DNA from: Ignavibacterium sp.
GTDB taxonomy: Bacteria > Bacteroidota > Ignavibacteria > Ignavibacteriales > Ignavibacteriaceae
Assembly: GCA_020354005.1 (NCBI GenBank)
Contig: CP070637.1
Span: forward strand, 2,304,199 to 2,350,246
Reading direction: 5' to 3'
DNA length: 46,048 nt
Part shown: positions 1 through 46,048 of the stretch, piece after piece
Layout of the letters: each line of letters opens with the position of its first letter
Position numbering within the stretch: position 1 is the first letter of the stretch
Translations under genes and position numbers: made by a program
Notes under the pieces: generated by a model
The model's input: only the letters and a program-made list of their open reading frames with translations
Databases searched by the model: none
What the model was told of the DNA's origin: nothing

Positions 1-867
1 ATCTTTCAAACCTATATATGATTTCATTTTATCTGTTTGTTCTGATCTTAAATATCTAACAAATTGTTTTGATACTGGTCTTTGAAACCTCCTTATTGTA
101 CCCCAAAGGTATCCAAATAAAACTATAAGGCTTCCCAAAAAGTAAGGCTTAAGCAAGATAGTTTTATAAAACCGCATTAATAGAAAAATAGGGTGATAAC
201 CCAAAGAATAATTTCTTAGGCCAGCTCTAAATTTCTGCTTAAGAACGTTATTGATCGCAGTTCCAGTTTGACGATGATGAAATATCTTGTACTGCGGAAA
301 CATTTTTACTTCCCAACCCTTCATTCGAGCTGAAATTTCTGCCATTGCGTCAATACCACCAAACCTTGATGGTTTATATCCACCAATTTCCTCATAACAT
401 TCTCTACGGAATAGTTGAAAAGGTCCTCCAACACTATCGGGTGCACACTTCAGTTTTTTAAATTTTCCATCATGTAAATCATATCTTATTCCACCCGCTA
501 TTCCAAGTTTAGAATTTTTGTTGAATTCGATAAATATATTTTCGTAATATTTAGCATCAAATGATACATCAGCATCCAAATTACCAACGAATTCAAAATC
601 CAAATCCCTTAATTTGTTATAAGCAATAGAGATGGCCTTAGCCTTTGAACCGAAATTTCTTTTTTCATTGCTCTTTTTCTTTAACAATTCTATGAAATTA
701 TATTGGGTCATATATTCATTAACAATTTCATCTGTTCTATCTGTAGATCCATCACTCACTATAATCCATTTTTTAGGCAATCTTGTTTGTACTATAACAG
801 ATTCTATAGTTTTTACTATGAATGACTCTTCATTTCTCGCGGGTGTTATTAAAACATAGTTAATCAT
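1..867 (-). CDS. Family 2 glycosyltransferase (3' part beyond window)
   Basis: The frame is open from an ATG at 867 to the left edge, giving 289 codons without a stop, so the C-terminus lies outside the window. The N-terminus has the GT-A fold pattern of family 2 enzymes: a VLITPARNEE start, DGSTD at about residues 39-43 for nucleotide-sugar binding, and a DAD metal-binding motif at about 98-100. A GGID stretch follows near residue 180, then hydrophobic segments near the visible end that may be membrane-associated. Family members move a sugar from a nucleotide donor to a lipid-linked or polysaccharide acceptor at the inner face of the membrane. It is the last visible gene of the minus-strand polysaccharide locus. 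Donor and acceptor cannot be told from sequence. Confidence 0.9.
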   Translation of the reverse strand, partial: MINYVLITPARNEESFIVKTIESVIVQTRLPKKWIIVSDGSTDRTDEIVNEYMTQYNFIELLKKKSNEKRNFGSKAKAISIAYNKLRDLDFEFVGNLDADVSFDAKYYENIFIEFNKNSKLGIAGGIRYDLHDGKFKKLKCAPDSVGGPFQLFRRECYEEIGGYKPSRFGGIDAMAEISARMKGWEVKMFPQYKIFHHRQTGTAINNVLKQKFRAGLRNYSLGYHPIFLLMRFYKTILLKPYFLGSLIVLFGYLWGTIRRFQRPVSKQFVRYLRSEQTDKMKSYIGLKD

Positions 868-959
868 GTGACGATTTATTTTTTATTTGTTAATTATTCT
901 AATACATATTTAACTAAATTTTCTATTTGTGTTTTTCAGCCACATTATCGATAAAAATG

Positions 960-1222
960 CTATGACTTATCGATAATTTCTCTGACTTCATTTTTACTTT
1001 TATGAGCAACATACCCAATCCTGCCATGAGTAATTATACAGGCCTCTTAATTTGCTTTAGGACAAATATATATGGATTGACTAATCCATTTTGTGCAACA
1101 ATTACACTTAAGTAATAAATAATATCGAAATAAGCATACCTTAGTAATTTTTCCCAAACTGGTAGAATTATTTCAATATCTTCCAGTGTTCTTATAAAAG
1201 TAACAGTTATTTTTTTCATCAA
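960..1222 (-). pseudogene. Decayed small gene, probable frameshift
   Basis: A 62-codon frame from ATG at 1222 stops at 1034. If the frame is shifted by one base near 1040, the reading continues as PCIITHGRIGYVAHKSKNEV and ends at a TAG at 960-962. The joined product would be about 88 residues and reads naturally across the joint, while neither piece alone looks complete. The start (LEDIEIILPVWEKL) vaguely resembles the N-terminus of CelD/GNAT-type acyltransferases of polysaccharide loci, but this is only an impression. It lies between a DUF354 gene and a glycosyltransferase, both on the same strand. It may be a remnant, a sequencing error, or not coding. The rest of 868-1267 shows nothing else. 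Confidence 0.35.
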
Positions 1223-1267
1223 GTTTCATTTAAGCCGTCGTTCGATTAAGTTATAATAAATTTGCAT

Positions 1268-2317
1268 TTAGTTGAGAATATTCTCAAGGTTTTCCACAAT
1301 AAACATCAAGGTTTTGCTTTTTGAGGTAATGAAATCATTCTTCTTACTTCTTTCAACTATTTTAATCTTTTGCATAACATCTTCCCTGGATCTAATCAAC
1401 ATAAGCCGTCCTTCATTTACCAAATATTTATCAACTGAGCCAATTTCACTTTGAAAAATACTATACGCAGGTACTCCTAAAGCGGCAGCTTCACGTATCA
1501 TAGTGCCTCCCCCGCTAATTACCAAATCAGAGTGCCAAATTAAATTAAGACCGTTTACCACTATATTGGGCATAATAATTTTATTCAATTGCACATGCTT
1601 ACCCCATTTACTTTTTAGTTCTTGACTTTGTTCTTTGGTGCGCGGGGTAATGATAATTTGAGTGTTTTCAAAGTTGACCAAATAATTAATTGTTTCCACA
1701 AGTAATTCATCGCTTTTTTCAACATAATAATGCGCTTTGTTAGCAGGTGGTCTTATCGTAATGATTATCTTTTTTTCATCAAGATTCAATTGCTCCAATA
1801 TTTTCGGATTGGGTTGGAATTTATGTACGTAAACATCTTCTTTTAATCCGGGATACTTAACAATTTTATCTACGTTCAAATTAATTCTCTCATCGGGAAT
1901 CGCTTCGGGTAAGAATTTTATTTTCGGCTTAAAAAATGGTAATCCTTTGGCCAACTCATAATCAAATGCCATAGCGCTCTTTATTCGTAACAACTTTGCT
2001 ACAATTATTTGCGTACGTGAACCATGCGATAGTGCTAAATTTGGTCTTTCTTTCAATGCATATGGTAACAATTGCATTGTACGCAAAGCAAGGCCAAGCG
2101 CTTTTACTAATTTTGTTTTCCCTATACTTCGTCCTATCTTTTTATATTTTAAACTAAACAGATTGGCTAACTCAATTACCTGTCCATAGTCTCTTGCTGT
2201 AACAACAACATTAAAATCACGTTTTTCCAACTCAGTTATAATTGGATCAAAAAACAAAACATGAGGTGAGTTATCGAGATCGATCCAAATTTTACTTTTT
2301 CCGTTTTTTCTTGTCAA
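1268..2317 (-). CDS. DUF354-family GT-B glycosyltransferase-like protein
   Basis: The N-terminus IWIDLDNSPHVLFFDPII, followed by VVVTARDYGQVIELA, is the signature of the DUF354 family, which has a GT-B fold related to MurG and UDP-GlcNAc 2-epimerases. The C-terminal half has DLVISGGGTMIREAAALGVP at about residues 262-281, the glycine-rich loop expected to hold a nucleotide or nucleotide sugar. At 349 residues it is full length for the family. Members occur in bacterial and archaeal polysaccharide clusters, and their exact reaction is poorly established. It follows the intact deacetylase by 117 bases and is probably co-transcribed. A role in glycan assembly is inferred from fold and neighbours. 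Confidence 0.85.
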   Translation of the reverse strand: MTRKNGKSKIWIDLDNSPHVLFFDPIITELEKRDFNVVVTARDYGQVIELANLFSLKYKKIGRSIGKTKLVKALGLALRTMQLLPYALKERPNLALSHGSRTQIIVAKLLRIKSAMAFDYELAKGLPFFKPKIKFLPEAIPDERINLNVDKIVKYPGLKEDVYVHKFQPNPKILEQLNLDEKKIIITIRPPANKAHYYVEKSDELLVETINYLVNFENTQIIITPRTKEQSQELKSKWGKHVQLNKIIMPNIVVNGLNLIWHSDLVISGGGTMIREAAALGVPAYSIFQSEIGSVDKYLVNEGRLMLIRSREDVMQKIKIVERSKKNDFITSKSKTLMFIVENLENILN

Positions 2318-2434
2318 TTTTTTCCTTTTAATGTAAAATGATATTTCCTTGTATTTTAGTTCTTTCGAAATGAAACAAGAACTTCTCTTCTTTACTTAAT
2401 ATCTAACTACTAGAATCAAAAACCATCATTACCG

Positions 2435-3382
2435 CTATTGCAATTTGGAAACCTCCGTTAAATATTTTTCCGGGCTATTATTCAATGATCTTTTGACAAA
2501 GCTAGCTATATTTTTAGGTAAATCATTATAATATTGGTGTCTATATTTTTCTTTCACATAAATCAAGAGTTGAATGTATAAATCTACAGGGAATTCTTCA
2601 GCGGTATTTTTATTTCTGAAATTGACATAGTCCGGATGCACATTGACTAATACCATTCCTCCCTTCTCTACTATCCAATCGATTTTATCCTTCCAAACTT
2701 TAATGTCTTTTTCCGCCATAAGTATAAACAGCGTGAAATCCTGAACCAATGTATACGGTAACTCTACATAACTATCTTTCTTGTTTTTATTCTTTACAAC
2801 AAAGGGGAAAATCGTTCCCACTCCATCGGATTGGGGCTCAAATGGATCGGTATCGAATGTGGATAAGTCATACTCGATATCCAGTTTATGAATCCACTGT
2901 AAGTTATGATGCATTGCCGGTGCTCGAAATCCAACAGCATTCCAATTTTTAATATACTTATTAATCTTTTCAGCACGCTCATCAAATATCTTTTTATTTT
3001 GGAACAACTTGCCGTCATGATTCAAACCGTGTACTCCAACCTCAAAACCATTTTCTTTTATTAATTTTCTTAATGATGGAGATACATCGTACCTTTCCGG
3101 TACAAAGTTAAACGATGATACAAATCCAAGTTCTTTTTCGATGTTCATCAACTCTTTACATTTATTATGTCCACCCTGAAGTTCAACATCATGCGTAAGT
3201 ACAACCGCAAATTTCTTGCCGTCAGGCCATCCCTGCCATCCATTAGGAACCTCTGCAGAGGAATTAAGTATGGGCCAGACATTTGCAAACTTTTTTCTCT
3301 TTCTTCTAACTAACTGTCTTCTTAAGATAATTTGAAGTGATCTTGGAATTATAGGTTTTAATATGTAAAAGATTTTTCTCAA
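2435..3382 (-). CDS. Polysaccharide deacetylase (NodB-like)
   Basis: This 315-residue protein has the NodB-fold deacetylase motifs. THDVE at about 63-67 carries the catalytic and metal-binding aspartate D65. HGLNHDGK at 118-125 supplies the metal-binding pair H118 and H122. VGFRAP at 150-155 is the motif 3 arginine-proline region, and a late VNVHPDY carries the motif 5 histidine. A basic N-terminus precedes the domain and no clear signal peptide is seen, so it may act in the cytoplasm or on a lipid-linked intermediate. The family removes N- or O-acetyl groups from polysaccharides. The gene starts 16 bases after a FemAB-like gene. A truncated paralogue lies upstream of that FemAB gene, so this is the surviving copy of a duplicated pair. 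Confidence 0.88.
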   Translation of the reverse strand: MRKIFYILKPIIPRSLQIILRRQLVRRKRKKFANVWPILNSSAEVPNGWQGWPDGKKFAVVLTHDVELQGGHNKCKELMNIEKELGFVSSFNFVPERYDVSPSLRKLIKENGFEVGVHGLNHDGKLFQNKKIFDERAEKINKYIKNWNAVGFRAPAMHHNLQWIHKLDIEYDLSTFDTDPFEPQSDGVGTIFPFVVKNKNKKDSYVELPYTLVQDFTLFILMAEKDIKVWKDKIDWIVEKGGMVLVNVHPDYVNFRNKNTAEEFPVDLYIQLLIYVKEKYRHQYYNDLPKNIASFVKRSLNNSPEKYLTEVSKLQ

Positions 3383-3398
3383 TACTATTTAAAATTAA

Positions 3399-4541
3399 TT
3401 ATAACTTCTTATAAACCATTTTACCGATCTTAGCGGTTATACAAAGAGGCAGCCTTCGCCATATTTTATTTTTTAGCCCACTGACAATTTCTACATCAAG
3501 AGGTCCTTTTTCCAACTGTGGGGGATTAGGATAGTAGTAATGATATAATCTCATTACTTTCGATCCCCACTTCTTTTTGTATGCTGCTAATCCTGAGTGG
3601 TCTCTGGCCACTTCTCCTAAATTATATTCTCTATAACCATCTTTTTGTGCATCTACAATTGCCTGCATATGCAAAAGATCATTCGATCGATATTCAAAAT
3701 GATGCCGGCTGCTACCGTTAAATGCATATGTAACAGTTCCGTTATAATAAAAAAGCACATTACCTGCAATCGTCGCTTTATTCTTCCCCTCTTCCAACTC
3801 GGCTAACAAAAGATTCATGAATCCTTTTGGTCTTAAATACTTCCATAGATCGATAAAGAATTTAAATGAGCGGGCAGGAGATGTATGAAATCTCATTGTG
3901 TCCAAGTAAAGATTATACCATTGTCGCAAATCGTCTTCTGTTTCAGCAAGTCTATACCTTACACCGCTACGCAATGCTTTATTAACTGCCCTTTTTATTG
4001 CAGAATGATTTCGTGAACTTCCATATCTAATCTCATCCGGATATGGTGGAATTTCCTTGATGTATATTTCACGCCAGAAATGCTTATAGAGGAATCTGGC
4101 ATATTTGTCTAAATCAGTTGCGTAAGATTTAATCTGTAATAATTTATCTGGGTTTTCGGAAACCAAATTAATTACTCCATTTATCAGTTTAGCAGCTACA
4201 TATTCATCAGTTGCTAATGGTCCACCGATTGGTGTTCTTGGTAATGATGAAAGACGCCTTGAACCCGAAACTCCTCCAAGTCCAAATGGAATTCCTTTCG
4301 TTTCTTGAAGTAGCAATATTCCCAAAATTTCATTTTCATCGTTGGTACAAATAAGTTTTAATACCTCCTGTCCCGATTCTTTTTCTATCACTTTCAGCCA
4401 CAAAGGATGGTGATAAATTGTGCTTTCAGGATGAGTAGTTAAGAAATCTTCCCATTCAAATTCCAAATCTGTACCGACTAAATATACAGTTAGATTTCTC
4501 TCTGATTTTTCTGCTTGTATATTTTGTAATAGTGTTGTCAT
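3399..4541 (-). CDS. FemAB-like (GNAT-fold) transferase, copy 1
   Basis: This 380-residue protein has the bipartite GNAT layout of the FemAB/FmhB family. An N-terminal YHHPLWLKVIEKESG stretch lies near residues 44-58. The C-terminal acyltransferase half holds NDLLHMQAIVDAQ and YNLGEVARDHSGLAAYKKKW. Classical FemAB proteins transfer amino acids from aminoacyl-tRNA to peptidoglycan precursors. Relatives in exopolysaccharide loci, including exosortase-linked ones, have unknown acceptors, and an aminoacyl or acyl modification of the surface glycan is the likely role. The start codon overlaps the stop of the broken deacetylase (ATGA), which suggests coupled translation. It is a close paralogue of the protein at 6204-7343; by eye more than half the residues match across most of the length. 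Confidence 0.85.
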   Translation of the reverse strand: MTTLLQNIQAEKSERNLTVYLVGTDLEFEWEDFLTTHPESTIYHHPLWLKVIEKESGQEVLKLICTNDENEILGILLLQETKGIPFGLGGVSGSRRLSSLPRTPIGGPLATDEYVAAKLINGVINLVSENPDKLLQIKSYATDLDKYARFLYKHFWREIYIKEIPPYPDEIRYGSSRNHSAIKRAVNKALRSGVRYRLAETEDDLRQWYNLYLDTMRFHTSPARSFKFFIDLWKYLRPKGFMNLLLAELEEGKNKATIAGNVLFYYNGTVTYAFNGSSRHHFEYRSNDLLHMQAIVDAQKDGYREYNLGEVARDHSGLAAYKKKWGSKVMRLYHYYYPNPPQLEKGPLDVEIVSGLKNKIWRRLPLCITAKIGKMVYKKL

Positions 4542-5026
4542 GATAAATTATTAAGCATTTTCTGAGCTCTGAATCCAACAGAATTCCATATTTTAATATA
4601 TTTATTAATCTTTACAGCACGCTCATCAAATGTTTTTTTATATTGGAAAAACTTGCCATCATGATTCAAACCGAGCTCTCCAACTTCGAATTCGTTAATT
4701 TCTAAATTCTTTCTAAATTCGGGAGAAACAGTATATCTCTCTGGCACAAAGTTGAATGAGAAAACGAAGCCCGGATTTTCATCAATCTGCATTAACTGTT
4801 TACATTTATCATGCCCATGCTGCAATTCTACATCATAAGTTAAAATAAAAGTAAACCTCTTCCCATCCGGCCAACCTTTCCAGTTAGCCGGTTTTTTTGC
4901 CGCTGAAGGTAAAACCGGCCAAACATCCTTGAACCTTTTTCTTTTTTTTTCAACAAGTTTTCTGCGTAAAAATATCTGTACTGATCTTGGGATAAACAGT
5001 TTGAATATATAGAAAAGTGTTTTCAT
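4538..5026 (-). pseudogene. Truncated, degenerate polysaccharide deacetylase
   Basis: The 162 codons align without gaps to the first 162 of the 315-residue deacetylase at 2435-3382, with roughly two thirds of residues the same by eye. The reading then ends at a stop right after VGFRAQKMLNN, so the C-terminal half of the NodB fold is missing. The metal-binding histidine at position 118 is leucine here (GELGLNHD instead of GVHGLNHD). THDVE has become TYDVE, and the RAP of motif 3 has become RAQ. The loss of both fold and metal ligand makes a working deacetylase unlikely. The stop codon overlaps the start of the next FemAB-like gene, which suggests a deletion that joined the two genes. It could still be translated as a leader for its neighbour. 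Confidence 0.8.
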
Positions 5027-5057
5027 TCTCTAAATTAAAAAGTATATAATAGGCGAT

Positions 5058-6152
5058 TTAATGCATGGAGTTGTTAAATAGTATTTCAGATATTCTTTCC
5101 GCTGATCTTCCATCCCACAGTTCTGGTATTGTACCAATTTTTTCATAACCATTAATTATTTGTTTAACTGCTTTTTCAGCTTTATTAAAATCTTCACCAA
5201 CAAGCTGATTAGTACCTTCTTCAATTGAAGAGGGACGTTCAGTTGTAGTTCTTAAAGTAATACATTGCACACCAAGATAAGTACTCTCCTCTTGTATCCC
5301 CCCACTGTCTGTCAGTATCAATGTCGATTCATTTAGCATTGCAATAAAATCAATATACCCAACTGGATCAGTTAAGATAACATTGCCTTCTAACTTTTTA
5401 TCTAATCCAAAATTTTCTAAATTTTTTCTGGTTCTGGGGTGTATAGGAAAGATAACTTTTTGTTCTGATGATATTGAATTCAGAAACTTAGCCATTTCTG
5501 AAAGTCTATATTCCGAATCTACATTACTTGGTCGATGCATTGTAACTATTATAAACTCCTTTCGTTTAATATCATATTTTTCAAGAATATCTGACGATTT
5601 TGTAAGTGGTAAAATGCTAATTAGGCTATCTATCATACAATTACCTACAAAAAATATTTTACTCTCCTCAACTCCTTCGTTTCTTAAATTAATCAATCCA
5701 CTTTTTTCAGTTACAAATAAATAATCTGAAATTGTATCAGTAAGAATTCTATTAATCTCCTCAGGCATATAACGATCAAAACTTCTTAATCCTGCTTCAA
5801 CATGTGCAACCTGTATATGAAGTTTTTGGGCAGTAAGACTGCACGCTATTGTTGAATTAACATCACCCACAACAATTATCAGGTCGGGCTTCTCTTTAAG
5901 TAACACCTCCTCAAATTTGATCATTATTTTTCCTGTTTGTTCTGCATGTGATCCTCCTCCAATACCTAAGTAGTAATCAGGAGCAGGTAATCCTAGCTGA
6001 TTAAAAAATACTTCGGACATGTTTGTATCATAATGCTGCCCGGTATGACAAATTATATGTGTTACACGTTTATTGTATTTTTTAAATGCTCTGTGGATCG
6101 GCGCAACCTTCATAAAATTTGGTCTTGCCCCAACGACTGATAATATTTTCAT
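5058..6152 (-). CDS. wecB: UDP-N-acetylglucosamine 2-epimerase (non-hydrolysing)
   Basis: This 364-residue protein is the usual family length and begins MKILSVVGARPNFMKVAPI, a hallmark of the family. Further family motifs are CHTGQHYD (H40), VVGDVNST (D97), HVEAGLRSFDRYMPEEINR (E119 and E131), and SGGIQEESTYLG with ERPSSIEEGTNQLVG near the C-terminus. The enzyme interconverts UDP-GlcNAc and UDP-ManNAc in the cytoplasm. A WbpI-type role on UDP-2,3-diacetamido-glucuronic acid is also possible, because the oxidoreductase, aminotransferase and acetyltransferase for that sugar are encoded at 17628-22108. An AGGAT ribosome site precedes the ATG. It separates the two FemAB genes, which suggests it was inserted in, or kept within, a duplicated module. 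Sequence alone does not decide WecB against WbpI. Confidence 0.93.
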   Translation of the reverse strand: MKILSVVGARPNFMKVAPIHRAFKKYNKRVTHIICHTGQHYDTNMSEVFFNQLGLPAPDYYLGIGGGSHAEQTGKIMIKFEEVLLKEKPDLIIVVGDVNSTIACSLTAQKLHIQVAHVEAGLRSFDRYMPEEINRILTDTISDYLFVTEKSGLINLRNEGVEESKIFFVGNCMIDSLISILPLTKSSDILEKYDIKRKEFIIVTMHRPSNVDSEYRLSEMAKFLNSISSEQKVIFPIHPRTRKNLENFGLDKKLEGNVILTDPVGYIDFIAMLNESTLILTDSGGIQEESTYLGVQCITLRTTTERPSSIEEGTNQLVGEDFNKAEKAVKQIINGYEKIGTIPELWDGRSAERISEILFNNSMH

Positions 6153-6203
6153 GAATATCCTAAATATTTGTACCTATAAATTGTATTTTCCAGATACAGA
6201 ATT

Positions 6204-7343
6204 TTATAGGTTCTTATATACTATTTGGCCAATTTTTGCTGTTATTCTAAGTGGTAACATTTGCCAAATTTTTGCCTTGATGCTGCCAACTGTACCCGAA
6301 TCTAGATCCCCTTCTAGGAACTGAGCAGGATTAGGAAAGTAATAATGATACATACTAATTCTTTCTGTATCCCATTTTTTCTTATAAGTAGCTAACCCTA
6401 TATTGTCTTTGGAGACTTCTCCGAAGTTATAATATTTGAAACTATTCTTCTGAGCATCAAGTATGGCATACCAATGTAATAAATCGTTTGGGCGTAACTC
6501 AATATGTTTGCGGATACGACTACTTCCACTGAAAGCGTGAGTAACAGTTTTATTGTAAAAGAATAATACACTTCCAGCTATGACTGTGTTTTTATCACTT
6601 TCTTCCAACTCAGCTAACACCAACTCCATCAGTCCTTCTGGTCTTAATATTTCACATAAATTTTGGAAAAAACTATATGATCGTGCTGGCGTAGCATGAA
6701 GTCTCATCGTATCTAAATAGAGGTGATACCATTTTTTTAAGTCATCCTCCGTTTGTGCAGTTCTATGAATAACATTGTTTTGCTCTGCTTTATTTACTGC
6801 CCATTTTATTTTAGCATGATTTTTTGATTTGCCATATCGTATTTCATCAGGAAAATCAGGTATTTCCTTGATATAAACCTCACGCCAAAAGTATTTAAAA
6901 AGAGTACCAACTCCATTATTAATATTGGGATCGAAGGATTTTATCTGCAATAAATAATCAGGTTCGTTTGTAACAATATCAGTTGCTTTTTTAATGAGCA
7001 GATTTGTTGCTTTCACATTCGAAACTAACGGACCACCAACGGGGGTTCTTGGAAGAGATGCAAGCCGTCTTGTCCCTGGAACACCACCAAGTCCAAAAGG
7101 AAATCCCTTAGTATTCTGCAAGGGAAACAATCCGTGTATATTATCATTTTCATCAGAGCAGATTAGTCTTAGTACTTTTTGTCCTGTTTCTTTCTCAATT
7201 ATTTTTAACCACAGTGGATGATGATAAATAGTTGCTTGAGAATTATTTGAGATAAATTCAATCCATTTTTCATCAATGTCAGCATTTGCTTCTTTAACCG
7301 TTAATGATTGCACATTTGAAATATTTTTAATTTTTGTACCCAA
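6204..7343 (-). CDS. FemAB-like (GNAT-fold) transferase, copy 2
   Basis: This 379-residue FemAB/GNAT-fold protein parallels the one at 3399-4541 from end to end. Both share YHHPLWLK.IEKE.GQ, a glycine-rich FGLGGV.G.RRL.SLPRTP segment near residues 85-110, a central YNLYLDTMR-like region (here YHLYLDTMRLH), and a C-terminal ITAKIG..VYK ending. The acceptor is unknown; family knowledge suggests transfer of an aminoacyl or acyl group to a cell-surface precursor. It lies 40 bases after the ATP-grasp gene and 51 bases before the epimerase, so all are probably in one transcript. The two copies have diverged mostly near the N-terminus and in the linker around residues 120-140, so they may use different substrates. 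Confidence 0.85.
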   Translation of the reverse strand: MGTKIKNISNVQSLTVKEANADIDEKWIEFISNNSQATIYHHPLWLKIIEKETGQKVLRLICSDENDNIHGLFPLQNTKGFPFGLGGVPGTRRLASLPRTPVGGPLVSNVKATNLLIKKATDIVTNEPDYLLQIKSFDPNINNGVGTLFKYFWREVYIKEIPDFPDEIRYGKSKNHAKIKWAVNKAEQNNVIHRTAQTEDDLKKWYHLYLDTMRLHATPARSYSFFQNLCEILRPEGLMELVLAELEESDKNTVIAGSVLFFYNKTVTHAFSGSSRIRKHIELRPNDLLHWYAILDAQKNSFKYYNFGEVSKDNIGLATYKKKWDTERISMYHYYFPNPAQFLEGDLDSGTVGSIKAKIWQMLPLRITAKIGQIVYKNL

Positions 7344-7383
7344 ACTCGCTTAAGAAAATGTGTGAATGTTATTATTTCTTAGT

Positions 7384-8580
7384 TTAGTCTGCTTTTCCAA
7401 ATAATGATTTAATGCTATATTTTATCCCTGCTCTCAACTCCATAATAAATGGAATCGGATCTTTAAATGAGATAACCGCATAGAACTTTTTCCCCGTCAT
7501 GGATTTTAGCCACTCTCTAATAGTAAGCTTCCCATTCTTCCAATAGTTAAAAGCTGATTGAAGGTCTGTTCTTAAATGAATCCATTTTACGTTCTTAAAT
7601 GTCTGAGTTCGTGTATCAGGTAAAGGAAGCCCGAGGCAATCACAATACATTGTATAAATTAAATCAACACCACAAGCTTCTGCGAGTGCTGAGCGACCGG
7701 TCGGTCTACCAATGTTAGGTTCAATTATATAGTACTTGCCTGTTTGAATATCTTTTTTAATCTCCACATAACCAAGACCCACATAATTTACTTTTTTAAA
7801 CAAATCTGTAGTAACATTTAAAACCGTATCATCTATTACATCAACACCTAAACTTGTATTTCCCGTGACGATGGGCCACTGACGCAATTTTTTAGCAGTA
7901 AAGTTTACAAGTGGTTCTGAATTCTGGTTATAATAACAATTACAGGAGTAAAGGCTTGTATCATCTCCCTCAATCCATTCCTGCAGCATCAATGTATCAC
8001 TCCAATCACATATTCGGTCATACATATTTAGAAATTCATTCTTATTTAAAACTTTAAATGCTTTTAATCTCGTATTTTCTTCCCATCTAGGACTTCTCAT
8101 ATGGGGTTTAAGAACACAAGGGAAATCAAGTTTATCGGCAGCTTCCTCGGCATCTTTTCTGTTTTTAAGCAAGAAAAATTTTGCCACAGGTAATTCCTTG
8201 TCTCTAGCAAATTCATAAAAGCGAGGTTTATTCATTAATAATTCAACCGTTTCGTTCGATGGAAGAGAAATATGATAGTATGGTTCAAGTTTCACTCTGT
8301 TTTGTGACACAAGTAATACACTTGCATCCTGACAAGGATATAGAACAGCTTTCTGATCTAATTCTTTCCCGAGTTTGATAAGGTTTTCAATTAGTTCATC
8401 CGACATCTTACCACTCGGGATTACTTTTTCACAAGTATTTGTTTTAGCACAATAATGATCGGGATTTTCTGCTAAACCAATTACAGGCACTCCATTATCT
8501 GCTAAAATTCTAGCTGTTTGCAAGCCTGTCAGATAATCCATATTAATTAAAACTGCATAAGGTTTGCGATTCTTAATCAT
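7384..8580 (-). CDS. ATP-grasp carboxylate-amine ligase-like protein
   Basis: This 398-residue protein has a three-part ATP-grasp layout. A Rossmann-like start (YAVLINMDYLTGLQTARIL) is followed by an ATP-binding lysine in FPCVLKPH (K158) and the hinge LQEWIEGDD at about 199-207. The metal-binding IIEPNIGRPTGRSALAE at about 285-301 contributes E287 and N289. Enzymes of this group join a carboxylate to an amine or other nucleophile through an acylphosphate. Similar predicted ATP-grasp genes are common in exopolysaccharide loci with unknown substrates. Together with the FemAB transferases it suggests peptide- or amide-type decoration of the glycan. A phosphonate or phosphonolactate carboxylate from the neighbouring mutase/dehydrogenase pair is a speculative substrate. 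Confidence 0.82.
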   Translation of the reverse strand: MIKNRKPYAVLINMDYLTGLQTARILADNGVPVIGLAENPDHYCAKTNTCEKVIPSGKMSDELIENLIKLGKELDQKAVLYPCQDASVLLVSQNRVKLEPYYHISLPSNETVELLMNKPRFYEFARDKELPVAKFFLLKNRKDAEEAADKLDFPCVLKPHMRSPRWEENTRLKAFKVLNKNEFLNMYDRICDWSDTLMLQEWIEGDDTSLYSCNCYYNQNSEPLVNFTAKKLRQWPIVTGNTSLGVDVIDDTVLNVTTDLFKKVNYVGLGYVEIKKDIQTGKYYIIEPNIGRPTGRSALAEACGVDLIYTMYCDCLGLPLPDTRTQTFKNVKWIHLRTDLQSAFNYWKNGKLTIREWLKSMTGKKFYAVISFKDPIPFIMELRAGIKYSIKSLFGKAD

Positions 8581-8626
8581 TGTTTTCTTTCAAAATTCAA
8601 TTTTACTTTTACAACTAATATTATTA

Positions 8627-9331
8627 TTAAGTGATCTGCTTATTCCTATTCAAAAAATCCTTTGATTTATTGAATACTTCATTAAAAACTATATCGATTG
8701 GTTGTGTTGCGTCAACAATAATAAAATTCTTTAATCTGTTTCCAACTTTCATAAAATTATCAGTTCTCATTTTTAGGTATTCAATATTTGCTTCTCCTTT
8801 TCTCTCAAATAGAACTTCAGGCGGGGCATGCAAAAAAAATACCAAATTAGGTTTACTATACATGTTATTAAGAAGCCACCAAAGTATTTTAGAAGTTAAC
8901 CTTTGATCTTTTGCTTTTTCCCCCAAATGATTAGTGGACGAATCAAATAGATAGTGTCTGTCGTACAAAACAACATAACCCCTTAATTGAAATACCCAGG
9001 AGATAAACAGTCTGTACCAGGCTTCTGCCATTCTATTTGCTAATCTTGCAAAAGCTCCAAGTTTACCTCTTTTATCCAAAGTTCGGTCTTCATCAATATC
9101 GTGTAAAGAAAGATCTTTCAGCTTCACGTTTTTAAGGATTTTATTTCTCTTTTTATACTTTAACAACTTCAAATAAAAAATTAACCTAGATGTCGGTAGC
9201 GCATAATTACTTGATTCAATGTTTAATCCCATGTATAAATATTTCATTTTTGCAGGTGGAGAATCAAGAAGCATTTTTGCGATTGTAGTTTTCCCGGATC
9301 CATCTGCACCAACTAACGCAATAGTTGCCAT
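8627..9331 (-). CDS. Thymidylate-kinase-like P-loop kinase
   Basis: This 234-residue protein opens with IALVGADGSGKTTIAK, a Walker A motif at about residues 8-15. LYDRHYLFD at about 122-130 corresponds to the DR motif of thymidylate-kinase folds. NLVFFLHAPPEVLFERKGE resembles the lid-proximal region of that superfamily. It is probably not the housekeeping dTMP kinase: it sits in a polysaccharide locus, has a long basic insertion at about residues 55-90, and shares a TAATG stop-start overlap with the HprK-like gene before it. A role as a small-molecule or sugar kinase is inferred. TMK-like genes of this kind recur in exopolysaccharide clusters and have no established substrate. Confidence 0.78.
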   Translation of the reverse strand: MATIALVGADGSGKTTIAKMLLDSPPAKMKYLYMGLNIESSNYALPTSRLIFYLKLLKYKKRNKILKNVKLKDLSLHDIDEDRTLDKRGKLGAFARLANRMAEAWYRLFISWVFQLRGYVVLYDRHYLFDSSTNHLGEKAKDQRLTSKILWWLLNNMYSKPNLVFFLHAPPEVLFERKGEANIEYLKMRTDNFMKVGNRLKNFIIVDATQPIDIVFNEVFNKSKDFLNRNKQIT

Positions 9332-10500
9332 TACTTTCTAATTTCTCCTTGTAGATGGATACTTTCACTTTCAACATCAGAAATTTTCATTTGTTCTACG
9401 TTAAATATTGTTTTCATTTTATTAAATAATTTATCAAATGATACAGGATAAGGATGCTTTACAATAAATGCGTTTTTATCCGCAAGAACTTTCTTCATTA
9501 AAGAATACTGAAGGCTATTAATATTCTCTAAGAACTCATTTCGCAAATTGGGAAACGCGAACTTGAAAACGTTATAATATTTCACGAAATAATCTCTTTC
9601 AAATTCTTGCGAACTGATCATCCTATCAATAATCTCCCTTGGTATAGCTGGTTCAACTATTATTTCATCAGAATCGTGACTCATGGCTAAAACAATACGA
9701 TCCAAACTAGTTTGAGATAAAATTTTATTTGAATTGAATATTTTAGATGGCAAGATTTTTATATTTAATTGTGTTTTTAACAGGGGCAATGCTTTATTAA
9801 GTAAACCAATATGAAGTCGTTTATTTATTCCATCAAGCATGTGAATAGATTTAAATAGCAATCCGGTTTTAAAACTTATTTTAGGTATTAAATCCGGAAT
9901 CTCTTTAAACTGCCACTCCCAAATACAAATCGGAATTTTAAGCGCGAGTATTTTTTCTCCATTTTCTGAAATAAGGGAAATCTCATCACTTACAAATTTT
10001 GCTCCGTTCTTAATAAAAGAGAAAAGACTTTCCGTTTTCCCTCCTTTAGCCCACCCCATCACTAATGCACCAAGTCCATTGTATTCAAAAGAAGTTGAGT
10101 GAAGTGGGAGAAAGTTTTTACTCAGAAGGATAAAATTCAAAATATGATTTAGTAGTGGAATATCCGGAGAACCAGTCTCACAAACAATATTAACTTGCTT
10201 TAATCCAATATCTTCAAAGGGAATTTTAATTTTCACATCATCTTTACCATTTGATAAGATAAAGAATCCACTCTCATTATATCCAGCAGTATTCAATCCT
10301 ATTAGCGTTAAATTAGTCAGTTCCAATTCATTCACATAGGAAATTACTATGTCAGGCTCATAGGTGAGATTTTCCGGAATTATGTCAAACTTATTCCTGA
10401 CAATTTTAACATCACCCTCACTCGGATTGATCAATCTTAATCCAACAATCCCATGGATGTCAAAGTCAATTGAGTGCTTAATAGCCATATTACTGTCCAT
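9331..10500 (-). CDS. HPr kinase-like P-loop protein of polysaccharide loci
   Basis: The 389 residues contain one clear motif, a Walker A of HPr-kinase type, GWAKGGKTES at about residues 149-158. It follows LPLHSTSFEYNGLGALVM, as in HprK-related proteins of exosortase and other exopolysaccharide loci. KFVSDEISLI soon after is similar to the metal-binding acidic region following the P-loop in HprK. The first 130 residues show no motif I recognise. True HprK phosphorylates a serine of the PTS protein HPr; here the target is unknown and could be a small molecule. Its stop overlaps the start of the TMK-like gene by one base. Start choice is open between Met1 and Met5, as neither has a visible ribosome site. 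Confidence 0.72.
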   Translation of the reverse strand: MDSNMAIKHSIDFDIHGIVGLRLINPSEGDVKIVRNKFDIIPENLTYEPDIVISYVNELELTNLTLIGLNTAGYNESGFFILSNGKDDVKIKIPFEDIGLKQVNIVCETGSPDIPLLNHILNFILLSKNFLPLHSTSFEYNGLGALVMGWAKGGKTESLFSFIKNGAKFVSDEISLISENGEKILALKIPICIWEWQFKEIPDLIPKISFKTGLLFKSIHMLDGINKRLHIGLLNKALPLLKTQLNIKILPSKIFNSNKILSQTSLDRIVLAMSHDSDEIIVEPAIPREIIDRMISSQEFERDYFVKYYNVFKFAFPNLRNEFLENINSLQYSLMKKVLADKNAFIVKHPYPVSFDKLFNKMKTIFNVEQMKISDVESESIHLQGEIRK

Positions 10501-10641
10501 TTTAAAAGTAGTCGCTGTAAGAGATTAACTTCATCATAGAATCAAAAGTTGAGTTATTTATCATTCAAGAATTTTTCTGAAATAAACAAATTAATGTGCT
10601 ATAAATAATATCGATATGTAATTACAGCAACAATCATTCAA

Positions 10642-11523
10642 TTATTTTTCAGATGGAAGATATATTTTCTCAGCTTCTTTTAGTTCAGCAGCGTTTTGCA
10701 AACGAAAAACTTCTTTTACCGATACGATTTCACTTTCTACAGATTTAATAGAAGATTCTTTATAAATCTGAGATGCGGTCTGCTGCATAGCTTTAACACT
10801 TGTCCGCAGTAAGTGATTTGCCCATATTACCAAGCTAACTCCGCATTTTTGAAACTCCTCGACAGGAGTATTGTAATACATTGTTGGAACGATAACAACC
10901 GGACAGGTATCTTTCCATTGAGCCATAAAATCAAAAATATCATCTGCACTGGATTTTTTACTATGAACAAGCAGTGCATCTGCACCGGCATTACTATATG
11001 CTTCAGCTCGTTTTAATGCTTCATCCAATCCCCAACCAGCAATGAAAGCTTCGATTCTTGCAACAACACAAAAGTCAGGATCTTCTTGAGTATCTTTTGC
11101 AGCTTTAATCTTTCCGGCAAACTCATCAATCTTTGCAAGTTCCTGAGCCTCACCATCAATAAAAGAGTTCGTCTTTGGAAAGAGTTTGTCCTCAATACAC
11201 ATCGCGGCAATCTTTCTCTGCTCAAGTTTTTTTACTAGGCGCCGTACATTGTTAAAGTTACCGTATCCAGTATCTGCATCTAACATAAGAGGGATGGTTG
11301 TGGTATCACTCATAAATTCAATTACATCCAATACCTGTGTCCAGCTTGCTTCATTGTTGTCTCTAACACCCATTGCTGCAGAAATTGCCAAACCACTTCC
11401 CCAAATTCCTTTGAAGCCGGTTTCTTCAACTATTTTAGCACTTAAACCATTATGGGCTTCCAAAATGAATTCTACTTGATCGGATTCAAGCATTTGCTTG
11501 AATTGTGTTGATTTAGCTAACAT
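10642..11523 (-). CDS. pepM: Phosphoenolpyruvate mutase (C-P bond forming)
   Basis: This enzyme turns phosphoenolpyruvate into phosphonopyruvate, the entry step to nearly all phosphonates. The 293-residue chain carries the diagnostic [10 protein letters not shown] at 111-120, whose Lys-Thr-Asn belongs to the gating loop that separates PEP mutase from isocitrate lyase and methylisocitrate lyase. [12 protein letters not shown] at 81-92 is the metal site, [12 protein letters not shown] lies at 52-63, and VARIEAF at 154-160. From memory it matches the mussel enzyme closely, even in the C-terminal SVKEVFRLQ segment. It is a stand-alone domain with no fused nucleotidyltransferase. A strong AAGGAG precedes the ATG. 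The gene follows the hydroxyacid dehydrogenase by 45 bases. No phosphonopyruvate decarboxylase or aminoethylphosphonate transaminase is encoded in the window. Confidence 0.95.
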
Positions 11524-11545
11524 TTTTTTCTCCTTCTACAATTTC
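11516..11545 (-). promoter_or_regulatory. Strong ribosome binding site of pepM
   Basis: On the minus strand the sequence AGAAGGAGAAAAA lies directly before the ATG at 11523, with AAGGAG spaced about eight bases from the start. This is one of the strongest Shine-Dalgarno matches in the locus and fixes the start of the mutase. Confidence 0.7.
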
Positions 11546-11568
11546 AAATTACTGAGTTGTTAAAAATA

Positions 11569-12537
11569 CTACTTACTAACCGTTGATGAAATTGATTCTT
11601 TTTGATTTGATTTTGCTTCAAACTGTTCAACGGATTCCAAAACCCTGTCACCAATTTCGCGTTGAGAGTCGAGAGTCTGAGCACCAACGTGTGGTGTTAA
11701 AACAACATTGGGTAACGATGCAAATGGAGAAATCTTTCCTTCGCCTTCATTTTCATGAACATCTAGCCCTGCGCCTCTTATCCGGTCACCTTTTGTAAGT
11801 TCTTCAAGAAGAGCGTCCTCATTCACAACTCCACCACGAGCAAGACTTATTATATACGAGCCGGTTTTCATAAGTTTGAGTTCTTCTTTGCCAATCATAT
11901 TTCTTGTGGTGTCATCCAATGGTGTATGAACTGAAACGTAGTCAGCTTTAATTAACACTTCTTCAAATGTTGTTAACTTAATACCTTTAGATTTCAGGAA
12001 CTCTTCATTCTCTGAGGTATATTCATTCTCTGCCACACAGCCTAATACAGTCATACCCCACGCCGCACCCATCTCACCAACTAATGAACCAATATTTCCA
12101 GCACCAACAATTCCCAACACCTTGCCTCTTATTAGATAACTTTTTAGCTCACTCTTAACCCAATGACCTTGCCTCCATTCTTTGTCTGCATAAAGCAAAT
12201 TTCTGGAAAGGGCAAGCATGAATGCAAAGCTAAGTTCAGCTACCGCTTTTGCACCCGGTTCGGGAATTCGAACTAACTCTATTCCCCTCTGATTGGAATA
12301 TTCCACATCAAGATTATCTAAACCGGAACCAGCACGAATTAAGTATTTAAGATTTGGTGCTGCTCCCATTACCTTTGCGGAAATTTGTACGCCACTTCTA
12401 AAAATCAATAAGTCTCTGTCTTTTACCAACGTTATCAGTTTATCTTCCGGTGCATTAAATGCACAGATAACATCGTGATTTTCATTTAGTTTTTCTATTG
12501 CGTGTTTTGAAATAGAACTTGCGATTATAATATTCAT
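11569..12537 (-). CDS. D-2-hydroxyacid dehydrogenase (SerA-like)
   Basis: This 322-residue protein is an NAD(P)-dependent D-isomer-specific 2-hydroxyacid dehydrogenase. VLGIVGAGNIGSLVGEMG at about 140-157 is the dinucleotide-binding GxGxxG. The catalytic set is R234 (SLARGGVVNEDAL), E262 (LDVHENE) and H283 (TPHVGAQ). It is the size of the short 3-phosphoglycerate dehydrogenases without a regulatory ACT domain. Housekeeping SerA is possible. However, it stands directly upstream of PEP mutase with a 45-base gap, so a function on phosphonopyruvate is attractive: reduction to phosphonolactate would pull the unfavourable mutase equilibrium forward. That is inference from context. An AGGAA sits about ten bases before the ATG. 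Confidence 0.88.
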   Translation of the reverse strand: MNIIIASSISKHAIEKLNENHDVICAFNAPEDKLITLVKDRDLLIFRSGVQISAKVMGAAPNLKYLIRAGSGLDNLDVEYSNQRGIELVRIPEPGAKAVAELSFAFMLALSRNLLYADKEWRQGHWVKSELKSYLIRGKVLGIVGAGNIGSLVGEMGAAWGMTVLGCVAENEYTSENEEFLKSKGIKLTTFEEVLIKADYVSVHTPLDDTTRNMIGKEELKLMKTGSYIISLARGGVVNEDALLEELTKGDRIRGAGLDVHENEGEGKISPFASLPNVVLTPHVGAQTLDSQREIGDRVLESVEQFEAKSNQKESISSTVSK

Positions 12538-12693
12538 AACACTATTCCTATGCGAAAAAATTTGTTTATCATTTATTTTTTAGAGATTTCTGAGGAATGC
12601 AAAATACGTTCCAATTATAAAGTTTTGATTTGAAGGTAAAATCATTACTTACATATTGATATCGGGCTAAAATGCTTAAAAACTGAGTAAATA

Positions 12694-13731
12694 CTATCCA
12701 AAATGCCGATAAGTTAACGAACCAAAAACTTTTAATAATGGAAGAGGAACACAGTTAAATATCTTATTATGTAAACCTGTGGTTTTCGTTTGAATTTCAA
12801 TAAAATCATCTTTCCTGAGATCATATCTATAAATATTCAAAACTTCTTCCTTTGTGCCCCATCCAAGCTTAAATTTCCTTAATCCTTCGTTATCAGGTTC
12901 TGTTCTTCCGAAACAAAAATCTTCAAAACCATTATTTGCACAATACTTTATTGCTTCCCACATTACAAGATTGTTTGCCCTAAGATGCTGGTATTCCATA
13001 TCCGAAGCACCGAACTTGTAAACTGCCTTTTTTCCATGCAGCAGATAGACAGCTCCGGCTATACTCAAATCTTTATAGCATCCAATGGCAATGAATCCCT
13101 TCTCAGAAGATAGTACATACTTAAATAGATTTTCAAAAAATGATTTTGGCTGCGGTGGAAGCCCATGTTTTTTTCGCGTGATGCAATTCATCTTATAAAA
13201 TTCTTCAAGAGCCTCTCTTGAATTTGATATCTCAGTACTCACTCCCTCACGAATGGATTTCTTTATATTTCTCTTTGTATTACTGCTAAGATTTCTGTGA
13301 AGCTCATCTTCACCTATAGTTAAATTAAGTGAGTGATTATAATCGAAAGTTGATGGTTGAACTCCATTAAAAAATTTATTCCCGCCTCTTATCTCCACAT
13401 ACTTTAAATTTCTTTTTTTACAGAAATCCAAAATTTCTTTTTGAAGGTTGCTGAAATTTATATCATCCGAAATTAGCGGCGGACAGTAATCGGTGAAGGG
13501 TAATGCCACTGCTCTATTGCCTGTTAACCTACTATTAACAACCATCACCGGTACGGCTGCATTAAGAGAATTGTGCGATTGGATGATAAAATAGTAGGGA
13601 TGATAACCATATGTATCGGCAACAAGCTGCGACCAGTAGGAAGTGTGGAAGAAGGAGTAATCAGAAAAATTTAAAATCTTCTCATCCCAACCAGATGAAT
13701 CAACTGGATTTATAATTTCTAAATTGTTCAT
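12694..13731 (-). CDS. FemAB-like (GNAT-fold) transferase, copy 3
   Basis: This 345-residue protein is a more distant FemAB/GNAT member than the pair downstream. It shows FFHTSYWSQLVADTYGYHPYY near residues 28-48, FTDYCPPL near 79-86, and NLVMWEAIKYCANNGFEDF with FGRTEPDNEGLRKFKLGWG in the C-terminal half. These are features of the FemAB-related proteins in exopolysaccharide loci. A role attaching an amino acid or acyl group to a lipid-linked glycan is inferred. It is the first gene after the terminator that follows wzc, and 156 bases separate it from the dehydrogenase, so a separate promoter on one or both sides is plausible. Confidence 0.83.
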   Translation of the reverse strand: MNNLEIINPVDSSGWDEKILNFSDYSFFHTSYWSQLVADTYGYHPYYFIIQSHNSLNAAVPVMVVNSRLTGNRAVALPFTDYCPPLISDDINFSNLQKEILDFCKKRNLKYVEIRGGNKFFNGVQPSTFDYNHSLNLTIGEDELHRNLSSNTKRNIKKSIREGVSTEISNSREALEEFYKMNCITRKKHGLPPQPKSFFENLFKYVLSSEKGFIAIGCYKDLSIAGAVYLLHGKKAVYKFGASDMEYQHLRANNLVMWEAIKYCANNGFEDFCFGRTEPDNEGLRKFKLGWGTKEEVLNIYRYDLRKDDFIEIQTKTTGLHNKIFNCVPLPLLKVFGSLTYRHFG

Positions 13732-13758
13732 AATTAAAGTTATTCTAATTTCATGCCA

Positions 13759-13790
13759 TTAAAAAAGCGATTCCTTTTCAGGAACCGCTT
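13759..13790 (-). terminator. Intrinsic terminator after wzc
   Basis: On the minus strand AAGCGGTTCC and GGAATCGCTT form a ten-pair stem (one G-U pair) around the loop TGAAAA, directly followed by a run of T. This is a textbook rho-independent terminator. It lies about 65 bases beyond the wzc stop and before the FemAB gene, so it separates the export genes from the biosynthetic train or sets their relative expression. Confidence 0.85.
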
Positions 13791-13856
13791 AATTTAAAAT
13801 AAGTCTAATTCAGTGCATTAAGTAAAAGTAAAACATTGGTTGGATAACCAATGCAC

Positions 13857-16409
13857 TTATGTTGATGCCTCAACAGTGTCAGTTTTTTTCTTTGAATCCT
13901 TTCCATTAGTTTCGTTCAAGTTATAACCATAGCCATAGCCGTAACGATATCTGTAATAGTAAGAGTCTCTTATTTCAGCAGCATTAACTACTACTCCCTG
14001 AATTTTTATTTTAGCATGTTGCATTTCCTGAATTCCACCCACCACTGCTTCTTTAAAGGAATGTCCGGGACGCACAACAAGTATTGCATCTTGAATTGAC
14101 TGACCTAAAACTAAAGTATCTACAACCCTTGTAACCGGAGGAGTATCTATTATTATGGAATCGTACATTGAAGTATCAAACGATTTGAATAGCATTTTCA
14201 TTCGTTCCGAATTCAATAAGTGACTGGAATCTTCTCTTCTACCGCCTGCCGGTAGAATATCAATATTTTTTAACAATTTCGTATAAATTGTTGGAGAAAC
14301 TTCTTTTTCAATAAACTCAATTAATCCGGGAGACTTTTTAGGAATGCCAAACATTTTTGAGAGTTCAGCTTTCCTGAGATCACAATCAACTATAAGTACT
14401 CTTTTGTTTTCTTGTGCTATTGAAATTGCAAGATTTGCTACCACACTTGTTTTGCCGGTATTCTCTTCGCAACTTGTTACCATAAATATTTTCTCACTGC
14501 CATTCATCTGGAAAAGAAGTTTGGTTTTTAGAAGACGATACGTTTCTCTAAATCCTTCCCCTTCATCCATCAGGGTGACAAATTTTTGCTTTCCGTTTTC
14601 TGTGTTATTTATGTCCTCTTTAATCTCTCGGGAATAAGTAGGTATTATAGCAAATATCGGTAGGTTGAATTCATTTTCTAACTCATCAAGATTTACAAGT
14701 TTACTATCTCTTAATTCAAGGAGAAATATGCCGACTAATCCAAAGAATCCTCCAAGAACAACAGCAACCATCAAATTAAACATTTTACGAGGAGATATAG
14801 GAATTAAAGGTTCATGAGCTTCATCAACAACAGCAATATCCTGCAGCTTTGAAAGCTCAGCAATCCTCATTTCTTCTCTTTTATCCAGTAACAACGTGCT
14901 GATTTTCTCGTAAACGTTTTTCCGTCTCATTAGCTGTGCTAACCTGTTTTCTTTTGCAGGAAGCATTTCGAGTTTTACTTCGTACTTCGACATAAGATTA
15001 TTAATCTTAAGTAGTTTCTTCTCGAGTGACGCTATGATAATTTGATATGCTGTTAAAGTATTTTCATTGTAAGTGGAAAGCTTTTGCTTAGCTAAAAATA
15101 TTGCATCATCCACTGCGGTAACGTCCGGATGGTTTTCAGTTCGTTTCTGAAGTAACTCAAGACGCTGTAGTTCCAAATCCGTAAGCTGCTTTAGAAGTGC
15201 TGAAAACGGAGAACTCCTGTCCATGTTACCTTGTGGTGCAAGATGACTTTGGTCAATATATCCGGTGATAGCCATTTCGTCCTTCATCTCAGCTACTTTA
15301 TTTTTATAATCTTCCAATAGAAGGTCTGTATTAACTTTCTCAGTCTCCAGATTTGTCATAAATTTAACCAAGTCGCGGGAACTTTGGTCGATTGTTGTTA
15401 TATGTCCACTTGCTTTAAATCTGCTAAGATTTTCTTCTGCATCCTTCAGTTTCTGCTTCATCTCATTTAGCTGCTCATCAACAAACTTAAACGAATATCT
15501 TATTGTTTCCTTTTGCTGATTTATTCTTGAAGCACGGAATTTATCTATAACAGTGTTTGCTATAAGTGCAGCCACAAATGCCGAAGAGGATTTAACTGCT
15601 ACCTTGAAAACATTGGTCTTTCCCCTTTTTTCTACTTTAATCTTCTTTTTAAGTCCGTCAACTGCCTTATAAAAGTTTTTGATGTCGAAGTGGACAATAC
15701 TTCCGATTGGTGCATCCCAGTATATCTCTAAATTAGCAATGGGTAAATCAAAGTTTCCCACACCCTTCAATAAATCCATATCAGCATATGGATCATCTAC
15801 AGCAGCTATCTGGTCCAGTTCTTCTTCTACTTTGTTATCAGATACTTGCAGCAATGTATTAGTGGTTGCATCATAAATTTCAAATTTATGAGAGCCGGTT
15901 TTTTTAATATAAAAGTACCCGCTTTTCTTTCTCTTTTTAAGTTCAACTTTTTTGAATTCAGGAAGGTCAAATTGAAACTCATAGTTGCGAATAAATGATG
16001 GATCAGAGAAGTATGTAATCGCCGAACCAATCTCGATCGTTTCTCCATCCGATGCGATCATACTATTTATAATAATATTCAATTTTAATTCATCAATTAC
16101 ATTCCCCAGAACATTCCAGGTCTTTACCAATTCCATTTCTGTTTCCAGTTCATCTAAGGTCTGCAAATCAATAATGCCTGAAAAGTCCCCTCTATTTTTA
16201 TCCTTTGGTGCAACTTCTTTTTTGAGCAAACCAACTGCTTGATACACTGGTGTGGCTAAATAATTATAAGTCACAGCCAACATTACAAAAACTATAACTG
16301 TAAATATCAATACATACCGGCGCCGGAATACTATTTGTAAAATTTCAATTAAAGATTTCTCTTTTTTATGTCCATTGTTACTTGGATGATTTGAAAATAA
16401 AGCGTTCAT
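13857..16409 (-). CDS. wzc: Wzc-like polysaccharide co-polymerase with BY-kinase
   Basis: This 850-residue inner-membrane protein has a first transmembrane helix at about 32-50 after a cytoplasmic Wzz start (KSLIEILQIVFRRRYVLIFT). A long periplasmic coiled-coil region runs from about 300 to 520, and a second helix lies at about 540-563. The cytoplasmic tyrosine kinase has Walker A TSCEENTGKTSVVANLA (lysine about 653), Walker A' VLIVDCDLRKAEL and Walker B SIIIDTPPV. The C-terminus has a tyrosine cluster, SYYYRYRYGYGYGYN at about 816-830, for autophosphorylation. It controls chain length and works with the Wza-like outer-membrane channel encoded just upstream. The Walker A has ENTGKT where many BY-kinases have GEGKT, which is a minor variation. 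It probably shares an operon with the export gene. Confidence 0.94.
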   Translation of the reverse strand: MNALFSNHPSNNGHKKEKSLIEILQIVFRRRYVLIFTVIVFVMLAVTYNYLATPVYQAVGLLKKEVAPKDKNRGDFSGIIDLQTLDELETEMELVKTWNVLGNVIDELKLNIIINSMIASDGETIEIGSAITYFSDPSFIRNYEFQFDLPEFKKVELKKRKKSGYFYIKKTGSHKFEIYDATTNTLLQVSDNKVEEELDQIAAVDDPYADMDLLKGVGNFDLPIANLEIYWDAPIGSIVHFDIKNFYKAVDGLKKKIKVEKRGKTNVFKVAVKSSSAFVAALIANTVIDKFRASRINQQKETIRYSFKFVDEQLNEMKQKLKDAEENLSRFKASGHITTIDQSSRDLVKFMTNLETEKVNTDLLLEDYKNKVAEMKDEMAITGYIDQSHLAPQGNMDRSSPFSALLKQLTDLELQRLELLQKRTENHPDVTAVDDAIFLAKQKLSTYNENTLTAYQIIIASLEKKLLKINNLMSKYEVKLEMLPAKENRLAQLMRRKNVYEKISTLLLDKREEMRIAELSKLQDIAVVDEAHEPLIPISPRKMFNLMVAVVLGGFFGLVGIFLLELRDSKLVNLDELENEFNLPIFAIIPTYSREIKEDINNTENGKQKFVTLMDEGEGFRETYRLLKTKLLFQMNGSEKIFMVTSCEENTGKTSVVANLAISIAQENKRVLIVDCDLRKAELSKMFGIPKKSPGLIEFIEKEVSPTIYTKLLKNIDILPAGGRREDSSHLLNSERMKMLFKSFDTSMYDSIIIDTPPVTRVVDTLVLGQSIQDAILVVRPGHSFKEAVVGGIQEMQHAKIKIQGVVVNAAEIRDSYYYRYRYGYGYGYNLNETNGKDSKKKTDTVEAST

Positions 16410-16437
16410 TCTTCTCCCTGCATATTAACTTAACATA

Positions 16438-17043
16438 TTACTTAATAATTAATGCTACTATTGTTACTATGAGTGCAATACCTGAAATAAGAACAGTTAT
16501 TCCCCTGTCTGCCCACCATGTTTTAGGAATAAATATCTGGTCACCAGAACGTAAACCAAAATCTGTCACCGAATCACCTTCTCTTATAATTGTGTCAACA
16601 TCAAGTTGTAATTCTTGATTATCCCGTATTATTGAAATCGCCTCCAAATCGGCATTGTTGGTAGTCCCACCTGCTAATGCTAAAATACCAGTAAATTTTT
16701 CAATGTCAGTTACATAATAGAAACCGGGATTTTGTACTTCACCCAATATATTAATCCTAAACAATGCATAAATAGTCATTTTGGGATTCTTATATAAAGA
16801 ATCATAACCAGCTTTGATTTGCTCTTTAATATCTATAAAATCTTTTGAACTAGCATCTATAATGTTTATGAATGGCATGTTAATTACACCATCCGGCTGT
16901 ATATAATAATCTCCTGATATTTCATCAGTAATATCAAGAAAGCTAATTCTAACTCCATCGCCAGGATTTAGTTCCTGAGCCAGAGAATCAATGTTAAACC
17001 CTAGATATAGAGAGACTACCAAAACAAAAACTAAATATTTCAT
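16438..17043 (-). CDS. wza: Wza/BexD-like polysaccharide export protein
   Basis: This is a secreted export protein of about 201 residues. I choose the ATG at 17043: GAGGAC sits six bases before it, and it gives a clean signal peptide (MKYLVFVLVVSLYLGF, then SLAQELNPGD). An ATG ten codons upstream would put charged residues in front of the signal. The Poly_export domain begins LNPGDGVRISFLD and has the typical YYIQPDGVINMPFI. One SLBB-type domain (INILGEVQNPGFYYV) follows, then SGDQIFIPK and a C-terminal hydrophobic helix (GITVLISGIALIVTIVALII). That terminal helix and the small size are more like short export proteins than full Wza. It forms or lines the outer-membrane exit for the polymer and pairs with Wzc, 28 bases downstream. 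Confidence 0.9.
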   Translation of the reverse strand: MKYLVFVLVVSLYLGFNIDSLAQELNPGDGVRISFLDITDEISGDYYIQPDGVINMPFINIIDASSKDFIDIKEQIKAGYDSLYKNPKMTIYALFRINILGEVQNPGFYYVTDIEKFTGILALAGGTTNNADLEAISIIRDNQELQLDVDTIIREGDSVTDFGLRSGDQIFIPKTWWADRGITVLISGIALIVTIVALIIK

Positions 17044-17627
17044 CAAGTCCTCTGGAGTTAATAAATAATTCAATTAATACTAAAAGTAAAGTTAAAAATG
17101 TTTACTATAAAAGTGTCCAATAATATTTAACTTACTGCCCAAAATGATTTGAAGAACTCAACAACCAAAATTTATCGAAGCCTAAAATCAACATTTATGC
17201 CACGAAAATAAATCTTTATCAGTCGAGATAGTAATTTGCAAAATGTCATATTTATTAAAATGAGAATTTTGACCCATTTTGTATCACCATCAGATGCTCT
17301 AAAAATCTATAAGTCCTTTAACTATAACCAATTTCTCAATTCAAAAAATAATGTACGAGAAAAAAATTACATGCACAATCTATTTTACGAGTAAGAATAA
17401 TACCGAGTTCCATCAATCAATTTTTTAATCAACCCGAGCATAAAAATACTAATGGTTGGGAAAACAATTAAAAAATGAATTTTGCAACAAAAATGTGCCT
17501 TATTTAAAAATATTGCATTATTTTAGCATAGTTGTTGTTATGTTTCGAGAAAATATTGGGGTAAAAATCTTATAGTACAATTAGTTAATAATAAAGTATT
17601 CACTTATATGCACGGAGGACAAATTTA
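17044..17627 (+). promoter_or_regulatory. Divergent intergenic region, about 580 bases, no gene
   Basis: The stretch separates the minus-strand export/biosynthesis genes from the plus-strand aminotransferase, and must hold promoters for both directions. It is very AT-rich and no open frame of use is visible. A strong GGAGGA ribosome site precedes the ATG at 17628 and a GAGGAC precedes the ATG at 17043. I could not assign promoter boxes with confidence. Its length is much greater than other gaps here, so it may hold regulator binding sites. Confidence 0.5.
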
Positions 17628-18752
17628 ATGCAAGTACCATTTTTAGATCTAAAAGTACAGTATCAGTCCATCAAAACAGACGTGGACGCAGCAATTCAAA
17701 AAGTAATTGATAATACAGCCTTTATTCTAGGCGAATCTGTTGCCAACTTTGAGCAAAACTTTGCCAAAGCACACAATGCAAAGTATTGTATAGGAGTAAG
17801 CTCAGGAACTGACGGAAACCACCTTGCAACCTGGTCTTTGGGTATTAAGCCCGGAGATGAAGTCATTATACCTGCTAACACCTTTATCGCAACTGCGTGG
17901 GGCGCTACACTATGTGGAGCCACACCGATTATGGTTGATTGTCATCCGGATAACTACAACCTCGACCCAGAAAAAGTAGAGGCTGCAATCACACCAAAGA
18001 CAAAAGCAATTGTTGCGGTTCATCTATATGGTCAACCTGCTGATATGGATAAGCTAAGGGAAATTGCAAATCAGCATAATTTATTCCTTATTGAAGATGC
18101 CGCCCAGGCTCATCTGGCAGAATATAATGGTGAAAAAGTAGGGGGACTATCAACCGCTGCCTCTTTCAGTTTTTATCCGGGTAAAAACCTTGGCGCATAT
18201 GGCGAAGCAGGAGCTGTGTTAACGAATGATGATCAACTTGCAAATAATTTGAAAATGCTACGTGAACATGGTCAGTCAGAAAAGTATTGCCACCAATCAT
18301 TTGGTCACAACTACAGGATGGAAGGTATTCAAGGTGCTGTACTGGGTGTTAAGTTGAAATATCTTGATAAATGGACAGAAGGTAGAAGAAGAGTTGCCGC
18401 TAAATATAAGGAATTATTGAGTGACATAGACACAATTAGATTACCCATAGAAATGCCTTATGCAAAGCACGTTTATCACTTGTTCGTTATTCAGGTTAAC
18501 GGCAGCAATGGAAAAGATACGAGAGATAAACTGCAAAAATTCTTGGGTGAGAATGGAGTGGCTACCGGACTCCATTATCCAATTCCATTACATCAGCAAA
18601 ATTGTTTCAGTTATCTTGGTTACAAAGAAGGTGATTTTCCTGTAACAGAGCAACTAGCAACAACCGGGTTATCACTACCGATGTTTCCAGAACTGAGTGA
18701 CGACAAAATCCAATATGTTTCCGAGAAGCTTAAAGAGTTTTTCGTAAACTAA
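17628..18752 (+). CDS. DegT/DnrJ/EryC1 sugar aminotransferase (WbpE-like)
   Basis: This PLP enzyme aminates a keto group on a nucleotide sugar using glutamate. The 374-residue chain begins VPFLDLKVQYQSIK, typical of the family. It has GVSSGTDG at 56-63 for phosphate binding, IEDAAQAH at 155-162 (D157 contacts the PLP ring nitrogen) and the Schiff-base lysine K186 in FYPGKNLGAYGEAG. With the oxidoreductase at 20583 and acetyltransferase at 21623 it forms the WbpB/WbpE/WbpD-type set. That set oxidises C3 of UDP-GlcNAcA, aminates it and acetylates it to give UDP-2,3-diacetamido-glucuronic acid. Related enzymes for other amino sugars cannot be excluded. A GGAGGA precedes the start and a hairpin follows the stop, so it may be transcribed alone. 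Confidence 0.93.
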   Translation: MQVPFLDLKVQYQSIKTDVDAAIQKVIDNTAFILGESVANFEQNFAKAHNAKYCIGVSSGTDGNHLATWSLGIKPGDEVIIPANTFIATAWGATLCGATPIMVDCHPDNYNLDPEKVEAAITPKTKAIVAVHLYGQPADMDKLREIANQHNLFLIEDAAQAHLAEYNGEKVGGLSTAASFSFYPGKNLGAYGEAGAVLTNDDQLANNLKMLREHGQSEKYCHQSFGHNYRMEGIQGAVLGVKLKYLDKWTEGRRRVAAKYKELLSDIDTIRLPIEMPYAKHVYHLFVIQVNGSNGKDTRDKLQKFLGENGVATGLHYPIPLHQQNCFSYLGYKEGDFPVTEQLATTGLSLPMFPELSDDKIQYVSEKLKEFFVN

Positions 18753-18763
18753 ATGCGCTAAAT

Positions 18764-18798
18764 TGAGACAGAGAATAAAAATTTTTTTCTCTGTCTCA
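18764..18798 (+). terminator. Perfect 11-bp hairpin after the aminotransferase
   Basis: TGAGACAGAGA and TCTCTGTCTCA form a perfect eleven-pair stem about ten bases after the stop at 18752, with a T-rich loop. No long T run follows it on the plus strand, so termination may be partial. It probably ends the aminotransferase transcript. Confidence 0.65.
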
Positions 18799-19079
18799 GT
18801 CATTTCTATTGCTTTTGATTATTTGAAATCCTATTTTTTAATGAGGATGCTTCATCACGTTTAGAAATATTCAATCGACATCTCTATTTGTATAATATTT
18901 GGTGTGAGAGGGTTGTCTCATTATTCAATCCTAGAGGGCAGAGGCATCTCATATTGGAACCTTATCTAACATATTTATTGCAAAATCTGTCCAAATATTG
19001 ATGTTTTTAATGTTTCAATTGATGGCATAGTATTAGAGTTTACTTGAACTCAAATTTTGAGGGCAAATCCAAACACTTT
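18799..19079. other. Intergenic spacer, no gene seen
   Basis: About 280 AT-rich bases between the hairpin and the sugar phosphotransferase hold no credible open frame. A promoter for the downstream genes is expected because of the preceding hairpin, but I cannot place its boxes. Confidence 0.4.
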
Positions 19080-20519
19080 ATGAAAAAAATTCCACTGTAT
19101 AAGTATCTTTTAGGCATCACTGATGTTTTTGTATTGTTCGCCTCTTTTTTGGCTGCGATGTACTTACTCAGAAGTGATTCCTCACTTAATTTAATCGAGT
19201 TCGCAAATGTTGCTCAGGATTTAATTCTTGGTTTCTTCATTGTATCCATTGTATTTATTGTAATCTTCTATTACAACGGGTTATATAGATTAAATATTGT
19301 GTTAACCAGGGCATCTCATCTTTCACACATACTTAAGGCACTATATTATGGTGCTCTTAATATTGTATTAGTATCCCTACTCATTAACTCTTCAGGCATT
19401 GTCGATTCACGTTTACTAATATTTTTAGTCTTCATAATAGCTTACCCGACTTTATATCTGGTTCGTGCAGAGGCGATGAGAAGACTATATTTACTTTTCA
19501 GTAAAACCGGATTCAGAAGAAATATTTTAATACTCGGTGATGGCAAATCAGGAAAAATGTTAGCAACAAAGTTGATGTTTGAGAATCCAATTGGATTAGA
19601 AATAGTAGGTTTTGTTGATGAAGATAAACCATTAGGGGAGGAAGTTGTTATTGGTGCAAAGGTAGTTGGGCGATTCACAGATATTGAGAATTTAATCCAA
19701 AAGTATAGTGTAGATGAATTGATAATTGCCATCGATAGCGAAACACACGATAAGTTTTTAGATATACTCGATGCCTGCAAAAAATTAGATGTAAATGTTC
19801 GTATAACTTCCGAATTATTCGATGTTGTCGGCGAGAAAGTATCTACAGAAAAATATGCTGATATTCCTGTAATTGACGTTTCCTCACACTATAATAATGC
19901 TCTTACTTTGGGTGTAAAAAGAGCATTCGATATTGCTATTTCAATCTTCGCTTTAATAGTTCTCTCACCTGTAATGATTGCAATAATAGCTGCAATCAAA
20001 TTGTCATCTTCCGGCTCCGTTCTCTTCAAACAGACTCGAATCGGTAAAGGTGGCAAGGAATTTGAATTCTATAAATTCAGATCGATGAAGGTGTTAACTG
20101 GCAGCGAAGACGAAGATCGAATGAAGCAAATGCTAGAGTTCATGAAAAACGATAGCGCTGATGCGGGTACAAAAATTATTAATGAAGATAGGATTACCTG
20201 GATCGGCGGATTCATTCGCAAAACTTCCCTTGATGAGTTACCCCAGTTACTCAACGTTCTAAAGGGGGAAATGAGCTTAGTTGGGCCTAGACCGTGTCTG
20301 CCCTATGAATACGAGAATTACGACAGGTGGCAAAAACGCCGCGTAGAAGTAATTCCTGGTTGTACTGGCGTTTGGCAGGTTTGGGGAAGAAGCTCAGTAT
20401 CCTTTAAAGAGAGCGTAGTACTCGATCTATATTATATAAACAATATGTCGCCATGGTTTGATTTCCAGATAATGCTGCAAACCTTACCGGCAATAATAAC
20501 CGGTAGAGGCGCCAAGTAG
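19080..20519 (+). CDS. Undecaprenyl-phosphate sugar phosphotransferase (WbaP/WcaJ type)
   Basis: This membrane enzyme moves a sugar-1-phosphate from a nucleotide sugar onto undecaprenyl phosphate, the first committed step of repeat-unit assembly. From the ATG at 19080 it has 479 residues. A hydrophobic N-terminal third with several membrane helices precedes a Rossmann-like CoA-binding-type domain (NILILGDGKSGKMLA). The catalytic domain starts at about 279 (KRAFDIAISIFALIVLSP) and has FEFYKFRSMK, SLDELPQLLNVLKGEMSLVG, PRPCLP and PGCTGVWQVWGRS. A TTG twelve codons upstream would add MNSNFEGKSKHF, but neither start has a good ribosome site; I prefer the ATG. It lies among diacetamido-sugar genes, so that nucleotide sugar or UDP-GlcNAc may be its substrate. 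Confidence 0.92.
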   Translation: MKKIPLYKYLLGITDVFVLFASFLAAMYLLRSDSSLNLIEFANVAQDLILGFFIVSIVFIVIFYYNGLYRLNIVLTRASHLSHILKALYYGALNIVLVSLLINSSGIVDSRLLIFLVFIIAYPTLYLVRAEAMRRLYLLFSKTGFRRNILILGDGKSGKMLATKLMFENPIGLEIVGFVDEDKPLGEEVVIGAKVVGRFTDIENLIQKYSVDELIIAIDSETHDKFLDILDACKKLDVNVRITSELFDVVGEKVSTEKYADIPVIDVSSHYNNALTLGVKRAFDIAISIFALIVLSPVMIAIIAAIKLSSSGSVLFKQTRIGKGGKEFEFYKFRSMKVLTGSEDEDRMKQMLEFMKNDSADAGTKIINEDRITWIGGFIRKTSLDELPQLLNVLKGEMSLVGPRPCLPYEYENYDRWQKRRVEVIPGCTGVWQVWGRSSVSFKESVVLDLYYINNMSPWFDFQIMLQTLPAIITGRGAK

Positions 20520-20582
20520 ATATAAATTGATTGAGATTACCGCCAAAATGTGGTAACTTGATACCATAGAAGGAGGCTATTC

Positions 20583-21599
20583 ATGATAGTTGGTGTACTG
20601 GGTCTCGGATATTGGGGTCCCAACCTCGTTCGAAACTTTCTTGCTCATAGCGAAGTTTCCAAAGTAATTGGCTGCGACACTAGGAACGATAGATTAAAAT
20701 TTATTGCAGCCAGATTTCCTTCCGTTGAATTAATTAATGAATGTAACAAGTTAATGGAAGGTGAAGCGGATATCGTTGTAATCGCCACACCGGTTGATAC
20801 ACATTACAAGTTGGCTAAAAAAGCACTTGAAAACGGTAAACACATTTGGGTTGAGAAACCATTCACTTCCACATCTGCAGAAGCAGAAGAATTGATTGAG
20901 CTTGCCGAAAGAAAAAATCTGAAAATATTTGTGGACCATACCTTTATTTACAATGGTGCTGTTATAAAGATGAAAGAATTGGTTGATAAAGGAGAACTTG
21001 GTAATGTTCTATATTTTGATTCCGAAAGAATTAATTTAGGGTTGTTCCAAAGAGATGTAAATGTTGTGTGGGACTTAGCTCCTCACGATATTTCAATAAT
21101 GAACTATATTCTTCCCAAACACGAAGTTGTTGCAGTTAGTACTAATGGAATAGCTAATTTTAACGGCAGCGAGAATTTGGCTCACTTATGTGTCCAATTT
21201 AAACAAAACACTTTTGCTCATTTTCATGTTAACTGGGTTTCTCCTGTTAAGATAAGAAGAATGATTGTTGGCGGCGATAAAAAAATGCTCGTGTATGATG
21301 ATATGGAAGTTATGGAAAAGATAAAAGTATACGATAGCGGTGTAGACTTCGATACTACTGAAAGTATTCACCAAGCATTAGTTCAGTATAGAGTTGGTGA
21401 TATGTTCTCACCAAAGATTAATGCAACAGAAGCACTGGCATTAGGAGCACAGGAATTCATCTCGGCCATACAGGAAAACAGAGTACCATTAACGAGCGGG
21501 CAAGATGGTTTAGATGTAGTAAGAATTCTGGAAGCAAGCGACAAATCCATAAGGAATAATGGTGAGATAGTCGAGTTAGATTCTTCCGTTTTAATTTAG
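20583..21599 (+). CDS. Gfo/Idh/MocA oxidoreductase (WbpB/WlbA-like)
   Basis: This 338-residue NAD-dependent dehydrogenase starts VGVLGLGYWGPNLVRNF, with the dinucleotide-binding GLGYWG at 7-12. It has VEKPFTS with the conserved Glu-Lys-Pro at 91-93 and WDLAPHDISI near 163-172 with a catalytic-type histidine. WbpB-like enzymes oxidise C3 of UDP-N-acetylglucosaminuronic acid, giving the keto substrate of the aminotransferase. The acetyltransferase gene follows within 23 bases, which supports that assignment. A strong AGAAGGAGGC ribosome site lies before the ATG. Other Gfo/Idh/MocA reactions on nucleotide sugars remain possible. The UDP-GlcNAc 6-dehydrogenase needed to feed the pathway is not in this window. 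Confidence 0.88.
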   Translation: MIVGVLGLGYWGPNLVRNFLAHSEVSKVIGCDTRNDRLKFIAARFPSVELINECNKLMEGEADIVVIATPVDTHYKLAKKALENGKHIWVEKPFTSTSAEAEELIELAERKNLKIFVDHTFIYNGAVIKMKELVDKGELGNVLYFDSERINLGLFQRDVNVVWDLAPHDISIMNYILPKHEVVAVSTNGIANFNGSENLAHLCVQFKQNTFAHFHVNWVSPVKIRRMIVGGDKKMLVYDDMEVMEKIKVYDSGVDFDTTESIHQALVQYRVGDMFSPKINATEALALGAQEFISAIQENRVPLTSGQDGLDVVRILEASDKSIRNNGEIVELDSSVLI

Positions 21600-21622
21600 T
21601 AGAATTCAATATTTGATTTTAT

Positions 21623-22108
21623 ATGGAAAAGAAAAACATAAACAATGTTAAACTTGGTCAGGACGTAAAGATATTTGATTTTGTAAATCTTTACGGATGT
21701 TCGATAGATGATAATACTAAGGTTGGAACATTTGTCGAAATTCAAAAGAATGCAACAATCGGAAAGAACTGTAAAATATCCTCGCATACATTTATATGCG
21801 AGGGTGTTCATGTTGGTGATAATGTTTTTGTTGGGCATAACGTTACTTTTATCAACGACAAAAATCCGCGCTCTGTAAATGTGGATGGTAGTATGCAGAC
21901 AGAAGCCGACTGGGCTGTTGAAGAGACATTTGTAAAAAAAGGGGCATCCATTGGTTCATCAGCCACAATAATGTGCGGAGTTACTGTGGGTGAAAATGCA
22001 ATTGTTGGAGCTGGAGCCGTTGTAACTAAAGATGTTCCACCAAATACTATTGTAGCCGGCGTACCTGCAAAGGTTATTAAAGAAATCGCTGTTGAAACTG
22101 AAAAATAA
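21623..22108 (+). CDS. Hexapeptide-repeat N-acetyltransferase (WbpD/WlbB-like)
   Basis: This 161-residue left-handed beta-helix protein is built from hexapeptide repeats: [41 protein letters not shown] and, at the C-terminus, [21 protein letters not shown] loop between coils contains [29 protein letters not shown] is the usual ending of sugar N-acetyltransferases. WbpD/WlbB enzymes acetylate the 3-amino group of UDP-2-acetamido-3-amino-uronic acid with acetyl-CoA, and the adjacent oxidoreductase and nearby aminotransferase fit that route. Length matches the subgroup. It ends the plus-strand sugar group. Confidence 0.9.
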
Positions 22109-22161
22109 AATTAATGGGGAACGAATTCTTATATAATTAAGGATTACCCTCTAAGGAAGGG

Positions 22162-22404
22162 TTATGATAGAAGTACGAACAGGGAGTAAACCAGTGAAAG
22201 AAAGTAAACAACACCTAAAATGAACTTAATCTTTCCTTTTAGTACCCTCTTCTCAAAACGATTTATCCCTCTCTTTAAATTAACCAATTGACCGTCTTCA
22301 TCAATTTGGGTAACCAACTGGATTAATTTCTTAGGATTAAGAGTAACTGATTCACTATTTTGAAAGAAAAATTTCATAAATAAAAATCTCTCGAATTTCT
22401 GCAT
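22162..22404 (-). CDS. Small putative membrane protein
   Basis: Eighty codons in the long form. A start ten codons in (ATG at 22377) is also possible, with GAGAGA about nine bases before it. The C-terminus is a single strong hydrophobic helix (FILGVVYFLSLVYSLFVLL) after a basic segment, and the N-terminal half is polar. I do not recognise the family. It is convergent with the acetyltransferase gene. Small size and lack of homologues I can recall keep confidence modest, but the charge and hydrophobic pattern looks coding. Confidence 0.5.
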   Translation of the reverse strand: MQKFERFLFMKFFFQNSESVTLNPKKLIQLVTQIDEDGQLVNLKRGINRFEKRVLKGKIKFILGVVYFLSLVYSLFVLLS

Positions 22405-22654
22405 TAATGACGACTCTTATAAGAAATATTTGTGCCAAACAGATAGTTTGATTATTCAGAATAAATGAGCTAATACACATTAGATGCCGCAATTATTACC
22501 TGTAGCATATTAGACAGGTGTAAAATATTTTTATATGTTTTATCTAAACAGTACAAAAATAAGGTAAAAACGCAATATTTCTTGTGATAAAAGATATGAG
22601 TTTACTAGAATTCCCCTTTTTATTAAATAGAATCAGGTTGGGCTTAACAAAGCA

Positions 22655-24085
22655 CTATTGTTCCCTTATTATTTCTACTCGTCTGTTCATTCTTCTGCCA
22701 GATTCTGTATTGTTATCACCTATTGGATCATTATCACCCATACCATAAGTAGTAAACCTGTCAGCTGAAAGACCTTTGAATTTCATAAAGTCAAGTACAG
22801 CATCTGCTCTTTCAGCAGAAATTGTTCTTATGAATTGGTCCGAACCCTGGCTATCCATATGACCTTCTATCCTCCAGCGTGAGTCAGGATCTTGCCTGAT
22901 TATTTCCAATGCCTCATTCAACTTTGCAATACCTTCAGGTTTTATGGTTGCCGTATTGTCATAGAATAGATCTTCTGCCGAAATTCTAATTTCATCAACA
23001 CTTACAACTGATATCTTGTCCGGACATCCATCTTCATCCTGAAATCCGTTAACTGTTTCCGGTTGATTCGGACATTCATCAAGCGAATCTGGAATTGCGT
23101 CACCATCATTATCATAATCAGGACAGCCATCTTCATCAAGGTAACCATCACGGTCTTCTGCAGTATCAGGACATGCATCTTTTGTATCTAACACACCATC
23201 TAAATCATTATCAGGATCTGGACATCCATCACTATCCGCAAATCCATCAGCATCTTCTGCACTTAAAGGACAGGTGTCTAACGAATCAGGAATTCCATCT
23301 GCATCATTATCCAACTCGGGACATCCATCCTGATCTTCAAAGCCATCAAAATCTTCTGGAACTTCGGGACAAGCATCAAATTCATTAATGATTCCATCTT
23401 TATCATCATCTCCCGGCGTGAATGGTGAAACAGAAATTCCAAGTGATGCAGTATAAAATAGATCATTATTCCTGCCTGCAAAAAGATCCTCCAAATAATC
23501 TGTGGAAGTGAGATGAATTCCCCCTGAAAGATTTACACTAAGTATATCCGTGACAAGATATTTAAATCCTAGAACTGCATCCCACACAGACCTGGATTTA
23601 GGGTAAGATCCTTCAAGATTACCTTCCAGTTTTACCCCACTCTCATCTTTAGGATCGAACCAAATATTTGAAAAACCAAGTTGAATATATGGAAAATACG
23701 TATCCTCAATCGAATACGTATAAGTTCCTGCAAATCCTACTATAAACATATCTGTTACAAAAATGGGAGGTATTGTATCTATAACACCATTTCTTGTTGC
23801 CACAGAACTTCTGCTATCTTCACCAGAGACCTGCCCCCATCCTAGATTCAGTTTTATTCCAAAAATATGTTCATTTGAGGTTGGAAAATATCGATCAACA
23901 GAGAACAAACCAAAGGGAGCAGGTTTTGTCCTCTTATAGTCGGTAAATCCAAATGTTGTACCCCCTTCCAAGCTGAATACCCATCTGCCGGAGAACGCGT
24001 GCACCTTCAGATCGGGATTAACTTGCCCAAATACTGAGAGTTGAATTGTCGTAAATAATAGTAAGAATAGGCTGCAAAATCTCAT
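22655..24085 (-). CDS. OmpA-family outer-membrane protein with TSP3 repeats
   Basis: This 476-residue protein starts with a signal peptide (FCSLFLLLFTTIQLSVFG, cleavage near 20). An N-terminal domain to about 222 is beta-rich and probably a membrane barrel. Thrombospondin type 3-like calcium-binding repeats at about 226-356 follow the pattern DxDxDG...D.CP, with four and a half units. The C-terminal OmpA peptidoglycan-binding domain at about 366-476 has IEGHMDSQGSDQFI, SAERADAVLDFM and the RRMNRRVEI end motif. It anchors the outer membrane to the cell wall. The TSP3 segment acts as a stiff, calcium-dependent spacer in the periplasm. No operon partner is seen; it is likely monocistronic. Confidence 0.93.
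   Translation of the reverse strand: MRFCSLFLLLFTTIQLSVFGQVNPDLKVHAFSGRWVFSLEGGTTFGFTDYKRTKPAPFGLFSVDRYFPTSNEHIFGIKLNLGWGQVSGEDSRSSVATRNGVIDTIPPIFVTDMFIVGFAGTYTYSIEDTYFPYIQLGFSNIWFDPKDESGVKLEGNLEGSYPKSRSVWDAVLGFKYLVTDILSVNLSGGIHLTSTDYLEDLFAGRNNDLFYTASLGISVSPFTPGDDDKDGIINEFDACPEVPEDFDGFEDQDGCPELDNDADGIPDSLDTCPLSAEDADGFADSDGCPDPDNDLDGVLDTKDACPDTAEDRDGYLDEDGCPDYDNDGDAIPDSLDECPNQPETVNGFQDEDGCPDKISVVSVDEIRISAEDLFYDNTATIKPEGIAKLNEALEIIRQDPDSRWRIEGHMDSQGSDQFIRTISAERADAVLDFMKFKGLSADRFTTYGMGDNDPIGDNNTESGRRMNRRVEIIREQ
23018..23410 (-). repeat. Coding tandem repeats (TSP3 units, ~33 codons)
   Basis: Within the OmpA-family gene, four and a half protein repeats of about 32-34 residues share the Asp-rich pattern DNDxDGxxDxxDxCP and an xDGCPD ending. 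The DNA copies are related but diverged, so this is a protein-level repeat, not a CRISPR or satellite array. Confidence 0.85.
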
Positions 24086-24385
24086 AAATCAGAATATTAT
24101 CTCAGAAAATTAAATAGGTACGCAATTTTTATGCTAATTGGTGCAACTATGTAAAGTTAAAAATTCCCACCCCCCGAATGTTAACCAATTGAATCGTATT
24201 ACACAATTACCATTAGAAAGGTATAATATTAAAAAATTTTACTGTTTTGAGGACTCAAAATATATTTAAAGAATAATGGAATTCTCTTTTTTAAATCTCT
24301 AATTTCCGATTGTTCACTTAATTTTTTTATTTACTTTCAAACAGGTTGATAATTAATTGACCAAAATTCATTAAAGGTGCAAAAA
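24086..24385. other. Divergent intergenic region, no gene seen
   Basis: About 300 AT-rich bases lie between the divergent OmpA-family and aminopeptidase genes. Promoters for both should lie here. I see an AAAGG ribosome site just before the ATG at 24386 but no promoter boxes I trust. Confidence 0.4.
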
Positions 24386-25774
24386 ATGTTTGAACAGCAG
24401 ATCTATACTGAAAGAAGAAAAAAATTAGTAGAAAATTTTGATTCCGGGTTAATATTATTTTTAGGAAACGATGAAAGTCCTTCAAATTATTCGGGTAACA
24501 CCTATCCGTTCAGGCAGGATAGTACATTTTTATATTACGTTGGTTTAGATATACCCGGATTAGCAGCCGTGATAGATGCTGATTCAAATACTACTACTTT
24601 ATTTGGAACCGATTTTTCAATCGATGATATAGTCTGGATGGGTCCGCAACCAAAAGTAAATCAACTGGCTGAATCAAGCGGGATAACTCAAAGCGAAAGT
24701 TTTGAAAACTTACACAGTAGCTTATCTAATGCAGTGAAACAAGACCGCAAGATCCATTACCTGCCTCAATACAGAAATGAGCACTTTTTGATGATAGGAA
24801 GCTTATTGGGAATAAAACCGGAAAGGGTAAATGATTATGCTTCAAAAAAACTGATTAAGGAAGTGGTTAAGCAACGATCAATAAAAGCAAAAGAAGAAAT
24901 TGAAGAGATTGATAAGGCCGTTGATATAGCTTACAGAATGCACACGGCTGCTATGAAGATGATAAAACCAGGTATGAGCGAAAGAAAGATAGCTGGTATG
25001 ATTGAAGGAATTGCATACTCAATGGGTGCTGGATTGGCGTTCAGACCCATAGTTTCTATCAATGGTCAGACATTGCATAACCATAGTCACGATAATACAA
25101 TTCAGGAAGGCAGCCTTTTAGTAAATGATTCAGGTGCCGAAACTGAATCGCATTATGCTAGCGATATTACAAGAACAATTCCTGCCAGCGGTAATTTCAC
25201 TGATAAACAAAAAGAAATTTACCAGATAGTTTTAAACTCGCAGATGAGGGCTATTGAAGCTGTGAGTCCGGGAGTTTCGAATAAAGATCTACACCTTTTA
25301 TCTGCAAAATCTATAGTTGATGGACTATCTTCACTTGGTATAATGAAAGGTAATCCTGATGAAGCTGTGCAGAAAGGTGCCCACGCTCTTTTCTTCCCGC
25401 ATGGTCTTGGACATATGATGGGATTAGATGTGCACGATATGGAAGGTCTTGGAGAAGATTATGTAGGATATGATGATAACTATTCCAGAAGCGATCAGTT
25501 TGGCTTAGCTTACCTGCGATTAGCAAAAGCTTTAGCTACCGGAAATGTTTTTACAATTGAACCGGGCATATATTTTATTCCCGAACTAATTGATAAATGG
25601 AAAAGTGAAAATAAATTTCCCGAATTTATAAACTACGAAAGAGTGGAAGATTACCGGAGCTTTGGAGGAATAAGGATTGAAGATGATATTTTAGTTACAA
25701 GCGATGGTTACCGTATCCTTGGTAAAGCAATTCCAAAAACTATTCAGGAAGTTGAAGAATTGGCCTCTGCTTAA
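24386..25774 (+). CDS. pepP: Xaa-Pro aminopeptidase (M24B, PepP type)
   Basis: This cytoplasmic di-metal peptidase removes an N-terminal residue before proline. From ATG 24386 it has 462 residues; a GTG three codons upstream is less likely because AAAGG is eight bases from the ATG. The N-terminal aminopeptidase-P domain has FLGNDESPSNYSGNTYPFRQDSTFLYY. The metal ligands of the pita-bread domain are seen in order: two aspartates in VNDSGAETESHYASDITRT (about 247 and 258), histidine in FPHGLGHMMG (about 340), glutamate in TIEPGIYF (about 390) and glutamate in GGIRIEDD (about 430). The gene stands alone and ends in a perfect hairpin shared with the convergent iorB. Confidence 0.95.
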   Translation: MFEQQIYTERRKKLVENFDSGLILFLGNDESPSNYSGNTYPFRQDSTFLYYVGLDIPGLAAVIDADSNTTTLFGTDFSIDDIVWMGPQPKVNQLAESSGITQSESFENLHSSLSNAVKQDRKIHYLPQYRNEHFLMIGSLLGIKPERVNDYASKKLIKEVVKQRSIKAKEEIEEIDKAVDIAYRMHTAAMKMIKPGMSERKIAGMIEGIAYSMGAGLAFRPIVSINGQTLHNHSHDNTIQEGSLLVNDSGAETESHYASDITRTIPASGNFTDKQKEIYQIVLNSQMRAIEAVSPGVSNKDLHLLSAKSIVDGLSSLGIMKGNPDEAVQKGAHALFFPHGLGHMMGLDVHDMEGLGEDYVGYDDNYSRSDQFGLAYLRLAKALATGNVFTIEPGIYFIPELIDKWKSENKFPEFINYERVEDYRSFGGIRIEDDILVTSDGYRILGKAIPKTIQEVEELASA

Positions 25775-25795
25775 TAAAAAGAATTATTAAGCAGA
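25766..25795. terminator. Perfect 12-bp hairpin between convergent genes
   Basis: TCTGCTTAATAA and TTATTAAGCAGA pair perfectly around a six-base loop. The stem includes the stop codon of pepP and ends 15 bases beyond the stop of the convergent iorB. It probably works as a terminator in both directions, although neither side has a long T run. Confidence 0.65.
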
Positions 25796-25810
25796 TTATA
25801 GGAGAATCGA

Positions 25811-26410
25811 TTAGTTATTTAATTCAGTCTTTACAGATTGTTCGGCAAATTCCCTACCCGCTTTTAATGCATCCAGATTTAGTTTAACAATTTGTTCCCC
25901 TTTTCTGCCGAATATTTTTTCTATTCCCACCTCAAAGCTTTTATAGGGGAGATCAACAAACGGGGAAGCTGCACCTAACATTACCATATTAGAGGAACGT
26001 GGTGATTTAATCTTATGTGCAATTTTATCTGCATCGAGAATAATATGATTTTCAATTTTATCTATCGACCCTGTTAATTTTTCTATTTCCGGATAGTCAG
26101 GAATATTTTTGAATGGTTTTGAGTTTGTAACAAGCCAACCATCATCTGTAAGATATGATAGATATCTTAGTCCTTCCATAGGCTCAACCGAGATTATTAA
26201 GTCTGCCTTTCCAACCGGTATTAGATCAGATGATATTGATTTATCGGATATCCTTAAATGCGATTGAACCGCTCCTCCCCTCTGGCTCATACCATGAACC
26301 TCAGACTGTTTAAGCTGAAGATCGTTTTCTAAAGCTGCCATCCCTATTGTAGCCGCTATTGAGAGTATTCCCTGCCCCCCTACTCCTGCCAAGATTATAT
26401 CTGATTTCAT
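25811..26410 (-). CDS. iorB: Indolepyruvate:ferredoxin oxidoreductase, beta subunit
   Basis: This 199-residue gamma-type pyruvate:ferredoxin oxidoreductase domain begins DIILAGVGGQGILSIA and continues with SEVHGMSQRGGAVQSHLRI, both typical of IorB, and has the usual length. With IorA it oxidatively decarboxylates indolepyruvate and other aryl pyruvates to aryl-acetyl-CoA, giving electrons to ferredoxin. It is used in anaerobic amino-acid breakdown or, in reverse, synthesis. It lies 51 bases downstream of iorA on the same strand, so the two make an operon. Confidence 0.94.
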   Translation of the reverse strand: MKSDIILAGVGGQGILSIAATIGMAALENDLQLKQSEVHGMSQRGGAVQSHLRISDKSISSDLIPVGKADLIISVEPMEGLRYLSYLTDDGWLVTNSKPFKNIPDYPEIEKLTGSIDKIENHIILDADKIAHKIKSPRSSNMVMLGAASPFVDLPYKSFEVGIEKIFGRKGEQIVKLNLDALKAGREFAEQSVKTELNN

Positions 26411-26461
26411 ATAATTCTTTCCGATTTCAAACTTTTAATTTGTTTCTACTTTTACTTTTGC

Positions 26462-28057
26462 CTATGTTTTCTTTTTCTTCCGTGTCAATGTCTGAATACA
26501 TTCCCGACTCGGAATTACAACAGAAACACCCTCGTACTGTATCTCTTCATTCAAAACATCAACAATTTCCTCATGATATTTTCTTAACGGTGTAACTACT
26601 CTGACATGATCTGGATCCACACCAATTCCAACACATATGTTTTCTAATTTTCCCAATGCAGAAGACGGTTGTCCGCCAGTCATTCCTACCGTAGAATTGT
26701 CGGATATGATCACAGTTATCTGGCTGTTTTCATTCACTGCATCCAAAAGCCCTGTAATACCGGAATGAGTAAAAGTAGAATCACCGATCACTGCAACTGC
26801 AGGTCTTACCCCTGCATCGGCAGCACCCTTAGCCATCGTTATTGATGCGCCCATATCAACACATGTATGAATTGATTTATATGGTGAAAGTGCGCCAAGG
26901 GTATAACAGCCGATATCTGAAAACACTCTTTGGTCTGAACCAAAAAGTTTCATTGTTTCATTTAAAGCTTCGTAAACATCTTTGTGACTGCAGCCAGAAC
27001 AAAACTGTGGTGGTCTGTTTGCAACAATATCAGGTACCTGTAAAGTTTTTCCATTTCCTTTACCAAGTGCAGCGGCGATAATATTCGGATTTAATTCACC
27101 TGCTCTCGGAATTGTACCATCCAGTCTACCAAGAATCCGTTTTTCTTTATTCAAAAATCCTCTTAACAATTCTTCAACCATAGGATAACCTTCTTCGATG
27201 ACTAAAAGCTTCTCGCACTCGCCATCAATCTCCTGCACCATTTTAGTTGGAAGAGGATACTGCCCAATCTTTAAAACCGGATAAGGACATATACCATCAG
27301 GGAAATTTTCCATAAAATAATTAAATCCAATTCCGCACGCAATAATTCCCAAAGATTTATCCTCACCATCAAAATATGTATTGTATTTTGAATCATCTGA
27401 AATTTTCCTCAGCTCGGTTAATTTGTCTAATAATATTTTATATTTCTTCCGGGCGTTTGATGGAAGCAGAACGAACTGTATCGGATCAGCAGGATAGGAA
27501 ATTTCCTTCTCATCCTTAATTTCTTTTGTTTTTACACCAGAACGCGAATGAGAGAGACGAGTTGTAAGTCTTATCATAACAGGTAAATTATATTTCTCCG
27601 AAAAATCCATTCCTTCATAAGACATATCATAAGCTTCCTGCTGGTTTGAAGGTTCAAGAATCGGGACCAATGCAAACCTGCCGTAGTATCTTGAATCCTG
27701 TTCGTTCTGAGATGAATGCATCGATGGATCATCGGCAACTGCTACTAATAATCCTCCGTTAACACCTGTAACCGCTGCATTCATAAATACATCAGCGGCA
27801 ACGTTTAATCCCACGTGTTTCATCGCAACCATCGAACGCTTGCCCGCATAAGACATTCCAAGTGAAGCTTCCATTGCTGTCTTTTCATTAGCTGACCATT
27901 GTCTATGAATATTTCTATCTCTTGCGGTTTTTGATCTTTGAACATATTCCATTATTTCCGTAGATGGTGTACCCGGATATGCATACATTCCGGACATACC
28001 AGCATCAATGGCGCCTTGAGAGACTGCTTCGTCTCCCAATAAAAGTAACTTTTCCAT
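26462..28057 (-). CDS. iorA: Indolepyruvate:ferredoxin oxidoreductase, alpha subunit, lacking ferredoxin domain
   Basis: This thiamine-diphosphate enzyme subunit has 531 residues. The N-terminal pyrimidine-binding part has GMSGMYAYPGTPSTEIME. RPPQFCSGCSHKDVYEAL lies near residue 350. The TPP-binding motif GDSTFTHSGITGLLDAV, ending in DNSTVGMTGGQPS, spans about 420-460. Typical IorA is roughly 600 or more residues and ends in a two-[4Fe-4S] ferredoxin domain. Here the chain stops after SRECIQTLTRKKKKT, and the 51 bases to iorB hold no cysteine-rich coding sequence in any frame. Electrons must therefore pass through another carrier, or this is a shorter family branch. ThDP and coenzyme A parts look complete. 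Confidence 0.92.
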   Translation of the reverse strand: MEKLLLLGDEAVSQGAIDAGMSGMYAYPGTPSTEIMEYVQRSKTARDRNIHRQWSANEKTAMEASLGMSYAGKRSMVAMKHVGLNVAADVFMNAAVTGVNGGLLVAVADDPSMHSSQNEQDSRYYGRFALVPILEPSNQQEAYDMSYEGMDFSEKYNLPVMIRLTTRLSHSRSGVKTKEIKDEKEISYPADPIQFVLLPSNARKKYKILLDKLTELRKISDDSKYNTYFDGEDKSLGIIACGIGFNYFMENFPDGICPYPVLKIGQYPLPTKMVQEIDGECEKLLVIEEGYPMVEELLRGFLNKEKRILGRLDGTIPRAGELNPNIIAAALGKGNGKTLQVPDIVANRPPQFCSGCSHKDVYEALNETMKLFGSDQRVFSDIGCYTLGALSPYKSIHTCVDMGASITMAKGAADAGVRPAVAVIGDSTFTHSGITGLLDAVNENSQITVIISDNSTVGMTGGQPSSALGKLENICVGIGVDPDHVRVVTPLRKYHEEIVDVLNEEIQYEGVSVVIPSRECIQTLTRKKKKT

Positions 28058-28324
28058 GATTATCTCAATTGAATTGTAGAATTTGTTATCAAGTAGTTAA
28101 TTTCCCTTTGTCCTTAGTGCGACAAATTCATAGAGCAAAATTAGCGAAAATGGAGCTAATATAATACTGAAATCGGCGCTGCTAATAGACTCTCATTTGC
28201 AGTTAAGTCAGTTTGTACTTTTACCGTCCATTAGTTCGTCAGTTTTTATTAATTATTTTTTTATTATTTTCATTTCAACTTCAAACTACACTTTACGTTT
28301 TTATCCTAAGAAAATTATTGAAGT

Positions 28325-29248
28325 ATGTGTGAAATTAGTTCACTTGAAAAAAGCATAATTAAAACGTTAGCATACTACGATATATTCAATTATCCGCTGA
28401 CATTAGAAGAAATATATTTTTGTTTGGATACAAACACGGTTACAAAAGATAAATTATCTTGGGAAATAAAATCACTTTCAGAAAAAAATATCATTTATAA
28501 AAAAAATAATTATTACTTATTAAATCCTGATTATAATAGTATTAATAGACGTGTAGAAGGAAACATAAGGGCGAAAAAAAAAATGAAAATTGCAGACAGG
28601 TTTTCAAAATTAATTTCCTTCTTTCCATTTGTACGTGCAGTTTTTTTATCCGGTTCTATCTCCAAGGGATATATGGATGAGAGAGCAGACATCGATTATT
28701 TTATCATTACTAAACGAAACAGGCTATGGATAGCAAGATTTTTGCTTGTATTGTTTAAGAGGATATTCCTGCTGAACTCTTACAAATATTTCTGCATAAA
28801 TTATTTTGTTAGTGAAGATAATCTTGAAATTGAAGAGAAGAATATATACACAGCTACTGAACTTGTAACATTAATACCGACTTATGGATCGAATTTGTAT
28901 AATGATTTTTATAAAGCCAACTCCTGGATTAAAACTTACTTCCCCAATTATCCGATTCGTAACACGATTAATGTGTTACAGAGCAAATCAAAAATAACTC
29001 AAAAAATTTTTGAACCTTTTTTAAATCATAGAATTGGAGAATGGGTCGACGACTACTGCATGAAAATGTTCTTGAAGTTCGATAAGAAGAGATATGGTCT
29101 GCTTGAAAAAGAATCTTTTGAGGTAGCTTTTAAGAGTCACAAGAATGTTTCAAAACATCATCCGAATTATTTTCAGAAAACAGTTTTGGAGGCCCTAAAG
29201 AAAAAAATTCATACGCTGGAAATACAGCACAACATAGTCTTAAATTAA
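28325..29248 (+). CDS. Nucleotidyltransferase-fold protein with N-terminal helical domain
   Basis: Residues 105-130 contain FLSGSISKGYMDERADIDYFIIT, the Gly-Ser ... Asp-x-Asp active-site pattern of the DNA polymerase beta-type nucleotidyltransferase superfamily (G110, S111, D122, D124). The first 70 residues (SSLEKSIIKTLAYYDIFNYPLTLEEI) look like a winged-helix domain. The rest is helical and basic. The 307-residue protein heads an operon with radical SAM enzymes and methyltransferases; the next gene starts seven bases after its stop. It could adenylylate a pathway substrate or carrier, or be a regulatory nucleotidyltransferase. The substrate is unknown. There is no clear ribosome site in front of the ATG. 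Confidence 0.75.
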   Translation: MCEISSLEKSIIKTLAYYDIFNYPLTLEEIYFCLDTNTVTKDKLSWEIKSLSEKNIIYKKNNYYLLNPDYNSINRRVEGNIRAKKKMKIADRFSKLISFFPFVRAVFLSGSISKGYMDERADIDYFIITKRNRLWIARFLLVLFKRIFLLNSYKYFCINYFVSEDNLEIEEKNIYTATELVTLIPTYGSNLYNDFYKANSWIKTYFPNYPIRNTINVLQSKSKITQKIFEPFLNHRIGEWVDDYCMKMFLKFDKKRYGLLEKESFEVAFKSHKNVSKHHPNYFQKTVLEALKKKIHTLEIQHNIVLN

Positions 29249-29255
29249 AAACATA

Positions 29256-30719
29256 ATGGCCAAAGTTCTATTTACTCATTCATATTTTTACAAATTCGAT
29301 ACTAAACAGTGGAAGGCGAAACAATATTATCCGCCACTTGCTACGATATATGCTGCCTCCTGTATAAGGAAACGTGGCTTCGATGTTTCGTTGTTCGATA
29401 CTAATCTTATATCATCACCCGATGAAATTATTCCGATATTAGATGAAGACAAACCTGATTATCTTATTGTTTATGATGACGGCTTCAATTACCTAACAAA
29501 GATGTGCCTTACCAATATGCGTGAGGCCGCATTCCGCCTTTCTCAACTTGGTAAAGAAAAAGGCTGCACTGTTATTTTAAGCAGTTCGGACTCAACTGAT
29601 CACTATGAAAAGTATCTTGATAAAGGTACGGATTATGTGATACTTGGCGAAGCAGAATTGACTTTGAGCAAATTGCTGTCCAATCTTGAAGAAAATAAAA
29701 CTGATGTAAGTAACATTGCCGGACTGGCTTACAGAAATAATAATGCTACTATCAATACAGGTAAAAGAGATATATTGACAAATCTTGATTCCCTTTCATT
29801 ACCTGCGTGGGATTTGGTTGATATCAATACTTATAAAAAAATATGGATCGATAATCACGGAATTTTTTCATTAAATATTGCAACAACCCGGGGATGTCCG
29901 TTCAAATGTAATTGGTGTGCAAAGCCAATTTACGGTAACAGGTACAATTCTCGTTCACCGGAAGAAGTTTCAAATGAAATCGAACATCTGATTGAAAACT
30001 ACCATGTTGATCATTTTTGGATATGCGATGATATTTTTGGTTTAATACCTGGTTGGGTTCAGGCATTCAGAGATATTGTGCGTGATCGAAAATTAAAATT
30101 CAAATATAAGATACAATCGCGTGTAGATTTACTCTTAGCAGAGGATACAATTGATGCATTAGCAGAATCTGGGGCAGATACCGTATGGGTAGGTGCAGAA
30201 TCAGGTTCACAGAAAATATTAGATGCTATGGATAAAGGAACAACAATCGAACAAATTTATAAAGCGACAAAACTTCTCAAGGGGAAAAAAATAAGAACCG
30301 CTTTCTTTTTACAGTTTGGTTACCTGGGAGAAACTAAAGAAGATATCAGACAAACAATTGATATGCTGTTAGAATTAATGCCCGATGATATGGGCATATC
30401 AGTTTCGTATCCGTTGCCTGGCACTTTATTCTATGAAAAAGTTAAGGATGAATTAAAAAAGAAAGCCAACTGGACGGATTCAGATGATCTTGCTTTAATG
30501 TTCAGAAATAATTTCTCTCCAAAATATTATAAAAAGCTACACAGATACGTACACAAAATTTATCGACGGAAACAAGGTTTCCAATCTCTTTTAACTCTTT
30601 TGAGACATCCTTCCTCAATAAGTAAAAAACGTATCCGTTCTATAATTGCTTCACTCTATTATATACCTATATCTTTAATAGAGCTGCTGCAATTAAAAAA
30701 ACTTGAAAAAGCTGCTTAA
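29256..30719 (+). CDS. B12-binding-type radical SAM protein 1
   Basis: This 487-residue class B-like radical SAM protein has a Rossmann-type cobalamin-binding domain at about residues 1-150 (YPPLATIYAASCIRKRGFDVSLFD, YVILGEAELTL). The radical SAM domain starts at about 205 with TTRGCPFKCNWC, where C214, C218 and C221 bind the [4Fe-4S] cluster. VWVGAESGSQKILDAMDKG near 310-328 is typical of the BchE/MiaB-like group. The DxHxxG cobalamin motif is not seen, as in many relatives that still bind B12. Such enzymes methylate unactivated carbons, form rings or modify lipids. It is the second gene of a tight operon. The C-terminus has basic and hydrophobic stretches that may associate with the membrane. 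Confidence 0.9.
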   Translation: MAKVLFTHSYFYKFDTKQWKAKQYYPPLATIYAASCIRKRGFDVSLFDTNLISSPDEIIPILDEDKPDYLIVYDDGFNYLTKMCLTNMREAAFRLSQLGKEKGCTVILSSSDSTDHYEKYLDKGTDYVILGEAELTLSKLLSNLEENKTDVSNIAGLAYRNNNATINTGKRDILTNLDSLSLPAWDLVDINTYKKIWIDNHGIFSLNIATTRGCPFKCNWCAKPIYGNRYNSRSPEEVSNEIEHLIENYHVDHFWICDDIFGLIPGWVQAFRDIVRDRKLKFKYKIQSRVDLLLAEDTIDALAESGADTVWVGAESGSQKILDAMDKGTTIEQIYKATKLLKGKKIRTAFFLQFGYLGETKEDIRQTIDMLLELMPDDMGISVSYPLPGTLFYEKVKDELKKKANWTDSDDLALMFRNNFSPKYYKKLHRYVHKIYRRKQGFQSLLTLLRHPSSISKKRIRSIIASLYYIPISLIELLQLKKLEKAA

Positions 30720-31519
30720 TGCAAATTGCATTCAATCAAATAGCCTCATCTTACGATGAAACTTTCACTAATTCTGAAATTGGAAAAAGACAAAGAAATA
30801 TAGTGTGGAATTATTTAGAAAGAATCCTTCCCGCTGATGTTCAATTAGATATACTTGAACTTAACTGCGGTACTGGAGAAGATGCGCTATTTCTTGCCAA
30901 TAAAGGATACAGTGTAACTGCAACGGATGTTTCTGAAGAAATGTTAGATATTACAAACGCAAAAATTTCGAAGAATGGTTTAGAGAAAAATGTAGGCACA
31001 AAAAAAATAAATATTGAGGAACTACAGGAGACTTTATTCGATAGAAAGTTCGACGTAATCTTTTCAAATTTTGGTGGAATGAACTGTGTTGAAGAGGAGG
31101 TGCTTGGTAAACTCAGTAAAGAACTTAAACTGTTATTAAACTCTAAGGGTAGGATTATTTTAGTATTAATGCCAAAGTTTTGTTTATGGGAAACTGTTTA
31201 CTTTATGTCCAAACTCAACTTGAATGAATCGCTAAGAAGATCAAAAGCAGGACACACAGTAGCAAAAGTTGGAGAGTTTGAAGTTAAAACATATTATCAT
31301 TCTCCTTCAATTTTAGAAAAAAAGTTTGCTAACAACTTTGTAGTCAGGAAGATAATTCCAATTGGATTCTTCATCCCTCCTTCTTACTTAAATAATTACT
31401 TTGCTGAAAAGAAAAAAACATTAAACTTCTTAGCCAGCTTAGAAACAAAATCATCCAACCTTTCTCTCCTGTCAAATGCAGCAGATCATTTTCTCATTGA
31501 TATGGAGCTAAAGGAATGA
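30719..31519 (+). CDS. Class I SAM-dependent methyltransferase 1
   Basis: The 266-residue protein has a Rossmann methyltransferase core. ILELNCGTGEDALFLANKG at about 45-63 is motif I, although the usual DxGxGxG is ELNCGTG. VTATDVSEEML supplies the acidic residue near D70, and FDVIFSNFGGMNCVE is motif II. The start codon overlaps the previous stop (TAATG) and the stop overlaps the next start (ATGA), so it is translationally coupled to radical SAM genes on both sides. The substrate is likely the small molecule or lipid made by those enzymes, but it cannot be named. Confidence 0.87.
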   Translation: MQIAFNQIASSYDETFTNSEIGKRQRNIVWNYLERILPADVQLDILELNCGTGEDALFLANKGYSVTATDVSEEMLDITNAKISKNGLEKNVGTKKINIEELQETLFDRKFDVIFSNFGGMNCVEEEVLGKLSKELKLLLNSKGRIILVLMPKFCLWETVYFMSKLNLNESLRRSKAGHTVAKVGEFEVKTYYHSPSILEKKFANNFVVRKIIPIGFFIPPSYLNNYFAEKKKTLNFLASLETKSSNLSLLSNAADHFLIDMELKE

Positions 31520-32913
31520 AGGTGTTTTTAACACACGGATACTTTCTTGAAGAGGATGAAAAAGAAAAAATAATAATGAAGCCTTATCCCCCACTTGGTT
31601 TACTCTATATCTCTGCTTACCTGGATGAGAAAGGAATTGCAAATGAAATTTTCGATACAACTTTTTCATCAAAAAATGAACTAAGGCAAAAGTTATTGAA
31701 AACTAAGCCATCTTACCTAGCCATTTATGTTAATCTGATGACCAAGATAAATGTTCTTTGGATTATTGATTTTGTACGAGGGAAAAAAGAACTGAGAAAT
31801 TGCATAATCATTTTAGGCGGACCAGAAGTAAGACACAATGCGAAAAACTTCTTAGAAGCTGGTGCCGACTATGTTGTGATTGGCGAAGGCGAAGAAACAT
31901 TAACTGACTTATTAAATACATTGGTAGAAAGAAATTCTACTAGAATAAATGATGTTCAAGGCATCGGTTTTAAAGATGAAGCAAACAAGATTATACTTAC
32001 AGATGATAGAACTTTAATCAAATCTATAGATGAACTCCCAATAGCTGACCGAAAAAAGATTGATATAAAACAATATCAAAGAGTCTGGAAAGAATATCAC
32101 GGGATAGATGCTATCTCGATTAGCACTATGCGGGGATGCCCTTACACCTGCAAATGGTGCAGCAGGGCTGTTTACGGATTAACTTACAGAAGAAGATCAC
32201 CCAAAGTTGTGGTTGATGAAATAGAGCTAATTATATACGAATACCATCCGGATACATTATGGTTTGTAGATGATGTTTTCACAATAAATTATGATTGGAT
32301 GAAAGAGTTTTGCAGCGAACTAAAGGAAAGAAAAGTAGACATCCAATATGAGTGCATAACGCGATCGGACAGGATGAACGAAAATATTATCTCATTGCTC
32401 AAAGATTCCGGTTGTTACAGAGTATGGATAGGTGCAGAGAGCGGATCCCAGCGGGTAATTGATTATATGGACAGACGTGTAAATGTTGATCAAGTAAGAG
32501 ATATGATACACTTGAGCAAAAGTTATGGTATAGAAACCGGTACATTCATTATGCTCGGTTATCCCGGTGAAACAGAGGAAGATATTGAAGAAACAATAGA
32601 TCATCTAAAAGAATCAAATCCGGATTACTTTACAATCACTCTTGCATACCCAATAAAAGGAACTGAATTTTACCAACAAGTTGAAACAGATTTAAATAAT
32701 TCATTTGATTGGAAATTAAACACTGACAGAGAAAGAGTTTTTAAACGAACATATGCAAAACAATACTACAAGCAGGCTTTAAGGCGAGTAGTGAACGAAC
32801 TAAACTATCATAAAGCCATCTCAAATGGCAGACAACTCTCACTAAGAAATCTCAATTACAAAGCTCGTTCAATTATAGCAAAAGCAGGGATGTATTTGGC
32901 AAGGAAGATCTAA
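31516..32913 (+). CDS. B12-binding-type radical SAM protein 2
   Basis: This 465-residue protein is paralogous to the first radical SAM protein (29256-30719). The N-terminal domain has YPPLGLLYISAYLDEKG and ILGGPEVRHNAKNFL, then DYVVIGEGEETLTDLL, all typical of cobalamin-binding radical SAM proteins. The cluster motif is MRGCPYTCKWC with C208, C212 and C215. VWIGAESGSQRVIDYMDRR and FIMLGYPGETEEDIEET follow. It overlaps the preceding methyltransferase by four bases. Two similar enzymes in one operon suggest sequential carbon modifications of one substrate. DxHxxG is absent here too. Confidence 0.9.
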   Translation: MKVFLTHGYFLEEDEKEKIIMKPYPPLGLLYISAYLDEKGIANEIFDTTFSSKNELRQKLLKTKPSYLAIYVNLMTKINVLWIIDFVRGKKELRNCIIILGGPEVRHNAKNFLEAGADYVVIGEGEETLTDLLNTLVERNSTRINDVQGIGFKDEANKIILTDDRTLIKSIDELPIADRKKIDIKQYQRVWKEYHGIDAISISTMRGCPYTCKWCSRAVYGLTYRRRSPKVVVDEIELIIYEYHPDTLWFVDDVFTINYDWMKEFCSELKERKVDIQYECITRSDRMNENIISLLKDSGCYRVWIGAESGSQRVIDYMDRRVNVDQVRDMIHLSKSYGIETGTFIMLGYPGETEEDIEETIDHLKESNPDYFTITLAYPIKGTEFYQQVETDLNNSFDWKLNTDRERVFKRTYAKQYYKQALRRVVNELNYHKAISNGRQLSLRNLNYKARSIIAKAGMYLARKI

Positions 32914-32915
32914 TA

Positions 32916-33683
32916 ATGAGTTTGCTCGATAATGTTAGGATGATAAATGATGTTTATTTTCTCTCTGATGTTGATAACACATTTGAAAAGCTCTATGTTG
33001 AAGTTAGGAAAAGGGAAAATCGAATTTATTCAGATCACGAAGTTTCACAGCTTCCATCAGTCCCTCCTTATAATCTTCATTATAAAGAATGGGTACTGCG
33101 TAAAATTACCAGTGACAGATTTATTAGGTATTTGAAACAGAAAAGAAATGGTTTAATCCTTTTAGATGTTGGCTGTGGTAACGGTTGGTTTACTTCTTTG
33201 ATCGCAAAAAGTAATACTTCTGAAGTTTATGGGATTGATGTTAATAAGCTTGAGATTGAGCAAGCAGCAAGAGTCTTTAACTTACAAAACCTGCACTTCG
33301 TCTACGGTAACCTCTTTGATGATATATTCCCAAAAAAATCTTTTGATATGATTACCCTGAATGCCAGCGCACAATATTTTAAGGATCTTAATTATCTTTT
33401 GAACAAACTTCTTTCATTAATGACGGACGATGGCGAGATTCATATCCTTGACACTCCTTTTTACAGATCTGAGGAGTTAGCCAGTGCAAGAGAACGCACT
33501 GCTGCTTATTATAAATCACTAGGTCACTTAGAGATGGCAAAGTATTATTTTCACCATAGTTATGAGGAAATAGAAAAATTTAATTACTCTATCCTTTTCA
33601 ATCCCCGTGCATTAAAGGTTAAGCTAAAGAAGTTTCTTAATGTAAAAGATTCACCGTTCCCGTGGATAAAAATTCTCAAGTAA
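32916..33683 (+). CDS. Class I SAM-dependent methyltransferase 2
   Basis: This 255-residue protein has motif I LLDVGCGNGWFTSLIA at about 82-97, VYGIDVNKLEIEQA with the acidic D108, and FDMITLNASAQYF as motif II. The N-terminal 60 residues are not typical of the fold and may form a substrate lid. It starts two bases after radical SAM protein 2 and overlaps the glycosyltransferase frame that follows. The pairing of each radical SAM gene with a methyltransferase is repeated three times in this region. Confidence 0.87.
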   Translation: MSLLDNVRMINDVYFLSDVDNTFEKLYVEVRKRENRIYSDHEVSQLPSVPPYNLHYKEWVLRKITSDRFIRYLKQKRNGLILLDVGCGNGWFTSLIAKSNTSEVYGIDVNKLEIEQAARVFNLQNLHFVYGNLFDDIFPKKSFDMITLNASAQYFKDLNYLLNKLLSLMTDDGEIHILDTPFYRSEELASARERTAAYYKSLGHLEMAKYYFHHSYEEIEKFNYSILFNPRALKVKLKKFLNVKDSPFPWIKILK

Positions 33684-34750
33684 CTGTGGCTTTGAATAGA
33701 AAGCATATTTTAATTTTAACTCCCGGATTTCCCAAAGATGAACAAGATGAAAATTGCATCCCGCCCTTACAGATCTTCATTGATAAATTTGATAAAGAGT
33801 ATAATAACTTCAAGCTAACCGTTGTTACCATTCACTACCCACCGATGAAGGGAGAATACAAGTGGAAAAAAATTGATGTATATAGCTGTGGTGGCAATAA
33901 TAATTCATTTCCTGCCAGACTATTAACCTGGAACACTTGTAAGAGATTTGCAAAAAATATTCAGAAACAAATACCTGTAAACCTAATTCACTCTTTCTGG
34001 TTAGGAGAATGCGCTTTACTTGGAAATCAATTAAGTAAAAAATATGATGTGAAACATATTAATACACTTATGGGACAGGATCTTAACCAACCAAATATTT
34101 ATCCAAAATTTGTCAATCTTAATACATTAAAATTCGTTGCATTGTCAGAAAGTCAGGCAGCAGTATTTAACAGTAAAACTAAAAATAATTCTGATTATAT
34201 AATTCCATGGGGGATAAGTAGAGAGGATCTAAATGCTAAAGAAAGGGAAAGAGACATTGATATACTTGGTGTTGGCTCATTAATTCCCAGTAAGAATTTC
34301 GAATTTTTTGTTAATGTTATAGAAACCATAAAAAAATCCGATCCCAAAATAAATTGTATGATAATCGGAGATGGAACGGAGAAAGAGAAACTTATTCAAA
34401 TAATATCATCAAAGGAATTGAAAAATAATATTAAACTGACCGGTAGTATGAATCGTACAGATGTTCTTAATTATATGCAGCGCAGTAAAATACTTTTGCA
34501 CACATCTAATTTTGAATCTTTCGGATATGCACTTGCTGAAGCTCTATCTTGTGGTTGTTACGTAGTATGCAAAAACACAGGGTTTGCTAAAGGTTCAAGC
34601 AAAATGCTGATTGCCAAAAATATCAATGACTTTGCTCCAATAATTCAGAAAGTATTAAACAGAAAACATAATTCTACGCCAGAACTTCCTTTCCCATTAG
34701 ATGAAACAATTTCTGCATATAAAAATTTATATGAAGAGAATATCAGGTAA
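33662..34750 (+). CDS. Family 4 glycosyltransferase
   Basis: This is a GT-B enzyme of up to 362 residues. The N-terminus HILILTPGFPKDEQDENCIPP is typical of GT4. The C-terminal donor domain has GVGSLIPSKNFEFFV and SNFESFGYALAEALSCGC, with the E-x7-E motif that holds the nucleotide sugar. The frame opens with GTG at 33662, inside the methyltransferase. A GTG at 33686, just after the methyltransferase stop, is at least as likely and would remove eight residues. It is the last gene of the tight plus-strand operon and may glycosylate the product of the radical SAM enzymes. The sugar is unknown. Confidence 0.88.
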   Translation: MDKNSQVTVALNRKHILILTPGFPKDEQDENCIPPLQIFIDKFDKEYNNFKLTVVTIHYPPMKGEYKWKKIDVYSCGGNNNSFPARLLTWNTCKRFAKNIQKQIPVNLIHSFWLGECALLGNQLSKKYDVKHINTLMGQDLNQPNIYPKFVNLNTLKFVALSESQAAVFNSKTKNNSDYIIPWGISREDLNAKERERDIDILGVGSLIPSKNFEFFVNVIETIKKSDPKINCMIIGDGTEKEKLIQIISSKELKNNIKLTGSMNRTDVLNYMQRSKILLHTSNFESFGYALAEALSCGCYVVCKNTGFAKGSSKMLIAKNINDFAPIIQKVLNRKHNSTPELPFPLDETISAYKNLYEENIR

Positions 34751-34772
34751 TTTTCATTACTAAAACGTGCTC

Positions 34773-34790
34773 TAAATAGTAAACTATTTA
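34773..34790. terminator. AT-rich 7-bp hairpin between convergent glycosyltransferases
   Basis: TAAATAG and CTATTTA pair around TAAA, overlapping the stop codon of the minus-strand glycosyltransferase and lying 22 bases after the plus-strand stop. It is short and AT-only except for one pair, so it is a weak terminator candidate. Confidence 0.3.
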
Positions 34791-35902
34791 TCAGTCAAAG
34801 TTTCATAAAATTTTTTAGCTTTCATTCCAATAGCAGGATAGCTCACGTTTGCAGAAAAAAAGTCCAAGGCTTTTTTAGATTCAACAGCCAAAGGACTATT
34901 AAACACTCTCTTTGCAGTTCCGTAGAATGATTTGATATCACCGCAATTCCATAACCCGCCAATCTGCCCGTTGTTTGTTATCATTCTGAACGATGGAATA
35001 TTGGTAACGATCGGGACAACACCGCAGGACATTGCCTCCACCAAACTATAACCAGAGCCCTCATAATGACTTCCCAATACAAAATAATCAGCACTGTTGT
35101 AGTAATCATCTAATTTAATATGATTTATAAATCCTAATAATTTTACAGAGTTTTTCAGCGATCCACTTTGATTAATTATTGAAGAAACTTGTTCTTTAAG
35201 TTTATCTTCAGAGTAAATCATATACAATTTTGCCTTAGGGAAATCCTGCAGTAATTTAGAAAATCCTTTAATAACTGTTATTGGATCTTTATTTTCATTT
35301 AATCTTCCTACCCACAATAAAATGGGCTCACCTACCATTCCTGATTTACTTCGAGCTTTAATTCTATTGCTGTATGTGAAATTGGATGAACTTTCCATTA
35401 TCTCAGCAACATTTTTTCCGCTAAAAACTGAATTTGTTTTTACCCAGTCATTATATATATCGTTGGATGTGAAAATAAATCCGTCAGCAGAAGAGCTTAG
35501 ATGCTTTAGAAAAAATCGTTTCAACCTTTTGTGTGGTATTTCTGCATGATGTTGAATTACTATTTTGGATGATGAATTCCTTTTTTTCAGTAGAAAAGCT
35601 TGGTAAGAATAAATAAAACTGTTCACATGAATAATATCATACTTATCATCTGAAATTTTACTATGAAATAAGGATGAATTTTGATAGCTCTTTAAATCAC
35701 TTCGTTTGCCATCCTTTATTAAACAATATTTAACACCTTCTTTTTCAAAAAAATAATCTTTACTAAAACGCTGGTACACATTTACATCAAGACCCAAATC
35801 CCTGAGTGACTTACACCATCCATAAATAGTCGGATATCTACTCAAATAATTGTCTACTAAGGTATCTATATCATAATAGTGATTTATGTATCCAATTTTC
35901 AT
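34784..35902 (-). CDS. Family 4 glycosyltransferase (minus strand)
   Basis: This 372-residue GT-B enzyme has IVIQHHAEIPHKRLKRFFL in the acceptor half. The donor half has LLWVGRLNENKDPITVIKGF at about 190-210 and SHYEGSGYSLVEAMSCGVVP near 275-295, whose E-x7-E is the GT4 nucleotide-sugar motif. It is convergent with the GT4 gene at 33662 and divergent from radical SAM gene 3, so it sits as a single inverted gene inside the plus-strand array. Its role is probably in the same glycoconjugate, but the substrate is unknown. Confidence 0.9.
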   Translation of the reverse strand: MKIGYINHYYDIDTLVDNYLSRYPTIYGWCKSLRDLGLDVNVYQRFSKDYFFEKEGVKYCLIKDGKRSDLKSYQNSSLFHSKISDDKYDIIHVNSFIYSYQAFLLKKRNSSSKIVIQHHAEIPHKRLKRFFLKHLSSSADGFIFTSNDIYNDWVKTNSVFSGKNVAEIMESSSNFTYSNRIKARSKSGMVGEPILLWVGRLNENKDPITVIKGFSKLLQDFPKAKLYMIYSEDKLKEQVSSIINQSGSLKNSVKLLGFINHIKLDDYYNSADYFVLGSHYEGSGYSLVEAMSCGVVPIVTNIPSFRMITNNGQIGGLWNCGDIKSFYGTAKRVFNSPLAVESKKALDFFSANVSYPAIGMKAKKFYETLTDK

Positions 35903-36074
35903 TGTGAATAAGTTAAATCTAAATGTTGTAACTAAAAAGAAGTTATCAAGTAATTTCGAAATAATAATCCCAATCAGTATGTTTCTCTCTCACAGTAACC
36001 TTATAATCCTTAGAAATCAAAGCAAAATTAAAGTAACTTGCATCTGAAATTATTCCCAAGAGAATGAAGGAAAA

Positions 36075-37586
36075 ATGAGTGAAGTAATTCTATTTAATCC
36101 AAGAAGTGCAAAGTCGAAACATAGAATCCCAAATTCTATTCTTCAGATTGGTGCTTCTATAGAGGGAAAATATGATTACGTTTTTGTGGATGGAAATTTA
36201 GAAAGTGATGCCTGGGTAAAACTCAAAGATATTCTTTCAAAGGGTAACACAAAATATTTTGGTTGCACGGTTATGCCCGGGTTACAGCTAAAGCAGGCTA
36301 TTTCTTTCACTAAACAAATTCGAAATGAAATTCCAGGTGTAATTAATATTTGGGGCGGTTACTTTCCAGCAAACCAATACCACAGTGTGCTGAATTCAGA
36401 TTATGTAGACTATATAATTAACGGACCGGGTGATGTTGCTTTCCCCTCTTTGCTTGATGCCTTAGGATCAGGAGATGACCCAAAATCAATAAAAAACTTA
36501 ATATTCAAAAAAAGTGGTCAAACAGTAATTACAGAAAAAGAAGCATTGCTTGATCAGGATTCACTTCCACTTCTTCCTTATAAAAAATTGAATGAGTTTT
36601 ATCAAATAAAAAATTATTTAGGTAAAACTTTTTTGGGTAACAAAACTGCTGCTTATCATTCAAGTATGGGCTGTCCTTTTACCTGCTCGTTTTGTGCGGT
36701 TGTTCCAATATATGAAGCACGATGGAAAGGTAAATCTGCTGAAAAAGTTTACGAGGATGTGAAATTCTTAAAAGACAAATTCGGAGCTGATGCAGTAGAA
36801 TTTCATGATAACAATTTTTTCGTTTCTGAAAATAGAACAGTTGAGTTTGCAGAACTAATTGAAGATGAAAAGATAAATTGGTGGGGGGAAGGAAGGATCG
36901 ATACAATTGATAAATATTCTGATGAGACTCTGAAATTAATGAAGGCTGCGGGATGCAAAATGATATTTTTTGGTGCTGAATCCAGCAATGATAGTGTCCT
37001 AAAACAAATGGATAAAGGTGGAACGCAAACGGGTGAACAAATAAAAAGGTTTGCAGCAAGGATGAAGAAATTCGATATCATTCCAGAATATTCGTTTGTG
37101 CTTGGTTTGCCTGCCGATTCTTCAAAAAAAATTCTGGCACAAATTGATAGTGATATTCAATTCATCAGGGAAATAAAAAAAATAAATCCTTTAACAGAAA
37201 TCATAATTTATGTCTATAGTCCGGTTCCAACAGAAAGTTCAGAGCTATATAATGAAGTATCCCAAAAAGGATTCAAATTTCCCGAGAAGTTAGAGGATTG
37301 GATAAGTACCGAATGGGAGAACTTCGATTTAAGAAAAAATCCGTTAACACCATGGTTAAATCCGAAGATGGTAAAGCGTATCCAAAATTTTGAAACTGTA
37401 CTGAATGCCTACTATCCGACTATATCCGATTTTAAACTAACTTCTTTTCAGAAAAAAGTTATGCGAGCGTTGTCTTCCTTCAGATATAAAAATGAATTAT
37501 ATCTTTTGCCGTACGAATTAAAAATTCCACAAAAGTTCTGGCTTAAATACCGTCAGCCGGAAGTTGAAGGCTTTTATACTGAATAG
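36075..37586 (+). CDS. B12-binding-type radical SAM protein 3
   Basis: This 503-residue protein has an N-terminal cobalamin-domain-like part (VILFNPRSAK, IWGGYFPANQY, YIINGPGDVAFP) and a radical SAM cluster motif HSSMGCPFTCSFC with C200, C204 and C207. MIFFGAESSNDSVLKQMDKGG and FVLGLPADS follow. It belongs to the same broad family as the two proteins upstream but is not a close paralogue; motif spacing and the N-terminus differ. The C-terminal 120 residues contain WLNPKMVKRIQNFETVLNAYYP, a region common in lipid- or hopanoid-modifying relatives. A methyltransferase gene follows within 25 bases. The modification is unknown. Confidence 0.9.
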   Translation: MSEVILFNPRSAKSKHRIPNSILQIGASIEGKYDYVFVDGNLESDAWVKLKDILSKGNTKYFGCTVMPGLQLKQAISFTKQIRNEIPGVINIWGGYFPANQYHSVLNSDYVDYIINGPGDVAFPSLLDALGSGDDPKSIKNLIFKKSGQTVITEKEALLDQDSLPLLPYKKLNEFYQIKNYLGKTFLGNKTAAYHSSMGCPFTCSFCAVVPIYEARWKGKSAEKVYEDVKFLKDKFGADAVEFHDNNFFVSENRTVEFAELIEDEKINWWGEGRIDTIDKYSDETLKLMKAAGCKMIFFGAESSNDSVLKQMDKGGTQTGEQIKRFAARMKKFDIIPEYSFVLGLPADSSKKILAQIDSDIQFIREIKKINPLTEIIIYVYSPVPTESSELYNEVSQKGFKFPEKLEDWISTEWENFDLRKNPLTPWLNPKMVKRIQNFETVLNAYYPTISDFKLTSFQKKVMRALSSFRYKNELYLLPYELKIPQKFWLKYRQPEVEGFYTE

Positions 37587-37610
37587 CATTTAGTTAAGGT
37601 TTAACAGTAA

Positions 37611-38267
37611 TTGAACATCCTTCAACCAATATCGCCTGTACTTATAAAGCTTGCTAAAGTCTACACGAGCAAACAAAGGGAATTTACATACAAAGATATC
37701 TCTGTAACTGTCTTGCCTGGTGTGTTTCATCCGGGATTGTTTATAAGCTCAAAGTTGTTGTTAGATTTTGTAGATAATTTAAATCTTAATAGCAAAAAGC
37801 TATTGGATCTTGGTGCTGGTTGTGGTGTCATATCAATACTCGCGGTAAAAAAAGGTGCAAATGTTTATGCTTCGGACATTAGTAATAAAGCTGTTGAAAA
37901 TATAAAGTTAAATTCTAACAAAAATAATACGAACATAAATGTAATTGCTTCCGATCTTTTCCAAAATATTCCAGAAATACAATTTGATTATATAATCATA
38001 AATCCACCCTACTATAGAAGAGATCCACCACAAGAAGAGGATTATGCATGGTATTGCGGGAGTAATTTTGAGTTTTATTCTTTGTTGTTTAGCTCTCTTT
38101 CAAAATATCTCCACGAGAACTCAATTGTTTATATGATTTTATCGGAAGTTTGTGATATTGAGGATATAAAAAGCATCGGCGAGGAAAATGGTTTTATCTG
38201 GAAATTGAAATTGAAAAAAAGAGTTTGGGGAGAGAAGAATTACATTTATAGTATTACAAAATCTTAA
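37611..38267 (+). CDS. HemK/PrmC-like SAM-dependent methyltransferase
   Basis: The 218-residue protein begins at TTG; no ATG or GTG upstream fits, and an AAGG lies about ten bases before. It has a GVFHPGLFISSKLLLDF segment at 37-53, motif I LLDLGAGCGVISILAVKKG at 64-82, ASDISNKAVENI at 87-98 and the NPPYY motif at 131-135. NPPY is typical of N-methyltransferases acting on amide or amino groups and on related small molecules. It is the third methyltransferase paired with a radical SAM gene here. The natural substrate could be a small molecule or a protein. Confidence 0.86.
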   Translation: MNILQPISPVLIKLAKVYTSKQREFTYKDISVTVLPGVFHPGLFISSKLLLDFVDNLNLNSKKLLDLGAGCGVISILAVKKGANVYASDISNKAVENIKLNSNKNNTNINVIASDLFQNIPEIQFDYIIINPPYYRRDPPQEEDYAWYCGSNFEFYSLLFSSLSKYLHENSIVYMILSEVCDIEDIKSIGEENGFIWKLKLKKRVWGEKNYIYSITKS

Positions 38268-38287
38268 ACTATCAATCATTTCGGTAA

Positions 38288-39334
38288 TTAAAATTTTGCA
38301 AAGGGTGAAAGATTCAGGGAACAAACACATTTTTTACAAATAGGATTTGTTGCCATATTCAAATTTTTTCTGAATAAAATAGATTCAGGCTTATTTATCA
38401 AAGTAGTTAAAGATGATTCCCTAATATCACCCATCACAGAATGAAAGAAACAGGGGCGAACTTTTCCATCAGCTTCTATAACGGCAGAGACCCACGGTGC
38501 ATTGCATGTAACAGTTGGAAAATCACACAATCCATGAAAGGCTGCATAATAATTATAAAACCCACGCAATTTATTGGGCGATTCAGCAATAAATCCATTC
38601 TTGAAATCCATCGAATGTGTTTTGATAAGCTTTTCAATTATCTGTTTGAACTGATCAACTTCTTCTAAAGATAATTTTATTTCGTTTACTTTCCCCTCAT
38701 CCCATAAATTTGGGCGATTAAACGCTTCTGTTGAAACATCTGCATTTAAAAAACTTATTTGATCCAAACCAATTTTATGCGAGGCATCTACAATGTTTGG
38801 TAGATCCATAAAATTTTCTCTTTGAACGACACATCTTGCAGTAACACGGTAATTCTTCTTAAGATTTTTTAGCACCTGAACACCTTCCTTTAATTTGTTA
38901 AAAGCATCAGGGATGTTTCTTATTTTATCGTGTATTTCTTTAGAACCATCAAGGGAAACAATTATCTCATTAGTATTAGCAATTATCTGCTTCGAATATT
39001 TTTTTAACAATAAACCAGTTGATAGAATTGAGATTTTGATCTTATTGGAACGAAGAATTTCACAAAGACTGAAAAAATTTGCATGCATCAAAGCTTCACC
39101 ACCTGACATAACAACAAGCCTTGTTTTAAGCTGCAGTAACGAATTTAATAATTTCTCAATATCGCTTTCTTCTAGCTGCTGAACATTATTATTCCCTTTC
39201 CAAATGTCACACATTATGCACCGGCAGTTACACCTGCTGTGAAGCATCAAAATTACAATCGGCAAAGAGTATATTCGACTGGTTTTTAGTGTTAAAAATC
39301 TTTTTATAATATCTCTCGGAAAGAATCTTTTCAT
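38288..39334 (-). CDS. Radical SAM protein with SPASM-like C-terminus
   Basis: This 348-residue protein has the cluster motif HSRCNCRCIMCDIW with C35, C39 and C42. VVMSGGEALMHANFF is the SAM-binding GGE region and EIIVSLDGSKEIHDKIR is typical of the family. The C-terminal third has TCNAPWVSAVIEADGKVRPC and PICKKCVC, the cysteine pattern of a SPASM/Twitch domain that holds extra iron-sulphur clusters. SPASM enzymes modify peptides, proteins or sugars. It is convergent with the methyltransferase (gap 20 bases) and not obviously part of its operon. No short precursor peptide was found next to it. Confidence 0.9.
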   Translation of the reverse strand: MKRFFPRDIIKRFLTLKTSRIYSLPIVILMLHSRCNCRCIMCDIWKGNNNVQQLEESDIEKLLNSLLQLKTRLVVMSGGEALMHANFFSLCEILRSNKIKISILSTGLLLKKYSKQIIANTNEIIVSLDGSKEIHDKIRNIPDAFNKLKEGVQVLKNLKKNYRVTARCVVQRENFMDLPNIVDASHKIGLDQISFLNADVSTEAFNRPNLWDEGKVNEIKLSLEEVDQFKQIIEKLIKTHSMDFKNGFIAESPNKLRGFYNYYAAFHGLCDFPTVTCNAPWVSAVIEADGKVRPCFFHSVMGDIRESSLTTLINKPESILFRKNLNMATNPICKKCVCSLNLSPFAKF

Positions 39335-39502
39335 ATTTTGTTTATACTATTTGTAAACACTTTTCTTTTTAAGAAAGCGGAATTTATATTGCCGATGAAA
39401 TTAAATAATTACAGATAGCTTTTAATTAAAAGTGGTTCATTAAAATATTTACCGGAACTAAATAAAAGATACTAATATTAATTTTAGTAATTCAAACTAA
39501 CA

Positions 39503-40927
39503 TTGGATAACACGAAAGATTTAAAAAATAATTTCTTTTTCTATGTCTGGATTATTTTCCTTATTCTCCTGATTGCTTATTCAGTGTATATTTTCTTTTC
39601 AGCAGATGGATTAGCATTAAACTTAAAACCACACACCGATAGTATTGTTGGCTATGTATCATTCAAGATGATTCTGGGATTATATTTTTTTATAGCCGTT
39701 TTCAACATTAGAAGGATTAAAGATAAAAAAGCTTGGCTCTGGATTATTCTAAGTGTTGGACTGATTACCAGAATAATTCTTATCCCATCTCAACCGGTAT
39801 TAGAGGATGATTACTATCGATATTTATGGGATGGTGCTGTTACCGCTAACGGAATTAATCCTTATTTGTACAGTCCGCTGGATGCAATGGAACATACAGA
39901 GACAGACGTTCCGAAAAAACTATTCGAACTATCAGATGAATCAGGTGAAATTATAAAAAACATTAATCATCCACATATTAGAACTATCTATCCAGTTTTA
40001 TCTCAGCTTGTTTTTGCAGCTGCCTATTTAACATCACCATGGGAGTACTGGAGTTGGAAATTATACTTACTGTTATTTGAAGTTATTCTTCTTATATTAT
40101 TAATTAAAACATTAACGCATCTCAAACTGCCGGTAATATTTATATCCCTCTATTGGCTAAACCCGATTGTAATACATGAATTTTTTAATGCTGCACATAT
40201 GGATCTGCTTGCCATTCTATTTGTAATTTTAGCACTTTATTTATTTGTTAAATACAAATCAATTTATGCGTTTGTAATTTTGGCCCTGGCAGTTGGATTT
40301 AAATTATGGCCGCTTGTTCTACTTCCATTACTTTTAAGAAGCTATTGTGATGATAAAAAGCAAATATTAAGATATCTCGGATTATTTTTGGGAATTGTGA
40401 TTGTTCTTTTTATTCCGGTTTTGCTAAGCCAACTTGATGAAAGTCTTGGGTTTATAATTTATGCAAGCAAGTGGATTAACAATGCAGCATTCTACACAAT
40501 CTTTAAATGGCTAATCCAACAAATAGTTTCTATACTAAGCATAAGTGTCAGCCAGATTGGATTCATCAATAGAATTGGAATAGTCGTTCTCTTTTTAATT
40601 TGTACTTATTTTATTATTAGACAGGTCCCCGAAAATCAATTACAATTTTATAAAAAGGCGTTTCTCATTGTAGCTGTACTTTATTTGATAAGTCCCACGC
40701 AATTTCCCTGGTATTACACCTGGATGGTTCCCTTTCTCGCTGTTCGTCCAATGCTTTCACAACTTCTTTATCCATTATTACTACCATTATATCAACTTAC
40801 ATATTTAGCAGATTATATTATATATATCGAACATATACCAATTTTGATTTTATTCTTGTTAGAACTGAAGGGATATATTTGGAAAGATTGGTTTGGAAAT
40901 TTAGAGGCAAACCTCATAAAATCTTAG
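39503..40927 (+). CDS. Polytopic GT-C-like membrane glycosyltransferase
   Basis: This 474-residue, strongly hydrophobic protein has about ten or more predicted membrane helices. The TTG start is the only reasonable one in frame. The loop after the second helix contains LEDDYYRYLWDGAVTANGINPY, with an acidic pair as in GT-C enzymes that use polyprenyl-phosphate sugars. YPVLSQLVFAAAYL and EFFNAAHMDLLAI follow, resembling GT87/mannosyltransferase-type proteins. It probably adds a sugar to a lipid or glycan on the outer face of the membrane, using a polyprenyl-phosphate donor. It closes the radical SAM/glycosyltransferase region. Family placement within GT-C is uncertain. Confidence 0.83.
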   Translation: MDNTKDLKNNFFFYVWIIFLILLIAYSVYIFFSADGLALNLKPHTDSIVGYVSFKMILGLYFFIAVFNIRRIKDKKAWLWIILSVGLITRIILIPSQPVLEDDYYRYLWDGAVTANGINPYLYSPLDAMEHTETDVPKKLFELSDESGEIIKNINHPHIRTIYPVLSQLVFAAAYLTSPWEYWSWKLYLLLFEVILLILLIKTLTHLKLPVIFISLYWLNPIVIHEFFNAAHMDLLAILFVILALYLFVKYKSIYAFVILALAVGFKLWPLVLLPLLLRSYCDDKKQILRYLGLFLGIVIVLFIPVLLSQLDESLGFIIYASKWINNAAFYTIFKWLIQQIVSILSISVSQIGFINRIGIVVLFLICTYFIIRQVPENQLQFYKKAFLIVAVLYLISPTQFPWYYTWMVPFLAVRPMLSQLLYPLLLPLYQLTYLADYIIYIEHIPILILFLLELKGYIWKDWFGNLEANLIKS

Positions 40928-40928
40928 T

Positions 40929-40944
40929 CATAATAATTATTATG
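40929..40944. repeat. Perfect 16-base AT-rich palindrome
   Basis: CATAATAATTATTATG is a perfect palindrome starting one base after the stop of the membrane glycosyltransferase. It has no loop in the hairpin sense and no T run. It could be a weak end-of-transcript structure or an operator, or chance in AT-rich DNA. The rest of 40945-41158 shows no gene; it should contain the promoter of the sensor kinase. Confidence 0.3.
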
Positions 40945-41158
40945 TGTGGCTCAAATAATTAATTGTTTTAAAGATATTGATGTAAAAATCCCTCCTCATT
41001 AAATAAATTCAAGAAATAAGTACCACTCTTCTTTTTAGTTCCAATGAGGAAAACCCAATTATGTAGAATTCCAGAATATTTTATTGTATTATGATATTCT
41101 CTATAAACCAAGCTGATAATGTTTTATTTTTAGATGTGTTGATTATTTCGATTTCAAA

Positions 41159-44100
41159 ATGAATTATTTCAAAACCATAGCTATTTTTTTTATTACCATC
41201 AATGTGTTTGCTGCATCGAACCAATATATTTTCAGGCAGCTTACCGTTGATGATGGACTCTCCCAAAGCACTGTGTTTGCTACTTTGCAGGACAGTCAAG
41301 GATATATGTGGTTTGGAACAATTGATGGATTAAACAGATACGATGGTTACAATTTTATGGTGTTCACAAATAATCCATCTGATTCTACGACTATTTCTGA
41401 TAATGTTATTACTAGCATATTCGAAGACAGCCGGAAGCAATTATGGGTGGGGACAGTTAATGGCTATATAAATAAATTTAATTTGAACACCGAAACTTTT
41501 GACCGCTACTTTGTAAGAGACTTTTTTGAAGTTGAGCTCGCTCCTCCGGGTGGCTACCATGAATATCCGTTGGCATTTTCCCGTAACATGAATATATCAA
41601 TAAGTTCAATTACAGAGGATCAGCAAGGATATTTATGGATCGGAACCTGGGGCAATGGGGTGATCAGGTTCGATCCTATAAACAAAACAGCGATCCACCT
41701 TTATAAAAGAATTGATGATAAAAGCAGCATAAGTTTCAACCGGATTACACGAGTGTTAGCTTCAAGAGACGGGACCATCTGGATAGGAACTTTTGGCAAT
41801 GGTCTAAATAACCTTGAGATATCTGATCCATCGAAAAGTGAACAAAATTTTTATCATGTTACTCATTATAAAAATACAGATGATAATTCAAATAGTCTTT
41901 CAGATGATAGAATAATCTCATTATTTGAAGATCCTGATAAAACGATTTGGGTGGGAACTTATTCCGGCGGCCTGAATCAACTAAACTACGACCAACGTAA
42001 CTTAACTGGTCATGAAGCAAAATTTATAAATTACAGAAAGATTGAAAAAACAAATAACTGCCTTTGTAACAATACTGTCATGGATATTGTCATGGACAAC
42101 TCTGGATATTTGTGGCTTGGTACATTTGGTGGTGGAGTTGATAGATTTGATAAAAAGACAGGAAACTTCATTCACCTTTTCAAAGATCCTACAGATCCAT
42201 CTTCATTACCTGAGAACGATATACTTTCTCTAGCTGTTGATAGATCAGGTATTCTTTGGGTTGGTTCACATATTGGTGAGGGAGTTACTTTAGTAAGGGA
42301 AAACAGGGCAAAGATTAGTCATTTAAAAAAAGTACCCGGTAATCCAAACAGCTTGAATGATGATGTGGTCTGGTCAATTCTTGATGATGATAATGGTAAC
42401 TTGTGGATAGGAACTTATAGCGGAGGATTAAATCGATATAACTACAGAACTGGAAGGTTCAAAGCATTTCAGCACAATCCAGGTAATTTAAACACACTTA
42501 GTGATGATCATGTAAGGGTTATACGAAAAGACAGATTTAATAATCTGTGGATAGGAACGTATTATGGTGGTGTTAATAAATTTAATACACGAACTGGTCA
42601 GTTCACGCGTTATATCCACAACAAAGATGATCCGGGATCAATATCGGGAAATCAGATTCAGGATATCTTTATTGAATCCGATTCCGTAATTTGGGTAGCT
42701 ACTTTTGGCAGTGGGTTAAATAAACTTACTTTCAATGAAAACTCTTCAGTAAGTGAGCCGATAATTACAATTTACCTGAACAACCCGGTTGATACAACAT
42801 CAATCAGTGATGACCGGACATACAATATTTTTAAAGATAGTAATGGTAATTTGTGGATTGGGACTTATGGCGGCGGCCTGAATAAAATGAATATAATTAC
42901 TGGAAAATTCACACAATATAGAAATGAGCCCGGTAATCCATACTCGCTGAGTGATAACAGAGTAGTGTCAATTATTGAGGACTCAAATCAGATACTCTGG
43001 CTTGGTACATCCGGTGGTGGTTTGAATAAATTCAACAGGGAACTAAATACGTTCACACATTACTCTCAGAACAAAGGACTAACAAGTTCTGTTGTTTACG
43101 GTATTCTCGAAGATGATGCAATGAATTTATGGATGAGTACGGATAACGGTATTTTCAAATTTGATATTAATAAGGATAGTTTCACTCACTTTGATCTTGA
43201 AGACGGGCTGCAAAGCCTGGAATTTAATGGAGGATCTTATTTTAAGGATAAATCAGGCAGGATGTATTTCGGTGGTATAAACGGATTAAATATTTTCTAT
43301 CCGGACAGCATAAGAACAAATATGTTTGTACCACCTATTGTAATTACTTCGATAACAGTTCTTAACAATCGAATTAAGGGCGACGCGTCTGAAATAATAT
43401 TAACACACGACCAGAATTTTATTTCCTTTGAATTTTCGGCATTAGATTACACAAATCCAAAATATAATCATTACGCTTTTAGACTGGAAGGACTTGATGA
43501 TGCGTGGAACTATGGTGATGCAAAAAGAAGAATCGCAAACTATATAAATCTTCCTGCAGGAGATTATACTTTTCATGTTACCGGTACAAACTCTGACGGC
43601 TTATGGAACAAGAGCGGAACATCGTTACTAATTACTATTACTCCTCCATTCTGGCAAACATGGTGGTTTATTACCTTAATGGTAATACTGGTGGGTGCAA
43701 TCATTTATTATTTGAGCACCATAAGAATAAAACAACAACTGGCTATAGAAAAAATAAAAACAAGGTTAGCAGCAGATCTTCATGATAATGTGGGTGCCAG
43801 TCTAACTGAAATATCAATTTTAAGTGAAGTTGCAGTGCATAAATCAAATAACGATGGTGATGTTAAAGAACTAACAGGCATAAGTGATATAGCAAGACAA
43901 TTAGTCGATACTATGAGTGATATTGTATTTGTTGTAAATCCGGAAAGAGATTCACTATACGATTTAATTATAAAGCTTAAAGATTCATATAATGAATTTC
44001 TGCAATCGGTGGGAATATCTTTTAAAGTAAAGAACATTGATAAAACGAACGATATAAAGCTTCCGATGGAGTATAAACAAAATCTTCTGCTTATTTTTAA

Positions 44101-44380
44101 AGAAGGAATAAATAACGCAATAAAACACAGCAGCTGTAATAAGATTGTGCTCGAAGCAAATATTAGGGGTGACGTGATTGAAATGATTTTAAGTGATGAT
44201 GGTATTGGCTTTGATGAACTGAATTCAGGTGCCGGTAACGGATTAAGAAATATGGAAACAAGAGCCGACAAAATTAATGGAAAAATGATATGGCTCTCAT
44301 CAGTTGAGACTGGCACAGTAATCCGGTTTATTGGGAAAATCAGTCGGTTTAATAAATTAAAATCTTTATTAAATGTTTAG
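41159..44380 (+). CDS. Two-component sensor kinase with 14 propeller repeats
   Basis: This 1073-residue sensor has a signal peptide (FKTIAIFFITINVFAAS). Fourteen Reg_prop-type repeats follow, each with a W(I/V/L)GT..GG(L/V)N(K/R)(F/Y)-like strand, to about residue 720. A Y_Y_Y domain lies at about 740-825 (FRLEGLDDAWNYG, AGDYTFHVTGTNSDG), then one membrane helix at about 833-853 and a HisKA_3 box LAADLHDNVGASLTE with the phospho-acceptor H875. A HATPase domain has KEGINNAIKHS, SDDGIGFDE and GNGLRNMETRA. It senses an extracellular, probably carbohydrate-related, ligand and phosphorylates the response regulator encoded ten bases downstream. Unlike hybrid HTCS proteins of Bacteroides it has no receiver or AraC domain. 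The kinase is NarX/DesK-like. Confidence 0.94.
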   Translation: MNYFKTIAIFFITINVFAASNQYIFRQLTVDDGLSQSTVFATLQDSQGYMWFGTIDGLNRYDGYNFMVFTNNPSDSTTISDNVITSIFEDSRKQLWVGTVNGYINKFNLNTETFDRYFVRDFFEVELAPPGGYHEYPLAFSRNMNISISSITEDQQGYLWIGTWGNGVIRFDPINKTAIHLYKRIDDKSSISFNRITRVLASRDGTIWIGTFGNGLNNLEISDPSKSEQNFYHVTHYKNTDDNSNSLSDDRIISLFEDPDKTIWVGTYSGGLNQLNYDQRNLTGHEAKFINYRKIEKTNNCLCNNTVMDIVMDNSGYLWLGTFGGGVDRFDKKTGNFIHLFKDPTDPSSLPENDILSLAVDRSGILWVGSHIGEGVTLVRENRAKISHLKKVPGNPNSLNDDVVWSILDDDNGNLWIGTYSGGLNRYNYRTGRFKAFQHNPGNLNTLSDDHVRVIRKDRFNNLWIGTYYGGVNKFNTRTGQFTRYIHNKDDPGSISGNQIQDIFIESDSVIWVATFGSGLNKLTFNENSSVSEPIITIYLNNPVDTTSISDDRTYNIFKDSNGNLWIGTYGGGLNKMNIITGKFTQYRNEPGNPYSLSDNRVVSIIEDSNQILWLGTSGGGLNKFNRELNTFTHYSQNKGLTSSVVYGILEDDAMNLWMSTDNGIFKFDINKDSFTHFDLEDGLQSLEFNGGSYFKDKSGRMYFGGINGLNIFYPDSIRTNMFVPPIVITSITVLNNRIKGDASEIILTHDQNFISFEFSALDYTNPKYNHYAFRLEGLDDAWNYGDAKRRIANYINLPAGDYTFHVTGTNSDGLWNKSGTSLLITITPPFWQTWWFITLMVILVGAIIYYLSTIRIKQQLAIEKIKTRLAADLHDNVGASLTEISILSEVAVHKSNNDGDVKELTGISDIARQLVDTMSDIVFVVNPERDSLYDLIIKLKDSYNEFLQSVGISFKVKNIDKTNDIKLPMEYKQNLLLIFKEGINNAIKHSSCNKIVLEANIRGDVIEMILSDDGIGFDELNSGAGNGLRNMETRADKINGKMIWLSSVETGTVIRFIGKISRFNKLKSLLNV

Positions 44381-44389
44381 CATAACACG

Positions 44390-45028
44390 ATGATAGATGT
44401 AGCAATAGTAGAAGACAATCACACTATAAGAGAGGGACTGGCTGCACTCATAAATGGAACAAGCGGGTATAAATGTGTTGGTGCATACTTTGATTGCGAA
44501 ACATTCCTTCTTGAGTTAGAAACGATCAATCCCGATGTTGTGCTAATGGATATTGCACTTCCGGGTATAAACGGAATTGAAGGAGTAAAAAGAGCAACAG
44601 AAAAAAAACCCGATCTTGATGTACTAATGCTTACTATTTATGAAGATAGTGAAAAAGTATTTGATGCACTTTGCGCAGGTGCATGTGGCTATCTTGTAAA
44701 AAAGACTCCGCCCTCCCGCTTACTGGAAGCAATTAAAGAAGTAAATGAGGGTGGTTCACCAATGAGCTCAAGAATTGCACGACAAGTAATTGGAGCGTTT
44801 AAAGAAGGAAACATTGCTTCTGAGGATGACTCGAATTATAACTTGAGTCCACGAGAAAAAGAGGTGCTAAATTTATTGAGCGAAGGCAATAATTATAAAG
44901 AAATTGCAGAAGTATTATTTATTAGCGTTGACACCGTCCGTCACCATATCAGAAACATTTATAAAAAGCTGCACGTCCATTCACGCTCCGAAGCAGTTGC
45001 AAAAGCAATACGAAAGAAACTTATATAG
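44390..45028 (+). CDS. NarL/FixJ-family response regulator
   Basis: The 212-residue protein has a receiver domain at about 1-120. The acidic pocket is in IVEDN, the phospho-acceptor is D54 ([10 protein letters not shown]), with T82 and K104 (YLVKKTP). The C-terminal LuxR-type helix-turn-helix at about 150-212 has [23 protein letters not shown] and [16 protein letters not shown]. It is the cognate partner of the propeller kinase, being ten bases downstream on the same strand. A target near this locus, such as polysaccharide or sugar-uptake genes, is likely but not shown by the sequence. Confidence 0.95.
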
Positions 45029-45063
45029 GTTAATCATGAACTGCATTCAACAACTATAATTAG

Positions 45064-45117
45064 CAAAAACGCAGTTTTTGTCATTTATCATCTTAAAAAC
45101 CGCATAAATATGCGGTT
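45064..45117. other. Two hairpins after the response regulator
   Basis: CAAAAAC/GTTTTTG forms a seven-pair stem with loop GCA at 45064-45080. AACCGCATA/TATGCGGTT forms an almost perfect stem at 45098-45117. The second is followed by TTTTTA on the minus strand, so it reads as a terminator for leftward transcripts; on the plus strand it may also end the response-regulator message. Confidence 0.5.
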
Positions 45118-45212
45118 GTATTCCCACCACAATTTTTTAGTTTGAAAACAGAAATTAATTTATCCGGCAAATTCTATACGCCATCTACTTTAACAAGTGA
45201 AAGGACATTAAA

Positions 45213-45479
45213 ATGAATGAAGCGGAAGTAGCAAGAACTCTGAGCAATCCTCTCTCGGATTTAATTAGTGATGATATTTTTGAATTGTTGTTCAGCCGGG
45301 GATTAATACATGAAAGAGCAGTAAGAGATTACAGAATAAGAATGAAGTTTAAAGCTCTTCGTGCGCAAAAAATAAGAACAGGCGATGCTATTGACTCTTT
45401 AAGAGAAGAATATCCATATCTTCAGTTCGACACGATCAGAAAGATAGTACATAATCCTCCCAAACATGCCAACGTATAA
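45213..45479 (+). CDS. Conserved-looking 88-residue protein of unknown function
   Basis: The ATG is preceded by AAAGGA at a good distance. The protein is charged, mostly helical, and soluble (LSNPLSDLISDDIFELLFSRG, ERAVRDYRIRMKFKALR). A second half, TGDAIDSLREEYPYLQFDTIRKIV, has a helix-turn-helix-like rhythm similar to small DNA-binding or transposase-related helical domains. I do not recognise a named family. It stands alone between hairpin-rich intergenic stretches. Codon use looks the same as the neighbours. A small regulator is the best guess. Confidence 0.7.
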   Translation: MNEAEVARTLSNPLSDLISDDIFELLFSRGLIHERAVRDYRIRMKFKALRAQKIRTGDAIDSLREEYPYLQFDTIRKIVHNPPKHANV

Positions 45480-45753
45480 ATTCAGGATATTATTCATACC
45501 CTTTAGCTCCCCAGAATAAATGAATACGTTTATTACTTGGCGGCTAAAGGGTATACTCCTCCTGATTGAATTATTTGTGCCCTCAATAATTCATCACTAT
45601 TTGCTCATCCCGATTCAAAAAAACGATATCTCTCTAAACAGGGATGAGTGAATAGTTTTAAAAATTCCTACCCGAAGCAGAATGATTTTTTAATTAGTAT
45701 TCCAAAAGCGATTCTGTAAAATTTCAATAAAATAACTAGTAATGGAAATTACT
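45480..45753. other. Hairpin-rich intergenic region
   Basis: Three consecutive inverted repeats were found. ATACCCTTTAGC/GCTAAAGGGTAT (12 of 12) encloses 45496-45554, with an inner AATAAA/TTTATT stem. TGAATTATT/AATAATTCA (9 of 9) spans 45567-45593. CTCATCCC/GGGATGAG (8 of 8) spans 45604-45648. No protein-coding frame is credible here. The first may end the 88-residue gene and/or the leftward DUF4301-like gene. The set could also be a structured RNA. Confidence 0.5.
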
Positions 45754-46048
45754 CTATTGGGAGATCGGCTGGTGTTGCTTTCCAAGCAAATCATTTATCT
45801 CTTTAACCGGATTAAATGTTATTCTTGGGACCTCGATAAACACTGTTATCCACTTCGCCATGCTGCCGTTCCATAGTCCGGGCAACTCCAATGCTTTTAG
45901 TTCTCTGCCGTCCTTTGATTTTTTGGTAATGAGCCCGGAATCAGGATTGATATATTTTAGCAAGCTAAATGCTTTACCCTTATAATCGCGCACACCGCAG
46001 ACCAGATCAACAGGATTAAAATGAGTTGCGCTTTCCATAATGCTTGAT
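45754..46048 (-). CDS. DUF4301-like protein, C-terminal part (5' part beyond window)
   Basis: The frame stays open to the right edge; an internal ATG at 46038 is preceded in frame by Ser-Ser-Ile, so the true start probably lies outside. The visible 98 residues carry SATHFNPVDLVCGVRDYKGK, SKDGRELKALELPGLWNGSM, VFIEVPRITFNPVKEINDLL and a short tail. From memory this matches the conserved C-terminus of DUF4301 proteins of Bacteroidota, predicted nucleotidyltransferase-like proteins of about 500 residues. The assignment rests on recall, not a search. It supports the inferred lineage. Confidence 0.65.
   Translation of the reverse strand, partial: SSIMESATHFNPVDLVCGVRDYKGKAFSLLKYINPDSGLITKKSKDGRELKALELPGLWNGSMAKWITVFIEVPRITFNPVKEINDLLGKQHQPISQ

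Follow-up and report, generated by a model that had tools for sequence, protein, structure and literature searches.

Which enzyme draws phosphonopyruvate away from a PEP mutase when the usual decarboxylase is missing from its neighbourhood? Phosphonate glycans are known, surface phosphonates form a large organic phosphorus pool, and CMP activation is the usual means of phosphonate attachment. To our knowledge, the established routes to glycan phosphonates pass through phosphonoacetaldehyde and mostly rely on that activation. We addressed the question in a stretch of 46,048 nucleotides from Ignavibacterium sp. (the window, 34.4% GC), where ORF coordinates place a dehydrogenase gene (DH) upstream of pepM on the same strand, 45 bp away:

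10642..11523, - strand: pepM, PEP mutase of 293 aa (TIGR02320, 1m1b alignment, motifs), free-standing, with no nucleotidyltransferase fusion
11569..12537, - strand: DH, D-2-hydroxyacid dehydrogenase of 322 aa (PF02826/PF00389), the proposed phosphonopyruvate reductase (yielding phosphonolactate)

A sequence-only reading of this DNA had called the mutase unmistakable and had described a complete D-2-hydroxyacid dehydrogenase 45 bases upstream of it; both descriptions were borne out, the second by the coordinates, both Pfam domains and the catalytic Arg/Glu/His. PepM passed the NCBIfam equivalog TIGR02320 (404.4 bits, cut-off 319.55), aligned end to end with Mytilus PEP mutase 1m1b (289 residues, E 7.7e-133), and kept the EDK(X)5NS motif and the nucleophilic Asp of GVRD ([13 protein letters not shown], [10 protein letters not shown]). 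It is the only PEP mutase in the genome, the second match being a 24%-identical isocitrate-lyase-like protein. The PepM equilibrium favours PEP more than 500-fold, and the enzymes known to pull it are a decarboxylase, an aminotransferase, a 2-hydroxyacid dehydrogenase and a homocitrate-synthase-like enzyme (PMC12871164); by this list, the window DH fits the third class. The canonical surface phosphonate pathway, Ppm(PepM)-Ppd-AEPT-PntC (PMC6697681), likewise begins with PepM and supplies a phosphonate for a surface polymer or lipid, but the window lacks Ppd, the AEP transaminase and the nucleotidyltransferase, fused or free, and has DH and an ATP-grasp enzyme in their place.

The absence of Ppd and of an AEP transaminase, already remarked for the window, extended to the source genome (one contig of 2.80 Mb, completeness estimate 80%), in which neither was found above cut-off. 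The best match to the Ppd model scored 20.5 bits (cut-off 312.5), and the best matches to the PhnW and AepZ models scored 189 and 141 bits (cut-offs 361 and 401). Judged by its ORF, the 20.5-bit match is the beta subunit of a 2-oxoacid:ferredoxin oxidoreductase and not Ppd, and the PhnW-like match is an ordinary alanine-glyoxylate-type aminotransferase and not an AEP transaminase.

The dehydrogenase contains PF02826 and PF00389, has no ACT domain and retains the catalytic residues R234, E264 and H283. The general models nearest to it are PGDH and glyoxylate reductase, and among solved structures it comes closest to 3-phosphoglycerate dehydrogenases (1wwk, E 3.5e-60). It failed the SerA equivalog TIGR01327 (257 bits, cut-off 454), matching only the first 310 of its 525 positions. 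The genome encodes a separate SerA of 396 residues, whose extended C-terminus reads as an ACT domain and which shares 30% identity with the window DH; the genome's other 2-hydroxyacid dehydrogenases are GhrB-like (beside alanine dehydrogenase) and PdxB-like. Dehydrogenases found with the same gene set (the cassette, below) in other genomes were 47–77% identical to the window DH, while the next best dehydrogenase of any genome reached at most 38%. A maximum-likelihood tree grouped all 21 cassette DHs tested, split by a 100/100 branch from 11 other DHs, among them dehydrogenases of the same genomes. Residues F46, G49, V50, S71, R90, I91, P94, H261, G265 and G267 are fixed in this clade and different in the other DHs compared, and cluster at the substrate side; we speculate that R90 might assist phosphonate binding. 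The enzyme thus resembles SerA in its fold, its catalytic Arg/Glu/His and a substrate of similar shape, but differs in lacking the ACT domain, in forming a separate 100/100 clade with its own active-site residues, and in always occurring with pepM. On these sequence grounds we reject it as the organism's SerA. The sequence-only reading had named a sole SerA as one case that would count against it, and the separate ACT-domain SerA and the separate clade show that this is not so. The mutase gave no comparable division: the PepM tree, with four label changes and weak support, did not show DH-type PepM as its own clade; PepM sequence alone does not distinguish the two types.

The pairing of DH with pepM recurred widely. 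Searching species-representative genomes for relatives of PepM yielded 29 loci from 27 genomes, and 20 of these loci, all in other genomes, had a close relative of the window DH immediately preceding pepM on the same strand, at gaps of -8 to 95 bp (in L008 the DH gene is cut by the contig start). The pair spans at least seven phyla: Bacteroidota/Ignavibacteriota, Chloroflexota, Calditrichota, Kiritimatiellota, Planctomycetota, Thermodesulfobacteriota and Acidobacteriota. In one further member, from the Acidimicrobiaceae, DH lay on a different contig from pepM, inside an exopolysaccharide cluster (L076). The relatives are mostly MAGs, so their neighbourhoods depend on assembly, and p-values ignore shared ancestry; one carrier of the cassette (L014) is a named, cultured strain, Candidatus Laterigemmans baculatus JC640. 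Both genes are rare. Broad surveys found pepM at E<=1e-60 in 4 of 395 genomes of the window's phylum, 1 of 400 Chloroflexota and 11 of 395 genomes of the phylum that includes Geobacteraceae, and DH in 1 of 392 Planctomycetota genomes. Among 117 plasmid records with a PepM relative there was no DH above about 40% identity, and no DH relative was found on viral contigs. Judged by gene order and homology, the DH–pepM pairing is no accident.

Where DH was present, the canonical route was not. Not one of the 21 other DH genomes had a Ppd above cut-off, compared to three of the six genomes lacking DH (Fisher p = 0.007, shared ancestry ignored); the co-occurrence count proposed earlier, of the two genes without ppd, thus stands at 20 adjacent loci and 0 of 21 DH genomes with Ppd above cut-off. 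Three DH genomes (G399, G416, G410) contained weak Ppd-like ThDP stretches, split or partial and away from pepM, at 76–137 bits, below cut-off. Queries for ppd, ntc (three queries) and AEPT had no match in the window or in any DH-type locus, and matched the non-DH loci L022, L025, L028, L029, L074 and L075, although not every query did so in each. Two relatives from the same order (G310, G035) have the canonical set, made up of Ppd and two fusion proteins, PepM-nucleotidyltransferase and nucleotidyltransferase-transaminase. Among the 395 genomes of the Geobacteraceae phylum, both carriers of the cassette have DH adjoining pepM, while none of the other nine pepMs has DH; eight of these nine have a nucleotidyltransferase, and seven of those also have Ppd. 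From these sequence comparisons we infer that DH takes the place of Ppd in the cassette genomes (21 of 21 others).

Two pepMs followed neither pattern. A free-standing pepM from Myxococcales (L020, 10001-10867) has neither DH nor Ppd in its locus or genome, and another (L091, genome G1378) has no DH, Ppd or nucleotidyltransferase within 1.5 kb. These may represent further partner types.

A third gene proved as constant as the pair itself:

7384..8580, - strand: ATP-grasp ligase, cassette core (locus conservation, AlphaFold model), a proposed carboxylate (phosphonolactate)-amine ligase

Counting the window, each of the 19 DH-type loci of sufficient length had it near pepM; none of seven non-DH loci did. 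Genome-wide (at least 46% identity), there was one copy per DH-type genome, missing only from G397 and G409, where contigs end too soon. It was also present in G417 and G421, two genomes in which a contig end truncates pepM, and absent from G413, G415, G418, G420, G035 and G310; no Ppd-type genome examined has it. The AlphaFold model (pLDDT 93.4) has a full ATP-grasp fold, with invariant metal/ATP residues K157, E272, E286, N288 and R291. The nearest folds, 2pn1 (Z 27.1), PurK (25.6), PylC (24.5) and the L-amino acid ligase 3vot (23.5), share it over nearly the whole chain, but the cassette enzyme is only 12–18% identical to them, and the range of this fold also takes in carbamoyl-phosphate and purine enzymes. 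That its substrate is the carboxylate of phosphonolactate is our guess. One locus (L005, 4634-6258) has two cassette-type ATP-grasp genes in tandem behind pepM.

The remaining candidate partners in the window are two P-loop proteins and three FemAB-family transferases, one of which lies next to a deacetylase-like gene:

8627..9331, - strand: Tmk-like P-loop kinase, accessory (PF02223; TIGR00041 below cut-off; 12 other DH-type loci)
9331..10500, - strand: HprK-like P-loop protein (GWAKGGKTE), accessory (TIGR00679 E 8e-5, far below cut-off; 8 other DH-type loci)
12694..13731, - strand: FemAB-family transferase 1 (PF02388/PF13480; TIGR03019 below cut-off)
6204..7343, - strand: FemAB-family transferase 2 (PF13480/PF02388)
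3399..4541, - strand: FemAB-family transferase 3 (PF13480/PF02388)
2435..3382, - strand: polysaccharide-deacetylase-like protein (PF01522 E 4.5e-4, just below cut-off)

The sequence-only reading had offered the ATP-grasp enzyme, the kinases and the FemAB proteins together as partners. Of these, the ATP-grasp enzyme is the conserved partner, constant in 19 of 19 loci; the others vary among DH-type loci (Tmk-like in 12, HprK-like in 8 and FemAB in 11). The best Foldseek matches of the Tmk-like kinase are thymidylate kinases (E 1.8e-9). The kinases could act on a phosphonate or on a sugar. The HprK-like protein (9331-10500) and the Tmk-like kinase might form a pair resembling FomA/FomB and acting on the phosphonate, FomB being a fosfomycin-phosphate kinase; HprK-like proteins matched the FomB model NF000361 at E 5e-4 and 4e-5, far below cut-off, and so their kinship with FomB is only a hint. 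Homologues of the deacetylase-like protein adjoin FemAB genes in L015, L018, L023 and L026. Just upstream of a FemAB gene in the window, a 162-aa ORF (4538-5026, - strand) looks like the N-terminal half of the deacetylase-like protein (2435-3382) and ends at an early stop; apparently, it is a decayed duplicate of the deacetylase–FemAB pair.

Around these genes lies an exopolysaccharide cluster:

5058..6152, - strand: WecB-type UDP-GlcNAc 2-epimerase (TIGR00236 348 bits, above cut-off)
13857..16409, - strand: Wzc-like chain-length protein / tyrosine autokinase (TIGR01007 above cut-off)
16438..17073, - strand: polysaccharide export protein, Wza-like (TIGR03027 E 7.8e-17, below cut-off)
17628..18752, + strand: DegT-type sugar aminotransferase (best TIGR03588 272 bits, below cut-off)
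19044..20519, + strand: exopolysaccharide polyprenyl glycosylphosphotransferase, the initiating enzyme (TIGR03025 390.6 bits, above cut-off)
20583..21599, + strand: UDP-sugar 3-dehydrogenase-like oxidoreductase (NF040723 165 bits, below cut-off)
21623..22108, + strand: hexapeptide-repeat acetyltransferase (TIGR03570/TIGR03308 below cut-off)

The surface-glycan setting suggested earlier is supported by this cluster, in which the glycosylphosphotransferase and the Wzc-type kinase score above cut-off. The 3-dehydrogenase, aminotransferase and acetyltransferase genes resemble a 3-amino-sugar pathway. Exopolysaccharide genes recur around the cassette in relatives from several phyla.

We consider it probable that DH, PepM and the ATP-grasp enzyme constitute a conserved phosphonolactate cassette that decorates exopolysaccharide. 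PepM would convert PEP to phosphonopyruvate, an activity shown at the family level. DH would then reduce phosphonopyruvate to phosphonolactate with NAD(P)H, pulling the unfavourable equilibrium in Ppd's stead. The strict pairing, the mutual exclusion with Ppd and the dedicated clade strongly suggest this reduction, and the pulling role that the sequence-only reading assigned to DH is probable, since DH is not SerA and stands where Ppd would in every other cassette genome. The carboxylate survives in phosphonolactate, and the cassette includes an ATP-grasp enzyme but no nucleotidyltransferase; amide ligation to an amine is the simplest reading of the next step. The ATP-grasp enzyme would convert the carboxylate to an acyl phosphate and couple it to an amine. 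The simplest candidate is an amino sugar in the polymer that the neighbouring genes make, and such ligation would replace the CMP activation of the phosphonate used in AEP clusters. Both this ligation and its glycan target are deduced from the gene content. The Tmk-like, HprK-like and FemAB proteins would be lineage-variable accessories, with no step assigned. In its boldest form the proposal is a third way of phosphonylating glycans, in which a dedicated ATP-grasp enzyme makes a phosphonolactate amide with a free dianionic phosphonate, in many phyla and to the exclusion of the CMP-phosphonate route. We offer this form tentatively, and hold it to be possible but doubtful.

Could the dehydrogenase instead have nothing to do with phosphonopyruvate? 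A SerA paralogue for serine biosynthesis that lies beside pepM by chance would account for the nearest structures (1wwk) and for the 257 bits with TIGR01327, but is scarcely credible given a score under the PGDH cut-off (454), a separate ACT-domain SerA, a single clade with fixed residue changes and an adjacency to pepM kept across phyla. D-2-hydroxyacid dehydrogenases are promiscuous, and with PGDH and glyoxylate reductase as the nearest general models DH might provide the glycan with some other 2-hydroxy acid (for instance D-lactate or D-glycerate), independently of PepM, which another enzyme would pull. We think this quite improbable: 20 of the 21 other DH genomes have the gene next to pepM, no sampled genome without pepM contains a member of the DH clade, Ppd is absent from the DH genomes, and no alternative pulling enzyme is conserved. 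The usual AEP/HEP pathway, with a Ppd overlooked in a genome estimated as 80% complete, runs against the finding of Ppd above cut-off in 0 of 21 other cassette genomes; DH-type loci also have no nucleotidyltransferase or AEP transaminase, and the decarboxylase normally adjoins pepM (PMC8931226). That explanation is very unlikely.

A different question is whether phosphonolactate is the end product. In the valinophos/DHPPA pathway, a kinase and a reductase turn phosphonolactate into phosphonolactaldehyde. Phosphonolactate might likewise be only an intermediate here, on the way to 2,3-dihydroxypropylphosphonate or to a small secreted phosphonopeptide made by the ATP-grasp enzyme, with the sugar genes as bystanders. 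Kinases are present, the valinophos ATP-grasp enzyme VlpF joins valine to DHPPA (PMC12723261), and ATP-grasp ligases are common in phosphonopeptide pathways (PMC11867202). However, kinase-like genes were common in DH-type loci but no aldehyde-forming reductase was found among the conserved neighbour families; nor was a conserved exporter or resistance gene seen, and the recurrence of exopolysaccharide genes in several phyla argues against bystanders. We regard an intermediate role as unlikely, and favour phosphonolactate as a glycan substituent.

The branch from phosphonopyruvate to phosphonolactate is established (PMC12871164, PMC11867202), so its earlier description as known but rare was about right. 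It corresponds to the branch that VlpB catalyses on the way to valinophos (Zhang et al. 2022, JACS, as cited in PMC12871164 and PMC11867202), and VlpB has been used as a phosphonopyruvate reductase (PMC11867202); the title of the valinophos paper, as quoted in PMC12871164, includes the words 'broadly conserved in nature'. As far as these citing papers describe it, the valinophos system resembles the cassette as proposed here in combining PepM with a 2-hydroxyacid dehydrogenase that reduces phosphonopyruvate and in having ATP-grasp enzymes in the cluster, and differs in making a small Streptomyces phosphonopeptide, its phosphonolactate going on to DHPPA. The cassette, for its part, shows no aldehyde-forming reductase among its conserved neighbour families, occurs in other phyla within exopolysaccharide loci and has one constant ATP-grasp enzyme. 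Its DH shares with VlpB-type enzymes the linkage to pepM without Ppd. The phosphonoalamide enzymes PnaA/PnaB/PnaC (PMC11867202) are also comparable, with an early phosphonopyruvate branch that avoids Ppd and ATP-grasp ligases acting on a carboxylate-bearing product, but they use transamination rather than reduction and yield soluble tripeptides, not a glycan. Our literature search found no description of the DH–PepM–ATP-grasp triad in glycan loci, although an earlier mention may exist. Thus the phosphonolactate branch is known through VlpB, and the glycan cassette appears to be undescribed.

If the Ppd-free route with its different product is true, surveys of pepM that assume AEP or HEP as products would misread some phosphonate makers in Planctomycetota, Chloroflexota, Bacteroidota and other phyla. 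The route predicts phosphonolactate as the group on the polymer, which would be detectable by 31P NMR, and the triad would serve as a simple genomic marker for such clusters.

Some further genes accompany the cassette. A UPF0489-like protein, with a weak match to a peptide arginase model, is encoded in four planctomycete cassettes and in the Acidimicrobiaceae locus L017:

L015, 8269-9018: UPF0489-like protein
L016, 289-1038: UPF0489-like protein
L017, 906-1658: UPF0489-like protein
L021, 8229-8975: UPF0489-like protein
L026, 8225-8971: UPF0489-like protein

A Cys-rich methyltransferase is found in L015, L017, L021, L023 and L026. The window itself contains a second surface-biosynthesis region (28325-38267), which encodes two group-1 glycosyltransferases along with methyltransferases and several B12/radical-SAM proteins.
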